64,000 nt of DNA from Ricordea florida (taxonomy: Eukaryota > Cnidaria > Anthozoa > Corallimorpharia > Ricordeidae): positions 40,220,782 through 40,284,781 of the forward strand of contig OX453273.1 in assembly GCA_949710005.1 (NCBI GenBank), in the 5' to 3' direction. Positions 1-64,000 of the stretch are shown piece by piece (the stretch's first letter is position 1; every line of letters begins with the position of its first letter). A program made the position numbers and the translations under genes. The notes under the pieces were generated by a model. That model was not told the DNA's origin. It saw only the letters and a program-made list of their open reading frames with translations, and ran no database searches.

Positions 1-1242
1 AGGCCACAGTGCCTTGTCCAAGAAGCGCCCGAAAGCCTAAAGAAGAGGGATCTTTCACTGTTCCTCGAGAAACACGAGTTTTCATTCTAGTGGTAGGATG
101 AGGTAAGATCATGTCCTAATATCGACCGTATAGCTTTATGTATCACTGGCTCGCAACCTCAAGAAGAGATGCGGCTAGGCTTTTCATTTTCAGTGGGTTG
201 ACGTTTATAGCTTATAAACTTTGTTTCCTTCTTTGCGCTCCTTTCACATGATGGCGTATAAAAATATTTTGATTCATTATAATCTATATTCATTCATCCT
301 TAGAACTTAAAAAACATATTCCAAAAGCTATAAACATTTACAGTTTGAAAGAGTATCCTATTGCCCGTGGAACCACTTTATGGTCAAACATCAATTGTAT
401 CACGGGCGATAGCAATTCAAACAAGTTCGAATTTTTCCATCGCTCGGCAAATGCCGTTCCCCACTTGCCGCTGCTCTATCTAGTCAAACGCAAAATGCTC
501 GCCACAACAATACACGGTTCGTGATAAAGGTTTAAAAGGTTCTATTAAGCGATAGGGTTAAAGACATTAATTTTCTTTTTTTTTTTTGAAAGTTGTGTGT
601 ATCAGCTGCAGGAAACTGCTAGGTGAGGTAGCTGATGACAGTTCGAAGATCACATTTAGGATTCAAAGGTTATCAGTGGTACGTTCAGAGCCTCCTCCGC
701 AGCCAGCCTTGTGGCTTGATTTTTTATCTGAAATCCTTTTTGTATGTAGCAGATCTGTTCTTGGTTTTGAGATGATACTTATAATATTCTTTATCCTCGT
801 TTTCAACCCACGTTCTCATTTTTCATTACTCGTGTGTTCTGAGCCACAAAGAGATATTGCGTCAACTAGTGTGACGTATATCGCCAGAAGATGTATCATC
901 GCGGCTCGCCGCACACTAAGCGATTTTTCGTCTCGCGATGGTAGACATCTAAAGCCTTTAAACAGTCTCTCGGCTAGCATTCGAAGCGATCTTACACTTA
1001 ATTCTGAGTTTCTGTTGCGCACGGGAACGAGTTTAGGACTTGAGGCGAGCGCTGATTTTCCAATCGTGCTTCGCGCGCTCAGTCTCGCGAACTCGTGAGC
1101 TCTCTTTCGTGGAGAAGGGCTTTAAGGTAGCTACATCTTGTGGCGCCCGTGTACAGTCTAGTAAGTTAGCTTGTGTTTGACGGACTGGACTCTATTATTA
1201 CGTGGCTAATATGGTTTGCCTACGTAGGAACCCGATGGTGCT
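1..1242. other. No gene recognised
   Basis: Two overlapping open frames on opposite strands (586-1098 and 816-1022) have no recognisable motif and no supporting splice sites, so they are taken as chance frames. A T-run lies at 571-588. I see no RNA gene or repeat here. Confidence 0.5.
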
Positions 1243-1711
1243 ATGCTACCCGTTGATCAGAACACACCCCATGCCAGTTATCTGAGCGCAGCAACATCTA
1301 TAGCTGAAACCTCCGGAGGAAGCCTCTACTCCCTGTCCTTTGATGAATACAGTATGGACGAGGGCTCCACTTCTCCTGATTCTCGGAGAAGTTCAGGCGC
1401 TCAGAGTAAAGGGACCCCGAGACTCAAAATTGAACAGTTTTTTGGATTTCAGAGATATAAGTCCCGTGAGGTACCCAGCTGCTGTTCCATTGGCGCAAGC
1501 AAGTGGTCGCACAAGACAGCGGCATGTTCGGAAGGCGCGTCAGGCTGTCGGCGCCTTACTGGAGGAAATTGAGCCCCACCAATCCCGGGTATTGTGGAAG
1601 GCACTCGTGTCATCCAAATCACTGGAACAGCCGGCAGAGTCAACAGATAGTAAAAGCGAAGATGACGAGGATGTAGACGAGGCGCTTTTGGACGCAGTAG
1701 CCGAGTGCTAG
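1243..1711 (+). pseudogene. Possible degraded N-terminal exon of an unrecognised gene
   Basis: A frame opening with ATG at 1243 runs to 1572 and a second frame from about 1340 runs to a stop at 1711. The upstream part is Ser/Thr/Asp-rich. The downstream part has a basic stretch (RQRHVRKARQAVGALLEEI) and an acidic tail (KSEDDEDVDEALLDAVAEC). The change from basic to acidic and the shared register of sense suggest one coding segment broken by a frameshift near 1440-1480. No family is recognised. It could instead be two chance frames. Confidence 0.3.
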
Positions 1712-1979
1712 CAAAATGCCCCCACCTGGCAGGTTTGACGACATGTCTTTTCCATTGCAGCCGACAAGATGTGCCTGCGTACCTTGTACGCATACCTGTA
1801 AGGTGCTCAATAATTGTCTCTCCCGAACCGTGCCGCTTTCGCCCATATTTTGATTTCTCCGTGCGGTGAGGATTCGCAACTTAAGCTTCTCGGGCTTGAA
1901 CCGACAACTCCATTTACCACATCTAGTCCATGAGCCAGGACCCCAAAATTTCGAATTTCTTACCACTCTTAGGGACAAA

Positions 1980-2037
1980 GGCTATCATACTTTTTTAGAA
2001 ACCTTGTTCTCTTTACTTTATTTTTATGTATGATAGC
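1980..2037. repeat. Hairpin with 11-bp stem (GGCTATCATAC)
   Basis: GGCTATCATAC at about 1980-1990 is answered by GTATGATAGCC at about 2027-2037. The same word, AGGCTATCATA, recurs at about 6041. It lies beside a motif (1956-1978, TTCTTACC...TTAGGGACAAA) that also reappears inverted at about 6100-6120. Confidence 0.55.
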
Positions 2038-2318
2038 CATGCTAACGGTATAGCTTTATTGTATAAATCACGTGATCAAATGACGTCACCAATATCGTAA
2101 AAAATTACTTTTCTTGGCTGACTATTACACTATGAAATGCTTTTCTTTCTAAATGACGAACACATTCTGGTTTAAACCCGATAAATAAATGCTAAAAGCT
2201 GTTTCGAGCTCGAGATGTCTTTACAAAATCGTTTCTGTTTGGTTGCCATGGCAACAAAGCCTATTTCCTTTCAAAGAGATGTTTCTTTGATATTCTTTTT
2301 CTCGATATACAATGTTTT

Positions 2319-2322
<4 letters not shown>

Positions 2323-2359
<37 letters not shown>
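2323..2359. repeat. (CT)n microsatellite
   Basis: Uninterrupted CT dinucleotides following a T-run. The small frame across it is low-complexity and is not a gene. The rest of 2040-3260 shows no convincing coding sequence. Confidence 0.95.
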
Positions 2360-2361
<2 letters not shown>

Positions 2362-3390
2362 ATACCTCTCTACAACCCTTCTGACAAGAATTGCTCACAG
2401 TTCTAGTCTTATCCTGGCATGTAACAAACTTAACTTTTGTCACCTTCTTTACCATTATTTTGAATGTCAATCAAAAATCAAATGACGTCATTGTCAATAT
2501 ATAAGCTACTCTTGTGCAATCCATTAAGAACATTTCTCTGGTTAAGTTAATACAAATACAAAATGTGTTAAGCTATAAATATGACTTCATAAAGAAAACA
2601 TATCCTTTAAATCGAACTTATCTTCATTTCCATGGCAACGACCGTAAAGAAATCCTCGAAAACGGTAATCTGTCACACTACGAGATTTGTTCTGCTTCAC
2701 TTAAGGGAGTTGGCGGCAGTTTCCAGCACTTTTCAGAACTAGACTTTGATGGGTCATCATAACCATCCTTTTTCATGGCGCCAAACAAAAGCCCAGTAAT
2801 TAGTGATCGAGTTGTTATCATTTTTATTCGCAATAGGTTACCATAGCAACTGCAAAACCTAAGTGCATCCTTTATTTTACCATTAACTGCTCGGTAACCC
2901 CAATTTTAAATCATTAAATTTTGATCAGCAAGACAAGATGCAAGTTTTGCGAAAGTTTAAAACAATTCTGCGCGTGGAGTTCAAAGCCACCTTAAGTTTT
3001 CGTAAATTTTAGATAAATTTTAAGGTAGATCTGAACCCCAAGAGTAGATTTTTCCACAGTTTTTCACATTTGCATCTTATCCCGTTGATTACAATCCGAT
3101 AATATAAAATGGGGGTCACCGGACTTGTTTTTGAGTTATAGGCACGTAAAGCTTACATTGAAGGTGTTTTTAACAGGTTATACCGTTGCGATGGTAACTT
3201 GCGTCTGAAAATAATGATAACTTGTTCACCAGTGAATGGCCTCTCTATGATACCATGAATGTTGCGTCAATTGAAAAAGAGTCGTGGAATTGATCTGTCA
3301 AAGTTGAGGTTCTGAAAAATGTAGGAAACTGTTTTGAGCCACCTTAAGTCCTGTTTATTGCAAAGTTGTTCTTGATTTAAGTACGCAAGT

Positions 3391-5473
3391 CTAATCATCA
3401 TCATCATCATCATCGTCAGTCTCGGCGATAGCCTCCACCGGGTCCTCATGCCAATTGTCACAGTCTTGTAATCTGCACAAAGCTGTGCACTGTAAGCCAT
3501 TTGAAAGACAAGAGCAGTTTGGCAGCTGGCAGCTCCTCTTACACTGACAGGATAACAACTCCAACACAGCCAAGGGTGCTGGCTCTCCACTCATCCAGTT
3601 AACCATCAGCCTGCCTTCCTCAAGACTCCATCCATGACCAACTGGAGAGGGTATCTGAGGGCACCTCTGCAGGCTTCGGCGCCATATCGCGACCTGGTAG
3701 TTGGCCCGGTCACAGTGCTTGCGCAGAGTGTCGACGCATGGTGGTAGCTGGCTGGAGTCGAGGTCCCCTTTCTTGGCACAGAAGAGACGGTACCGCAAGT
3801 CATTTACGTCAATGGTTCCCGGATTTGAACTGTACATGAAGTAGGTGAACTCTTGCAGGTTTGTAAACAGCTCATCTGACACTTCACACTCGGTACCAAG
3901 AACTTGAAAAAGCTCTCTGAATTTCGCATGCCGTTTTGTTAACCTCAACGCAGACAGTTTTCCTTTCCCAGAAAAGGCACTGTCACAACCAGTAAAGGCG
4001 TGTAAACCAGGAAGACATCTGCACAGTTCTGAGCCGTGGCGCTGAACAACATTTGTCATATCGCAGGGTGCAAAGAAAATTAATTTTACAGCTTGCCCTT
4101 CGGGCAAGCTGTAACCAACATCTACTAGCCGAAAGTCATTTTTACTAGCCCGAAAAATTTTTTTTACGAGAATAAAAAAAAATAATTATTAATTATTCTT
4201 TTCTTAATTACACTGTAAGTTTAAAGAATTACTGGCTTTATTTATTCACTACAATCAGCTGTAGTTACTTAACAAAAGAAATATAAGTAGACCTGGTCCA
4301 ACCCAACATGTGAATGACTAACATACATTTGAGACATTTTATAATTTAGAAGAACATTTTTTACGAAAACAACGGCGTTGAAACCAAAGTTCTCAATCGA
4401 CACACTAAATGACAACGTCAACAACGCGAAAAGCTGCCAGTGAAAGCGCTTCACTCTGCTATTTGCCGAAGCAAAATTTAGACAAATAGCTTTCTCTGAA
4501 TCAGTAAGAATTAGCACGGGCAACATTTACCTCCAAAGTTTTTCTCAATATCTGCTTTTTTTTATGCGCCCCGTCTGACATGTAATGCGATACCTCGTCT
4601 TGTTTACGCAGATTTCACTTCGTCGGTGCGACTTTCGGTCCGCAGGAATTTATTAGGAATTTAAAACATTTGTCTCACAGTATTTTTGAAATTTTAATTC
4701 TCCGAAAAATCTTCGCTTGCCCGTCGGGCAAGTTAAGCACAGAATTTACTAGCCCGATCGCAAAATCCACTAGCCCCGGGCTGTCGGACACCACTTTCTT
4801 TGCACGCTGTATCGATATACCTCGTTTGAGCCTGTGTTCCACACTTGATATACACTGTCGAGGGAATATGGCTCTTAAACGCGAGACAGAGCAGGAACAC
4901 ATCAGTATCGTCAGAGACAATCACCTCTGTAGGGCAGCCATTTTTTGCTGCGTGATATGCGTGCAGCAGCAGCCTCGTGTCTGCCTCCTCTTGCGTAGAC
5001 CTAAGCTCCTCACACGGTAAAGAACCTTCTGGCGTGATTTCGAAACACACCTCTACTGCTGTGGCGTACAGCTTCTTCCCTGCAAGTTTGACACGACAGC
5101 GCTCCTTCTGCCATTCGTCAACAATGAAGTGTATCAGTTGCTGCTTATTCTCTGGGCTGGACAGAAACCTTCTCCATTGCTGGACTCGATGGTCAGGGCG
5201 AATGCTTCTGTATTCATTCCCCATTTCAGCTCCTCTCTTCTCCCTTTCCACATTCTTTATTGATATCTTTCGATAGACATCAAAAACAGAATCGATCCTG
5301 GCGCTGCTAGCACCTTCACGCAGAAGCATGGTCAAAAGCATATCTGCAACGTCTCTAAATGTTTTCTGATCGCCTTTAATCCTTTGGACCAATGCCATAC
5401 CTTCGATAATGCAAGCTGACTGGGGTGGGACATTTTCAACAGCCGGAGCACCAATGTAACTTGGAGCTCGAAG
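3391..5473 (-). pseudogene. PIN/FEN-like nuclease family gene, split by a MITE
   Basis: Two minus-strand coding blocks, 5473-4810 and 4063-3391, belong to one gene. The first block begins after a plausible acceptor (ATTTAG) and contains TQEEADTRLLLH and VSDDTDVFLLCLAF. The second contains GLHAFTGCDSAFSGKGK, then a Cys-rich segment (CQCKRSC, NCSCLSNG) and an Asp8 tail. The EADT, DTDV and TGCD...GKGK series resembles the acidic cluster and helical motif of PIN/FEN1-type nucleases, and the Cys segment resembles CXC/tesmin zinc motifs; both assignments are inferences from motif spacing. The blocks are separated by a 746-bp inserted element, and with one 5-bp duplication removed the two halves share one reading frame. 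The upstream exon or exons (5' of 5473) are not identified; a frame at 5332-5739 is in another register. The gene may itself be part of a larger mobile element. Confidence 0.6.
4064..4809. mobile_element. Non-autonomous hAT-like MITE, 746 bp, 5-bp TSD
   Basis: The termini are CAGGGTGCAAAGAAA (left) and the inverse of CAGCGTGCAAAGAAA (right), one mismatch in 15. TATCG flanks it directly at 4059-4063 and 4810-4814. Just inside the left end is a perfect palindromic hairpin (TACAGCTTGCCC/GGGCAAGCTGTA) and a related hairpin (CTTGCCCGTCGGGCAAG) lies near the right end, each close to ACTAGCC words. No transposase is encoded. A CAG-type terminus with a 5-bp duplication would fit the hAT5 group; the superfamily is inferred. 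Confidence 0.85.
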
Positions 5474-7816
5474 CTAAATGGCGATCTCAGGTTGCATTTT
5501 CTTATAAGAAAGGCTAACCGGTTTAAAGAAAAACAATTTCGTAAAGGTTCTTTTGTCTTCTCACAGTCCTCGAACACTCGATCGCCATCGAATTCATACA
5601 CTAGAATCACTGGAAGTATTCGCTCATCTTTGCTAAAAACTCCCTTCAAAATATGCTCGAATTCATTGTATGTAAAGATTGTCTTCTGGAGCCGTTTTTT
5701 TAAATAAGAAATGCAAGGAAGATGCAAAGAATCGCGCAAAAAACAAGAGGTTTACACTACCTGACAAGAATTCCGCCATGTTGGTTACCCATAAAGCATT
5801 GCGAAGCATGGAGCCCATTTTATTTTAATAAGAATGTGTTAAAGAGTCGTGTTTTTCAATAAACACTGCAAAAACATAAAAAACACATCTTTTGGCTGGT
5901 TTTCTTGCTTGATATTGAGGAACTCGAAATTAATTCGTATTTAGGAGGTTATTTTTGTTTGAGCCTCGTTTTCATGCCAGAGGGAAATTTTTGAGATTTC
6001 AACTTGTAAAAATAAACCCTTAAGCTACGCAGAGAGAAAGGCTATCATATTTTTTTTCGATACTTTGGTTCACTCTTCAAAATGACACTACCGATAATTT
6101 GTCCCTAAAACTGGTAAGAAAATTTGATCTGGCCTACGGACTAATCACTTAGCGAGTCGACCTCGAAAAGTGATGAGGTCACTTGTTGCCTCACATTTCT
6201 TAGCGGGGGCTGCCGAGGTTGTTGATGCTCCATTGAATTGTACAGGAAGCTGCCAATATGCGGTTTGATCGTCGCGACCTAGTTCTTAATCGTGGTAGTG
6301 TCATGGTGTTTATTAACGCTTTTCTCCATGAATCTCCTGGCAGCATCTGGATTATCGGAAGTCCGCAAAAGCCAACTTGTAATTTATTGCTTTCAAAGCC
6401 TCGCGAACTTCCCTCTGGCGCTTTCTTTCAGTCACAAAACAGTGGCGAAAGCGTACCTTGTATGAACAAGTGGTCCAAGAGGACAGGTAGAATTTTGGCA
6501 GAATACTCTTTGAGAATTCAGTATATTACTCTTTGGGTTCGGGAACCACCCCAGGTCTCCACCTTTCCACTTCTCTGGACTTGCACTTTTACTTGTTCCC
6601 GCAGCCGATGTGCCGCCAGCAGAGTTAGGAGTAGCGGGCATCCTTTTTAGAATGGCGAGTCGGTAAACAGCCACAACAGCCACAAGTTGCTCCAGCTGAC
6701 CTCATGAAATCCTCGCATTCACCACAAGCACATTTTCCTCTTTCTATTCCTTGTACATCCTCAGTTGCCCATTTTCAAGTTTTCACCGAACAATCACACG
6801 CCACGCAACACAGGCGGCCCAAGCTCACAATGCGAGGAGTTTTTTTTTTTAAGTAGCGCTCCGGCTAAGACGGAAAGAGAAATCGGCACCGGAATGCGAA
6901 GAATGTCCGCAGGCAACCACAAAATAATTGGCTTAATTAATTAAAATACGAAGATTTGATTGGTTGGAATATATTTTTCCTCGTATTTTCTCCGAAAAAA
7001 GCCGATTGCCATTCCGAAAGTTCTAACTATAAAAAGGTATTGTTCCAACCCATTGTTTCGTCGTTTGTCGGAGGATTCGTATGTGAGCGAGAAAAGTTAC
7101 GACGAGTAAGCGATCGCATCTCGTATTTCACAGCACGCCCGCCATTTTAGTTTACTCGTGTCTTCGGTTGTTTCTTCTCGCCAAATTGGTCTGCTCGCTC
7201 GAAATTGTCGATAAAATTGTAAAAAAAATTGTATAGAGTTTGTATATAGTATCAATAAGTGTATATAGTATTTTTTAAGCGCCTCCGGCGCTTCGGTGTC
7301 GTCCACCATGCCGTTTCAGGCCTCGTGTTGTTGTCCGTACCACGATGAATGGAAGCACGGGAAAGTCAACGATGGACAATTGCGCCAGTGTACCCGCCAG
7401 GAGGAAAACAGCATTAAATCTGCCTTGCAAGACCCAAAGAACAAGGGAAGAAAGAGAAAAATTTATATTGTTGACAAAAATTGATATTTCTGCATTGTAC
7501 ATTGTATTGCTCAATGTAATTAACTCGGTGTACGTGATATATCACTGCTAAGGACGGGGCCTGTCTAGTAATCACCATGACGAGATTCATGAGAGTCTGA
7601 AATTCACAACAGGACATGGGTTTGAATTTCCGGTGACGTCATTTTTTCTTGTGCTAATTAGATTACAGATCTGTCAACGCTGTACAATTTGTGGTTGTTT
7701 GTGATCGTTAGTGGTGTATGAGCTGTTTATCAGTTGACAGAATAATCTACTGGCGTAAACCAGATCACCAGCCATATATGGCTGGTTAAAAAAGTTAAAA
7801 TAGTTAATATTACTGA
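5474..7816. other. Mostly non-coding; no gene recognised
   Basis: Frames such as 6258-6650 (+), 6432-6683 (-) and 7296-7551 (+) have no recognisable motif and overlap one another. A minus-strand ATG at about 5815 begins a short Met-rich frame ending in a GT and could be an upstream exon of the PIN-like gene. The region 6100-6125 carries the inverted partner of the 1956-1978 motif. Otherwise nothing is supported. Confidence 0.4.
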
Positions 7817-10800
7817 CAAAAAAGCTGCATTGCGCGAAATTCAAAGTACCGTGGCGCGAACAAGAGCATAGCGACAAATTCATCTTCTCTCTGCCTCCAT
7901 CAAATTCGCGGACAGTCGCTCGATCCGAGCAAGGTTTGGTACGCCGTATCGAACGAATGGTTTTATAAACCACGAGAGTTCATCAGAAGTGATTCATTTC
8001 CATTTTTCAAAGCTGAAATCGCTGAAGTCTATATTTTTGACCTGACTGACAAAAGTGGCGGGATCGTGGATCCATCATGGTTTGGATCTTCCAGAAAGAA
8101 AGATACAGTCGTTGTGGCTACTCTCTTCGGAATAGTTGGAAGGGGGTTTCGAAGAAAGAACTTGGATACGGATGAAATAATCGCATCCACAGAACTTCAA
8201 GCGATCAGAGATTTATTAAACTCCCTCCAATTTGATTCGGAGATTGCGGGGCAAAGTAAGCCTGATGTCTCCGCATCAACCCCGCATTCTTTATTCCCAA
8301 CTCCACCAGCAACACCACCCGAAGAAACTGTTTCCTTTCCAAATTTTAATCAGCTGATTAAAGATCTCCGCAAGCTCGACCCTTCCATAGGACCGCGGCT
8401 GTTTGTGAGACATGCTGGAGCTATCGCCAAGAGCTGCATGGATTCCTTGAGGGAAGACGAAACCAGTGGGTCGGATATTGGAAAGGTTTTGGGCTACGGG
8501 CTGTTGTATGGTCCAGATGAAAGCCATAAGAAATTCGTTAAAGATGTATTATCCACTGCATTGTGTATAGTTGCCGAGAAGAAGGGCATTAAAAAAACAT
8601 TCGACACATCTCTTAATGATAATTTGATCACCGATTATGTTCAGTCACTGCGAGTCCCCGACTGGATTCAGTTGTATGTAAGGCTGGCAACGAAACTGCC
8701 AAACAGATCTTGGCAAACTCTCCTGAACTTTCTGAACATCGGCCGCAGCGGGGTAAGTTATACATTCTCAGAATATATGTGACATTTCGTTTTCATACGG
8801 TTCATCAAGAGCATGCCCCCTCCCCACCACCCCTACCACAACTCCAGGACAAATCTGGCCCATCCAGCTCGGGCGAGGGGCCGTATTATAGGTCTAGTGC
8901 AATTGTTGATACTAAATCATTTCAGATTTAAAGGAAGTGTGTGTGGGGCTTCCTTCAGATTTTTGGACATATTTTTTTTTTATTTGGCTGTCTTTTGAAT
9001 AGAGTATCTTTTCTCTTTTTTCAATCATTTTCAAAGTTTGCAAAATTCCAGTTTTTGGTAACACACTCTAATGAATGAAGTGTTTTATATTTATTCAAGC
9101 GACAAAGTGTATCTTTAGTTTTAAGATGTCACATGTTCCAGGAGTTGGCCAGAACTTGTCAATCTTTTTAGGGATCAGGTTATCAATAATTTAAGAAATA
9201 ATATAAAAATGAAAAAAAAGTTACTATTATTACATCACAGCTGGGTGATCAAATCTTATAAGCAATTGCCTGTAGATCTTAAGGAAGCAGTTTCATGATA
9301 CTAGATATCTCTGTTTAAGTGAAATCACTATATTCAAGACATCTTGAAAGCATGATCTTTCCCAATTGAGGTTGTGTAAATAATAAATATTTAATCTTTT
9401 CCTACGTGTTCCACAGAAAGCCATTGACATTGGTCTCCTTCTCACTACAAATGAAATACGAGCCCAAAAAGATCTTGTGTTTTCAGTAACAAGAAATTTA
9501 TTTAAAGTGGAACCCCTTGCTGAAGAAGTACGTGGTTATGGTATCAGCATGAAGATGGCTGTGGTATGGCAGATTCGCCAAAGTAGGTTGCATCAAACTG
9601 CATCAGAGTGTCTTGAATTCAACCTCAAACTTGATGGAAGACCTCTAGCAGGTATTTGATCTTTATCGTATATATTATATATACACTATCAACATTGTAA
9701 TATTGTAACATAATTATTTTGTTGAAATTCATGTCTATGCGTGCAGTTATAATTTAAAATAAAGAAGAAAAAAATCAGTTATGAATTCAAATTTAAGTGC
9801 AAAATCAACCAAATTGTTGCTGACTCAAACCCTAATTTGTTACATGTAGTTAATATACTGGTGCAATAAAAAACTTGGTGATCAAAACAGCCATGTAGTG
9901 TATGATTGACATAAACATGATACTGTAGTATCCCCGATACCATGTATCCAAAAATTTTCACAATGATTTTCGTGCAGGCAATGTAAATGGTGTCTATCTC
10001 TTACAGGGCGGGAGCAAGTTTCAGTTGGGATAGTTCCAATTGATTTAGCTGTCGCAACTAGCAAAGGTATCAGTGGCTCTCAGAGTGCACTAGCTGTTTA
10101 TCCCATTGCCATTGCTAACTGTGCTGAGAAAAGGTAAGATTCAAGTACTTCTTTAACTGCAGGTTTTTGCTGGTTACTAAATTTATAATTTTTTCCAGGA
10201 GAAAGAAGAAATATAAATAAGTGATTTTATTTCTGTGAATTACCTATATACCAGTTCTTTGATTTATGGTTAACATTTTAGAGTACTGATTTTATTACAA
10301 TCATGTTTATGGTTATGTTGGAGATATGCATGGTTATACTATTTATGTACGTGGACAAGTGATGACTTTAAAGTAGGCCGTCATAGAGACACTATAAACA
10401 TTAGATGTTAAGTTCAGTAATAATTTGTTAGTAACATCCAATGCTAATTTATTCATTCCAGTATACTGGAATGTACTGTAACTGGGAAGGTGATATCTGT
10501 AAATAGTACAGCTGTTCACTCTAACTTATTAGTAAGACTTAATCTCAGTAGCTCTTCATTTCAGGAGTGAAGTTAAGAAGCTGATCATCAGACTCAATGC
10601 TGAAAAGAAAGCTCTGAAAGAAGAAGGCGTGACTGTTGATGGGAAACATTACAAAATTAAATTTAAAGGTTGAGTTTCTGAGAACCATAAATCTGTTTTG
10701 GTTTGGTTTGAATGCTATTTCATGTACTTTTATTACTCTGTGTCTGTTTAAAAAAGGGCCACTTTTAGAATACATGACTTTAGAGAAGCCTCAAGATATA

Positions 10801-13800
10801 TTTTCAAACTCTTCAGGGATTCTAGCTGGCTATATAGTCACTGTATTAAAATGATTTTGCATGTTTCAACAGACTCAGTTCTGATTGGTTTGATTATGTT
10901 GACATTTTGACTGTTCACTTATGTACTTCATCTTCTGTCGTATTTTTGCAGAGTTTAAATACTTAGTTGTTGTTTATTTACACTTGACTCGAAGTGCCCT
11001 GAGCATTATTTGAAATGGCTAGTTGTTTGACCTAATATACATTACTTTCTTTTTTTCTCTCTTAGTTACACTTGACTTGAAGGCATTGTATATGCTTCTT
11101 ATTAAAGCTGATGATGAAAGCTTTGTATTAGCTGGGCGCGGAATTGACATTGAATTCTGTTTTTTATGCCATGCTTTAAGGGTACTTTGATATATTTTTG
11201 TTACCTCATAAAGTTATGATGTTAATTAATCAGATTGCAAATTGATGTTCTTAATTAAACACATACATGAATTAAATTAATATATGTATGTCATAAGTGA
11301 GTAATTATATCAATGTCACATGGAATATTGTATATTGTGTAAGAAAAGAAACCTTTAGTGATGAATGGGGGGCTGCCTGACATGACTCAATCCATTTATA
11401 ATGCAATATGACTGGTGTTGTATACTCTCAGGGACCATCAGTCAGTATACTGCAGTCAGAATGGCTGAATTGCAATGAAGATATCGAAGGGTTAATAGAG
11501 CCAGGCTTTTATATAGCTATACAATTATAACTATTAATGACAATGTCTTATTTTTATTGAAGGCTTGTAAAGAACACTGGGGTGGATCTTTTGACGAAGT
11601 TTGCCTGACTTGTCTTCAATCCAAAGCCAACATTGGAAAGTAGGGTGTATAACATTATTCAGAGGAGTAATTATTATCTGGCAACAATGAGGTGTTGTTA
11701 ACTTGAGAAATGTTTTAATATTCAGTCAATTGAAGTACATATAGTTTCAATTCCTGGGTGAATTATTGGTCTAGTTAAAGAAATTTGGTAGGCACCTAGA
11801 TAAATGTGAACAGTTGTAATCTTGCCACCATGAAGAAAGTTTTAATTTATTAGCAATGGCCTGCAGTATTCAGAGCACAAGGTCAGAGTTCGTTCTACTG
11901 TATGGCACTGATCAGAGGTTTTCCTGCAATTTCAGGTGGACAGGAATCCGTGATGATCTCATGTTTTTGTTGGATGAGGAGTTGAGCAATGTCTGTCTGT
12001 GTGCTCTTCACAGAGAGATGCGAAATACTGAGCAACTTCTTGGTTCACTCGGTTTGTTCGCATACAGATGCAATTCACTGACTGAGTGTAATAAAGCTAT
12101 TGGTCAATGTGGTCCTGAAATGTCTAGAGGGAAAGAAAGGATTACTGTGAAGCTACGTAAAGGCCAGCAAACTGCTATTGATAAGAATAACATCTCTGTT
12201 GCATCGTTTTCTGGTAATAATCTTTGAATGAAACCTCTACATAAACCTAAGATTCAACCACTTGAATTCTGTTCTCTGATTGATTACTAAGTTAATGCCT
12301 TTAATATCTTTTAAGTAATACATTGTCCTATTACCCTGACTTTATCGTAGAGTAGTTACTTTGAATCTTCCGTGGGGCATAATTAAGAACTGGACATTAG
12401 TATGTTAATTGAGATATGCTGCATCGATATCAGTGGAAATTTGTGACAAAGAAAATGCTTCATTACATTGAATCTTGAAAACATAAATTCATGCAGTATA
12501 TATATCATTAAAAAATTTCTCATCTCATTCTAATAGGAAACACGGAGAGAAATATTTTGGATAATACTGATGAGATCATAAGAAAATCTTTACCAACTGA
12601 CAGAGTGATATCCTATTACAAAGAAGTGAATGGAGCTTCTAAATATGTAGTCCTTGGCTATGTCACATTCATGAATGCAGTGAAAATTGTAAGTTGCATG
12701 TTATCTCCAGATATACATACAAAGATACTGTACCTTGCACTCCAGTTATTCTGATAAACCAAATTAAGAATTTTACTGTAGATAATTTTTCCATTTATAT
12801 GTACTACGGTACGTGAAATTATCTATTACTTGCCAACATGAAAGCCCAGGTTGGCTTTGAGAGTTAATTCATATTTTATCAGGGTCAGCAAATCAAGATA
12901 TCGTAAGTATTTTTTGTTACGCCGGGTTGTGGCCAGGTAATCCAGAAAACTAAAAAATGGTATACTATTATTATTGTAGCCATGGCTGACAGTCCTGTGT
13001 GTCATGTATAAAATATAGGCAAGTCATCAATGGGTGACTGCACATTCATCTGACTGCACTGGTTCTCTGATAGATAGTTATAACATTCACAATAGCAGAT
13101 TTGAACATTTTGAAATTCCCTTGGGGTTTATATAACAAATTATTTGCCCTTAAAAGCTTTAAAGAAACAAAAAATGTGAAGGATTCTGGTAGTTTTAGTC
13201 AAATTATGCTATAATGCAAATTGGCTATTATTCTATTGTGAACGTGTCTATTATTCTATTGTGAAAATGTATATATAATTTTCCATTTAGTATATTGAGA
13301 ATATCCTGAAGTGTGGAAAATTTAACAGGGACTATGGAAAGTATCAGAAGGAAGTGACACTTGAAGATACTAAAGGTGAATTATACATATGCCCTCGTTT
13401 ATAATAGATGATGAACTGATCAACTGATGTGGATAATACTTGACATTTTTATTGGCTGTTGATCAGTTCTATTATAATCATGCTCTTAAGTTTACTATTG
13501 CAAGCACTCTGAAAACAGTTCTGTAAACAAACTTGTTTATACACTCATGTATATATTTATTTATTACATTTCAAGGATCGATCATAATTTTAGTAAACCT
13601 GTATGAACCCTGCACCTTACATATACATGTACATTGCTCAATAACTAATGATGAAAAATATTTTAATACAAAATCACTATCATACATATGGTGCAGTCTA
13701 AACACATTTACATGAACTAGCTCTCAGTAATTTCAGCTATTGTTCATTTAAGATTTAAAGCAGTTCTTGGAGAATGAAGTGAAGGTTTAGTCAAACAAAC

Positions 13801-15724
13801 TAGAGGACCTGGAACAAAAATTTCTTGGCTGTGAAGCTGTTCAACCTTCATTTCAACGGCCTCCTAATAAGAGAACCAGGAAGCGAAAACTAGAACAGAA
13901 ATCTAACAAGGAAGAAGATCTAGAAATGGCAAAGTTGGCAGCTTCACTACAGATTGCCCATTTTAATAAGGTAAATTTACCTAAAAATGCATGTACAGTT
14001 ACCCTCATAATGATTTAGATATGTCATAGGCAGCCCCAACTAACACATTGAACAGTATAAGCAGGATCTGGCCAGATCTATGAAAGACTAAAAGTTGACT
14101 GTTTGAGAATTCAAAAACCAGGATTTGCCTGAGAATTATTACGCCTGGGATAAGTGAGTTGCATTTTAACTTAAAATACGGTACATGTATTCATAAAATA
14201 AATATTTTCAGCTGGGCTTAACATCTGATTGGGTCACAAAATTAAGAAACTAGCCTACTATAAACTTTTATATGATTTAAATGTGGTCTCCTGCAACTAC
14301 AGTCTGTCATTATCATTTGAAAACATATACAAATACTCATACACTTAATTAAAATGAATATGTGAACAATTTTCTGGCTTGATAGTAGAGCCTGTTTCAA
14401 AGATTTGTTGGGAAATATTGGGTTCAATCAGGGAATAGAATTTAAAATTCAAGGACATTTGGATGATTGTTACTCACATTCCTTGCTCAACAGTACTGAG
14501 TTGAAACCTAGTGATAATCAAACAAAGTCATTAAATTAGTAAAAAGTTTTCTAATTTAATGACTTTGTTTGATTATTGCATCCATGAAGGTGTTTAAAGA
14601 ATGGAATGAAATTGCCAAGGTGCTGCGCAGCACTGAATTTGAGGAAAGTGCAGATGAGCAAATTGACATCTTTGATGTAAAGGTTAGATTAGTTACAACA
14701 TAGCTTTAATAATACATGTAATTATGGCCCATGATTGCTAACAGCTGTAGATACTGTTAGTGATCAACACTGTTTGTCTTTTATGTATGTAAGATTTTGT
14801 TTTTTACTCCAGTACCTGGCCTTAATATATTGCACCTTGAGTATGCCTTATATAAACCAAAAACATAGTCATTTCTTGGGCAATATTTGTTGTTATACTC
14901 ATGATTTGGAGTATAATGTATGAAATATTGAAATGCATCAGTTAAAATACTTGCATGTATTATAAATTGTTCATGGGAAGAATAGCAAATTTAGTGAGAT
15001 ATGTTCATTATCAATTTGGAATATTAATTTTCAGTTCAATGCATTTTCAAACCTCCCAAACTTGTTTACAGAACCTGATAAGTTTTTAGAAGTCTTTTCC
15101 AGTCCTTGATTTGTAAAGAAGTCTTTGCAAGATGATGATTTTAAGTGGAGTGTTACAATTTCAGTGTAAACTTTGGGGTTTTCTCTTACGCCACCTGTTT
15201 GGCACCACTCTCGGCACTGGAGATTATGGCCACCTCACGATTGACCACTCTGCCATGTTGTTACGCCTGCATCGTTCTTTTGCGAAGTACTCTAACCAAG
15301 GCTTTGAAGCATCGCACAAGGTGCACAGAGCTCTGTACTCAAGAGCAACCTGTCATGATCAAGGAGCAGTCACACAGTCCTGTAAGTTTCTTAAGTTTTT
15401 GTTTGTAAAGATGGTACAAATAGTGATTAGAATTAAATTTATTGGTCAACTGTAAATAAAAATATGTTGTACAGTGAATACCTAAATTCTGTTGGTTGTG
15501 CAACTCTAAATTGAAGTACTGTTTTCTCCAGTGTGATTGAAGTTTTACTAAGATTTAACTTAGTTGTATATAGTATAGTGATCATTAATTGTACCATGAA
15601 TATTGATCTACATGTATTGTCTTCTTGTTATTCATAGTGGACCAGATCATTACGCACTGGCTGTCAGAGATGATGCAACTTTTGCGCTATCAGTTCCGTA
15701 AAGCCTGGGAATGTATTACTGAAG
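7817..15724 (+). pseudogene. Multi-exon RNase H-fold (DDE) transposase-like gene with an in-frame stop
   Basis: Exons with consensus junctions and matching phases: up to 8752, 9417-9651, 10007-10133, 10565-10668, 11066-11182, 11563-11639, 11936-12213, 12537-12688, 13291-13375, 13753-13970, 14590-14682, a block ending 15381, and 15638-15724. Candidate catalytic region: Asp in NLKLDGRPL, Asp in KVTLDLKALYMLL followed by CFLCHAL, and Glu in NQGFEASHKVHR. A conserved stretch LHREMRNTEQLLGSLGLF lies between. The first exon is open from 7817 with no ATG, so an upstream exon is probable. TAG at 13788-13790 interrupts a coiled-coil stretch, and the join between 14682 and the block before 15381 needs a frame change, so this copy looks inactive. 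The arrangement resembles the transposase at 43335-45998. The superfamily is not assigned; a domesticated gene with alternative exons is the alternative. Confidence 0.6.
14514..14576. repeat. Perfect 26-bp hairpin next to a splice acceptor
   Basis: Arms 14514-14539 and 14551-14576 (ATAATCAAACAAAG...) are exact inverse complements around an 11-nt loop. The hairpin ends 13 bases before the exon that begins at 14590. It could be a tiny inverted-repeat element or an intronic structure affecting splicing. Confidence 0.9.
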
Positions 15725-18305
15725 GTATGGGTATATATGCTCAGTTCATGATTGAAATAAACATAGGATTAACAATGACCTACAAGAAGACTTGTCAATT
15801 ATTTTTTGTTTTCATTAAGCCTTTAAAAGACTTTGTTTCACCTAAGGTTTAACTGAAGGAGTGAAAGGGTTATGACCAATTTTGATATTCACACACATAT
15901 ACGTTTACAGCATACTGAACAGATTTCTGATCTAGAGATAACCATTTTGTAGCAGGTCGAGATCATGATTGTTGCTCTATTGCTAGCCAGAAGCCAATAA
16001 GCTTTAATTATTACTAGAAATACGACTCCCGCAAAAACCTCGCGAAGCTAGTTTTTGAAGAAGTCACAATGCTTTTATATTTTATTTTATATTTTTTATA
16101 TCAGCGTAATCCCCATTATTTTATTTGTTATGCTATGTTTGGTACAAAATTAGTGACACCTGGTGAAAATTACATGACCAGTATACCGGTCAACACAGTG
16201 CTTAAAAATTGACCTTCATTTAGTTCTTTCACTGCCACTGAGATTGCACCAGAGGGAATAGAAGTAAAATTATTTATTATCTTCACAGGGAATACAGAGT
16301 CGATGAATTACCACAATAATATTCACTTAACACAAATTGAAAATGATTGTAAATCTTTTGCAGGTGAAATCTTGAAGAGTTGATATGAATGCTTGTGTTT
16401 ACCATGATGTAAAAACCTGTTTTTTTTTAGTTTTATTTTCTTAGTCTCTACTGCTTTGTCTCCTTTGTTGTACATCCCTTTTAAACACAATATGTTCTTA
16501 CACTGAGGATGAGTTGAATGCTCCAATTATTTTTTGTTTATGTTTTTTGGTTATAATTGGATGAGGTTCATTGTAAGAAGAATCTTCTGATTAGATATTT
16601 TATTGTCTACTGCAGTCATTATTTCATTCCTAGGTAACCACAATTGACAGCATTATGAATAGTGCATGTTTCAATTTGTGCACTCTCTTCAGTTGCAATG
16701 GTACTCTCAGTGGTAGATAAGAAAATTCCTCTTCCCTCAAAAGAGATGCCATATCAACAGAAGTGTGAGATACAATGTCATTACATAAAAAATGGGGATA
16801 AAACAATTGGATTCTACAACAACTTTGAATAAAGGTTTGGTAATAGTGAGTGCCGACTGTATAGTATGTGGTTGTTCTATTTTTAGGTCATATCATAAAA
16901 ACAATACATGAAATAAAGAGTTATTGAAATCTTAATATGTTGAAAAAGATTGCTGCACTACGTACTCCTGTAAAAAAATAATGTGAAATCAACATCAATC
17001 AGTTAAAAGTATATACCACATGAAAGTTTAATTGTGCTGTTACAGAAACAGGCAAAATATCCATACCCAACAAGAGAAGGCTATATTATTTTGAATATAT
17101 GCAAATTTCTATTATAAAAACTGCAGAAGAAAGATTTAATATAAGGATAGCATTTCATCAAAAAAGTCATGGCAGCCAGAGGTATTGAACTGTAACGAAT
17201 GACATAGTAATGAGAAGCACTATCATTATATTATTATCATTATTATTATCATTACTATTATTATTACTGGTATTGATATTATTATTATTACTATTGTTAT
17301 ATTTTTTACGTTTAACATAATATATTTTTATGGGGTGGGATGCATGCCCTAACCTTTGTAAAGGTATTGTTACTCTATTACTGCAAGCAACACAAAAATC
17401 TTCTTAATAGGCTTTCCATCAGAGGTGGTAGTAATCAAAACAGCTCCAAACAATACCATTTCTTATTAAAGGCTTGAAATCTAGTGCAGTCATTTGTCTA
17501 TAAAGTTTGTGTGGAAAATCATTATTGAAAGGATAGGGCATTTAGAAAACTTGAAACACTTGTTACTACATACAGCACACTTGCAATGAATATATGAGAA
17601 AGATCATAAACATTTTGGCATTACAAAATTTATTTTCTTCTTTATATAGTTTTTCCGATGTAAAATGTTAACTGTATGTTGTGGTTGTTATTAAATATTG
17701 ATATTTGACATCATAAAAATGAAGTAAACAACAGAAAGTAACAAGGTTAATATGTTAATTAAGGCTTGAATTAACATTTTATTTGTGGGAAATGGCCAGG
17801 TTTCTAGATTGCAATATTATCAGGGGGGGGGGGGGGGGGTCATTGAACTCTAAGGTAAAACTGACCCATTGTGAAAAGGCTATGAAACTTGTTGTCTATA
17901 CGTAATATTATTGAAACCTTTCAATCAGAGAATACATACATATATATAGCAAAGAGAAATACTACTCAGAAGTAAGTTATAACATTTGCTTTATTTTCAA
18001 ATGATCGCATTGATCACTGATGATATTGCAGAACCAGTACTTTATAGTGACACTGGGTATATATTCTGTTGAAAATGCTAAACATAGCTGCTAGATCAAG
18101 AAAATTTACAATATTTTCACTGTTGCAATGATATCAGATCACATCGTTGTAAATGATTGTTATAACAACTGCAACTCTCTGTGTTGGGAATTTCTTCAAA
18201 ATGGAAACGCTATCGCTTTATTATGAAAAATACCTACTTACATTCTCTTGTAATCTGTTGGTCGTCTTCCTATTCCGTTTTTAGACTAATATAATTATTT
18301 TCCAG
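15725..18305. other. Long intron or intergenic stretch, no gene seen
   Basis: AT-rich sequence with an imperfect ATT-rich microsatellite at about 17222-17310 and a G-run at 17822-17840. Open frames here are short and without motifs. It separates the transposase exons from the protease module and may be an intron of one transcription unit. Confidence 0.5.
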
Positions 18306-19157
18306 AGACATCTCCAATCGTTTTCCAGCAATGGAATTACAATCTTGAAGAAATTCTGTGAGATATCTTCATTGAGAGCATCTATTCAAAGTGAGGAGAG
18401 ATGGCTCATGGCAACTACAGATGGTCTCAGTGTTAATGAAGTTAGATCCATCGAACAGGTCTTGTGGCATCAGCGAGTTGGCAAGACAATCTTAATGGCA
18501 GGTCAGAAATCTGTTGATGTGGGATCTTTCTCAACTCTTGTTGGGGAGCGTTATCTGGATAACTTTGTGATTGATGCTGCTATTTTGCATTATCTCTGGG
18601 ATGGCCAGAAGCAATTGGGTACAAAGGCACTCTACCTTCCATGTGAAACCCACACTTGGCTGAGTAGCAACAATGAATTGTTCATTAAGCAAAAGTTTCA
18701 GGGAATACTTAGCACCTCAAGGGAGAGTGTGTTTGATCTTATTCTGTTGCCACTGCATATGAATGAGATGCACTGGGGTCTGATTGTCATTGACCTTCTT
18801 GGTGGGAAGTTGTTGTTTGACGATGGTTTCAAACTGCAGCCTGCCAGCAGTGTATTACCCACCATCAAGTACATCCTTGATGTCTTCCATCTGCTGATGC
18901 TTAGTGCTCCATGTTTTAAGAATTCCTTTTGGTCTTCTATAAATGCTCTTGAGTGATTTGGAATGCCATCTCAACACAAATGTGGTCTGACAGGGCAAGG
19001 GAATGGGAGCTGTGGTGTTGGTGTGATTCTAGCAGCAAGGGACTTCATTTTCAAGGGTGTCAATGGAACAGTTAATCAGTTTGGATGGCAGTACACAGAA
19101 ATGAGGCATTTGAGAAAGAAGTTGATGATTCAGATCATTAAATGGGCCTCTGAATAG
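18306..19157 (+). pseudogene. Ulp1/C48-type cysteine protease module with in-frame TGA
   Basis: After an acceptor at 18305, one frame runs to 18953, is cut by TGA at 18954-18956, and continues in the same register to TAG/stop at 19157. A first ATG in frame is at 18407. Motifs of the Ulp1/SENP fold are present in order: His in NEMHWGLIVIDLL, Asp in KLLFDDGFK, Gln in LTGQGNGS and the nucleophile Cys in NGSCGVGV. The stop lies between Asp and Cys, so the catalytic triad is split. Ulp1-like domains are known partners of several transposase families (established), and here the module follows a transposase-like gene on the same strand, so it may be its 3' part. The acceptor at 18305 used with the phase of the preceding exon would instead give a stop at 18360, so linkage is uncertain. 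Confidence 0.7.
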
Positions 19158-19250
19158 TTCTGTCATCGGGATTCTTGAATGCCAGATAAAACTATTGTCC
19201 ATATCATCATCTCCATAATGTATTAATGGTGTTTTCTTATTTTTTGTTTC

Positions 19251-20487
19251 AGTTATTGTTTGGCCTTCCTGAAGCAACAGAGGAACTTGGCTTCTTGAAG
19301 CTGTGACTCTGTGAGAGTAATTCTCCAGGTGCTTCTTGGGAACAAAATGTGAGGTTGAATGTAATTGTTATTTTTTCAGTTTGTGAATTTGTGAAGCTTT
19401 TCCATTAGTGTTTCTTAAGCAAGTAAACATAGATCTATATTTCTCATAATCATTAACATTTTTCTAATTAAAGTGTAATATTATGAAATATAAACATTAC
19501 AGTCACCGTTTGGCTTGCCTGAAACAACAGAGGAGCTTAGCTTTTTCAAGCTGCAAATCTGTGGGAAGCTTTTGCCCAGGTGTTTCTTGGGCACAAAAAT
19601 GTTCATTATTTCTTTTAAATATCTATTTTACTAAATCACAATGTAGAAAATTAAAATGTAAATAAATACTGCAATCACTGTTTGGCTTGCCTGAAACAAC
19701 AGAGGAGCTTAGCTTTTTCAAGCTGCAAATCTGTGGGAAGCTTTTCCCCAGGTGTTTCTTGGGCACAAAAATGTTCATTATTTCTTTTAAATATCTATTT
19801 TACTAAATCACAATGTAGAAAATTAAAATGTAAATAAATACTGCAATCACTGTTTGGCTTGCCTGAAACAACAGAGGAGCTTAGCTTTTTCAAGCTGCAA
19901 ATCTGTGGGAAGCTTTTCCCCAGGTGTTTCTTGGGCACAAAAATGTTCATTATTTCTTTTAAATATCTATTTTAATAAATAACAATGTAGAAAATTAAAA
20001 TATAAATAAATACTGCAATCACTGTTTGGCCTGCCTGAAACAACAGAGGAGCTTAGCTTTTTCAAGCTGCAAATCTGTGGGAAGCTTTTTCCCCGGGTGT
20101 TTCTTGGGCACAAAAATGTTCATTATTTCTTTTAAATATCTATTTTAATAAATAACAATGTAGAAAATTAAAATATAAATAAATACTGCAATCACTGTTT
20201 GGCCTGCCTGAAACAACAGAGGAGCTTAGCTTTTTCAAGCTGCAAATCTGTGGGAAGCTTTTTCCCCGGGTGTTTCTTGGGCACAAAAATGTTCATAATT
20301 TATTTCTTTTAAATATCTATTTTACTAAATCACAATGTCGAAAATTAAAATGTAAATATAAATACTGCAATCACTGTTTGGCCTGCCTGAAACAACAGAG
20401 GAGCTTAGCTTTTTCAAGCTGCAAATCTGTGGGAAGCTTTTCCCCAGGTGTTTCTTGGGCACAAAAATGTTCATTATTTCTTTTAAC
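19251..20487. repeat. ~175-bp tandem satellite, hairpin-forming units
   Basis: Six near-identical units start at about 19500, 19672, 19844, 20016, 20191 and 20365. Each contains GCCTGAAACAACAGAGGAGC and, ~50 bp later, CAGGTGTTTCTTGGGC, which can pair imperfectly. A diverged unit at 19251-19340 abuts the protease gene 3' end. Units are joined by an AT-rich linker carrying TTTCTTTTAAATATC. Open frames across the array follow the repeat and are not genes. There are no unique spacers, so it is not a CRISPR array. Confidence 0.9.
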
Positions 20488-20925
20488 CCATTGACATCCA
20501 AGACCCTGAGCCCAGACCACCCTCTCAAAATCCAGACAAAATGGCCACTTGAGTGAACTCACACACCAGTGTAAAAACATTTCAAGATTTTAATGAGTTC
20601 CCTTTGTCCTTCTGCTGTAAAAATTCACAGAAATCCTATTTATATAATAAAGATTTACTAAATCAACTTTTATCTTACAGAAGTGCAAGATGCTTTCTTA
20701 AAAAAATATGAAAATTGGCAAATCCATTCAGCAGGGCGTTCCTTGCATAGTTATGTACAGTGCCCATCAGCTTTCAGAGAAATTTAAAATAGAACAACAC
20801 ACTTTTTACCCTAATTTTATTCAGTATGTTGCATAAAAAGGCTGTTATGAAAACCCAGTTGAATTTGGAACGGGTTGTCTAGCCAGGAAGAAATAAATCT
20901 TCAGCTTTTGAGCGTGATTCAATCA

Positions 20926-21010
20926 GCCTGCCTGAAACAACAGAGGAGCTTAGCTTTTTCAAGCTGCAAATCTGTGGGAAGCTTTTTCCCCAGGTGTTTC
21001 TTGGGCACTA
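20926..21010. repeat. Solitary copy of the satellite core
   Basis: The core from GCCTGAAACAACAGAGG to TGTTTCTTGGGC appears once more without its linker, 430 bp after the array. The ~80-bp core can therefore exist independently of the tandem array. Confidence 0.85.
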
Positions 21011-21086
21011 ATAGATGTTCATTTTGGTTAATAGTATTTTGAAGAACAACAACAACAGTTCATTTATATATTATTCAAAATTAATA

Positions 21087-22690
21087 TCACTTGTCTGTTG
21101 ATTTGTCTATATGCACTTTTCCTATATATATTCTCACAGTTAAAATACCGTTTGTGGAGGATTCAAATATTGGCGACCAGATGAACTCACATTCCGTTGT
21201 TGCTCTCCCTTCTCCAACACCAACAATTATTTTTGACTGAAGGGATGCCTTCTTTGCAATCTGCCTTTTTTTAGCAGCTTCAAGGGCAGCACGACCAGAC
21301 AATTCAAGGCCGCTGCTGGGTAGTTCAGTGGTGCCATGAAATGATTTCGTCAAGCACAACTTCACCATTGATTGCTCAGACAGTGCTTGCTCTAAGTCGC
21401 TGATGCTGTAAGTTTTAAAGGACATCCGCAGAGCTCTTTCCTTCCACATTGGAGGTTTAAGGTGTGTGTGTTCCTGTACCCCATTGAGGTTTGCACTTCC
21501 TACTTTGCTCAGTAGATGACAAAAGTAGTCCAGTTGCACATTTGTGAACATAAAGTGGCACCATTTTGCTGCAAAGTTTTTTTTTCTTTAATTTAATTAG
21601 CTTAAACCTTGTAATTACATGAGAGTATAATAAACTGGAGAGGTTATTAACCAGGGAAGTGTTTTCGTTTTTCTTTTGAAGTTTGGTTATCCTTCACAAG
21701 TCTATTCCAATTTTCCTCTGATTAAAACAAATATAATTTGTCATTCATGCATTCCTAGGTGAGTCAACTTTGACGAGCTCTATGTGTATCAAGCTTGTTT
21801 TGTAAATTAAATGGAGCTTGAAAATTTGTAGTTTCCGCTGGTTGGAATGATTGCAGACTCCTAAAAATAAACCACGAGGTTTAGGCCAACGTCGGATATG
21901 GCTGTCGAATCCGTTATACAAAAGCTCTGTATGTAATTATATATACCAAGTAAATTATGTACTATAAACTGTGGCGAGGATTTCACTATTTTATATCGGC
22001 TTAACTGCAGAATACCCTGCCACTCGAACAATATTCTGCGTAGCCGTCTACGCGGTACGCAGAAACTACATTAATATTCAATTCCCTATATACAAGCACG
22101 CTAAACATGGCGTAATATACTTCGTTCTTTGGCCATGAGTCGCCAAAAACAACACGCTATAACACATTTTGAATTAATTTCTTTCCGCGTACCGCGTACC
22201 GCGTAGCCAGCTTCTAAGATAGCTTCACACTTTGAATAAATTTCTTTCCACGTACCGCGTACCGCGTAGCCAGTTTCTAACATGATAACATAGTTTGACA
22301 CTTTGAATTAATTTCATTCGCGCACCGCGTACCGCGTACCCTATATCTGTTTTACATTTTGGCATTTAGTGGGATAATTGATCGTACTCGCAAAATGCAA
22401 CATTTAGATCTCATTAAGAAATCACATTGAAAATAATACTTACCAGGAACACTTGGGTTGTGCGCAAAGTTTATGCACTCAACTACTTCAGCCAACCATT
22501 TCAAATACTCATCGCATTCTTTTAAAAGTTGAGGCTTCACAATGGGAGCTTGCTTATTTCCGCTAGCAAAAACGGTACTCTGTGGTACATCATTCCCACT
22601 GTGCTTTTGGCTGTAATGTTTTTCCAGGGCTTTCCTGGTTTTAAACTGCCTTTCGCATAGAGGACAAAGTGTAACGTAGATTTCAGCCAT
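21087..22690 (-). CDS. C2H2 zinc-finger protein, two exons
   Basis: Exon 1 is 22690-22444, starting with ATG and ending at a GTAAGT donor; exon 2 begins at 21568 after CTTTGCAG and reads to a stop at 21087, about 242 residues in all, with phases agreeing. A single C2H2 finger sits at the N-terminus: CPLCERQF then HYSQKH. The rest has an Ala/Lys-rich helix (AALEAAKKRQIAKKA). An alternative donor (GTGAGA) near 21140 could lead to a further unseen exon. Probably a nucleic-acid-binding protein; the remainder belongs to no family I recognise. It is convergent with the protease module. Confidence 0.55.
22030..22345. repeat. CGCGTACCGCGTA-containing ~70-bp repeats
   Basis: Three diverged copies of a unit with TTTGAATTAATTTCTTTC followed by CGCGTACCGCGTA and GCCAG. 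The CpG-rich palindrome-like core contrasts with AT-rich surroundings and lies 3' of, or within, the intron of the zinc-finger gene. Confidence 0.75.
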
Positions 22691-23081
22691 AGTAAAAGCC
22701 CTTATAATGCGGTGGTAACTGAAGTCCTGAAACCTCACCAAGTTGTCACTGTAAACAATTACGCCAAATCGGAAGTCTACAATCAAAGCGGAAACAAAGA
22801 CATTTTCGAATAGTTTATGAGTATATGCGCATCAGTTGAAGGCAATATTCCAGATAAAGATGCCGATTCTCCTTAACCATGATTTAAAAGCCACTGGACA
22901 CCGGAAACTCTTTACCATTGATAATGTTGGGCGAATTTTCATAATTCGGTAAAGGAGAAGGTAAGATCATAATAGTAATTCTCTGATCATCTTTCTTATG
23001 TGGTCTGTATTTGATTCCCTTGATGTGGCTTGTTCCTCCACTGTCGCATGTACCGGGACACACCCAGAAACTCGCTAAATC

Positions 23082-24104
23082 ATGAATGACGAAGAAAGAC
23101 GTATTCATAAGGAGAGGAGAAAGAAGCAAAAGCGGCGGCGTAAAGAAAGGAAAAGAGAAGAAGCAAGGCAAGCAAATAGGGCAGATCGGCGCAAGCGCAT
23201 AGAAAGAGAGGCAGCTCGAATTGTAAAGGACCAAGTCCGGGAAGCACGTACGTCAAGAAAACGGGCCGGCGCAGACGAAGACGAAGGCGTTCCAAAAAAG
23301 ACGCCTTGTCCAAGTTTGGGTTCAGTGAAGGAAATAGACCACTTTCAAGTCACTGCCGGAGGAAAACATTTGGGATCAGGTACTTATGGTTCCTGCTACC
23401 TAGGGTCCTACAGAGGGCTGGATGTTGTTGTCAAACAACTAAAAGTAAAAAAATACGGCCGAGAAACGGAACAAGATGCAGAGAAGAGAGTCCGTAATGA
23501 ATTGATATACGAGGCTCGGATTATTAACAAACTGGGTGACCATCCTGGCCTTCCATTACTTTTCGGAGTATGTAGTAAGCGCGCACCATTTCGCCTTGTC
23601 TTGCAATTTCATGGCATAAAAGACAGTAGCTCAGCTCTTACAATTTCTAGCGCGCTGACCAAAATGGCCATATCCGGTGTGACAGTGTGGCTGTATGTTA
23701 TACGAAAAGTGGCAGAAGCTCTTTTTCACGTCCACAACACCGGATTCGTCCACAATGACATTAAGGGAAACAATGTTGTTCTGGACAATCGGGATGGAAT
23801 CAAGTATAATCCCATTTTAATTGACTTTGGAAAAAGCTTGCCAGTGACTGGTCTCAAAGGACCCAAGAATCTCTCCGCAGAGCAGCAGACGAGATACAAG
23901 AAAGAGTTTCCGCACATTGCCCCGGAAATAGTCACAGGAAAGCGAGGGCAGAGTATTGCCAGTGACACTTTCAGCCTCGCCCATATGACAGAGGTTATTT
24001 TCACGAACGCCAAGCTGGGTCCACTGCCCGATGTAATTCAGAGAGCTTTGGACCCTGATCCAGACAAAAGGCCAGCTTTAAAAGACATCATCGTACTTCG
24101 TTGA
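23082..24104 (+). CDS. Intronless protein kinase, 340 aa
   Basis: The ATG at 23082 opens a single-exon frame. Residues 1-60 are an Arg/Lys/Glu-rich basic helix that may be a nuclear localisation or RNA/DNA-binding segment. A kinase domain follows: glycine loop LGSGTYGSCY, Lys in VVVKQLKV, catalytic loop FVHNDIKGNNVV, magnesium loop IDFGKS, and APE replaced in context HIAPEIVTG. Key Lys, Asp and Asp residues are all present, so it is predicted active on Ser/Thr or Tyr. The domain is short after the APE, with a reduced C-lobe. Absence of introns, unlike its neighbours, suggests a retrocopy or a member of a lineage-expanded family (inference). Confidence 0.85.
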   Translation: MNDEERRIHKERRKKQKRRRKERKREEARQANRADRRKRIEREAARIVKDQVREARTSRKRAGADEDEGVPKKTPCPSLGSVKEIDHFQVTAGGKHLGSGTYGSCYLGSYRGLDVVVKQLKVKKYGRETEQDAEKRVRNELIYEARIINKLGDHPGLPLLFGVCSKRAPFRLVLQFHGIKDSSSALTISSALTKMAISGVTVWLYVIRKVAEALFHVHNTGFVHNDIKGNNVVLDNRDGIKYNPILIDFGKSLPVTGLKGPKNLSAEQQTRYKKEFPHIAPEIVTGKRGQSIASDTFSLAHMTEVIFTNAKLGPLPDVIQRALDPDPDKRPALKDIIVLR

Positions 24105-24455
24105 ACTTTATAGAGGAATCCCTCCAGATAACTCGAACTTAAAGTCATTTCCCTCTCTTCAGTCAACACTGTAATTTTACCACCGATTTCTCGAACTTTC
24201 TGATTTTTAGAACTTATTTTTGTTTCCCGTGGAGGTTCGAAAGATCGCGATTCCACTGTAATTCTTGTTTTTAATTCTAACCTGTTTTACGCTCCGAGAT
24301 TTAGTGAGAATTCCAAAACGCAGAAAACGTGATGATTCCGAAAAAGAAGCGAAACTGGGGGGTCGGAACAAGCTGGACGGGGAGACCTGATGCGTTTTTT
24401 TTTTGTTTCGTTCAATTTTGTAATTCTCTCATTCCTTCTCTCTAACATCACATAA

Positions 24456-24750
24456 CTGGGGAGGTTTATGGAGAGTTCATAGTGTTACAGTTTGCTCTGG
24501 CTTTTGACCAGGTTGATAAATGAATAACTCCAGAAAAATACGTGACCAAAATGACATGATAAATTTATATTGGGCCGGCTTGTGGTCGTGGTAAATCAGT
24601 GATTTAATTAAAAATCATTAAATCGGTGAAGACTGAAATCTTTTCCTGAAGAACTATTGACTTAGTCTGTGACTGGTACCTACTCAGGTAAGTGGAGTGT
24701 TTTTTGGACATTTCATTTAGTAAAGATCAGTAAAAGGAAAACAAAAATAC
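24456..24750. repeat. Unoccupied copy of the Polinton target sequence
   Basis: 24456-24482 matches 32973-32999 (one difference seen), and 24478-24750 matches 51824-52092 with a single mismatch noticed (ACTCCAG versus ACTCAAG). The Polinton sits exactly between these two halves at CATAG. This is therefore an empty-site paralogue or the other haplotype of the same site. Confidence 0.9.
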
Positions 24751-24774
24751 GGAAGCTTTAAAGGGACATGTATA

Positions 24775-25364
24775 AAATTCTTGAGTTCGAGTTGTTAAAG
24801 ACGAGTTGTTGAGTACGAGTTCGAGTTGTTAAGTACGACTTGTTAAGTACGAGTTGTTGAGTACGAGTTCGAGTTGTTAAGTGCGAGTTGTTAAGTACGA
24901 GTTGTTAAATACGAGTTCGAGTTGCTAAGTACGAGTTGTTAAGTACGAGTTGTTGAGTACGAGTTCGAGTTGTTAAGTACGAGTTGCTAAGTGCGAGTTG
25001 TTAAGTACGAGTTGTTAAGTACGAGTTGTTAAGTACGAGTTGTTAAGTGCGAGTTGTTAAGTACGAGTTGTTAAATACGAGTTCGAGTTGCTAAGTACGA
25101 GTTGTTAAGTACGAGTTCGAGTTGCTAAGTACGAGTTGTTAAGTGCGAGTTGTTAAGTACGAGTTGCTAAGTACGAGTTGTTAAATACGAGTTCGAGTTG
25201 CTAAGTACGAGTTGTTGAGTACGAGTTCGAGTTGCTAAGTACGAGTTGTTAAGTACGAGTTGTTGAGTACGAGTTCGAGTTGTTAAGTGCGAGTTGTTAA
25301 GTGCGAGTTGTTAAGTGCGAGTTGTTAAGTACGAGTTCGAGTTGTTGAGTACGAGTTCGAGTTG
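24775..25364. repeat. GAGTTGTTAAGTAC tandem array
   Basis: About 40 copies of a 14-bp unit GAGTTGTTAAGTAC (variants GTGC, GCTAAG) mixed with a 20-bp version carrying an extra GAGTTC. The order of variants forms higher-order blocks, suggesting repeated unequal exchange. The array ends in GAGTTGAATCAGCGG. Confidence 0.95.
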
Positions 25365-25440
25365 AATCAGCGGTACTAATGTGAAAGTATCGCGGGAGCA
25401 AAATCTGTCGAGTGACTTTTAAACGATTTGGACTGACAAA

Positions 25441-25576
25441 GATGTGCTGCGGAGGAGGCCCAGTTGCTGCAACTATTGGTGTATTATTTCTACTTTTTCA
25501 TTACACTGAGGTTGTCAAGGGTGTTTTGCCTCCCTATGTCCCATTAGTAGACGGAAATATGGAACACGCAGCACGT
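25441..25576 (+). CDS. Isolated signal-peptide-like first exon
   Basis: ATG at 25441 opens a frame MCCGGGPVAATIGVLFLLF..., a short hydrophobic leader, then GVLPPYVPLVDGNMEHAAR, ending at a possible donor GTATCC near 25577. No following exon was found. The exon lies between two inverted arms, so it may be a captured gene fragment rather than the start of a functional gene. The family is not recognised. Confidence 0.35.
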
Positions 25577-26040
25577 ATCCTTTTTATTTAAATTGCTGAC
25601 GAGTCATGAATCTCGTTTTATACCACGCAACTGGACCGAAATCGAGCTGTTTCATTTCGAACATTAATTTAACTTGCATTGTAATAAAGATCCTTGGACT
25701 AAAAAGAATAATTAGGTATGATTGACCATATTTCGCGACGTTTTCCCAGTTACTAGTGCAAGTTATTCCTTTATATAACATATGGTTGTTTTTATTCTCT
25801 TGCGGTGGTTCGCTAAGCCTAATAGCCACGGAAAATATTTCATTTGTAAGTAAAAACAATAACAATACCAAAAGTCCTGGAGAAAATCGCAAGGATTCGT
25901 CAAGTCCAGCTGGTGTTTGCTTGAAAGAAACGGGTATTGTTGAATGTGAACCGGCGCAACCGAATCTGGCGCTAAAGTGCCTAAATAAAGCAGAACCATA
26001 GCTTCCTCCTCGCATGCAAAGACTTCTTTGGTTTTTGAAA

Positions 26041-26222
26041 CAGATTTTGCTCCCGCGATACTTTCACTTTGATACCGCTGATTCAACTCGAACTCGTACT
26101 CAACAACTCGCACTTAACAACTCGCACTTAACAACTCGTACTTAGCAACTCGTACTTAGCAACTCGTACTTAGCAACTCGAACTCGTATTTAACAACTCG
26201 TACTTAACAACTCGCACTTAAG
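26041..26222. repeat. Inverted partner of the 24.8-25.4 kb array
   Basis: 26041-26085 is the inverse complement of 25363-25408 (contains CTCCCGCGATACTTTCAC) apart from a 6-base difference, and 26086-26222 continues as the inverted tandem array (GTACTTAACAACTC). Together the two arms make a foldback with a ~630-bp centre. Confidence 0.9.
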
Positions 26223-26512
26223 GTATTCCTGGAGGCTAAATTGACCTTTTTGGAATGGTGTCATTTTTATACATATTAAAGATTATCGTCAGAGTAGCAT
26301 TCTTGCAAAATTTCATGAGTGGAAAACGTCCCGTTTCCGAAATAGAAGCAATACAAGTTTCGTTTCGAAGGACGAATTTCGCGGCAAAATAGCCATACTT
26401 TGCTGGACTAATGGTGTTTGCGGTTGACAAGAAATTTCCTGTTACTGACATAATGTTGACACATCCATTTCATAAAACCATTGGACAATGAAATACGAAT
26501 CCTCCTTTGATC

Positions 26513-27548
26513 ATGGATGCGATGCGGGAAAGAGCTCTGGCCGCCTTAGATGGCAAATTTCAAGAACACGGGTAAATAAGGTTTCTTTATATTTTTGAGT
26601 GGTTTGTGTTCTCGTTGTCCTGTAATGAATAAACACCATAATTATGCGGTCAACGTTTGTTTGCAGTTTCAGAGCTACTCCTCCAGGCCTGAGACATTTG
26701 CTGGCTCGGTTTGCTTGCAAAAGCGGAGAAAGCGCCGAACAAGCCAGAAGGCGCTGTTACAAGCGCTTGTTCGGGATACTTTGGGTACGTGAGTCCTCTT
26801 TTCTGCCTGGAAACGTAACGTAATATGCTTACCTGTTTTACTGACCTAAACACGACTTTCAGTCTCACATGGCATGACCCAATTGAATACGTGGTTATTC
26901 GTTCACTTATCATTGTGGCTCGTCCCGAATATTAGAAATTTCATCATACTTTTTGAGCAACACGCCGAACGAAATCGAATTTGACTGTAATTCCGAAAGT
27001 GCTTTGTAAGGCGTCCTTGGATTCACTGGAATATTTCGAGATCCTCAGAATAGTGGCATTGTCCCATCACAAGTCCTCTTCGATTTCACATTGCCGCCCA
27101 CTTTATGCCGTTTTCCAGTTGTACCTAAGTACAATGAATAAATTTCGGAAACATTTTACCTAGTGAAGATCATTTTCTCCAGCAGTTTGGGAACTCAATC
27201 GGCGCAGGACACTTTCGTGGGAAATCTCTTCCCACGTATGTCTACCCGGACTGCATCAAGGATGCAGTGCGGGCAGTCCTCAACGACAATCTGAGGGACC
27301 ATCAAGACCCTGAAGGGGCTTCGGTAAGATCAAAAAATCATTTGTCACAGTAAATGGCAATTAGTAAAAGTATTTTTTTGGTGTTTTATCTTCAAAGAGA
27401 ATGCTAATGCTTGTTTCCTAGCCCCTACATTGGGTGAATAGAGACATTTCACAATTGTTCACTAATATTGATGGTTTCTTTCTACTCTCAGGTGTATCAC
27501 GTTACAGTAGGCGACCTCCACAATGCAAAATGGGCAGCTGTCCGCTAG
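26513..27548 (+). CDS. Four-exon gene for a ~124-residue basic protein
   Basis: Exons 26513-26571, 26667-26784, 27183-27323 and 27492-27548 join with GT-AG junctions and matching phases, from ATG to TAG. The protein starts MDAMRERALAALDGKF, has a strongly basic helix (ACKSGESAEQARRRCYKRLF) and a C-terminal part with TYVYPDCIKDAVRAVLND. No domain is recognised; the charge pattern suggests nucleic acid binding. It is convergent with the MBD/transposase gene 700 bp away, so it could be the accessory gene of the same transposon, but no shared terminal repeats were found. All four junctions being usable makes a real gene more likely than chance. Confidence 0.6.
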
Positions 27549-27845
27549 TGCATTTCTATTCTCTTTTTTGTGTCACTAGACTTCTTTCAATGTACGAGTA
27601 TATGAACGTTATATGCGATCGCCAAACCGTGATATTTATAATTCATGATTTACGGTAAATAAATAAATACTTATTTTTGCACTGAAAGATCGACTATTTG
27701 TTTACCTTTTTGTAGGAAAATAATGCCTTTTAGAATGAAAATAGGGTAACTAGTCTAAAGATAAAGAGTGTAGAGATAATGAGAGTGAACAACTTCAATG
27801 CCTTGGTTGAGAAGGCCTCAATGACATAATGAAGGAAATACATTG

Positions 27846-28222
27846 CAAGGGTGGATCCAGGGGAGGTGAAATAAGTTAATTTTCACCCCCCCCCCCCCCA
27901 CCCTTTTCCTGAGCCCCCTTATTTCTTTTTTTCTAATCCCTCAAATATTGAAATACTATTTAATTTCTCTGAAAATGTGCATAAGCGATGACCGGTTCTA
28001 CCAATCAATTTATTCATTTTGAAAGTAATTAGTCGTCCCGGTTTAGAAATCCGCAAATGAGTTTACAAATGTAAAATAATAATTATAATTGGCATTTGCG
28101 TTAATTATTCATCGGAAATCAATCATGCTGATGCACAGACCTCAAACACCTCAACCAGGCTTTGCTTCTATTACATTATTACAAAAATACACCCCCATTC
28201 CAAAATCCTGGATCTGCGCCTG
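27846..28222. mobile_element. Non-autonomous MITE, 377 bp, 5-bp TSD
   Basis: The left end CAAGGGTGGATCCAGG and right end (inverse) CAGGCGCAGATCCAGG are imperfect inverted repeats. CATTG is directly repeated at 27841-27845 and 28223-28227. It holds a C-run at 27886-27900 and no coding capacity. The GGATCCAG terminus resembles common hAT-type termini. It inserted 28 bp beyond the stop codon of the MBD/transposase gene. Confidence 0.8.
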
Positions 28223-28250
28223 CATTGACACATAGTTTGAAGATTACTTT

Positions 28251-31200
28251 TCAACTACAACTTGTTGCATTCTTAGGATTATGGGGGCAGTCCTTGTGGC
28301 TTTTTCTGCTATGGGTAGAGCGTCCACACCATTTACATTTTTTTCCACCTAGAGTAATATTAGAGTTTTCAGGGGCAGCAGCAATATTAGATGCTGATGT
28401 TTCTGGTGCCATGTGACACCCATCCGGAATCCCTTCAAGGACAGCATTTTGTGATATCACACGTGCTTCTTCCTCTGAAATGGCTGCCTCTTCCTCTTCT
28501 TCTCCATAAGTGTGCCTTATCCGGCAATTCTTCACATACCTTTTCCTTAGAGATAAAAGGAATGTATTACCACCTCTGAAATTATAGCACTGATTTGTCA
28601 CTCATACAAAATCTGTAAAAGAGGGATCATCCTATTTATTAACTACTGTAAATGCTCAAATAAGCCATCCTCCTCAAATAATCCCTCAATCCTGAACCTG
28701 AAGTTTCTAATAGAAACAGAATAAAATCATACATCAACGTTTATCAGGGATGTCTAGCCATATTTGTACAACTTGTTTACCATGAATATACAGTTTTTGG
28801 TGACATACTGGGTGCCCTCTGTTTTGGATGTGTGAGCTAATAGTGTCATTATCTAGCGCTGTGCATCAAGTAGTTGGACAAAGCAGGCAATAATTTTTCT
28901 TACCAAGGTCTTACCAAGGATGAATAGGAATTTGGTTCATAGTCATAGGCAAAATATAAACTTTCAAAAGTACACATGAAACACAGTGCCAGTCCTTCAT
29001 TTTACTATCCTCTTACATGATTACTATACTAAGCCTTGACACAAATGATCAATGAAACAGGTATTATTAACCTCAGTTCTTGCTCCTCTGCACGATTTCT
29101 TTTTCTTTGCACTCTTTTCTGTTTTTCAGCATCTGTTTTGTAGCGTTCAAGCCTTTTGGCTCTTTCCTCATTGTCATGTTGGCACTGGGGAATTTCAGAA
29201 AAGCAAGCAATGTAACATGAAAAAAAAATAATTTATACCATTCCATAGAAATTACATTCACATTGAAAGTACAAAAGCTGTTGTATATTCAACTCTTTCT
29301 TGCGTGAGAGAAAATATAAGTGACTCATAAGACATTACAAGGTATAGCTCTTGAAAATGTTGTATAACTACAGTGTACATATATATATATATAACACAGC
29401 AAATCTGTATATGCACCTAAATTACTGTTGTCAAAGCATATTTTATCAGCATGGTTCAGAATGATTAAAAAAATAACCTGAAAATCTCTAAGCTGCCCAC
29501 AACCCCTATACATTAAAATTTCAAAACTGAAATCTGTTTTGGCATATTACTTACCATCTCTTGTATTCCACTGAGTATTGGAAGACCCATCCTTGAATAC
29601 AAATCTACAATCCAGTGGAACTGAGGACCCCTCTCTTTATGCAGCCATGTCATGTTCGCTTGAATGAGGCCCAGATTTGTGGAAGCTTGGTAGTGTTTTT
29701 GTTGGAGATTTGTATCCTTGGCCCTAAATTTAGTTAGTACACTAAATGTAGCCTCTGGCAAGTTAGAGTGCCCTTTACCCAATTCTGGGTCAATTACATT
29801 ATTTGCATTTTTTGCCCTCTCAGCACACTCAATCTCATAGGCCAGCCCATGAAATTCACATTTCAGAGGGTGAGCAGAGTGATATGGCTGTCCTTGGCAT
29901 TTCATGTCAGGGTAAAACCCATTTTCATCTTCGAAACACTCCCTGCAAGAACACTTTACCAATGGATGAAATGAACAAGAACCCCCTTCCCATTCATGAA
30001 TGTTCCTGCTGTGGTACTTGCCAAGTATCAACATGGTATCTCTGTACTTCTCAGGGCTACAGCCAGCCTGAACTAGTGCACAATAGTGATTCCGCTTGGC
30101 ATTCTGAATAAATCCAGGTCCAATGCAACCACAAACAGGTTTGTTCCTTGTAGCAACAAAGGTATGTTTTTTGCCAGCACAAGAGCATTTTACTGATTCA
30201 ACAGCCGGAAATTTGGATTTATGCAAGGCAATAAATGCAGGGGAAAAGGTTGACATTCCCTTCAACTCTTCTAACTTTTTCCCATGTGCCCTACCCACAT
30301 GCCCCCCACATAACATAACCCTTGATTCTTGCTCATTGGAAAATGAATACCTAAACCCTTTGGCAGATGAAGAGTCTGCATCCTGCCAATTGATTTCAAC
30401 TTCCAGGCCTTCGTCTTTGGCCTGAGCCCAAAGCGTTTGGCTCAGGTGACCCTCAGCTGACTTGGCAGTGCCTTGCCATAAATCTTCATCACAAATTCTA
30501 TCTGCACCTCGCATTGACAGATGCCCATAATAAAGAAGGGCACCTGTAATATAGTTTTTGATCACGAAGGTACAATTTTGACTAAAATGCCCCCTTATTA
30601 GCCAGCAACCATCACAGCATGTTACAGCTCTGGACCAGCTACCTATTTGATCAGATGAGAGCTGTTTCATTTGATTCTTGGCATCATCACACATCTCATC
30701 AAGCATGTCTTTGATATGTGGAAGTGCATGGTCAATAACCTCCAAAAAGGGTTTTTCCGAGGTTACACCCAAGCCCAAACCCCTCCCAAGTGTTTTCCTA
30801 TAACTTGCATACCCATGCCCACTAATGAAAAATGCTAAAGAAAGGGCCAAGGATACTATCTGCCGCCTTGAATTCTGAGCAAGTTGACTGCTTCTGTAGT
30901 CAATTTCAGTGGTCCAGCACCCACAACACTTAAAGGTGAACATCATGGCCCCACCAAATCCTTTCTTTTCACTTGCGGTTAGTACAAGCTTTCCTGAGAC
31001 AAAGACAAAAAAAAATAACACTGAAATATTCAAACCAATGTAGTTTTCTGCCAAGAGGGAACAGCTCTCACAGTAGCCAGGATAACATTCACAAAAGAAT
31101 GGTTTGTCAGTTTCAATAATAAGGCAAGCTGGAATCAATACTAACAGAGTAATGTTGAGTTTTTTTTCGTAAAGCAAACTCTCCTACTCAAACCTATCCA

Positions 31201-32029
31201 TGTTTCTTCTTGAGATGGTGTGAAAGAAATACAAAATACAAACACACGCAGTTTTTGAATGAGGCTCAGCAAAGACTGGAGTATAAACTTCCTGTCTCAT
31301 ACAGCGAGTGGACTAAAGATTACCTTTATATTTCCCATTGTAAGACGGACATTGAAAATATCCGTTGAAATCGTTCACAAATTGCAGTATGGAAGAGCAT
31401 GTCCCCACAAATAATCCCTCTGGAATGATCAAACTACAGAAGGAAAAAACAAGAGTAAAGGTTCAAATAATTCCACAATTAGGCATGAAATAAAAATGAA
31501 AAACATGACATGTAAAAAACAGGCTAAACGAAAATAATACAGTGACAAGATTCATAACTTACAATGTCCGAACTAAGAATTGTTATGCAATAGTTACACT
31601 TCAAATTTTTCAATTTACTGATGAAAATGCGCACACAAACCTTCACTGCAACCGGGGAAAGAATGGTATTACTTACCCTGATTTGTCAAGAGATTCAGGG
31701 GTTTTCTTTTTCGCTGGCGGTTCATAATCTTCATCGGAATCTTTAGTTGTGGACGCTTGCTTCTCAATAAATTCAGGGCTATTCTCCTTAACAAATCGGT
31801 CGAGAATTCCATCAGCCTCAATTTTGCGCTCTACATCTTTCGAACTCTTGAATTTACGACCCTCTGGATCCACGTAAGTAAAGTGGACTCGCTTCCCACA
31901 TTCGCGAGATACAATTTTCCAGCCAGCTTCTTCAAGTCGCACAATATTCAGCCGAATTCTTGAAGCGCTTCCTGAGCCACGGACTTCGTGAAGACTTCTT
32001 GACCAGTCTTTCAGCTCGCTACCAGCCAT
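28251..32029 (-). CDS. MULE-like transposase with N-terminal MBD-like domain, 779 aa, intact
   Basis: Five exons: 32029-31677, 31433-31324, 30993-29555, 29184-29072, 28575-28251, all with consensus GT-AG sites and matching phases and no stop. Residues ~20-75 (GWKIVSRECGKRVHFTYVDP, then EGRKFKSSKDVERKI) resemble a methyl-CpG-binding/TAM domain. A Cys-rich zone (CCGCW) follows, then a putative DDE core: Asp in TCCDGCWLIRGH, Asp in INWQDADSSS and His in GGHVGRAHGK. More CxC pairs (VKCSCRECF) lie downstream. Exon 4 is a basic coiled coil and the C-terminus is a zinc knuckle, KCKWCGRSTHSRKSHKDC. Assignment to Mutator/Phantom-like transposases rests on the SxDGxW-xRG-like motif and is tentative. 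Intactness suggests recent activity or domestication. The terminal repeats were not found. Confidence 0.75.
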
Positions 32030-32772
32030 AAATAAATATAATTCTTTCTTTGATAAATAAACTTCTCTATTATATATATAATTCTCTCTTTGATAGACAA
32101 AGCTTGCGTGGTATTTTCTTTCCGAAAAGCCAACCGAGCGAGTCTCAAATATAGGAAGTTACCTGTCAACACGCGGTGATTATGGCCACAGAGGTGCCGT
32201 TGCTAGGTGAATGCGTTATGCCACCATCTGATTGGTTTCGCGGGAAAAATAGACACACGAAAATGGTCAATATAGCCGTATTTGGGGGACGATTTTGTGC
32301 TTAACCGCTGTAAATAGTTACTGTTGACACAGATAACATGGCTGCCGTCAAAATGGCGAGCAATAATTCGTAGGTGAGGAATTTTCTCAAATGTATGGCT
32401 GATTAATGGTCAGAAAAAGAAGACAACCCAGGATAGGAGACCACATTCGTTAACCTTACTTCTAAACGATATCTCGTCCAGGATTTAAACTTGGCAGGAC
32501 CAAACTACATGCAGAAAGGAAACGTTTGGCCGCAGTGCGCACTCTAGAATGGAACAGTTCTCCAACAAACGAATCTCACATTTCACTTTGATAAAAATTT
32601 GTAATTATGGCCAAAAAAAAGTTGAAATGTAAAAGAAGAATGCGCACTGCGGTGTAAAGTCGCGTTGTGTCGTATACTAATTGTGTCCCAAATCTTATTG
32701 TGAAATAATAAATCCCTGTCTAGATTTGAGAGGGAATTGAAATTTCCGGGGGGGATCACCACACCCTTATCT
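32030..32772. other. Upstream region of the MBD/transposase gene
   Basis: AT-rich promoter-proximal stretch with two TTCTTTGATA(A/G)A words near 32044-32096 and no gene. GGCTGCCGTCAAAATGGCG at 32341 resembles the start of a 5' exon but has no continuation. The gap begins at 32773. Confidence 0.4.
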
Positions 32773-32972
32773 NNNNNNNNNNNNNNNNNNNNNNNNNNNN
32801 NNNNNNNNNNNNNNNNNNNNNNNNNNNNNNNNNNNNNNNNNNNNNNNNNNNNNNNNNNNNNNNNNNNNNNNNNNNNNNNNNNNNNNNNNNNNNNNNNNNN
32901 NNNNNNNNNNNNNNNNNNNNNNNNNNNNNNNNNNNNNNNNNNNNNNNNNNNNNNNNNNNNNNNNNNNNNNNN
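32773..32972. other. Assembly gap of 200 N
   Basis: Exactly 200 unknown bases, a conventional gap length. The Polinton and its left flank begin 27 bases after it, so the join to the left-hand part of the window is not sequence-verified. Confidence 0.99.
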
Positions 32973-32999
32973 CTGAGGAGGTTTATGGAGAGTTCATAG

Positions 33000-33230
33000 A
33001 GTAGTAGTAAAAAGCGGGGACTAGGACAAAATTAAAAAAAAATAAAAAATGGTTAATAAAGTATCTGGCGCAATCTTCCTCCTCCTCCAGATACTTTATG
33101 CCTCAGATTTTACCCACTACTCAATCAAGTCATTTTGTACATTTTATTTAAAATAGTTTAAAGAGATGTATATATATAAAAATAATATGGAAAAGAAGAC
33201 AGTGAAACAACTGAAAGTCCTTGCCAAAGA
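33000..33230 (+). repeat. Polinton left terminal inverted repeat
   Basis: 231 bp, near-identical to the inverse of 51588-51823, differing mainly in an A/T-run length. It includes an inner inverted copy (AGATACTTTA/TAAAGTATCT around 33058-33104), a TTTAAAGA motif at 33157-33164 and the ATG plus first codons of the terminal gene. Confidence 0.95.
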
Positions 33231-33742
33231 TAAGGGTATTAAAGGATATTCTAGAATGCGTAAAGCCGAACTCATCGAAACTCTAACACAACCACAAGTC
33301 CCCATGAACAGACAAAAAGTGAAACAACTGAAACTCATTGCCAAAGAGCGGGGTATTATTGGATATTATGGAATGCTTAAAGCAGAACTTATCGAAGCGT
33401 TGGGTAATATAACCACCCCTAGACCTACCACATCACATGAACCAAAAAATAATAAGTATAATTGTATTCATGGAAAGTTTAAATATCAATGTAAGGATTG
33501 TGGGGGGGTCACAAATATGCTCCCATAATCGAAGGAAAGATCGATGTAAAGAATGCGGCGGTGGCACTAGTCTTTGTGAGCATAAACGGGTAAGGTATAT
33601 ATGTAAAGAATGCAACGGGAAAGGAATATGTATTCATGGAAAACAAATATGGTATTGTAGATTATGTATAGGATATCAAATATGCGAACACAACAGATAT
33701 AAGTCGAAATGTACAGAGTGTCACACAACACAAGAGAAATAA
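33166..33742 (+). pseudogene. SAP-like and zinc-repeat protein, frameshifted
   Basis: The start codon lies inside the terminal repeat. The first frame (to 33528) has two SAP/HeH-like motifs, VKQLKVLAKDKGIKGY and VKQLKLIAKERGIIGY, each followed by KAELIE. A Cys/His repeat (CIHGKFKYQCKDCGG) then begins. At the G7 run at 33501-33507 the repeat pattern moves to the next frame and continues to 33742 with CSHNRRKDRCKECGG, CEHKRVRYICKECNG and similar units. The register change at a homopolymer may be a mutation, a sequencing error or programmed slippage. SAP motifs bind DNA and CxHx5-8CxxC units bind zinc in known families; the role here is inferred as DNA binding. Confidence 0.75.
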
Positions 33743-33857
33743 CAAAAAACACTAGGTTATATAACGCAAGTAAGTGTTACATAACAAAATTTACATTGAC
33801 GTAATCTATTGTTCTACACGTGATCGTTATTGTATATCCACGTGAAATACTCATGAA

Positions 33858-35417
33858 CTACCGAAATATATACCATGCTAATCCACCAGCGACAACTATA
33901 AATGCTAATATATTTTTTTCATGCTGTGAGTCATGCTGCGTTGAGTCTATATTATTTTCGTGTTGCGTTGATTCTAGATTAGTTTCGTGTTGTGAGGATT
34001 TTAGTTTTGGTTTTGTCTCAGTTCTATGCGGTAACTTTACCTTTGAAGATCCCATGTTATGATTTATTCCAACCTGTTTTGCTTCAGTGTTTAGGGAAAT
34101 ATTCACTCCAAAACGCATATCATTAGTCGCTTTCATCAACTTGTTATTAAAACCAGTCACGCTCTCAGTGTTGATTATCATATTACTAGGCATTAGCCAT
34201 ACACCCGGAGCAACAGCTAAATCAAGCCGTAATTTCGCTTCTTGGACAGCTAATTGATACCTTTGGATCGAACTAGAAATGTCATTCTCGATCACACTAC
34301 TCTCAAATAGGGCTAAGAATTCTTGTTGAGTCTCGATCGCTCCACCACCATTACCGTAAATCGAGTTTCTAGTGTTAACTTGCGCCCCCAATATGCAGTA
34401 AACAAAAGCTTCAGCAGATCTATTCAATCTACCAAGTCCAGCTTTAGTGAGTCCATAGCCACTTGTTGGGATAAACCAGGCATATTTGTAATCGGCAAAG
34501 TCATCATTACGGATGAATGAGATGAGATTACCTTTTTCTTTCTTACCTCCGTCATCAGCAAATTTACCACCTTCACCAGGCCACTGATCAGCTTCATCAT
34601 CGTAATTCCTTACCATATGAACATTTTGATATCCACCACCCGCTCCATGATATCCAGCACCATAATCTATGAATATATCGCCCAAACCCCCATTTCTTCC
34701 ACCTTTCCATCTAAAGTCAGAGTTTTTTGAGATTCCAAATTCAGCACACAATCGTTGATAAGCGACTTTGCTGTAAGGGTTGTTGTTTATTACAAAAGGT
34801 TGCTCATCAGGTAGGGGAAGACTCAATTCATACAGTATTCGTCTTATAGTGAAATACACATGAAACTTAATGAAGCTACTAACGACTTTGGGGTAGTTGA
34901 GGCTCTCAAAAGGACTTATACCACAACCAGAGGTCGCACACCACACTGCAAAGTTCAGTTGTTGGGGCCAATAATTCATGTCGGGGGTGTTCAGCCATTT
35001 TCTACTCTGTTTACCAAACTTGAAAGTCACAACTTGGGATGTAAATATGTTACGCATCTTAGCGGTGAACTTTTTAGTATTGGACACGTATATATCCAGT
35101 GAGGTAAACATGTTTGTGATATTACTTGTAAAGTCATCAAAATCAATGGCAGGTATTGGGTAAGATCGATTGGTCATAGTTAAACTCTTGGGGAATGAAC
35201 TCAATGCATCATCATTCAATCCTAAATCTTTCCATAGCAGTCTTTTCAAACGGGGTGATAGGTCTTCAGTCCATGTTTTGCCAGTGGGGTCATCATAAGA
35301 CATGATTGTTGTTCCATTAACTTTCCACCTAATGTAACCACCATATTGATCAGCTACAAATACGAATTGACTGTGATCAGCCTTTGGATACCTATTTCTG
35401 AAATCATTGAGTAACAT
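33858..35417 (-). CDS. Polinton 519-aa protein with C-terminal membrane anchor
   Basis: Largest gene of the structural block after the capsid protein. Gly-rich central region (YGAGYHGAGGGYQNVHMV), repeated polar tail with STQHEN-type units (residues ~480-500), and a C-terminal hydrophobic segment ILAFIVVAGGLAWYIF. No enzymatic motif was seen. The anchor and the position suggest a virion surface or attachment component, but I cannot place it in a family. Start chosen at the first ATG; a TTTAAAAAC variant of the upstream motif lies ~30 bp before it. Confidence 0.7.
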   Translation of the reverse strand: MLLNDFRNRYPKADHSQFVFVADQYGGYIRWKVNGTTIMSYDDPTGKTWTEDLSPRLKRLLWKDLGLNDDALSSFPKSLTMTNRSYPIPAIDFDDFTSNITNMFTSLDIYVSNTKKFTAKMRNIFTSQVVTFKFGKQSRKWLNTPDMNYWPQQLNFAVWCATSGCGISPFESLNYPKVVSSFIKFHVYFTIRRILYELSLPLPDEQPFVINNNPYSKVAYQRLCAEFGISKNSDFRWKGGRNGGLGDIFIDYGAGYHGAGGGYQNVHMVRNYDDEADQWPGEGGKFADDGGKKEKGNLISFIRNDDFADYKYAWFIPTSGYGLTKAGLGRLNRSAEAFVYCILGAQVNTRNSIYGNGGGAIETQQEFLALFESSVIENDISSSIQRYQLAVQEAKLRLDLAVAPGVWLMPSNMIINTESVTGFNNKLMKATNDMRFGVNISLNTEAKQVGINHNMGSSKVKLPHRTETKPKLKSSQHETNLESTQHENNIDSTQHDSQHEKNILAFIVVAGGLAWYIFR

Positions 35418-35520
35418 TTTATTATTTATGTTTAGAATAAGTTGTTTTTAAATCAACACCGTTCTTTTCTAATACCAACCTCATAATTCCATCCTACAGG
35501 CGTTCGCTCAAATGAAAATT

Positions 35521-36117
35521 TCAACGTTCGGGACCGGTTAACTCCTTTAAAATTTCCGCACGAACCTCTGTCCTTATCTTTGACATATTTAAGTTTTTTT
35601 CTGTATCTTTCCGGTTTTTTTGACGGATTTCGAGTTTTAGTTTTTCAAACTTGTCCACCTCTGCTAAAATTAGCGAAAATTCTTGGTCGGAGATGGCATT
35701 ATCTTTCAGTGCCTTTGAAACCAAATCGTGAATGGTGTTTACTTTTGCTTTTGCTAGAGAAACTGTCTGTTCGTGTTTACTAACTTTATGTGAAAGTCGT
35801 TTAGAAGCCGCACCGAATCCGACCGATATTCCTCCACAAAGACCACCAACCGCTCCTAATGGGATACCAACAACAGCACCAAAACCAGTAAGAGAGGTTC
35901 CCAGTCCACTTGCAGATAGGATAACTGAAACCACCCCGCTACCAACACTGATTTTTGTAAATATTCCCCTCGCTCTATTGTATTTTTTCCTAACATCCTC
36001 ATAATGTCTAATTTCCTTCTGAAGATTATGTACTACTTCACACGATTTTTGAAGTCTGAAATTATTTTGGTCCCCATTCATAGGCACTTGTGGATAAATT
36101 CTATTGTAGTCTTCCAT
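35521..36117 (-). CDS. Polinton 198-aa protein, helical with Gly-rich hairpin
   Basis: An N-terminal coiled coil (VVHNLQKEIRHYEDVRKKYN), then a long Gly/Ser/Val-rich hydrophobic stretch (residues ~55-105, including GFGAVVGIPLGAVGGLCGG) able to form two membrane spans, then another charged coiled coil. It ends 103 bp before the 519-aa gene. Upstream motif TTTAAAGATTT is at 36141-36148 on the opposite strand. Probably a membrane-active virion protein (inference). Confidence 0.65.
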   Translation of the reverse strand: MEDYNRIYPQVPMNGDQNNFRLQKSCEVVHNLQKEIRHYEDVRKKYNRARGIFTKISVGSGVVSVILSASGLGTSLTGFGAVVGIPLGAVGGLCGGISVGFGAASKRLSHKVSKHEQTVSLAKAKVNTIHDLVSKALKDNAISDQEFSLILAEVDKFEKLKLEIRQKNRKDTEKNLNMSKIRTEVRAEILKELTGPER

Positions 36118-36127
36118 ATTTTACAAA

Positions 36128-36514
36128 TCAACAGGAAATCTTTAAATGAATTCGAATAGGTTCGTTATTTAAGTTAGGCTTTCTTCCCTTTTTATCTAAA
36201 ATACACAAAGTAAAGTAGTTGACCGGATTTTTGGTTTGTGGAACTCTTAAACAAGGATGATTTTGAGATGGAATAACTGCTAGTAGTTGTGAGGGTTTAA
36301 GTTCTACATTTTCACCTTCGGGGATACAGCAATTGGAATATGAAGACTTTGGCTCTATAAGATCACACATTAAGTACAAAGGATTTCTAGACGACGATTG
36401 ATGAATGTAACTAACTTGCATTTGTATCTCTTTTACTTGGGTTAAGGGAGGATCTAGATAAATTCTTGTTTCAGGAGTTAGCATATCGATAGTTAGAAAC
36501 GTTGTATCATTCAT
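36128..36514 (-). CDS. Polinton 128-aa beta-rich protein
   Basis: Mostly alternating hydrophobic residues without membrane spans, with conserved-looking ends VSYIHQSSSRNPLYLMCDL and EPIRIHLKISC. The size and strand pattern would fit a single jelly-roll or fibre/penton-associated protein, but no diagnostic motif is visible. It lies 8 bp from the 315-aa gene and 10 bp from the 198-aa gene. Confidence 0.55.
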   Translation of the reverse strand: MNDTTFLTIDMLTPETRIYLDPPLTQVKEIQMQVSYIHQSSSRNPLYLMCDLIEPKSSYSNCCIPEGENVELKPSQLLAVIPSQNHPCLRVPQTKNPVNYFTLCILDKKGRKPNLNNEPIRIHLKISC

Positions 36515-36522
36515 GTTTTTAC

Positions 36523-37470
36523 TTAGCGTCTCTTCTTTTTAAATTGTTCCACAAAATATAGAACCACGGTCACTATCAGCAGCCAAGCGTTCTTACCTAA
36601 AAATCCAATAACCTCACCGGCAGTCTTGAACATAAAGCTTACGATCGCTCCAACCATTCCAGGCAATATTTCACCAAGTTTCTTACCGATGGTCTTCAAA
36701 CCGTTACCAACACCTTTACCCAATTTGGTTAGACCTTTAGAAAGATTAGAAACTATAACACCAATGACCACACCAACAGCACTCACAACGGCAAAGACTG
36801 TGAACCCGTACTTCTTGAAGATGGCCTTTACCCGCTCTCTTAATGGCAGTCTTTCCTGTATCTTTTCATTCTCATCTTCAAGATTGGCTATATTATTCTC
36901 CTGCTCATCGATTTCCCTCTTGAGAGTCTCTATTCGGTTACTTTCTTCTGGGGTTTTCATTGGCTTATCTCTGTGGAATTTTAGTTCCTCCTTCTTTTTG
37001 TTTAGTGATTCTTTTATCTTAGCTATTTCATCATCATTAGCTTCTAAAACATCTAGCGCTTTTGGACCTAGAGCGTCTTTCAACATTTTTGGTGGATCTT
37101 TATCGAATTCGCCATTGGGTAATAAAATGTATTTGTGAGCGTTTGCCCTCTTCAATCTCAAAAATACTCTATCTATTCCTCCACTAATTGATCTGCCAAC
37201 ACCTTTGATGAACTCAGAAGTCTTAGCATATGGGAAAAATCTTTTTATTTCTTTTTCAGCATCTTCTTGATCTTTCATCCTGGTATCTAACAAGGGTCGA
37301 GTTTCACCACCACCAAATGAAGTTTCTTCTTCATCATCAGGGTCAGTTGGACGAGTGGTGGATGTAAATGTGTTTAATGGGGTGCCATAATTTGTGGTAT
37401 CACCATCATAGTCTGGATCAACTGCTCCAAAAGGATTTTCTTTGTCCGGTATATCTCCGCCTTCTGCCAT
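36523..37470 (-). CDS. Polinton 315-aa protein with coiled coil and membrane-active C-terminus
   Basis: The N-terminus is acidic and disordered. A strong coiled coil (about 150-210, ESNRIETLKREIDEQENNIA) precedes a hydrophobic span (FAVVSAVGVVIGVIVS), a Gly/Lys amphipathic region (GLTKLGKGVGNGLKTIGKKL), a second hydrophobic region and a final span before a KKKRR tail. This pattern resembles membrane-lytic minor virion proteins such as adenovirus VI-type factors only in general character. TTTAAAGATTTC is at 37495-37502 (opposite strand), 25 bp before the ATG. Confidence 0.65.
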   Translation of the reverse strand: MAEGGDIPDKENPFGAVDPDYDGDTTNYGTPLNTFTSTTRPTDPDDEEETSFGGGETRPLLDTRMKDQEDAEKEIKRFFPYAKTSEFIKGVGRSISGGIDRVFLRLKRANAHKYILLPNGEFDKDPPKMLKDALGPKALDVLEANDDEIAKIKESLNKKKEELKFHRDKPMKTPEESNRIETLKREIDEQENNIANLEDENEKIQERLPLRERVKAIFKKYGFTVFAVVSAVGVVIGVIVSNLSKGLTKLGKGVGNGLKTIGKKLGEILPGMVGAIVSFMFKTAGEVIGFLGKNAWLLIVTVVLYFVEQFKKKRR

Positions 37471-37518
37471 AATTTTTTACTAATCAGTAAGAAATCTTTA
37501 AACTGGTCACACAATTAA

Positions 37519-37911
37519 CTAAAAGAATTTACTAACCATATAACCCAATGCCAGCATACCACCACCTACATATACCATCTCCCCCATCTTTTGGTTGCTA
37601 CTAGGTCTATAATAATCAGAGAATTTTGGTTCATGTGTCTGACTATACAATTTCAAAGCTTCATCAGTATTCGAAATATTTTGTGAAGCCTGGTGTTTAG
37701 CATCCTTCTGTTGAGAGTACCAATCAATGAGATTCTGTCTCTTTTCCTGGTATGTAGCATAATCTTTTTGATATTTTTCTATTGCCTTGTCGTGTCGTAT
37801 TCGCTCCGCATCTGTATTATCACCCGAGAGATATTTTGCAAGATACGAGCCACCTACGAACGTTGTCGCATTCAAAATAGCTCCACCAATCATCATTGCT
37901 ATTGTCGCCAT
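37519..37911 (-). CDS. Polinton 130-aa protein with two terminal membrane segments
   Basis: An N-terminal hydrophobic segment (MATIAMMIGGAILNATTFVG), a charged central helix rich in Lys/Gln/Asp and a C-terminal segment VYVGGGMLALGYMVSKF. No family is recognised. Separated by 23 bp from its upstream neighbour; a CTTAAAGATTTT motif lies ~20 bp before the ATG. Confidence 0.6.
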   Translation of the reverse strand: MATIAMMIGGAILNATTFVGGSYLAKYLSGDNTDAERIRHDKAIEKYQKDYATYQEKRQNLIDWYSQQKDAKHQASQNISNTDEALKLYSQTHEPKFSDYYRPSSNQKMGEMVYVGGGMLALGYMVSKFF

Positions 37912-37934
37912 TTATTAGTCAATATGTAAAATCT

Positions 37935-38153
37935 TTAAGTCGGCAAAATCTTTTGATCTTCTAAATAAGTTTTTAGGTACATACTACCGGACAGGACAGC
38001 GACCCATTTAGCATAGTTTGTAATACTTGAGGAGGGGTCGTTTATAAATGATTCTTTCATAGCCTTTTTAGCTACGTATCCAACACCGGCAGCCAATCCG
38101 ATAATGACGGCTGAATCGGTAACAGTTTTCACAAGTTTGTTTTCAGTTGACAT
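37935..38153 (-). CDS. Polinton 72-aa small membrane protein
   Basis: One hydrophobic stretch (VIIGLAAGVGYVAKKAM) and a second weaker one near WVAVLSGSMYLK. Small but placed in the uniform minus-strand block, with the TTTAAAGATTTTC motif at 38178-38185 before the ATG, which supports it as a gene. Confidence 0.6.
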   Translation of the reverse strand: MSTENKLVKTVTDSAVIIGLAAGVGYVAKKAMKESFINDPSSSITNYAKWVAVLSGSMYLKTYLEDQKILPT

Positions 38154-38194
38154 GATTTTTATTGTGGGTAGAGAAAATCTTTAAACTACTTTCC

Positions 38195-38578
38195 TCATAG
38201 CATTACTATTTTCGGAGTTGGTTGAGGTGGTGGTTGGGTAGTGGTCTGTGGGGGTGGTGGTTGGGTTGGTGGTTTTCTGTTTTTGTAGTACCTCATAAAC
38301 ATGTCAACTGCGGTAAACCCTATTCCAACAAGAGATAACACAGTAGTAAAAGATAGCTCTGGAATCCATGCTTTAGATTCGCTCTCTGCATTTATATTTT
38401 CTTCCTTGTTAGTCATTTCCCTTGCTGTTTCCCTAGCTAACGCTTCTTTGGCTCTTTTGTTATATTCTGCTAGTTTCTTACCGGCAGCGACCTTTTTAGG
38501 ATCTTTCTCTTTCTTTTTAGGATCTTTCTTTTCAGGTATAGGATCCATTGTAATTTGTTCAACAACTTCATCAGACAT
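38195..38578 (-). CDS. Polinton 127-aa protein: basic helix, one membrane span, Pro-rich tail
   Basis: Lys/Glu-rich N-terminal half (KKDPKKKEKDPKKVAAGKKL), a hydrophobic span LSFTTVLSLVGIGFTAV, then a tail of Pro/Gln/Thr (QPPPPQTTTQPPPQP). The charge pattern could bind DNA or capsid while membrane-anchored (inference). TTTAAAGATTC is at 38599-38606, upstream of the ATG. Confidence 0.6.
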   Translation of the reverse strand: MSDEVVEQITMDPIPEKKDPKKKEKDPKKVAAGKKLAEYNKRAKEALARETAREMTNKEENINAESESKAWIPELSFTTVLSLVGIGFTAVDMFMRYYKNRKPPTQPPPPQTTTQPPPQPTPKIVML

Positions 38579-38606
38579 TTATTTCCCATAGTAAAGAATC
38601 TTTAAA

Positions 38607-39080
38607 TCAGTTGTTCTCATTAGTCTGCTCAGTTTTGTTGATTTTAATGTGCTTAGCAACCTGGAAGAGTCCACTAGCAAGTGCTACCAATCTTCCACCT
38701 TTTAATACCAAGAGACCTACAAAGTTTGTCAGTTCACGCTTAACCAACTCATCGTTCTGTAAGTCTTTGCTAAGCTCTTCGGTGTCATCTACAGGAACCA
38801 AGTAAGAAATGATATGAGACGCTGCTTGAAGAGCTGACTCTACTAATCCACTACTAACTTGCTTGCCTAAGACTGCTTGGTAGCGATTATAATATTTTTC
38901 AACTTCTTTTGCAGTGAGTTTCTTGATATCACCTAGACTCATCTCAACACCTAAATATTCCTTTGTATTCCCAAGAGATGCGAGAATAGCTAGTGATTCT
39001 TGTTTGATTTCAACATCACTATCTTTTGTCTCATCTTTTACCTCAGGCTGTTCTTCAATAAAATCTTCAACGCTTGTCAT
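38607..39080 (-). CDS. Polinton 157-aa acidic protein
   Basis: Acidic N-terminus (about 30 residues), then helical segments including MSLGDIKKLTAKEVEKYYNR and a hydrophobic C-terminal stretch FVGLLVLKGGRLVALASGLF. No known motif. Its place directly downstream of the ATPase gene and a TTTAAAAGAATC motif before the ATG support it as a gene. Confidence 0.6.
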   Translation of the reverse strand: MTSVEDFIEEQPEVKDETKDSDVEIKQESLAILASLGNTKEYLGVEMSLGDIKKLTAKEVEKYYNRYQAVLGKQVSSGLVESALQAASHIISYLVPVDDTEELSKDLQNDELVKRELTNFVGLLVLKGGRLVALASGLFQVAKHIKINKTEQTNENN

Positions 39081-39111
39081 CTTTTAATTTTGTAATAATA
39101 CATAGATTCTT

Positions 39112-39738
39112 TTAAATCACCGCAGGAATCTCTAAATAACATTGGAATGGATAACGTAAACACAAACAGAGTCTCGAATATTTTTCAGTTTTCAACATTT
39201 CAACAAACTTTTTACGAGTTTCAGAGTCTAAATCACCACCATAATCTTCGAAAAGCATCTTCATCCCCTTTTGTGATGGATTATGGAATGTAACCACACA
39301 AGCTACATTTTCACGGAATGGTTTTGCTATGGATGTTAATTGTTGTGTCAATACCCACACTGATAATCCATGATGTCTTCCAGAGAATGCTAGATCTATA
39401 AACTTGTTCGAGCGTTTCTTAAGATCTTTCGATACAGCACAGTCGTCTAAAATTATTAGTGTATTTGTACCAGAGAACAAAGTTTGACAATCAGTTAATA
39501 ACTCGTTAATCTCATCGCTGTTACTAGCATCTGGTGATAATACTAAGAAACGTTTATCTCCGTGAGCAAATTTATGATAGGTTTTATTTTTAGCATAAGT
39601 CGGACATATGAGAACAATGTATTCAAAAACTTTTTTGAAGGGTCCTCGTAGCTGATCCGTGAGGTACTTTGTCTTTCCACAATTTGTTGGACCTGTTATA
39701 ATGCAATGAAAAGGAACTTTTTCTCGCAGTTCTTCCAT
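39112..39738 (-). CDS. A32-like DNA-packaging ATPase
   Basis: P-loop ATPase of the FtsK/HerA-like packaging group: Walker A FHCIITGPTNCGKTKYL near residue 15, Walker B TLIILDDCAV near 95, and a downstream polar motif SVWVLTQQLTS consistent with the sensor glutamine. Its 208 residues match the compact Polinton/virophage form. It is predicted to pump element DNA into capsids. The stop codon of the capsid gene is 7 bp from this ATG, so they are probably expressed together. Intact. Confidence 0.9.
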   Translation of the reverse strand: MEELREKVPFHCIITGPTNCGKTKYLTDQLRGPFKKVFEYIVLICPTYAKNKTYHKFAHGDKRFLVLSPDASNSDEINELLTDCQTLFSGTNTLIILDDCAVSKDLKKRSNKFIDLAFSGRHHGLSVWVLTQQLTSIAKPFRENVACVVTFHNPSQKGMKMLFEDYGGDLDSETRKKFVEMLKTEKYSRLCLCLRYPFQCYLEIPAVI

Positions 39739-39745
39739 CTTTTAA

Positions 39746-40984
39746 CTAATACATAATTGATCTTAAGTTTGAATTCATGATCTCCATCAACGCGTCGGCT
39801 ACCACAAACATGTGACAGGTTATATTTCCTGTTCCTCCAACTTTTCGTTTCATTTCAAGTTTTACTCCATCTCGTGTGTTGTTCAAGGCCATACCTCCTC
39901 CATGAATACTATTGTCGGGGTGAGTTCTCAAGTCAATCCATAGAGCAAACTTGTCGACATAAAAATCATTTAGCTTGACACCCTCTTTACCGAAACGTTT
40001 CATTACCGAATCCCAGAAGTCTGACGGTTTCATTCCCTTGGAGTAGATACGGTTTGGCATGCCGTCAACGTTAATGTCGATTGATGTGATATTTGGATTT
40101 ACAAACTTCTCAGAGTCTCGTGCTCCTCCGACGTATCTCTCTGTGAACAAGCACAATATACCTTTCATTGATCTCCTAGGTATATTAATGTACTCGTTTA
40201 TGTAACTGTCATTAGGTTTGGAGATGGTAAAAGTTTTGTGGAGAAGTACATTCTCGTAAAAGAATACTTTACCAACCTGATAAGCTGACTGAGCCTCACT
40301 AGCTAAGTATTCACTTGAGATACAAGCATATTCCAACTCGAGGTTTTCGATTTTGTAAGTTGGAGTCTTGGTCTTGTCAGAATAAACAACAATATCGGAA
40401 ACTGAGGCCAGTGTAATCTCAAAGATTAGTGAATGAGGTAACGCATTTGGATAGAAAACCCCATGCTTGCTGAGAATAGGATGGTTGAGTGGGATACGGT
40501 ACTTGGTGTTGTATACTGCTGCAAGAGCTACTTCCTTATCATTTCCTGAGGTTACCTTATCACCTGCATTTGTCCTAAGCTTCCTCATGTTTTCAGAAGA
40601 AATACCTTGTTTTATTCCATTCTGACGATCTTCAGCTGTTAAGTATAAGTCATGGTAGGTTTGAAAGAGATCGTATCTTTGAGTATCCTGTAGTGTTTCT
40701 CCACCAAAAAGAACCCTTAGTCTGGATACAAGGTTACTGCCTACGTTATTCACAAGGGTGTTGTTAGCATGACCATCAACAGTCAAGTCAAATAGTAGAG
40801 ATACACTTCCTGGGACAATCACTACATTCTGAGAAAGTTGTGGAATATTTATATATAGTGTTTCTTCAGGATTAGCGGATGAGGGATTGAGTGTAATTCG
40901 ATTCAGTGACGATTCCGCTTTCAAACCTAGGGGCTCTAGTGGAATCCTGTTTGGGTTAATTTCTTCAGATATAGCTTGTGACAT
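39746..40984 (-). CDS. Double jelly-roll major capsid protein
   Basis: 412 residues, intact, beta-rich. Recognisable blocks: LTLNPSSANPEETLYINIP-like N-terminus, LRVLFGGETLQDTQRYDLFQ, and C-terminal NPNITSIDINVDGMPNRIYS followed by MKPSDFWD. This layout and its position next to the A32-like ATPase match the Polinton major capsid protein (established family context); the assignment is by motif and synteny. It opens the minus-strand block and shares a divergent promoter region of 35 bp with the integrase gene. Confidence 0.8.
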   Translation of the reverse strand: MSQAISEEINPNRIPLEPLGLKAESSLNRITLNPSSANPEETLYINIPQLSQNVVIVPGSVSLLFDLTVDGHANNTLVNNVGSNLVSRLRVLFGGETLQDTQRYDLFQTYHDLYLTAEDRQNGIKQGISSENMRKLRTNAGDKVTSGNDKEVALAAVYNTKYRIPLNHPILSKHGVFYPNALPHSLIFEITLASVSDIVVYSDKTKTPTYKIENLELEYACISSEYLASEAQSAYQVGKVFFYENVLLHKTFTISKPNDSYINEYINIPRRSMKGILCLFTERYVGGARDSEKFVNPNITSIDINVDGMPNRIYSKGMKPSDFWDSVMKRFGKEGVKLNDFYVDKFALWIDLRTHPDNSIHGGGMALNNTRDGVKLEMKRKVGGTGNITCHMFVVADALMEIMNSNLRSIMY

Positions 40985-41019
40985 ATTTTATTTTTAAAGA
41001 TAGTCGGATTATTCTTTAA
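40985..41019. promoter_or_regulatory. Bidirectional promoter between capsid and integrase genes
   Basis: Only 35 bp separate the two ATGs. The segment contains TTTAAAGA at 40993-41000 on the plus strand and its inverse TCTTTAAA at 41013-41020, so each gene has a copy of the block-wide motif 20-40 bp before its ATG. The motif overlaps the integrase start codon. Confidence 0.7.
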
Positions 41020-41253
41020 ATGAGTAACGAAAACATGCTAACAAAAATATACTATTCCACTTATGGATATTGGAAAGGGTATTCTGCCATTCCAAAATTA
41101 GCTGAAAAAGCAAAAGTCAGTGAAGATGAGGCTAAAAGATGGCTTGAGAAACAGGCGCTGTGGCAATTCTATCTACCAGCTCCAAAGTATATCCCTAGGC
41201 CGCACTGGAATGTGGAAAAGCCTAATCAGATTCATCAAGCAGATCTATTATTT
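41020..41253 (+). pseudogene. Polinton rve integrase, N-terminal part
   Basis: ATG at 41020. YYSTYGYWKGYSAIPKLAEK and KQALWQFYLPAP are the characteristic N-terminus of Polinton integrases, and the sequence reaches NQIHQADLLF, containing the first catalytic Asp, before the nested transposon begins at 41254. The rest of the protein lies at 46691-47450. Confidence 0.9.
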
Positions 41254-41366
41254 CATGGCCAGAAATCCGTGACAGTCAGCAGCATGCATCGAGGACTCGC
41301 AAAGACTAGAAACATCGTAGTGATCATGCGCAAAGGCATCAGATTTCCCAACGTTCTCTTAGTAAA

Positions 41367-42553
41367 ATGGCGGACGGTGTGCGAGCGTCCAGTAAAAGAA
41401 CTCGTGGTTTGTATGTGCAGATGCACAATGCTTCCTCATCAGATCTTGTTTGGGGGGGAAAAAACAACAAAAGGCGAACAAAAAAATCGAATTTTTTTTC
41501 CGTCGAACGGGTCGTATCAAAGAGGACCGCAGGCGGCACGGTGAGTGTTTCAGGTTTAAATTTCTTTGGTTGTCACTTGTTTCTCCCTTGATTTAGCTCT
41601 TTGAACTGAACCATATCCTTTGCAATTTTCAGACTCAGTATTTGATAAAGTGGTCTGGGTACAGTGCATTTTATAATAGCTGGGAGGACGAGAAATACCT
41701 CACTGTTGATCTTATCAGGTGAGCTTACTTTTTCCTCTTAAGTGGTGATGTATAGTTTAATTGCAGCTAGCAGAACTTTTCATTGTCAGATGATTGAACA
41801 ACGTATTTTGTAGTTACTTCAACCTTTTACTGAAGGATATGTTAAAGTTGTTATTACTAGAGTGATGGATTGAAGCTTCCTTGGTATTTTCTTGAATTCA
41901 GTCGAATGTGTTTATCTTTAATTTCTTTGACAGTACTTGTATTATACATGTATATTATTAGAGTTTTTCTCTTCTTTGCCTAGTAACATTCTACATTTGC
42001 TTTAATGTTTTGATTTAAATTGTGTAACAATGTACTAAATGATATTTTGTGGATTGTAGTTTAGTTTAAAACATTTCCTGTCCAGAGTGCAAAATTTTGT
42101 TACTAATTATATTTTATACTTTCCTTCAATTGCAGAAATTATGACAAGCCCCCAGTTCCGAGGGAAAGGGTGATCAAAGCAGTTGACACCTTGCGGGTAT
42201 CAGTACTCGCAAAACTTAAAAGCAAATCCCGAAGCAATGTGGTTATTGATTTTGAGCATGATTGCTTCAGAATGCTTTTCCATGGGAAGGGGAGGGAGGC
42301 TAGACAGAAGGGCTACATCCTGCTTGAAAAAAGTGACTTTGAAAGGTGTCAGCTTGTGGAAAACTGGGATGTAGCTTGTGACAGTAATGGGGATGGGGTG
42401 AGGGTTAAGTACCCTTTTAAGGTTCATTTATTTTTAGCTAAGTCTCCCAAAACATTTACTGTAGTCCAAGGAGAGCTTCAAGAAGATCAGCGAATGCTAA
42501 TTGAGAAGCTTTCCCTGGACTTTGGTCGGCAGCCTTTTACCCTCAGGCCTTAG
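41367..42553 (+). CDS. Chromodomain accessory protein of the nested transposon, three exons, 225 aa
   Basis: Exons 41367-41540, 41633-41718 and 42136-42553 join at GTGAGT/TTTTCAG and GTGAGC/TTGCAG sites with consistent phase. The chromodomain spans the first junction: FSVERVVSKRTAGG, then QYLIKWSGYSAFYNSWEDE, with the usual aromatic and W-E positions. The first 40 residues are basic (KNNKRRTKK). The C-terminal ~130 residues (VVIDFEHDCFRMLFHGKG...) match no family I know. Chromodomains read histone methyl-lysine marks (established); here a role in guiding insertion or tolerating silencing is inferred. It lies wholly inside the transposon and points toward the transposase. Confidence 0.8.
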
Positions 42554-42675
42554 ATTAATGTATTTTGAATTTAATCTTTTTACTCCCACTGATAAACCTT
42601 TATTTTTTGTTCATAGAAAGAAGTTTTTCAGCAGCAATAACTTATTTGCTTTAGTGCTATTTCACAATCAATTTT

Positions 42676-42713
42676 TACCTCATGGTATGTACTTCATACC
42701 ATGAGGTATAGTG
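42676..42713. terminator. 14-bp hairpin between the convergent transposon genes
   Basis: TACCTCATGGTATG and its inverse complement are separated by TACTT, about 125 bp beyond the chromodomain gene stop. It may mark the end of transcription or be a small internal palindrome; no function is proven. The rest of 42714-43334 shows no gene. Confidence 0.45.
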
Positions 42714-43334
42714 ATGGATGGATTTGTCACTCCATTCCCGTTAGACAATTAATTTTGCATTAAATCTGCATTAAATGTGAATTAAACAGGTTCTCCCCTG
42801 TCTCCCCTACTAGGTTTGGTTTTGTCCACAAAGTCATGCTATTGTTTTATGTTCACATATGTGGGGGGAGGGGGTGAGACAAAGCGGCAAAACATGTTTA
42901 CAAAATGGCGTCAGTTGTGTCGAGCCCGACGTTAAGATTGTCAAGGCGTGTTTTCGTTCCTTTTGCTCCATCTTTGATCAAAATACACTAACAGGAAATG
43001 TGTTCAAGAATGCTCGAGGGGAAAGAAATGGGTTTTAAAGTCTTAAACGTGACGATGTCTCCAATTTGGACGACGAGTAATCAATCAGTCGTAGCAAGAG
43101 TGCACAAAACGAATTCGGAATGAACGCTTTATTGTCTGGGGAAAGGACAGCACTTCATGAAATAATTACCACAGACCATGAGGTAGCTCAAAGGAGCCTT
43201 TGATTTTTTAACTATTGTTAAGGGTTGATTTTGGTTACTTTTGGGAGTGAAAGGCTTAGAGTAATGGATGATAACTTTTAATTATGTATAGTCTAGTTTT
43301 GAAATTGTTTCCTTTTTTGGGATTAAATATTTTC

Positions 43335-45998
43335 TTATTTACAAATTTCCTGCAGTTGTTTGATAAGTTCAGTTTTGTTTTTGTTGCTAAATCCTTTGGC
43401 ATTTCTCTTTTTTAATTCCTCTTTCAATTGCTTCACTGTCATATGAGAAAAGTCATTGTCAGTGCTGGTGGACATAGAAGGGGGGTGTTCATTTTGAGCT
43501 TCACTTGATTGCTGGCGTGGATCTTGACTGAAGTGTTCCCTTGCTTTCTTTCGGTTTCCTTTAATTTCAACATCCCAGTAGCTTTCCTTGCGCTTTGTAT
43601 AACTGCGTACTTCCCTTTCATGTTCTTTAAGCTCCCACTGACGTTGCTCTTGTCGCAGAACATCCCCAGCTGAATCCCACTTGTTGGACTTTCGCAGAAT
43701 TATTGCACGAGCTACATCATTGTTCTTTTCAACCCCTTGCCCTGTAAATATTTTGACTGACTTGTGGAGCTCAAAGAACTTGGGAATGTGTGCAACCATG
43801 ATGTGCATGTATGGGGTAACTCTGGCTTTCTCATACCCTTCTCTTTGGCCATTTAGACTTACAAAAAGAGAAATCCACTCTTTTGCCTTAGTGAAAAATT
43901 CTGTGGGTTGTTTCTTAGGGTTCCAACCATTGACAACTTTGTAAATTTCAGCAAACTCTGTCCAGACTTCAACCACAGTTGATGCTGTTTCTGGGCGGAG
44001 AATGCTGTTTAACTTGCTGGGGAGGTCAGCCAAAAGGATCTTCTTGTCTTTTCCCAAGAGGCTTGTCCAGTCGTGTTTGCCACTAGCTTTCCCATCAGCA
44101 TTTCGTTGTTCCCACACATCAAATGAAACACCACAAGATCTGATTGCCCTAATCAGGCTTTTTAGATGTAACCCTGTTACTGCCCCCTTTTTACTGTCCA
44201 AGTCATCATCTTTGTCCCAGTCTAGGCACTCATGTACTATATTTTCAAGCAAGATATCTGTGACACGCAGCATTAAGCGAAGCTCATCTACCACTATATG
44301 ATCAAGTGGGATATTCAACAAAGGTTGTTTGTCACAACAGTAGTTTTCTTTGGATTTTTGTGACATTTCCCAAATCTCTTCCAGTGTCCTTCCCAAGGGT
44401 GGAGTGTTGTAACTGTTGTAGTCATTATTGATTTTCCAGTGATCAGTCTTGTGTATTTTACACCAGGCACAAGCATAGTTGGATGTTGCCCCCTTGAGTC
44501 CAAGCATGAGCAAGATAAATTTGTAATCACCACCAAGATAGAATTCAGTTTTAACCTCCTGGCCATCCACAGTAATTTTGCCTGTGGCAATTAAGTCATT
44601 TACTTCCCTGAATAAACTCTGAAATGACTCTTTTATTGTCTGGTAACTCTCAGATCCATTGACTATACCAAGAGTTCTATTTCCTTTAGCTGACATAACT
44701 GACTCCTCTGTTTGCAAAATAGAAAATGAAAGTAAAATAAAATTTGAATTTCGGGTCATTCTTGCACCGTCACCATTGATTTTGATTTTGATTTTATCAG
44801 TGATAGGGTCAAAGTCACTGTTTTGCTTGAGAAAAGCAGAGATATGCTCTTTGAACACAGTTTCAACTGAACTTACTTTGGCCCCTTCAAACTTGGCATG
44901 TAATGGATCAATTTGGCACATTTTGTTTAGCTCATCACGGCATTGCTTGACCAAATAGGAGCGTGGAAGACCATCTGTAATCATAGAAATTTCATGATAG
45001 AATGCATCTCCCACACAAAATTTGTCCAACAGGAAGAGGATTTTTTCCACACACTCTTTTTCTTCTTCAGGCAAGGAGCTGTACTTTCTTTCCCCTTCCT
45101 CTTGACTGGCTGAATACTGGCAGTTTGCTTGACTTGAGATATGGTGAACCACATTAGAGTCTGATTCTTTTACAGTTAAACTTAGTAGTTCAACACCAAA
45201 GGAAGAGCAAAACCAAAGAGCAGCTTCGGCTCGTGAAAGAAAAGTTTTCAAGGTCCTGAACTTATTTTTCACAGTTGAAAGAGGCTTTCCCTGATATGAA
45301 CTAATTCCTACTGATTTTTCCAATGATCCAATGTAATCTTCAAGTTCTTTGTTTGTTTTCTGCAAAACTTGTGTTTTATTTTCCCTTTGTTTCACTGCCA
45401 GCACCATTTCCTCATAGATTCTTTCCTTCTCTACTTCTAAATTCTTATAGTTTGATTTCCATTCCTGTAGTTCATTTTCTATGTTTCTAATTTCTTGGTA
45501 GAGTTCCTGAACAGATTTTGCTTGACCCTCCATAACATGAAACTTTCGGACGCGATTGTCAAGCTCTTTTCTTGCCCTGCCTTTAGTTTTCTTGTAATCT
45601 AATGAAATTTTATAGGCAATATTTAACAAAGCTGCATCAATTTCACTTCGTACATTTTCATCGTCGCTAAAGGCAAAGCATTGCCCGAATGTGCACTTTT
45701 CCACCAAATCTATGTAGCTGAACCTTTTTACCCCAAGTGGGTTTTCAGCTGCGCTTGTAGAAGGAGAATTTGCCTCTCTCTCTTCACTTCCGATTGAGGA
45801 ATCTTCACCGGAAGTGCTAGTCGAAAGCACGTTTTGTTCTTGAACGACTTTATGCCATTCTCTCAAAAGGGGATAGGGAATTTCTAAAGTAAAAAGCACT
45901 CTTTTCACTCTTTCCCTCGCCTCATATCTTAATTCCGGTTGAGTGAATCTGATTGCATCCTTGAAACGCGAGCAACATTGACTAAATTCGACGCTCAT
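43335..45998 (-). CDS. Transposase candidate, single exon, 887 aa, SAP-like C-terminus
   Basis: Intact frame with ATG at 45998. A central coiled coil (about 160-235) leads to a putative RNase H-fold core: Asp in KIKINGDGARMTRNSNFI, Asp in FYLGGDYKFILLMLGLKG followed by a Cys pair ACAWCKIHK, and Glu in FTGQGVEKNNDVARAI. The Asp, Asp-CxxC and QGxE order parallels the gene at 7.8-15.7 kb. The last 40 residues, MTVKQLKEELKKRNAKGF and KTELIKQLQ, form a SAP-like DNA-binding motif. The position inside 22-bp inverted repeats makes transposition its likely role. The family name is unknown to me; relation to KDZ or RAG1/Transib-type enzymes is only a possibility. Confidence 0.75.
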   Translation of the reverse strand: MSVEFSQCCSRFKDAIRFTQPELRYEARERVKRVLFTLEIPYPLLREWHKVVQEQNVLSTSTSGEDSSIGSEEREANSPSTSAAENPLGVKRFSYIDLVEKCTFGQCFAFSDDENVRSEIDAALLNIAYKISLDYKKTKGRARKELDNRVRKFHVMEGQAKSVQELYQEIRNIENELQEWKSNYKNLEVEKERIYEEMVLAVKQRENKTQVLQKTNKELEDYIGSLEKSVGISSYQGKPLSTVKNKFRTLKTFLSRAEAALWFCSSFGVELLSLTVKESDSNVVHHISSQANCQYSASQEEGERKYSSLPEEEKECVEKILFLLDKFCVGDAFYHEISMITDGLPRSYLVKQCRDELNKMCQIDPLHAKFEGAKVSSVETVFKEHISAFLKQNSDFDPITDKIKIKINGDGARMTRNSNFILLSFSILQTEESVMSAKGNRTLGIVNGSESYQTIKESFQSLFREVNDLIATGKITVDGQEVKTEFYLGGDYKFILLMLGLKGATSNYACAWCKIHKTDHWKINNDYNSYNTPPLGRTLEEIWEMSQKSKENYCCDKQPLLNIPLDHIVVDELRLMLRVTDILLENIVHECLDWDKDDDLDSKKGAVTGLHLKSLIRAIRSCGVSFDVWEQRNADGKASGKHDWTSLLGKDKKILLADLPSKLNSILRPETASTVVEVWTEFAEIYKVVNGWNPKKQPTEFFTKAKEWISLFVSLNGQREGYEKARVTPYMHIMVAHIPKFFELHKSVKIFTGQGVEKNNDVARAIILRKSNKWDSAGDVLRQEQRQWELKEHEREVRSYTKRKESYWDVEIKGNRKKAREHFSQDPRQQSSEAQNEHPPSMSTSTDNDFSHMTVKQLKEELKKRNAKGFSNKNKTELIKQLQEICK

Positions 45999-46668
45999 TT
46001 TACTTGTAAATTTTCGGCGATGTTATGTTTCAGTTGCATAATTTATGACGGCAAGGTTACCAAGTTAGAGTGAAGCAGTTTGGGATTCAAGATGGAGAAT
46101 AGAATTGGGTAGAGACAACGGTTTACGACGGGCTAAAAACATGGTATTTTTCTGTACCTTTCTCGGACTTTAAAAATGGCGTCGCTTTGAGGATTCTTCA
46201 GTAGTATTTGGACTGTTTTTCGACCAAGTTCGGAACCGATTTAGGGGCTTTAATGGTACCTAATTTTGGATTGTAAATGAAGTTTAACATGTAAACAAAA
46301 CAGTACGATCTGGAAGAACATTCATGCAAACCTGCCAAGTGGCCTAATTTTGGGAATTTTATGCTCACTTTGGACTGTTATTAAGAAAATGTATGGCGGA
46401 GTGCAAGGATTTATGCGTCCAACAGAAATCGCTTCGGGAACTACTTAAACACACGTAAAAGGACATAGAGCATGCAGCGAAAGGTTGTACAAATAGTCCA
46501 CTTTATTTTGCGATCTGGAAGAAACTGTCACCCTCGGCGGTTGTATCGTAGGAGCAATTATTAAAAGAAGGTTAGTTGAAATTGCACTGTTTTCCTTGTA
46601 ATGGTTTTTGCGACGCGTTTGTAACCTAAGACCCAGTTCGTTATCGATGCGCGTGCGTGGCGGCCATG
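45999..46668. other. Right subterminal region of the nested transposon
   Basis: Promoter side of the transposase gene. Frames at 46445-46927 (-) cross the transposon boundary and are chance. No coding sequence is supported. Confidence 0.5.
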
Positions 46669-46690
46669 CTGTCACGGATTTCTGGCCATG

Positions 46691-47450
46691 TTTACCACAT
46701 GATAAAGTGGGAAGAAAGACATATCGATATGCTCTGGTTGTGATTGATATTGCCTCGAGATACAAAGATGCAGAACCACTAACCTCTAAAGAAAGTAATG
46801 AGATTTCAAAAGCTTTAACAAAAATATACTCCAGAAAGTTAAAATATCCTAAAACATTAATTGTTGATCCTGGAAGAGAATTTATGGGTGATGTAACAAA
46901 ACTTATGGAAAAACATAATGTAACCATACAACGGTCTGAAGCTGGAAACCATAGAGCTCAAGCATTTGTTGAAAGAGCAAATAAAACATTATCAGAAAAA
47001 CTATTTAGTCATCAATATGCTCAAGAAATGATTAGTGATGATAGGTCCAGAGTATGGGTGAAACGATTACCGGCTATTTTGAAAACTCTGAATAGTATAC
47101 CAACGAGAATAACTGGTAAAGAGCCTGAGAAAGCTATAAGACTGAAAGAGGTTGATATTGATCCTCCAAATTATAAGCGAGTTGTTGGACATGATGAGGT
47201 GAGACTACCACCTGGTGTTAAAGTTAGATACTTACTTGCTCCTGGAGAAGATGAAGGAGGTGAGCGAAGACGTGCTACGGATCCTATCTGGAGTATTCAG
47301 GTTTACAATCTTTCTAGGAGTGTGGTGTCACCTAATCAGCCAGTGTTGTATTATTTACTAGATGGACCTAGGCGTAGTTTTGTGAGGGAAGAGCTTCAAT
47401 TTGTACCAGAAGATACTGAGCTTCCACCTAATTTTGTGTTGGAACGATAA
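46691..47450 (+). pseudogene. Polinton rve integrase, C-terminal part
   Basis: In-frame integrase sequence resumes at 46692 just after the transposon: the core continues with VVIDIASRYKDAEPL, second Asp in TLIVDPGREFMGD and Glu in RAQAFVERANKTLSEKL about 35 residues later (D-D-E). A C-terminal beta-rich domain ends at FVREELQFVPEDTELP. The upstream in-frame ATG at 46608 lies in transposon sequence and is not the native start. The gene's 3' end overlaps the polymerase gene 3' end by 55 bp (47396-47450), a tail-to-tail arrangement. Confidence 0.9.
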
Positions 47451-48313
47451 TGTCCGTAGGCGTAAGTATGTATACCATCTTCGCAAATGTGTCTCTTGTC
47501 ATCAAATGGTGATAGGGCTATCTTGTTAACAGTTTCAGTGTAAACATCATGCTTGTGACTTCTGATTACATTCATCTTTCTCATCTGCGGCTGTTTATTG
47601 AATAGACAATCCTTATAGTTATCGAAGGTTATGGTTTTATTGACGACTGCCTCCTTCATTCCCGCACATTTCTTTTCTTCTGTACCTTCATCCATCCTGT
47701 AGGAGTAGAGTTTGGCTCGTAGACCTACAAATTCAGTTATCTGTTTACCACCAGCCTCATCTTTAAACATGCCGATGATTTTCTTGTTTACACCTGTCTC
47801 GATACCTGATTGATGATCTTTAGGATAGTTGCTGGTGTCGAACATGTCTCTCACATCTAGGCTAATATCCTTGTAGAAATCATCTGTTTCTATCTCATAG
47901 ACAAGACTGTCAGTATCTGTGAACAACAATTCAGCCTTTTCACCATATTTAGGTTTGATGTAATTATAGTGAAAATCGTACATTATTGTTTTACTTAGAT
48001 CCAGAATGGACATGCCTAAGTAAACTGGCTTATCGAATACTAACTTTGTTTTCTTCATGAGGATGGCTACTAGATTCTCACAAAAGATGGTGCGGCTCTG
48101 ATAGTTTGGCTTTGATATTAATTTTTTCACATCTTTTTCATTCGTAACCAATCGTACGTCCACCCTTTTTCTAATGTTTTCCATGGTTTTCCCAAATACA
48201 GAGTTATTCATCAGCTTGAAGAAATCTTTTTCAAAATCGTTGGCTGCTTTCACTCTTAGGTTGGTATTCAAGACGATGTAAGGCTTTAACCATGCAGACT
48301 CTTCGAATGTAAT
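47396..48313 (-). pseudogene. Polinton DNA polymerase B, C-terminal part
   Basis: Contains KLMNNSVFGKTMENIRKR and the catalytic motif LLFTDTDSLVYE (YxDTDS type) of family-B protein-primed polymerases, then TEFVGLRAKLYSYRM. In-frame coding extends a little upstream of the first Met at 48271 to 48313, where the SINE begins. Together with 48604-51652 it would be about 1,320 residues. Confidence 0.92.
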
Positions 48314-48603
48314 TCGAATCTATGGGGAGCAGGGTTGGCGCAGTGGTGAGAGCGCTCGCCTTCCACCAATGTGGCCCGGGTTCGATTCCCGGCCCCGGCG
48401 TCATATGTGGGCTGAGTTTGTTGGTTCTCTACTCTGCTCCGAGAGGTTTTTCTCTGGGTACTCCGGTTTTCCCCTCTCCACAAAACCAACATTTGATTTG
48501 ATTTAATTTATTTCATTTGCGCTTTACAGTGTCCCCAATTAGTACAGCAGTGCTAAATACAGTTGACACTCAAATAAAGTTCATTATTATTATTATTATT
48601 ATT
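48314..48603. mobile_element. tRNA-derived SINE inserted in the polymerase gene
   Basis: The head contains a pol III A box (TGGCGCAGTGG at 48336-48346) and B box (GGGTTCGATTCCC at 48378-48390); the tail is (ATT)n at 48583-48603. ATGTAAT is duplicated at 48307-48313 and 48604-48610. 290 bp. The tRNA-like head lacks a terminal CCA-ready acceptor and is followed by a unique body, so this is a SINE, not a tRNA gene. Confidence 0.93.
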
Positions 48604-51600
48604 ATGTAATACCCCTATGAATCTTGGTGACTTTTAATCCAAGACTTTCGTAAACTTTCAGGGTTTCGTGGTGAACAACATACTTTACCTTGTCGTTGAG
48701 GTTTGGGATCAATTTCTCAACCTTATTAACTACAAGTCTCTCTGGAGCTAGCGGATAGTCGTTATGCAAGTCGTGAAGTCGTTGAGGATATACCAAATCA
48801 ACCTCGAGTATGCATGGGAGATTTTTCCAACCCTTGAGTTCTTGGTTAGTCATCCATCTAAAACCGTGAGTAGGTAGTGGTTTACTCATTCCCCCACCGT
48901 ATAAGTTGTTTGCGTCGAGATATGTAATATACTTTGTGGTTAAGTTAGAATCAAAGTTGGTCATGTAGGGGTTGTTAGCTTTACCATATCTAGTAGAGAT
49001 CATAGATACGCCTCCTCGAATGCCTTTCTCAACCATAAGTAGCATGTCAGGATCAGTTAGCAGCTCCAACTCCACTTTAGTTAACTTTAACGCAGCATCC
49101 CAAGCTAGTCCAGGCGCTGTGTAATACCAGGCAGGGTCCAATCCATAGTTTTCACTGCAAATATCTCGAAAGTTCTCTAAGACATCAGCTAACAGTAGTA
49201 CATCTGACTCAAGATATAGGTCGTGATATTCCCTCATTGTTTTCATATTGAAGGTTTCCCACACCTTTTGAGCATGTTGGTAGTTGTCTTCTGTTATGTC
49301 TTTGTCATTGAGTTTTGAGTAGAACGCTTCTTTAGGTGGTAATTGTGTACTTGATAGTTTATCGAAGCCGTCAAACCAATCGTATGGGAAAACACCTTTT
49401 CTTAACAATAACTCTAATTGTTCACCCTCATAGTAGCTCGTGAGGTTTTTGAAAGCTTCTTTTGGTAGATTATTAACTAAACTGTCAAGGCTGGTTGCCA
49501 TAAATTTAAATGAATCGATGAATCTGATATCTCGCTTCACATCAACCTGATTACCTTTTTTGTTTGTAAAGGTGTCAACTACAATCTGTTTTGTGAAAGA
49601 AATATACTTTTCCTCATTATTAGGTATACAGTTTATTTTACCTTCTGATGTACCAAGGTTCTTGATAAATAAGTGCGAATCATATCCAGATAGATTATGA
49701 AAGAAGACTGGAAAGAACTTTGGAATCTTGTAATTTAAGTTGCATTCATTATGAGCTGCTCCTCTATACTTTCCTGTAAGGTGGCAGTGGTCTAATACCT
49801 TATCTTCTCCTAATTCGCCCTCGCAGATGTGGCAGTGAGTAGCATTTTCATAGTCGATTTTATCCTGTTTAGTCATCTTAACTTTCTTAGAAAACTTGAA
49901 CTTATTGTAAATTTTCTTAATATCTGACTCTAAATTATCTACAAACATCTGTGGAATATCTTCGTCTGGGGATTCAGCAGTGTATCGTACAAGAATGGGT
50001 GGAAATATGTTGTCGTCAAAACACTTGATGAGATAGCAGAATCCAGATGGTTTGTGCTTCTGGTATTGTTTAGTAAAGCTTTTACTTTCATCTGGAGAGC
50101 AGGTGTGTATTTTCTCTGTAGAGCTCTCAAAGTCAGCATATACAACAAAGGGGTGCCGCATTTTTCTTTTATAATTTTTAAAGTAAATATAGCGGGGATT
50201 TCCATCATTATCTAAAGGCATTTCAATCTTAACTTCTTCATTTGTGGTGCAGTATTCAAGATGTTTTTCTAATGAATTTTTTGACTGGAATGAGTTGAGG
50301 CATCTATAGCAAAAGTGCATCGTAGATTTATGTTTACTAACTTTTGCAGCTAACAATCTACTCATATTCTTTATCCAACAGTAGTGATTTGTTTCATCGT
50401 TTGATATTAGAAGTAAGTTGATCACATGACCTCCTCGTTTCTTACTTATTTTTAGAGGGTATACATCACCTTCATATCCGTAGACGTTAATCGCATAGGG
50501 GTTTTGCTTTTCGAACTTATCAATATGTTTTAGTGAAACGGGAAACTCTATTCCTGACCAGTTGAACTTCTCAGAGTTTTCTCTCATTTGTTTGTTTAGT
50601 CTCTCTGGATGAACATCTTGTGTATATACAGCTGAGGTTACCGACCATTTGAAACACTCGTGATCGTTCTCATTCTTAACATTGATGATTGCCTTCTTTG
50701 ATGCTAATTTTGATGGTAGTTGAATATAGGAACTTCCAGAAAGAGGTTCAAAGGGGTCGATGTTGATATCAAAGTGTTCAACTTGATCGAATTGCCAACC
50801 AGAACCTTGATTTTGAAACTGTTGGATTGATTCAAGTGGACGATTTGTCATAGTATTGAACGAGTCAGAGAAATCGGTTGACTTAGTAATCGTTTCTACG
50901 GTTGAATTAAAGTATCCCGAGTTTTCATCAATCTGTCCAGTAGCAGGATTCTTTTTTATGAATTTACAGGTAAATATAAATTTCACCTTGAGCGGTTTCT
51001 TTTGATGCTTAATGAGATCTAGAACTTTTGGTTTGATGTTATTGATAAATGTCTTGGGGTCATACCCTTTCTTTCCATCTATCCTGTAGGTTTTTAGATA
51101 CCCCTTCAACGCTGTTTGTTGTTCTTTTAGAGTGAAACGCTTAAGTCTCTCGAATATTCGGTTTACTTTTTTCTTAAAACTATCAACTCGTTTGTTTACA
51201 TTCTTTTTGATAGGTTCTGGGACATAAGATAGTATCCAATCTGTGAACTTGTTAATCTCTTTCATTATCAGTTTGGTAACTCTGCTTGCTAAATTTTTAA
51301 GTGATGTGGGTTGGGATGTGGGTTTAGAAGGTTCGAGAATGGGAAAATTAATCTGAGGTACCGGTTCATCAAGAAATTGTCTTGGGAGTTTGAAAGGTTC
51401 GATAGGGGGAAAATTAATCTCAGGTACCGGTTCATCAAGAATATGTCTTTGCGGCTGGTTTGGGATATTTTTTCTAGGGGCTGGGATAGGTCTTTGCGTC
51501 TGGTTGAGGATATTAGTTCTAGGGGCTGGAATGGGTCTTTGAGGCTGGTTAGGGATATTAGTTCTAGTGGTGTCTATATTACCCCGCTCTTTGGCAAGGA

Positions 51601-51652
51601 CTTTCAGTTGTTTCACTGTCTTCTTTTCCATATTATTTTTATATATATACAT
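48604..51652 (-). pseudogene. Polinton protein-primed DNA polymerase B, N-terminal part
   Basis: The ATG at 51652 lies in the right terminal repeat and shares its first ~20 codons with the left terminal gene. A Pro-rich repeat region (NIPNQPQRPIPAPR units) follows, then a C2H2 finger (CYRCLNSFQSKNSLEKHLEYC-like), exonuclease motif VVYADFESS, an HNH/zinc-like CHICEGELGE...LDHCHLTGKYRG, FHNLSGYDSHLF, and polymerase motif YLDANNLYGGGMSK. The frame stops inside the SINE at 48602. Protein priming on terminal repeats is the known replication mode of this family. Confidence 0.93.
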
Positions 51653-51823
51653 CTCTTTAAACTATTTTAAATAAAATGTACAAAATGACTTGATTGAGTA
51701 GTGGGTAAAATCTGAGGCATAAAGTATCTGGAGGAGGAGGAAGATTGCGCCAGATACTTTATTAACCATTTTTTATTTTTTTTTTTTTTAATTTTGTCCT
51801 AGTCCCCGCTTTTTACTACTACT
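51588..51823 (-). repeat. Polinton right terminal inverted repeat
   Basis: Inverse of 33000-33230 with a longer T-run (51772-51789). It carries TCTTTAAA at 51654-51661 and the polymerase start codon. Confidence 0.95.
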
Positions 51824-52092
51824 CATAGTGTTACAGTTTGCTCTGGCTTTTGACCAGGTTGATAAATGAATAACTCAAGAAAAATACGTGACCAAAATGA
51901 CATGATAAATTTATATTGGGCCGGCTTGTGGTCGTGGTAAATCAGTGATTTAATTAAAAATCATTAAATCGGTGAAGACTGAAATCTTTTCCTGAAGAAC
52001 TATTGACTTAGTCTGTGACTGGTACCTACTCAGGTAAGTGGAGTGTTTTTTGGACATTTCATTTAGTAAAGATCAGTAAAAGGAAAACAAAA
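51824..52092. repeat. Right flank homologous to the empty site
   Basis: Begins with CATAG and matches 24478-24750 almost perfectly, then diverges at AAAAAGATCTG versus AAAAATACGG. Confidence 0.9.
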
Positions 52093-52661
52093 AAGATCTG
52101 TTAGCTGTAGCGAAATTTATAACGAGCGGCACTGGTTGAATACGGAAAGATCTGTCAATTCCCGTGTTAGATACCAGAGATATCCGGAAGGTACCACTAT
52201 TGTTAGCATGCCTCAAATTTTCGGTTACAACCAAAAAACAATTGTATATGAAAACCTTGTGCTGGCTAGCTGATTACGAAAAACAGTTTCACTTGTATTT
52301 TCTTTGATTTCTGGTGAGACTGAACGGTAGCAACCTTTTTCCGTTTCGTTGGAAATTAATTGAACGAAAATAATTCCGTGAGACTTTTTTTGTAAAAAAA
52401 ACAATACGGTTTGCTCGTGATAAACCCGACTGCTTCACTGTTTTAGCAGCTGTCCGTGTACCTTCGCTTTATAGGTTTGAGGGCAGTGGATTACGCAAAC
52501 CGCAGTGAGGTTTCCAGAGAAGAATAGATTAATCAGATTACCTTGATTTTGCTATCAAAATATTTCTGTTGACAGGTAGATGTCGTCTTAGTTTGATTTT
52601 GTGACACGTTTCTTGTCAAGAAGCATCAATAGATTATACCCTGCGGTTTAAAATAAAACCA

Positions 52662-52710
52662 GACCCCCTACTGATTTTTCGCTATTCAGTAGCGCAAAGT
52701 CAGTAGGGGG
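52662..52710. repeat. Nested hairpin with CCCCCTACTGA stem
   Basis: CCCCCTACTGA pairs with TCAGTAGGGGG, and an inner CGCTA/TAGCG pair lies in the loop. Sits in otherwise featureless DNA (52093-52900). Confidence 0.85.
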
Positions 52711-52899
52711 CAGCTCTTTCAGAACCTCATGAATTTCGTCGTGGTCAGTGTAAAATAGGGTTGACAGGCCTACACGACTCCCCAGCGCGTGTTCAAAATA
52801 GCCTTTTTATAGTTTGGCTCTCACGAGTATGTCTTTGAGCGACCGCCCTCTTTTATAAGATACGAGGGGCGGGTTTTTGTAGATTCCGCTCAGTAATGG

Positions 52900-53479
52900 T
52901 TGTTGTTCTATTAAATGCCAGTTTTTCATGAGGATTTGCTTTAGGTTTGGCAGGCTGATGGTTGGTATTGCGTGACAAAAGGCAAGATTCGTTGGTTTGT
53001 CTTTGGTTACAACGTTGTGAGCAGATTCATTTAGCCGACACAGGAAAGATGTATCGGAAAGTGCCGCTGCGATTCTTCGTCCAGATAACTTGGATAAACT
53101 TGAACAGGACTGCTATCTCCTCCAACGATTTCATCAAATTAGTTGGTGTGGCAAGACATCTCGATACGTTGAACATCGAAAGCTGTGAGGGAATATCGGA
53201 ACAAGCGATATTCAAAGCGAAAGGGTACCTTCAATCCCTGAGAAACATCAATGTGTCTTACAACGAGCAGTTCAGCGTTCTCACAATTGCTTGTTTGTGT
53301 TCGTTTAACTCGGTGCAAGACATCCGTGCAAGGGGACTAAATCTAGAATCGAAAGAGCTGCTTTTTTTAACGAAGACTTTTCCCAGAATTTCATATGGAC
53401 TCATCACATTGGTTCAGGAGACTATTTTGTTGACGCATTGAACGCTGTGTCAGAGTTCGATCTTTTTGAAGATTTGTAG
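52900..53479 (+). pseudogene. F-box/LRR-like protein remnant, frameshifted
   Basis: The frame open from about 52962 to 53441 contains leucine-rich repeats of the Cys-containing type: WINLNRTAISSNDFIKLVG, LDTLNIESCEGISEQAIF and LRNINVSYNEQFSVLTI. Near 53385-53410 the sensible reading moves to another frame ending DYFVDALNAVSEFDLFEDL at the stop 53477-53479. The region before 53030 resembles the end of an F-box (WLQRCEQIHLADTGK in context) but no start is clear. LRR F-box proteins recruit substrates to SCF ubiquitin ligases (established); this copy is probably dead. Confidence 0.5.
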
Positions 53480-55685
53480 TGGACGTTTATATTTTTGTGC
53501 TGGTAGGCGTGGAAACTCAGGAAAAAACACTCGCGCAAATTGTGCAGGATCGTTGAACTTGTATTTTTATATTTGTTTATCGTTTAGTTCACTGAAGGAA
53601 AGCGCCATTTGGCGCGAACATTTCCACCAATTATAATTTGATGTAAGTGATCTATCTGTCATTGCGGACTGGAAAAATAACAGACTTTCTGAGCGCACAA
53701 AGAGTTTGGTTCAAATTTTTGCCTTTCCTCACATACGATTTCGTTGAAACTTCGCTGGTTTGCTTATTTCGTCAACATACATATATTGTGTAACATTTAG
53801 CTTTGTAATCGCAGTGGAACGAATATTTTTTGAAGAATGATCGTTTGAATTTCGCGCTAATGTATCCTTGACCAATTAAAATCTTTGTACTAATCCAATT
53901 ATCACATGAACAGGCTCAACCCTTCAACGGTTCCTTATGCCGCGTCCTATTGTTTTTACTTTCCGTCTTAGCCGGAGCGCTACTTAATCTTTATGCGAAT
54001 GTTCAGCGCGTGAAACGTGACACGGTTACCGCCGACATTTACTATTACATAGCGACCGAGTTTGGTTACGCGAAACGTGACCTTCGCCTTGCAGTATGTG
54101 GTGGTGTTATGTTACGGTTTGAATTTAAAAAGGTTTTAATGGGAAAAAACGGTAATCGACATTATAGCTGAAATTTTGGTATTTTTGCGATAAAAATGAC
54201 TCACCTCAATGCCTTGTTGTCTTTTCTATTGTCATCTCGCTTCTCAGCTCGATCCGAAGCCTCTTAAGCGAGTTCTTGCTTTTTGGTTTTCCTCTACTAA
54301 GAAAGAGTAAAGGCTGCACACTCGATTCTGGACTGGCCCCGCTCGAAGCGAAAAAAAAAAACACTGAAATCCCGCCGGCCGCCCCAATTCCTCTGCAGAA
54401 TCATAGTACATGGTTAAGCGCTCCCTTGCAGTTAAATTCCAAGCCAAATTCATCTCCACAGCGCACGATACAAAGCTCTGAATCGAAAAAACTAACCATC
54501 CGGAATCAGTGATCATGCTGCCGGCACCATTCATGGACACTTTCGAAACCCGAGAGGAATGCCGGGCTAACAAATTGACCTTGAGCAGGGGAAGGAGCGC
54601 ACAGTTCTCGACAAGCCAAGTACTTTGCTCCACTGTCCCCTGGGAAGATTTTTGTCCAAGCCGCCGACGGAGCATTGTTGTGACAAGTCAATCAAAGCAA
54701 CGACCAGACGTGTTTACAAATTTTGAAAAAAGTGCTTTGTTCGCACCGGCAACCTCAATGTAATCGTTAGATTGTCCGTGAAAGTTTTAACTAGCTGTGC
54801 TTTGAAGGCTGTCTTCGAATTTGCAATGGAAAACGTGGTAAGTATGATATAATGAACTTAAATGAAACGCCTTGTACGCGAATTACAAAATGCGATTTAA
54901 AAATTTACACAGCGAATATTACTTACCACGTTTGAATCCTACAGGGCTGGAGAGAAAATATGCCATAGATTTTACAAATAAAGAAGCCTAAGCCGTGTAT
55001 TACACTGTGATAAAACACGACGGGAATTTGAGAACACGAGTGAAATGTAGAAAACACGAGCCGCAGAAAACGTTTTGAAGCTATATGGATAAGAACTGCC
55101 TTAACTAAAAAATGTAGCGGCATTGATTTTGTAAATAAGCATCTTCATGCAAAAGATGGAAACGCGTTTTTAGCCGATGGTTTCATAAAAAGTAGAGACG
55201 CATTGCCCTGCATGATGGTTGGCGTATTATATATCAAAACGTTTCATAACTTTGTGTTAGAAGGTCACTTTGTTAATCAACGGGCTTGCATTTGGGGAGG
55301 GAGTAATTCATTATTAATGATGAAAGAAGCAGGTTCCACATTATCCAAGAATAGGTGACAATTCTCATAAAAACAATTTGCAGGAAAAAAAAAGTGAAAA
55401 ATATTTACTTTCTACTAAAACGGTATATATATATATATATATATTTAGAAAATATCCCAAGGAAAATGCACCCGCTGAATGATTTATTAAAAATCGTGTT
55501 TCTATTAAACAATTAGATTATGAGCTCAAGATTTCTATCGCGTGATAGTTGACGAGGGCGCAGCTAGCACACTCAGTTAGTTAACACAACAACACTGTGT
55601 ATGTTTTGGATTCATTACATTTTGAGAAACAAAAATAATTAACCTGTGTATATTAGTTTCATTCGCAAAACTCAAACAACACGGA
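53480..55685. other. No gene recognised
   Basis: Frames at 53950-54171 (+), 54244-54763 (both strands) overlap and have no motif. An A-run is at 54350-54360 and a (TA)n run at 55424-55443. Nothing further is supported. Confidence 0.45.
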
Positions 55686-57372
<1,687 letters not shown>

Positions 57373-57472
57373 GTAAGAAGAGTTGGAAGTTTCTTGCTTT
57401 GGATACAATATATCTGCTTATGTTTTGGTGCTTTAGTTATATTTGTGTTTGTCAAATATGTATATATTTATA

Positions 57473-57473
57473 T

Positions 57474-57521
<48 letters not shown>
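57473..57521. repeat. (TA)n microsatellite
   Basis: TA dinucleotides just after exon 3 of the fibrinogen-related gene. Between 57530 and 58600 no gene was recognised. Confidence 0.95.
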
Positions 57522-57526
<5 letters not shown>

Positions 57527-58626
57527 AAATAACTGAGATAGTACGTGTGATCTGATTGGTCAAAAACCTATGGTTGATTATACCGGTAAACCCCTAGAAA
57601 AAGGCATCCGGACCACGAGCCATAAACAAAACCTGCTATTGATCTGCAAACAATGATTTTAGAAAGGCTAAAAAACAGAACAAGTTACTTACCCAGCCCT
57701 TCTTAATCTTAAAAGCGTTGGTTTCCACATTTTATTACTGAGGGTAACAATTCGCGACTGCCATAGCTTTAGAAGTTATAAAGTACAAAGCTGGAAAGCA
57801 GTTTACATTTCACGACGATGCCAAATCGCAGAGAAAGACAACAACTGTGTGAATTTCTGGTGTAGAAAGTCTCTAGGAAAACTTAACCAAGTGCCAACCA
57901 GCAACAAAACGGATAGTTTTAGAATTCTTGATTTATTTTATGTCAAAATTAAATTCCTTAATGAAAGAAATTGTTCCAAAAAGAGATCTCTGATCAAGAT
58001 ATGGTTCAAAATCGGCCGCTGTAGGTTGTAAACAAGCTGCCAACGATGATGAAAGATGTCAGAGTTTCGGGCTGGTTTTTTCCAACATTTGCACAAATTA
58101 TTTCGTGATATTGATGCCATAACCTACCTCAAACCACCTGACTTCACAAATCGACAAATATTAACGCCAATATGTGGCTACGGCAAAGAAACCTTTCTTC
58201 GACATATTTCCATCGGTCGCGGTACGAGCATATAAAGTTACATGCGACAAATTCGCAAATGCAGCCACGTCGTTACCGCAGCATTTCTTGATCACAATAA
58301 AGTCCAGAAAACAGATCTTAAAGTGCCCCTGCGATCAAATTTTAAGCATTTTATCTTTTTACATTTTCTAGTACGATATGACCTTCTCATTCATATTGCC
58401 AAATTTCAATCCGTTTCGAATAACAGAAGTCCATTTTTTTGGACCGTTTTGTTCGAGATTTCGTGGCCGCCATTATTTGGCCTTGTTCCGGAAATTGATC
58501 TGAAAGCTTCACTGCGATTTACAGGAAGTGACGTCAAAGGCTCAACGCGAAGAACTCACATGGCTAATTGTCATATGGGACATAGTAGTTGTTCGACTTT
58601 TATCACCGGTAAAAAACTCGAAAAAA

Positions 58627-58932
58627 ATGACGGGAAGTCGATGCGTAGTACAAGACTGTAGCAATCGTTCAAAACATGCCGCTGGAATTTCCCTTCATAG
58701 AAGTCCCGCAATCAAATCCGAAAGAGAGAAGTGGGTTCGATTTGTGCGAACCCACCGCGCAAATTTCAACCCAAGCGGTACTTTTGTTGTTTGTTCCGAT
58801 CACTTTTCGGAGGACTGCTTCGAGAGAACCATGCATGTGGAGGGAACTAGGCGAAGACTGATTCCATATTCAGTTCCCACTGTCTTTAAAAAAGGAACAG
58901 AAAAACCGTCCTCAGCGCGATCTCGTCGAAAG
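58627..58932 (+). CDS. THAP zinc-finger protein, first exon
   Basis: ATG at 58627 and donor GTAAGT after 58932, 102 codons. The C2CH signature is complete: Cys in SRCVVQDCSN, then REKWVRFVRTHRANF and FVVCSDHFSEDCFE, followed by RLIPYSVPTVF, matching the THAP AVPTIF box. THAP domains bind DNA in transcription factors and in P-element-type transposases. No further exon was found downstream on this strand, so the function of the rest is unknown; a transposon-derived fragment is possible. Confidence 0.85.
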
Positions 58933-59450
58933 GTAAGTCCACTTGTTTGTTTACTTTCAGTATACAGTAATTACATATGCATCAGAGCACATTGCAATTA
59001 GTTAGACTGAGCTTTCAAAATAATTCTAACTACCGCGTGCGCGATGTAATAATAAATTAAAAAGTCTGACAAATTGCCTGTAAGCAACAGCCCGGAGGAA
59101 CCTTAAAAAAATCAAATCAGAAGCAGTAACATGAATGTTTTTTTTAAAATCTCACAAATATTCACAAATATTCACACGGCTCTTCAATAACAGAAAAAAC
59201 CAGCATAGAAAACAGGATTATTATAATTAACCGGAGACGATATTATTAAGCACGAATTTACTTATTATCCACCTAAGAAATTATTCAGTCTTAACACTTA
59301 CTTGACTGGTTGGTGGGGGAATCAAATATAGTCATTCTCTTGGTCTGAAATACAGGAATGAATAGAAACAGCCCAAGTAACACATGAAGGAAGTATGATT
59401 CCACAAGTATAGCAAGATATATGCACTTAAAGCTTACAAAATAGACTTAC

Positions 59451-60106
59451 TCGTTCTCTGCTGTGTCTCCACGAGTCAACATTGCAGTATATGATCTTTT
59501 CTGTGTAGTCTTTAGACCTATACCGGCAGTGTGAACCCATCGCTTCAAGCAAACGTCAGCGAAACCGGGATGCGAAGTAATACAGTCTCCTTCTTTCTCT
59601 AGCTCTTCCATTCTTTCGACGCACCTGTTAACTTCCAGGCAGCACCTGCATTCTTCGTGCTTTACCACGAATTGTATGGAATAGTTAGAACATTTGCACC
59701 TAAGGAGAAAAGATTTCATTCGCCCATTTAAGGTTTCCCAAGTAGTAAGCTTACTCAGACAACGTGCGAGCCACTACAAAATTTTGTGTCTGTTGACCGA
59801 TCGCTTAAACATCAAAATGAAAATAACAAACCAGTTTTCAACGTGTTCTTCTCCGGAAAACCTGCTCCAAAGGATTTCCTCTTCTTCTTGTTCCTGAGCT
59901 ATTTGCTCATCATATTCGGCAGCTTCTTCTTCAGTGGCGATAGGTTCCAAAGTTTCGTCGTACGGCAAATAGTCTTCACAGGCCGCTTCTCCTTCAGTAG
60001 CGATCAACGCTAAATCTTCGTTTGCCGAAACAAAACTATCGTCAGACGCTTCGGAGGATTGTTCATTACTTAAATCGGAAAGTTCTTCGTCGAAGACGCT
60101 AGACAT
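59451..60106 (-). CDS. P2X7-intracellular-domain-like protein, two exons, partial
   Basis: Exon 1 (60106-59832) begins with ATG and encodes a very acidic segment (DEELSDLSNEQSSEASDD...). It joins in phase to exon 2 (59699-59451): WCKCSNYSIQF, then EECRCCLEV, CVERMEEL and HPGFADVCLKRWV, the Cys pattern of the P2X7 C-terminal zinc-binding ballast domain seen in many stand-alone cnidarian proteins. A GTAAGT donor at 59450 predicts at least one more exon that I could not find. Likely cytoplasmic or nuclear, function unknown. Confidence 0.65.
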
Positions 60107-61108
60107 TTAAGGACAAGGTAGTTCAACAATTGCTGAATGAGAGAAGAAATTGTAAAGGAAAGTACGAGCGACAAGAGAAGATGTTGAGCCTTTGACGTCA
60201 CAATCACTTGGTCAACTGTACAATCGCGGACTCAGTTGGAACGAGATTTCAGTAATGGCGGCCGAATTTTTGGAGACTTTAAAGCATTAAAAGGCAGTGA
60301 TCGGAGGTTCGTTCTTTGTGTTTTTCGATAGATTGCGATAATAATCAACCCAATACAAAAATCTGTGAAAAAAATAAACCAAAATAAAAATGTAATTTTT
60401 GGTGCTAGGAGCACTTTAAACCACTGCGGCTTGTAAAAAGTGAATGGTCCTCCATTACAATAGCTGCCAGGTCCGTCTGTAAGCACGAAATTCTTACTCA
60501 ATGTATCAGGACTGGGAAGTTGTCCCTCGTTTGTCTGGAGCTTTTCTGCTGACACCCGATCGATACATTCCACGACTTTTTCTATTTTTTGCTGCTTCAT
60601 TCCCCCCCCCCCCACCCCCCCGCGTTTTTAAATAGCTCCAAAAGTTAAGCCCTTCGATTCTCTTCCCTTTCCTTCTATCACTCAACTGAATTCCACGATC
60701 GGACAAATTATTTTTCAGGTTTTCCACTTTAGACTCGGAGAAATCCAGAGCATCTCCGCACGCCATATTTGCCAAATGCGCACCTAGCCTCGCTGTGATG
60801 TGCTAAATTCGGTACCAGTTTAAGAGGCTGTCCGCGTAAGAACGGAGAAGGCAATTTTCGGACCTTTTTCGATTTGGCTGATTTTTTCAGTGAAAGTCAG
60901 CCATTATGTCCCATGTACAAATATCACATTTGTTTGGATCAATTCGATTTATTTCATTTTTTGCGAGGCGGTTTCTGAGACAACCTCAGTGTTGCCCGAT
61001 TTGCTTTCCGACACTGTCAGATTTAGCCCTATACTTAGAGAGCTGCCAAATTAGAATTTTTTCAGAAAACAAGCTGAATTTTTCACATATTCAAGTTTCA
61101 TCACTCCT
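60107..61108. other. No clear gene; possible minus-strand first exon at 60775
   Basis: A minus-strand frame from 60775 starts MANMACGDALDFSESKVENL and is charged, ending in a Gly run translated from the C-run at 60601-60620. It could be a first exon but no acceptor partner is supported. The minus frame 60232-60615 has no motif. Confidence 0.35.
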
Positions 61109-62968
61109 TAATACTTGACATGTGGTACAGAAAAACTTGGAACAAGTTTGATCGAACAAAAAGACTTTGAAGATAACCTCTGTCACAATACAAAATAAGC
61201 GAAACGTGACATACCTTCAGTTGAGTAGTATTTTCTCCAATGTGGCACCTAAGTTGGGGTAAACTGAATCATAACATGAAAATACTAAGGCCAGACAAGT
61301 GATTTACAGAATAAAATCTGTGGGCACTCTACGCCCTGCGTTGTAGGAAATTGTGCTAAATTACCAAATCTGCGCCATTGTGATGTACGCTTACATTTCG
61401 GCGGTACGACCGATAAACTAATTGTCCATCTAAAAACGCTTTGGAACTTAAGTTAGCATCAACAGTCCGCCTCATTAGTTGCAAATAAACATTTTCGGTT
61501 GTTTTTGCCGTTGTTTACAACAGATGCAAATGTCCATAACAATGCTATGAAACCAACGACCGATATCCGATCCGCATCACAAATATGCAAATTGATTGAA
61601 AACCCGTGTCTGTTTGTTCCTTATGAAAAAACCTTTTTAGGGTTCATTTCCAGGAAATTGGATTAATTTTTACCCTTAACTTATCATCGCTATAGTTAGA
61701 ATTTATTGTTAAAAAACAAAGAAGCAGTTTTGTACTCCCACTAAAATGAGGCAGAACAATTGGATTAATTTTTACCCTTAACTTATCATCGCTATAGTTA
61801 GAATTTATTGCTAAAAAACAATTTTCCCAGTATAGCCAGGGTATTGGCATGACTTCTGTGCTCGCCAACATCTTCCCAATAGTTGTATGTGCCTCCCAAC
61901 AGTTGTCTGTGCAGATGGTCATGTCAGCAAGCTGAGTTGGGGAAAATCCTCGAATTCCAGCTCTTGCGATGATAAGTTCGGTTTCAGTAATATCACATTT
62001 TGACGAGTGGCAGCTAGCAAGATGCGCGGAAACATCTGATTTGCGCTCGTAGAGTAAAACATGGCTCTCCTCGCCCCTACTAGACCCGCATGGAGTATGT
62101 AAAATTTCACGTAAAGAACAAGTGGAAGGAGAAATACTCATTTTTCGAATTTCTTCATTACGGACTGAGAGCCAGGTCTGCGCATCACGACAATTCTGAG
62201 AAAAATTAACTTTTCAAAGTCGTTTTCATGTACCGCCAAAGAAGCAGTTTTGTACTCCCACTAAAATGAGGCAGAAGAATTAATATCTCCTTTACTCCAA
62301 GAAAAGGTTCTTCATCGGGCACCAAATGGAGTTGTTTTAATATGAGAAAAGACGATTATTTATTTAAAAGTAAGCACTATGATTTATTTGAAGACCGAGT
62401 TGCGCCAATGTTTTAATTGAATTGGAATGCAAAATGAAATTGACAGGATTGACCCGGAAAAACAAAATGCAGTGTATTGGGCGAAAAGGTGAAATTTTTC
62501 AAAGAACGTTCACGTAGAGTCTTAAAGCAATTTTTTCGGGTAAAAATTAAACCAATTTCCTAGAAATGAACCCTAAAAAGGTTTTTTCATAAGGAACAAA
62601 CAGACCACGGGTTTTCATCAATTTGCATATTTGTGATGCGGATCGGATATCGGTCGTTGGTTTCATAGCATTGTTATGGACATTTGCATCTGTTGTAAAC
62701 AACGGCAAAAACAACCGAAAATGTTTATTTGCAACTAATGAGGCGGACTGTTGATGTTAACTTAAGTTCCAAAGCGTTTTTAGATGGACAATTACTTTCA
62801 TGTTATGATTCAGTTTACCCTAACTTAGGTGCCACATTGGAGAAAATACTACTCAACTGAAGGTATGTCACGTTTCGCTTATTTTGTATTGTGACAGAGG
62901 TTATCTTCAAAGCCTTTTTGTTCGATCAAACTTGTTCCAAGTTTTTCTGTACCACATGTCAAGTATTA
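61109..62968. mobile_element. 1.86-kb element with ~420-bp inverted repeats
   Basis: 61109-61668 and 62549-62968 are inverted copies, beginning TAATACTTGACATGTGG; the left arm has ~140 extra bases (about 61278-61418). TA borders both ends if the repeat starts ATACTTGAC, consistent with a Tc1/mariner-type duplication, but other readings are possible. The centre has a duplicated 60-bp segment (61655-61720, 61758-61825) and a 40-bp word at 61716 and 62238. No transposase. Confidence 0.8.
61830..62141 (-). pseudogene. Captured exon inside the inverted-repeat element
   Basis: The minus frame from 62141 encodes LAHLASCHSSKCDITETEL-like sequence and GFSPTQLADMTICTDNCW before entering the repeated non-coding segment. 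It vaguely resembles an exon of cnidarian multi-copy genes with a Cys-containing MTIC motif; identity is uncertain. As it lies between the arms and runs into a duplicated segment, it is probably a captured fragment. Confidence 0.3.
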
Positions 62969-64000
62969 CAGCAGTGATTATATTGGCGTGAACACCTAAA
63001 ATATGTCTGGAATGTTTATTGTGTTGCAACCAATCACAGGTGAGATCTTCACACCACAGAAAGCACAAGCAACAAACGGTTTCCGATCGGTCATGGAACA
63101 AATTAGTTTCGTTTTGTTTAAGGATACAAACTGCCCTATTAGGAATTGAAAACACCGCTGTTCCCCAAGATCAGTGCCGAGGACCGCATTCAGTACATCG
63201 TTCGCGTTTTAGAAGCCAACGCGACGCGACGGCGACCAGCTTTCCATGTAACGACATATCACATGAAGACAATAAAAAAATGAACAATCGTGTTTTCGTT
63301 TCTGATAGTATAATCCTTGCTAATATTTTTTGTAGAACAAGGGGATTCGATTTGTGTGGACTAACGATTGAACCTTCGAACTACTGTGCTGGCAGAAGTC
63401 CGTTGATCGCAAGGTCGCAAACTGGAAAGACCGCCGGCCGACCAAAGAATGATTGGCAGATCGCGCAAAGTAAACAGTCCAATTTTCGGTATTCCTTCCA
63501 AAATATAATTTTGCTTTTTTTCTGAACGCATTTACGCATTTAATATCTGGGGTATTACATGCTATAGGAAGCTAGTAGTTATGAGGGGATTTAGTCAAGA
63601 AGATTTCAAGTCCAAATTAGCACATTTTGCGCGCAAAAGAACAAAAACATAAATAAATCACCAAAACAGTAAATCTCCCTCACCTAACAAAAAATTGTTT
63701 AAGTTTACTGCATTAGCTGCGAAGCGATGGAATCAAAAAACTCTAGTGGCTTACCTTGCAACATTGTAACTTGCGATCAGGCGTAACTACCGCTTTCGAT
63801 CGTTACAAAAAGTTTAAAAACTGGCGCGCCAAACCGTCGCTTTGTAATTTATTTCAAAATCGCTCAAATCTGTATTCTTCGTTATTATAGCAAATACTGT
63901 AAACAAATAGGAAGGAAAAGCAATTGTTTACTTGTAAAAAGACTGAATGTTTAAACAAAATGAAAATAATTTCCGTGACAGATAGGAAACGGTTCGTTGC
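62969..64000. other. No gene recognised
   Basis: The plus frame 63019-63525 is Ser/Arg/Asn-rich with no motif or start context and partly lies opposite another frame. No RNA gene or repeat is apparent. Confidence 0.45.

Follow-up and report, generated by a model that had tools for sequence, protein, structure and literature searches.

Within the window, by which is meant the whole 64,000-nt stretch of DNA analysed here, a transposase gene and a chromodomain gene lie between the same pair of terminal inverted repeats (TIRs). The questions raised by this locus are whether the two genes form one mobile element, to which group of transposons such an element belongs, and what a separate chromodomain protein could do for a DNA transposon. 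An earlier note on this DNA had proposed that the element is a DNA transposon with perfect 22-bp inverted termini, an intact 887-residue transposase candidate with a SAP-like C-terminus, and a convergent, spliced gene for a 225-residue chromodomain protein.

The element and its site

Coordinates of the features are in Table 1. The TIRs are 100% complementary over 22 nt and the transposase reading frame runs without interruption, and thus both of these claims hold. With up to 3 mismatches allowed, the TIR sequence has two matches within the window and none in 100 shuffles.

In the partner gene model two introns (92 and 417 nt, both GT-AG) separate the exons, and the product has 225 aa. Among 15 near-identical copies (L009 to L023, L009 being that of the window), 14 keep the frame open over the three exons and have GT-AG introns; the exception, L020, has a single extra base in exon 1. 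Of the spliced chromodomain protein claimed, the chromodomain and the 225-aa model stand. The splicing is predicted from the sequence, and the homologues P0051 and P0053, which span the exon junctions, support it. The W and Y of a KWxGY motif, which by analogy with HP1 are presumably positions of the chromodomain aromatic cage, are retained in the window partner and in L048, L059 and L066. A perfect 14-bp inverted repeat with a 5-nt loop is present at 42676-42708, in the spacer between the ends of the two genes.

Table 1. Features of the transposon and its immediate surroundings (window positions)
Feature	Position	Strand	Remarks
Whole transposon	41254..46690		5,437 bp; TIRs and empty site in other Polinton copies
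Left TIR, 22 bp, CATGGCCAGAAATCCGTGACAG	41254..41275	+	identical ends in further copies
Right TIR, 22 bp	46669..46690	-	
T, left neighbour of element	41253		with 46691, the sole net gain
T, right neighbour of element	46691		
Host Polinton integrase gene, interrupted, left part	41020..41253	+	
Host Polinton integrase gene, right part (rve)	46692..47450	+	E 7.5e-7, just under cut-off
Partner gene, exon 1	41367..41540	+	
Partner gene, exon 2	41633..41718	+	
Partner gene, exon 3	42136..42553	+	conserved C-terminal domain of ~135 aa
Chromodomain, residues 44-90	41496..42145	+	PF00385, E 2.5e-11; across exons 1-3, both introns in span
RAG1-like transposase, 887 aa	43335..45998	-	intronless
Catalytic D410	44769..44771	-	D in 36/36 aligned
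Catalytic D491	44526..44528	-	D in 35/36 aligned
Zinc ligands C510-x2-C513	44460..44471	-	36/36; align with RAG1 ZnC2 cysteines
Residue 574	44277..44279	-	Arg in window copy and L002; His in 34 others with a letter there
Zinc ligands H732-x4-H737	43788..43805	-	31/31 with a letter there
Catalytic E757	43728..43730	-	30/30 with a letter there
SAP-like C-terminus, residues 849-879	43362..43454	-	below Pfam cut-off

A Polinton/Maverick provirus that occupies window positions 33858-51652 carries the insertion, and open reading frames and Pfam matches show that the element splits the Polinton integrase gene. The Polinton frames on its flanks encode the integrase (rve), a packaging-type ATPase (Pox_A32) and a protein with a weak capsid match (E 0.0034). 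A large flanking frame, whose sole Pfam match is to endonuclease VII, is presumably the DNA polymerase B, as judged by its place. The same genome has at least 39 further Polinton copies, with 96-99% identity over a 510-base part of the integrase, and the insertion site is uninterrupted in all 11 of the other copies that were read.

Relationship of the transposase

The transposase is of the RAG1/Transib type and is a distant relative of RAG1. A profile of 36 sequences (the window protein and 35 of 50 homologues) finds amphioxus RAG1L (6b40) with E 2.4e-5 and RAG1 with E 0.0017. Either match is made up of two colinear stretches, one at ZnC2 and the other at ZnH2 and the last E; the individual stretches are weak alone (i-E 0.07 to 30). 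The Pfam RAG1 model matches two of the 36 profile members, with a best E of 0.0019. In a fold search with the predicted structure, all 45 PDB matches at E<=0.001 are RAG1 or HzTransib. The comparison with RNase H transposases that the earlier note had proposed as a check places RAG1 first among the families compared, with VIA Z values of 26.4 for RAG1, 23.3 for RAG1L, 21.1 for HzTransib, 13.5 for the P element and 9.9 for Hermes. The RAG1 fold alignments span model residues ~303-816, with the RAG1-like core placed at ~313-800, and identity to RAG1 and RAG1L within the fold alignments is 12-16%. The DDE residues, with C(2)C and H(3-4)H between the second D and the E, are those that mark RAG1/Transib-type (CMCT) transposases.

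In the predicted model the N-terminus is a coiled coil, in part of low confidence, and no nonamer-binding domain was recognised in this partly low-confidence region. Chapaev transposases have an N-terminal Chapa zinc finger; before residue 327 there are here no Cys or His in the invariant or nearly invariant columns listed for the alignment, which includes N-terminally cut sequences. The SAP-like C-terminus is present as a match at residues 849-879 (E 5e-4), and its score of 20 bits lies under the Pfam cut-off of 23.9. The Arg574 at a near-invariant His position is common to the window copy and L002, which lie at different sites and differ by 1 nt.

Searches outside this genome gave no confirmed relatives of the transposase in IMG/VR, and none among 84 pattern matches in prokaryotic species genomes. 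Patterns made from the TIR and from the Polinton had no match in IMG/VR, and 11 pattern matches to the Polinton integrase there yielded no confirmed case.

The gene pair across the genome and the role of the partner

The window's own genome (537.8 Mb, 48 contigs) has 56 transposase matches at 49 loci and 87 matches to partner exon 3 at 84 loci. The partner is present at 44 of the 49 transposase loci, 78-1,477 bp past the transposase 3′ end, and the orientation is convergent in all 44 pairs. A genome search for full copies with the same gene pair had been named in the earlier note as a check, with a lack of further two-gene copies counting against its proposal; such copies were found, and the element is, as had been claimed, a DNA transposon whose chromodomain gene is separate and conserved.

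Of the five transposase loci without a partner match, four are fragmentary. The fifth, C15:5225556, has an open transposase frame, and 2.5 kb of retrieved sequence showed no left end. Forty partner loci are without a transposase match, e.g., C14:9581234, C3:15002182 and C6:23933427 (51 of 762 candidates scored), and one partner locus of this kind, C3:25054065, lies inside a 5,815-bp TIR pair. Thus more distant transposases probably exist. Fifteen divergent partner loci were searched for a chromodomain exon upstream of exon 3, and 14 have one: the best E is below 1e-8 at 13 of them and only 7e-6 at L031 (small-database E-values); no chromodomain was recognised at the remaining locus, L030. L059/L060 and L066, two further lineages, also have the chromodomain, and a third, L064, has a weak match (E 0.005) where the stretch read ends; the check covers the lineages other than the eighth (L067).

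Divergence of the partner follows that of the transposase (r 0.92) over eight lineages with transposases 41-72% identical, and 4 of 40,320 relabellings give an equally high value. Against the 73% lineage, the transposase has a dN/dS of 0.127; partner exon 3 has a pN of 0.178 and a pS of 0.774, the latter too high for correction. The pairing, the co-divergence and a pN far below pS thus indicate that the partner is an old, maintained component. The transposon has also been recently mobile. No stop interrupts the eight full copies read with the transposase (L001-L008). L003 does not differ from L004 over 2,661 nt, and a single nt separates the window copy from L002.

The earlier note had compared the chromodomain gene with those of chromoviruses, and an element-borne chromodomain is indeed shared by both. 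Chromovirus chromodomains reportedly direct integration to heterochromatin. The chromoviruses are Gypsy retrotransposons with an integrase chromodomain (chromodomains in Gypsy elements are mentioned in the available text of PMC12477816), whereas the chromodomain here is in a separate gene of a DNA transposon that has no reverse transcriptase. Since the transposase is of the RAG1/Transib type, the closest precedent is instead the RAG1L-RAG2L transposon (RAGL, ProtoRAG or TransibSU), which the earlier note had missed. Both have a RAG1-type transposase and a tail-to-tail second gene inside the TIRs, here in 44 of 44 pairs and with TIRs on both sides in 20 copies, and in both the second protein has a domain of histone-reader type. 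The accessible part of PMC7204232 describes RAG1L and RAG2L as convergent and a PHD in every invertebrate RAG2L except that of amphioxus. A RAGL partner has a kelch propeller, usually with a PHD, whereas the partner here matches Chromo and has a short C-terminal domain; neither kelch nor PHD is among the Pfam matches of the window partner and 14 homologues. RAG1L-RAG2L elements are reported from the corals Porites, Orbicella and Fungia in the available portions of PMC7204232 and PMC9435367, and the present element would thus be a separate lineage.

RAG1 is the enzyme that rearranges antibody genes, and V(D)J recombination is thought to derive from a transposon that paired a RAG1-type enzyme with the histone-reading RAG2. 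The partner here nearly always accompanies a distant cousin of RAG1, much as RAG2 accompanies RAG1. We consider it probable, with considerable room for doubt, that the element represents a cut-and-paste RAG1-related lineage with an obligatory or strongly favoured chromodomain cofactor that does a RAG2-like job. Several observations weigh against such a cofactor: five transposase loci lack a partner match, among them the open-framed C15:5225556; 40 partner loci lack a transposase match; L030 lacks a recognisable chromodomain; and profile and fold searches against PDB found no relative of the C-terminal domain, in a partner whose predicted structure is poor (mean pLDDT 56). It should also be noted that the window copy itself has Arg at the near-invariant position 574.

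A role of the partner in expression should also be considered, whereby it would act as an anti-silencing factor or regulator that occupies the histone marks of the element or blocks host HP1, and would contribute neither to strand transfer nor to the choice of targets. The N-terminal part of the partner is a plain chromodomain, and beyond it no nuclease or DNA-binding match was found. Transposons with epigenetic modifiers or anti-silencing proteins are known, such as TET/JBP in fungal transposons, Vandal, and SET genes, all covered in the available sections of PMC12730594. However, the same source, as far as its available text goes, has fungal TET genes moving between transposon lineages, whereas the partner co-diverges with the transposase, as expected of a physical cofactor. 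A purely regulatory role is therefore possible but doubtful.

Ends, insertion junctions and known transposons

Both ends and their flanks were read in 20 copies. Three lineages contribute 14, 4 and 2 of these, and their ends read CATGGCC, CATT or CATGGC. CAT is found at 34 of the 40 ends, in agreement with the 5′-CA..TG-3′ termini that CMCT transposons have in most cases, and the outermost bases vary at the other six (GAT..ATC, ACT, ACG, TATT..AATC). The copy at C4:21554400 (L010/L044), otherwise near-identical, has GAT..ATC in place of CAT..ATG at its two outermost ends, so that both ends are altered as a pair. The exact 14-bp end occurs 204 times in the genome, and the reversed control 0 times. 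Among the matches listed (the first 100, from contigs C1 to part of C6) there are 36 end pairs, of which 25 are 831-939 bp long (ten exactly 935 bp), three 4,425-4,571 bp and six 5,394-5,815 bp. The ~935-bp stretches, e.g., C1:2558862-2559796, share the 14-bp ends and are too short for the transposase; judged by ends and length, they are likely non-autonomous relatives moved in trans.

Paralogous copies gave an empty-site verdict for seven of the 20 insertion sites; for C4c, C4a, A_C2, A_C12 and A_C7 there is no empty site among the matches listed. When target duplications were compared between copies, a check that the earlier note had advised, the net gain was the element alone (0 bp) at four sites, C13 (5/5 empties), C9b (1/1), A_C1 (3/3) and B_C16 (4/4). 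It was one base at the window copy (11/11) and at B_C3 (3/3), and C5b has 5 extra nt of filler (2/2). At the window site T5 is present in the empties and 3+3 T flank the element. The longest direct repeat in any register tried over the 20 sites is 3 bp.

Four candidate duplications were rejected. CATG was dismissed because it is a palindrome inside the TIR, where lineage A reads CATT, and TTT because T5 is already present at the empty sites. A 5-bp duplication is at odds with direct repeats of at most 3 bp over 20 sites, and at C13, C9b, B_C16 and B_C3 the empty sites rule out that 'AT' of a CATG target was duplicated.

The heptamer of the RSS is CACAGTG. Canonical Transib elements, in the accessible text of PMC4411706 and PMC7204232, have a transposase consisting of the core only, make 5-bp duplications and are apparently without a second gene. 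The present element differs in its second gene, in its CATGGCC, CATT or CATGGC ends, which are not heptamer-like, and in its repeats of at most 3 bp. It likewise differs from RAGL elements, whose duplication is almost always 5 bp, in having CATGGCC ends and a gain of 0-1 bp where decided. The CMCT assemblage comprises EnSpm/CACTA, Mirage, Chapaev, Transib, Plavaka, ESTA and Lanisha (PMC12730594, available text). With it the element shares C(2)C and H(4)H between the second D and E and the 5′-CA..TG-3′ termini, and differs in its maintained chromodomain gene and in the absence of a 2-5 bp duplication at the seven sites with a verdict. Thus by their published descriptions the element is set apart from Transib, RAGL and Chapaev, and it has the motifs and ends of CMCT transposons.

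The element could still be an ordinary Chapaev, Transib or EnSpm family catalogued in Repbase, with only the two-gene annotation being new. The C(2)C, LH and H(4)H motifs and the 5′-CA..TG-3′ termini are those of Chapaev/CMCT (PMC4079192 and PMC12730594, as far as available), and Transib and Chapaev are reported from cnidarians in the available parts of PMC7204232 and PMC4411706. However, Chapaev termini are given as invariably CAC..GTG, with a 3-4 bp duplication (PMC4079192, accessible text), in contrast to CAT..ATG at 34 of 40 ends here, and a 2-5 bp duplication is found at none of the seven decided sites. Judged by termini and duplications, an already catalogued family is unlikely. A search of the open PMC literature, through its listings and passages of several papers, brought up no chromodomain gene in DNA transposons of this kind.

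Spy DNA transposons reportedly also lack a target site duplication. Spy belongs to the PIF/Harbinger-ISL2EU group, unlike the RAG1-type element here. Alternatively, the duplication-free insertions could have arisen when excised elements were captured at breaks by end joining, and not by strand transfer through the transposase. The 0-bp gain at four of the seven decided sites, the filler at C5b and the six variable ends agree with this, but 34 of 40 ends are exact, and the 204 exact end matches point to regular mobilisation. Such an origin is considered improbable.

The mechanism proposed for the transposase with its chromodomain cofactor builds on the observed homology, the two-gene layout of the element, the parallel divergence of its genes, the recent copies, the empty sites and the lack of a 5-bp duplication. 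The transposase would bind the CATGGCC... ends, cut, and insert the element elsewhere, with little or no duplication of the target. The chromodomain would read a methyl-lysine mark on histone tails; the conserved C-terminal domain (~135 aa) might contact the transposase or DNA. The partner may thereby steer insertion to silenced, repeat-rich chromatin or permit work on it, a job akin to that of RAG2 with its PHD finger.

Insertion targets give the only hint of such steering. Polinton protein-coding sequence harbours 5 of the 20 sites (among them that of the window), versus none of 20 arbitrary 250-bp stretches, one of which contains N (one-sided Fisher p 0.024, 20 sites). The window site was picked by the finding itself, so that the count excluding it is 4 of 19. 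C2b is a sixth, weak Polinton case with longer flanks (32% identity, on one side). The enrichment, which comes from 20 sites, is compatible with a protein that reads silenced repeats, but may also mean no more than that insertions are tolerated in Polintons. A stronger form of the proposal is offered tentatively, the balance leaning against it: that a two-subunit RAG-like machine arose independently of RAG2, in which an obligatory chromodomain subunit directs insertion to marked chromatin with a stagger of 0-1 nt. That the chromodomain gene is instead a passenger, captured once and without a role, is disfavoured and very improbable, since the five loci without a partner match, the frameshifted exon 1 of L020 (1/15) and the missing chromodomain of L030 stand against retention at 44 of 49 loci and across lineages with as little as 41% identity, a pN well under pS, and an intact partner in 14 of 15 recent copies.

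If the cofactor proposal is true, a second RAG1-type lineage has an unrelated chromatin reader in the same tail-to-tail layout; pairing with a reader would then be recurrent and no accident of RAG2, and the use of a reader to a RAG1-type enzyme would become testable in a non-immune system. Insertion without the usual duplication would widen the known abilities of this enzyme class.

Two further open reading frames lie elsewhere in the window. A 554-aa frame at 29513-31177 has no Pfam match and by eye looks, we presume, like a KDZ-type transposase, and a 340-aa frame at 23082-24104 has a protein kinase domain.
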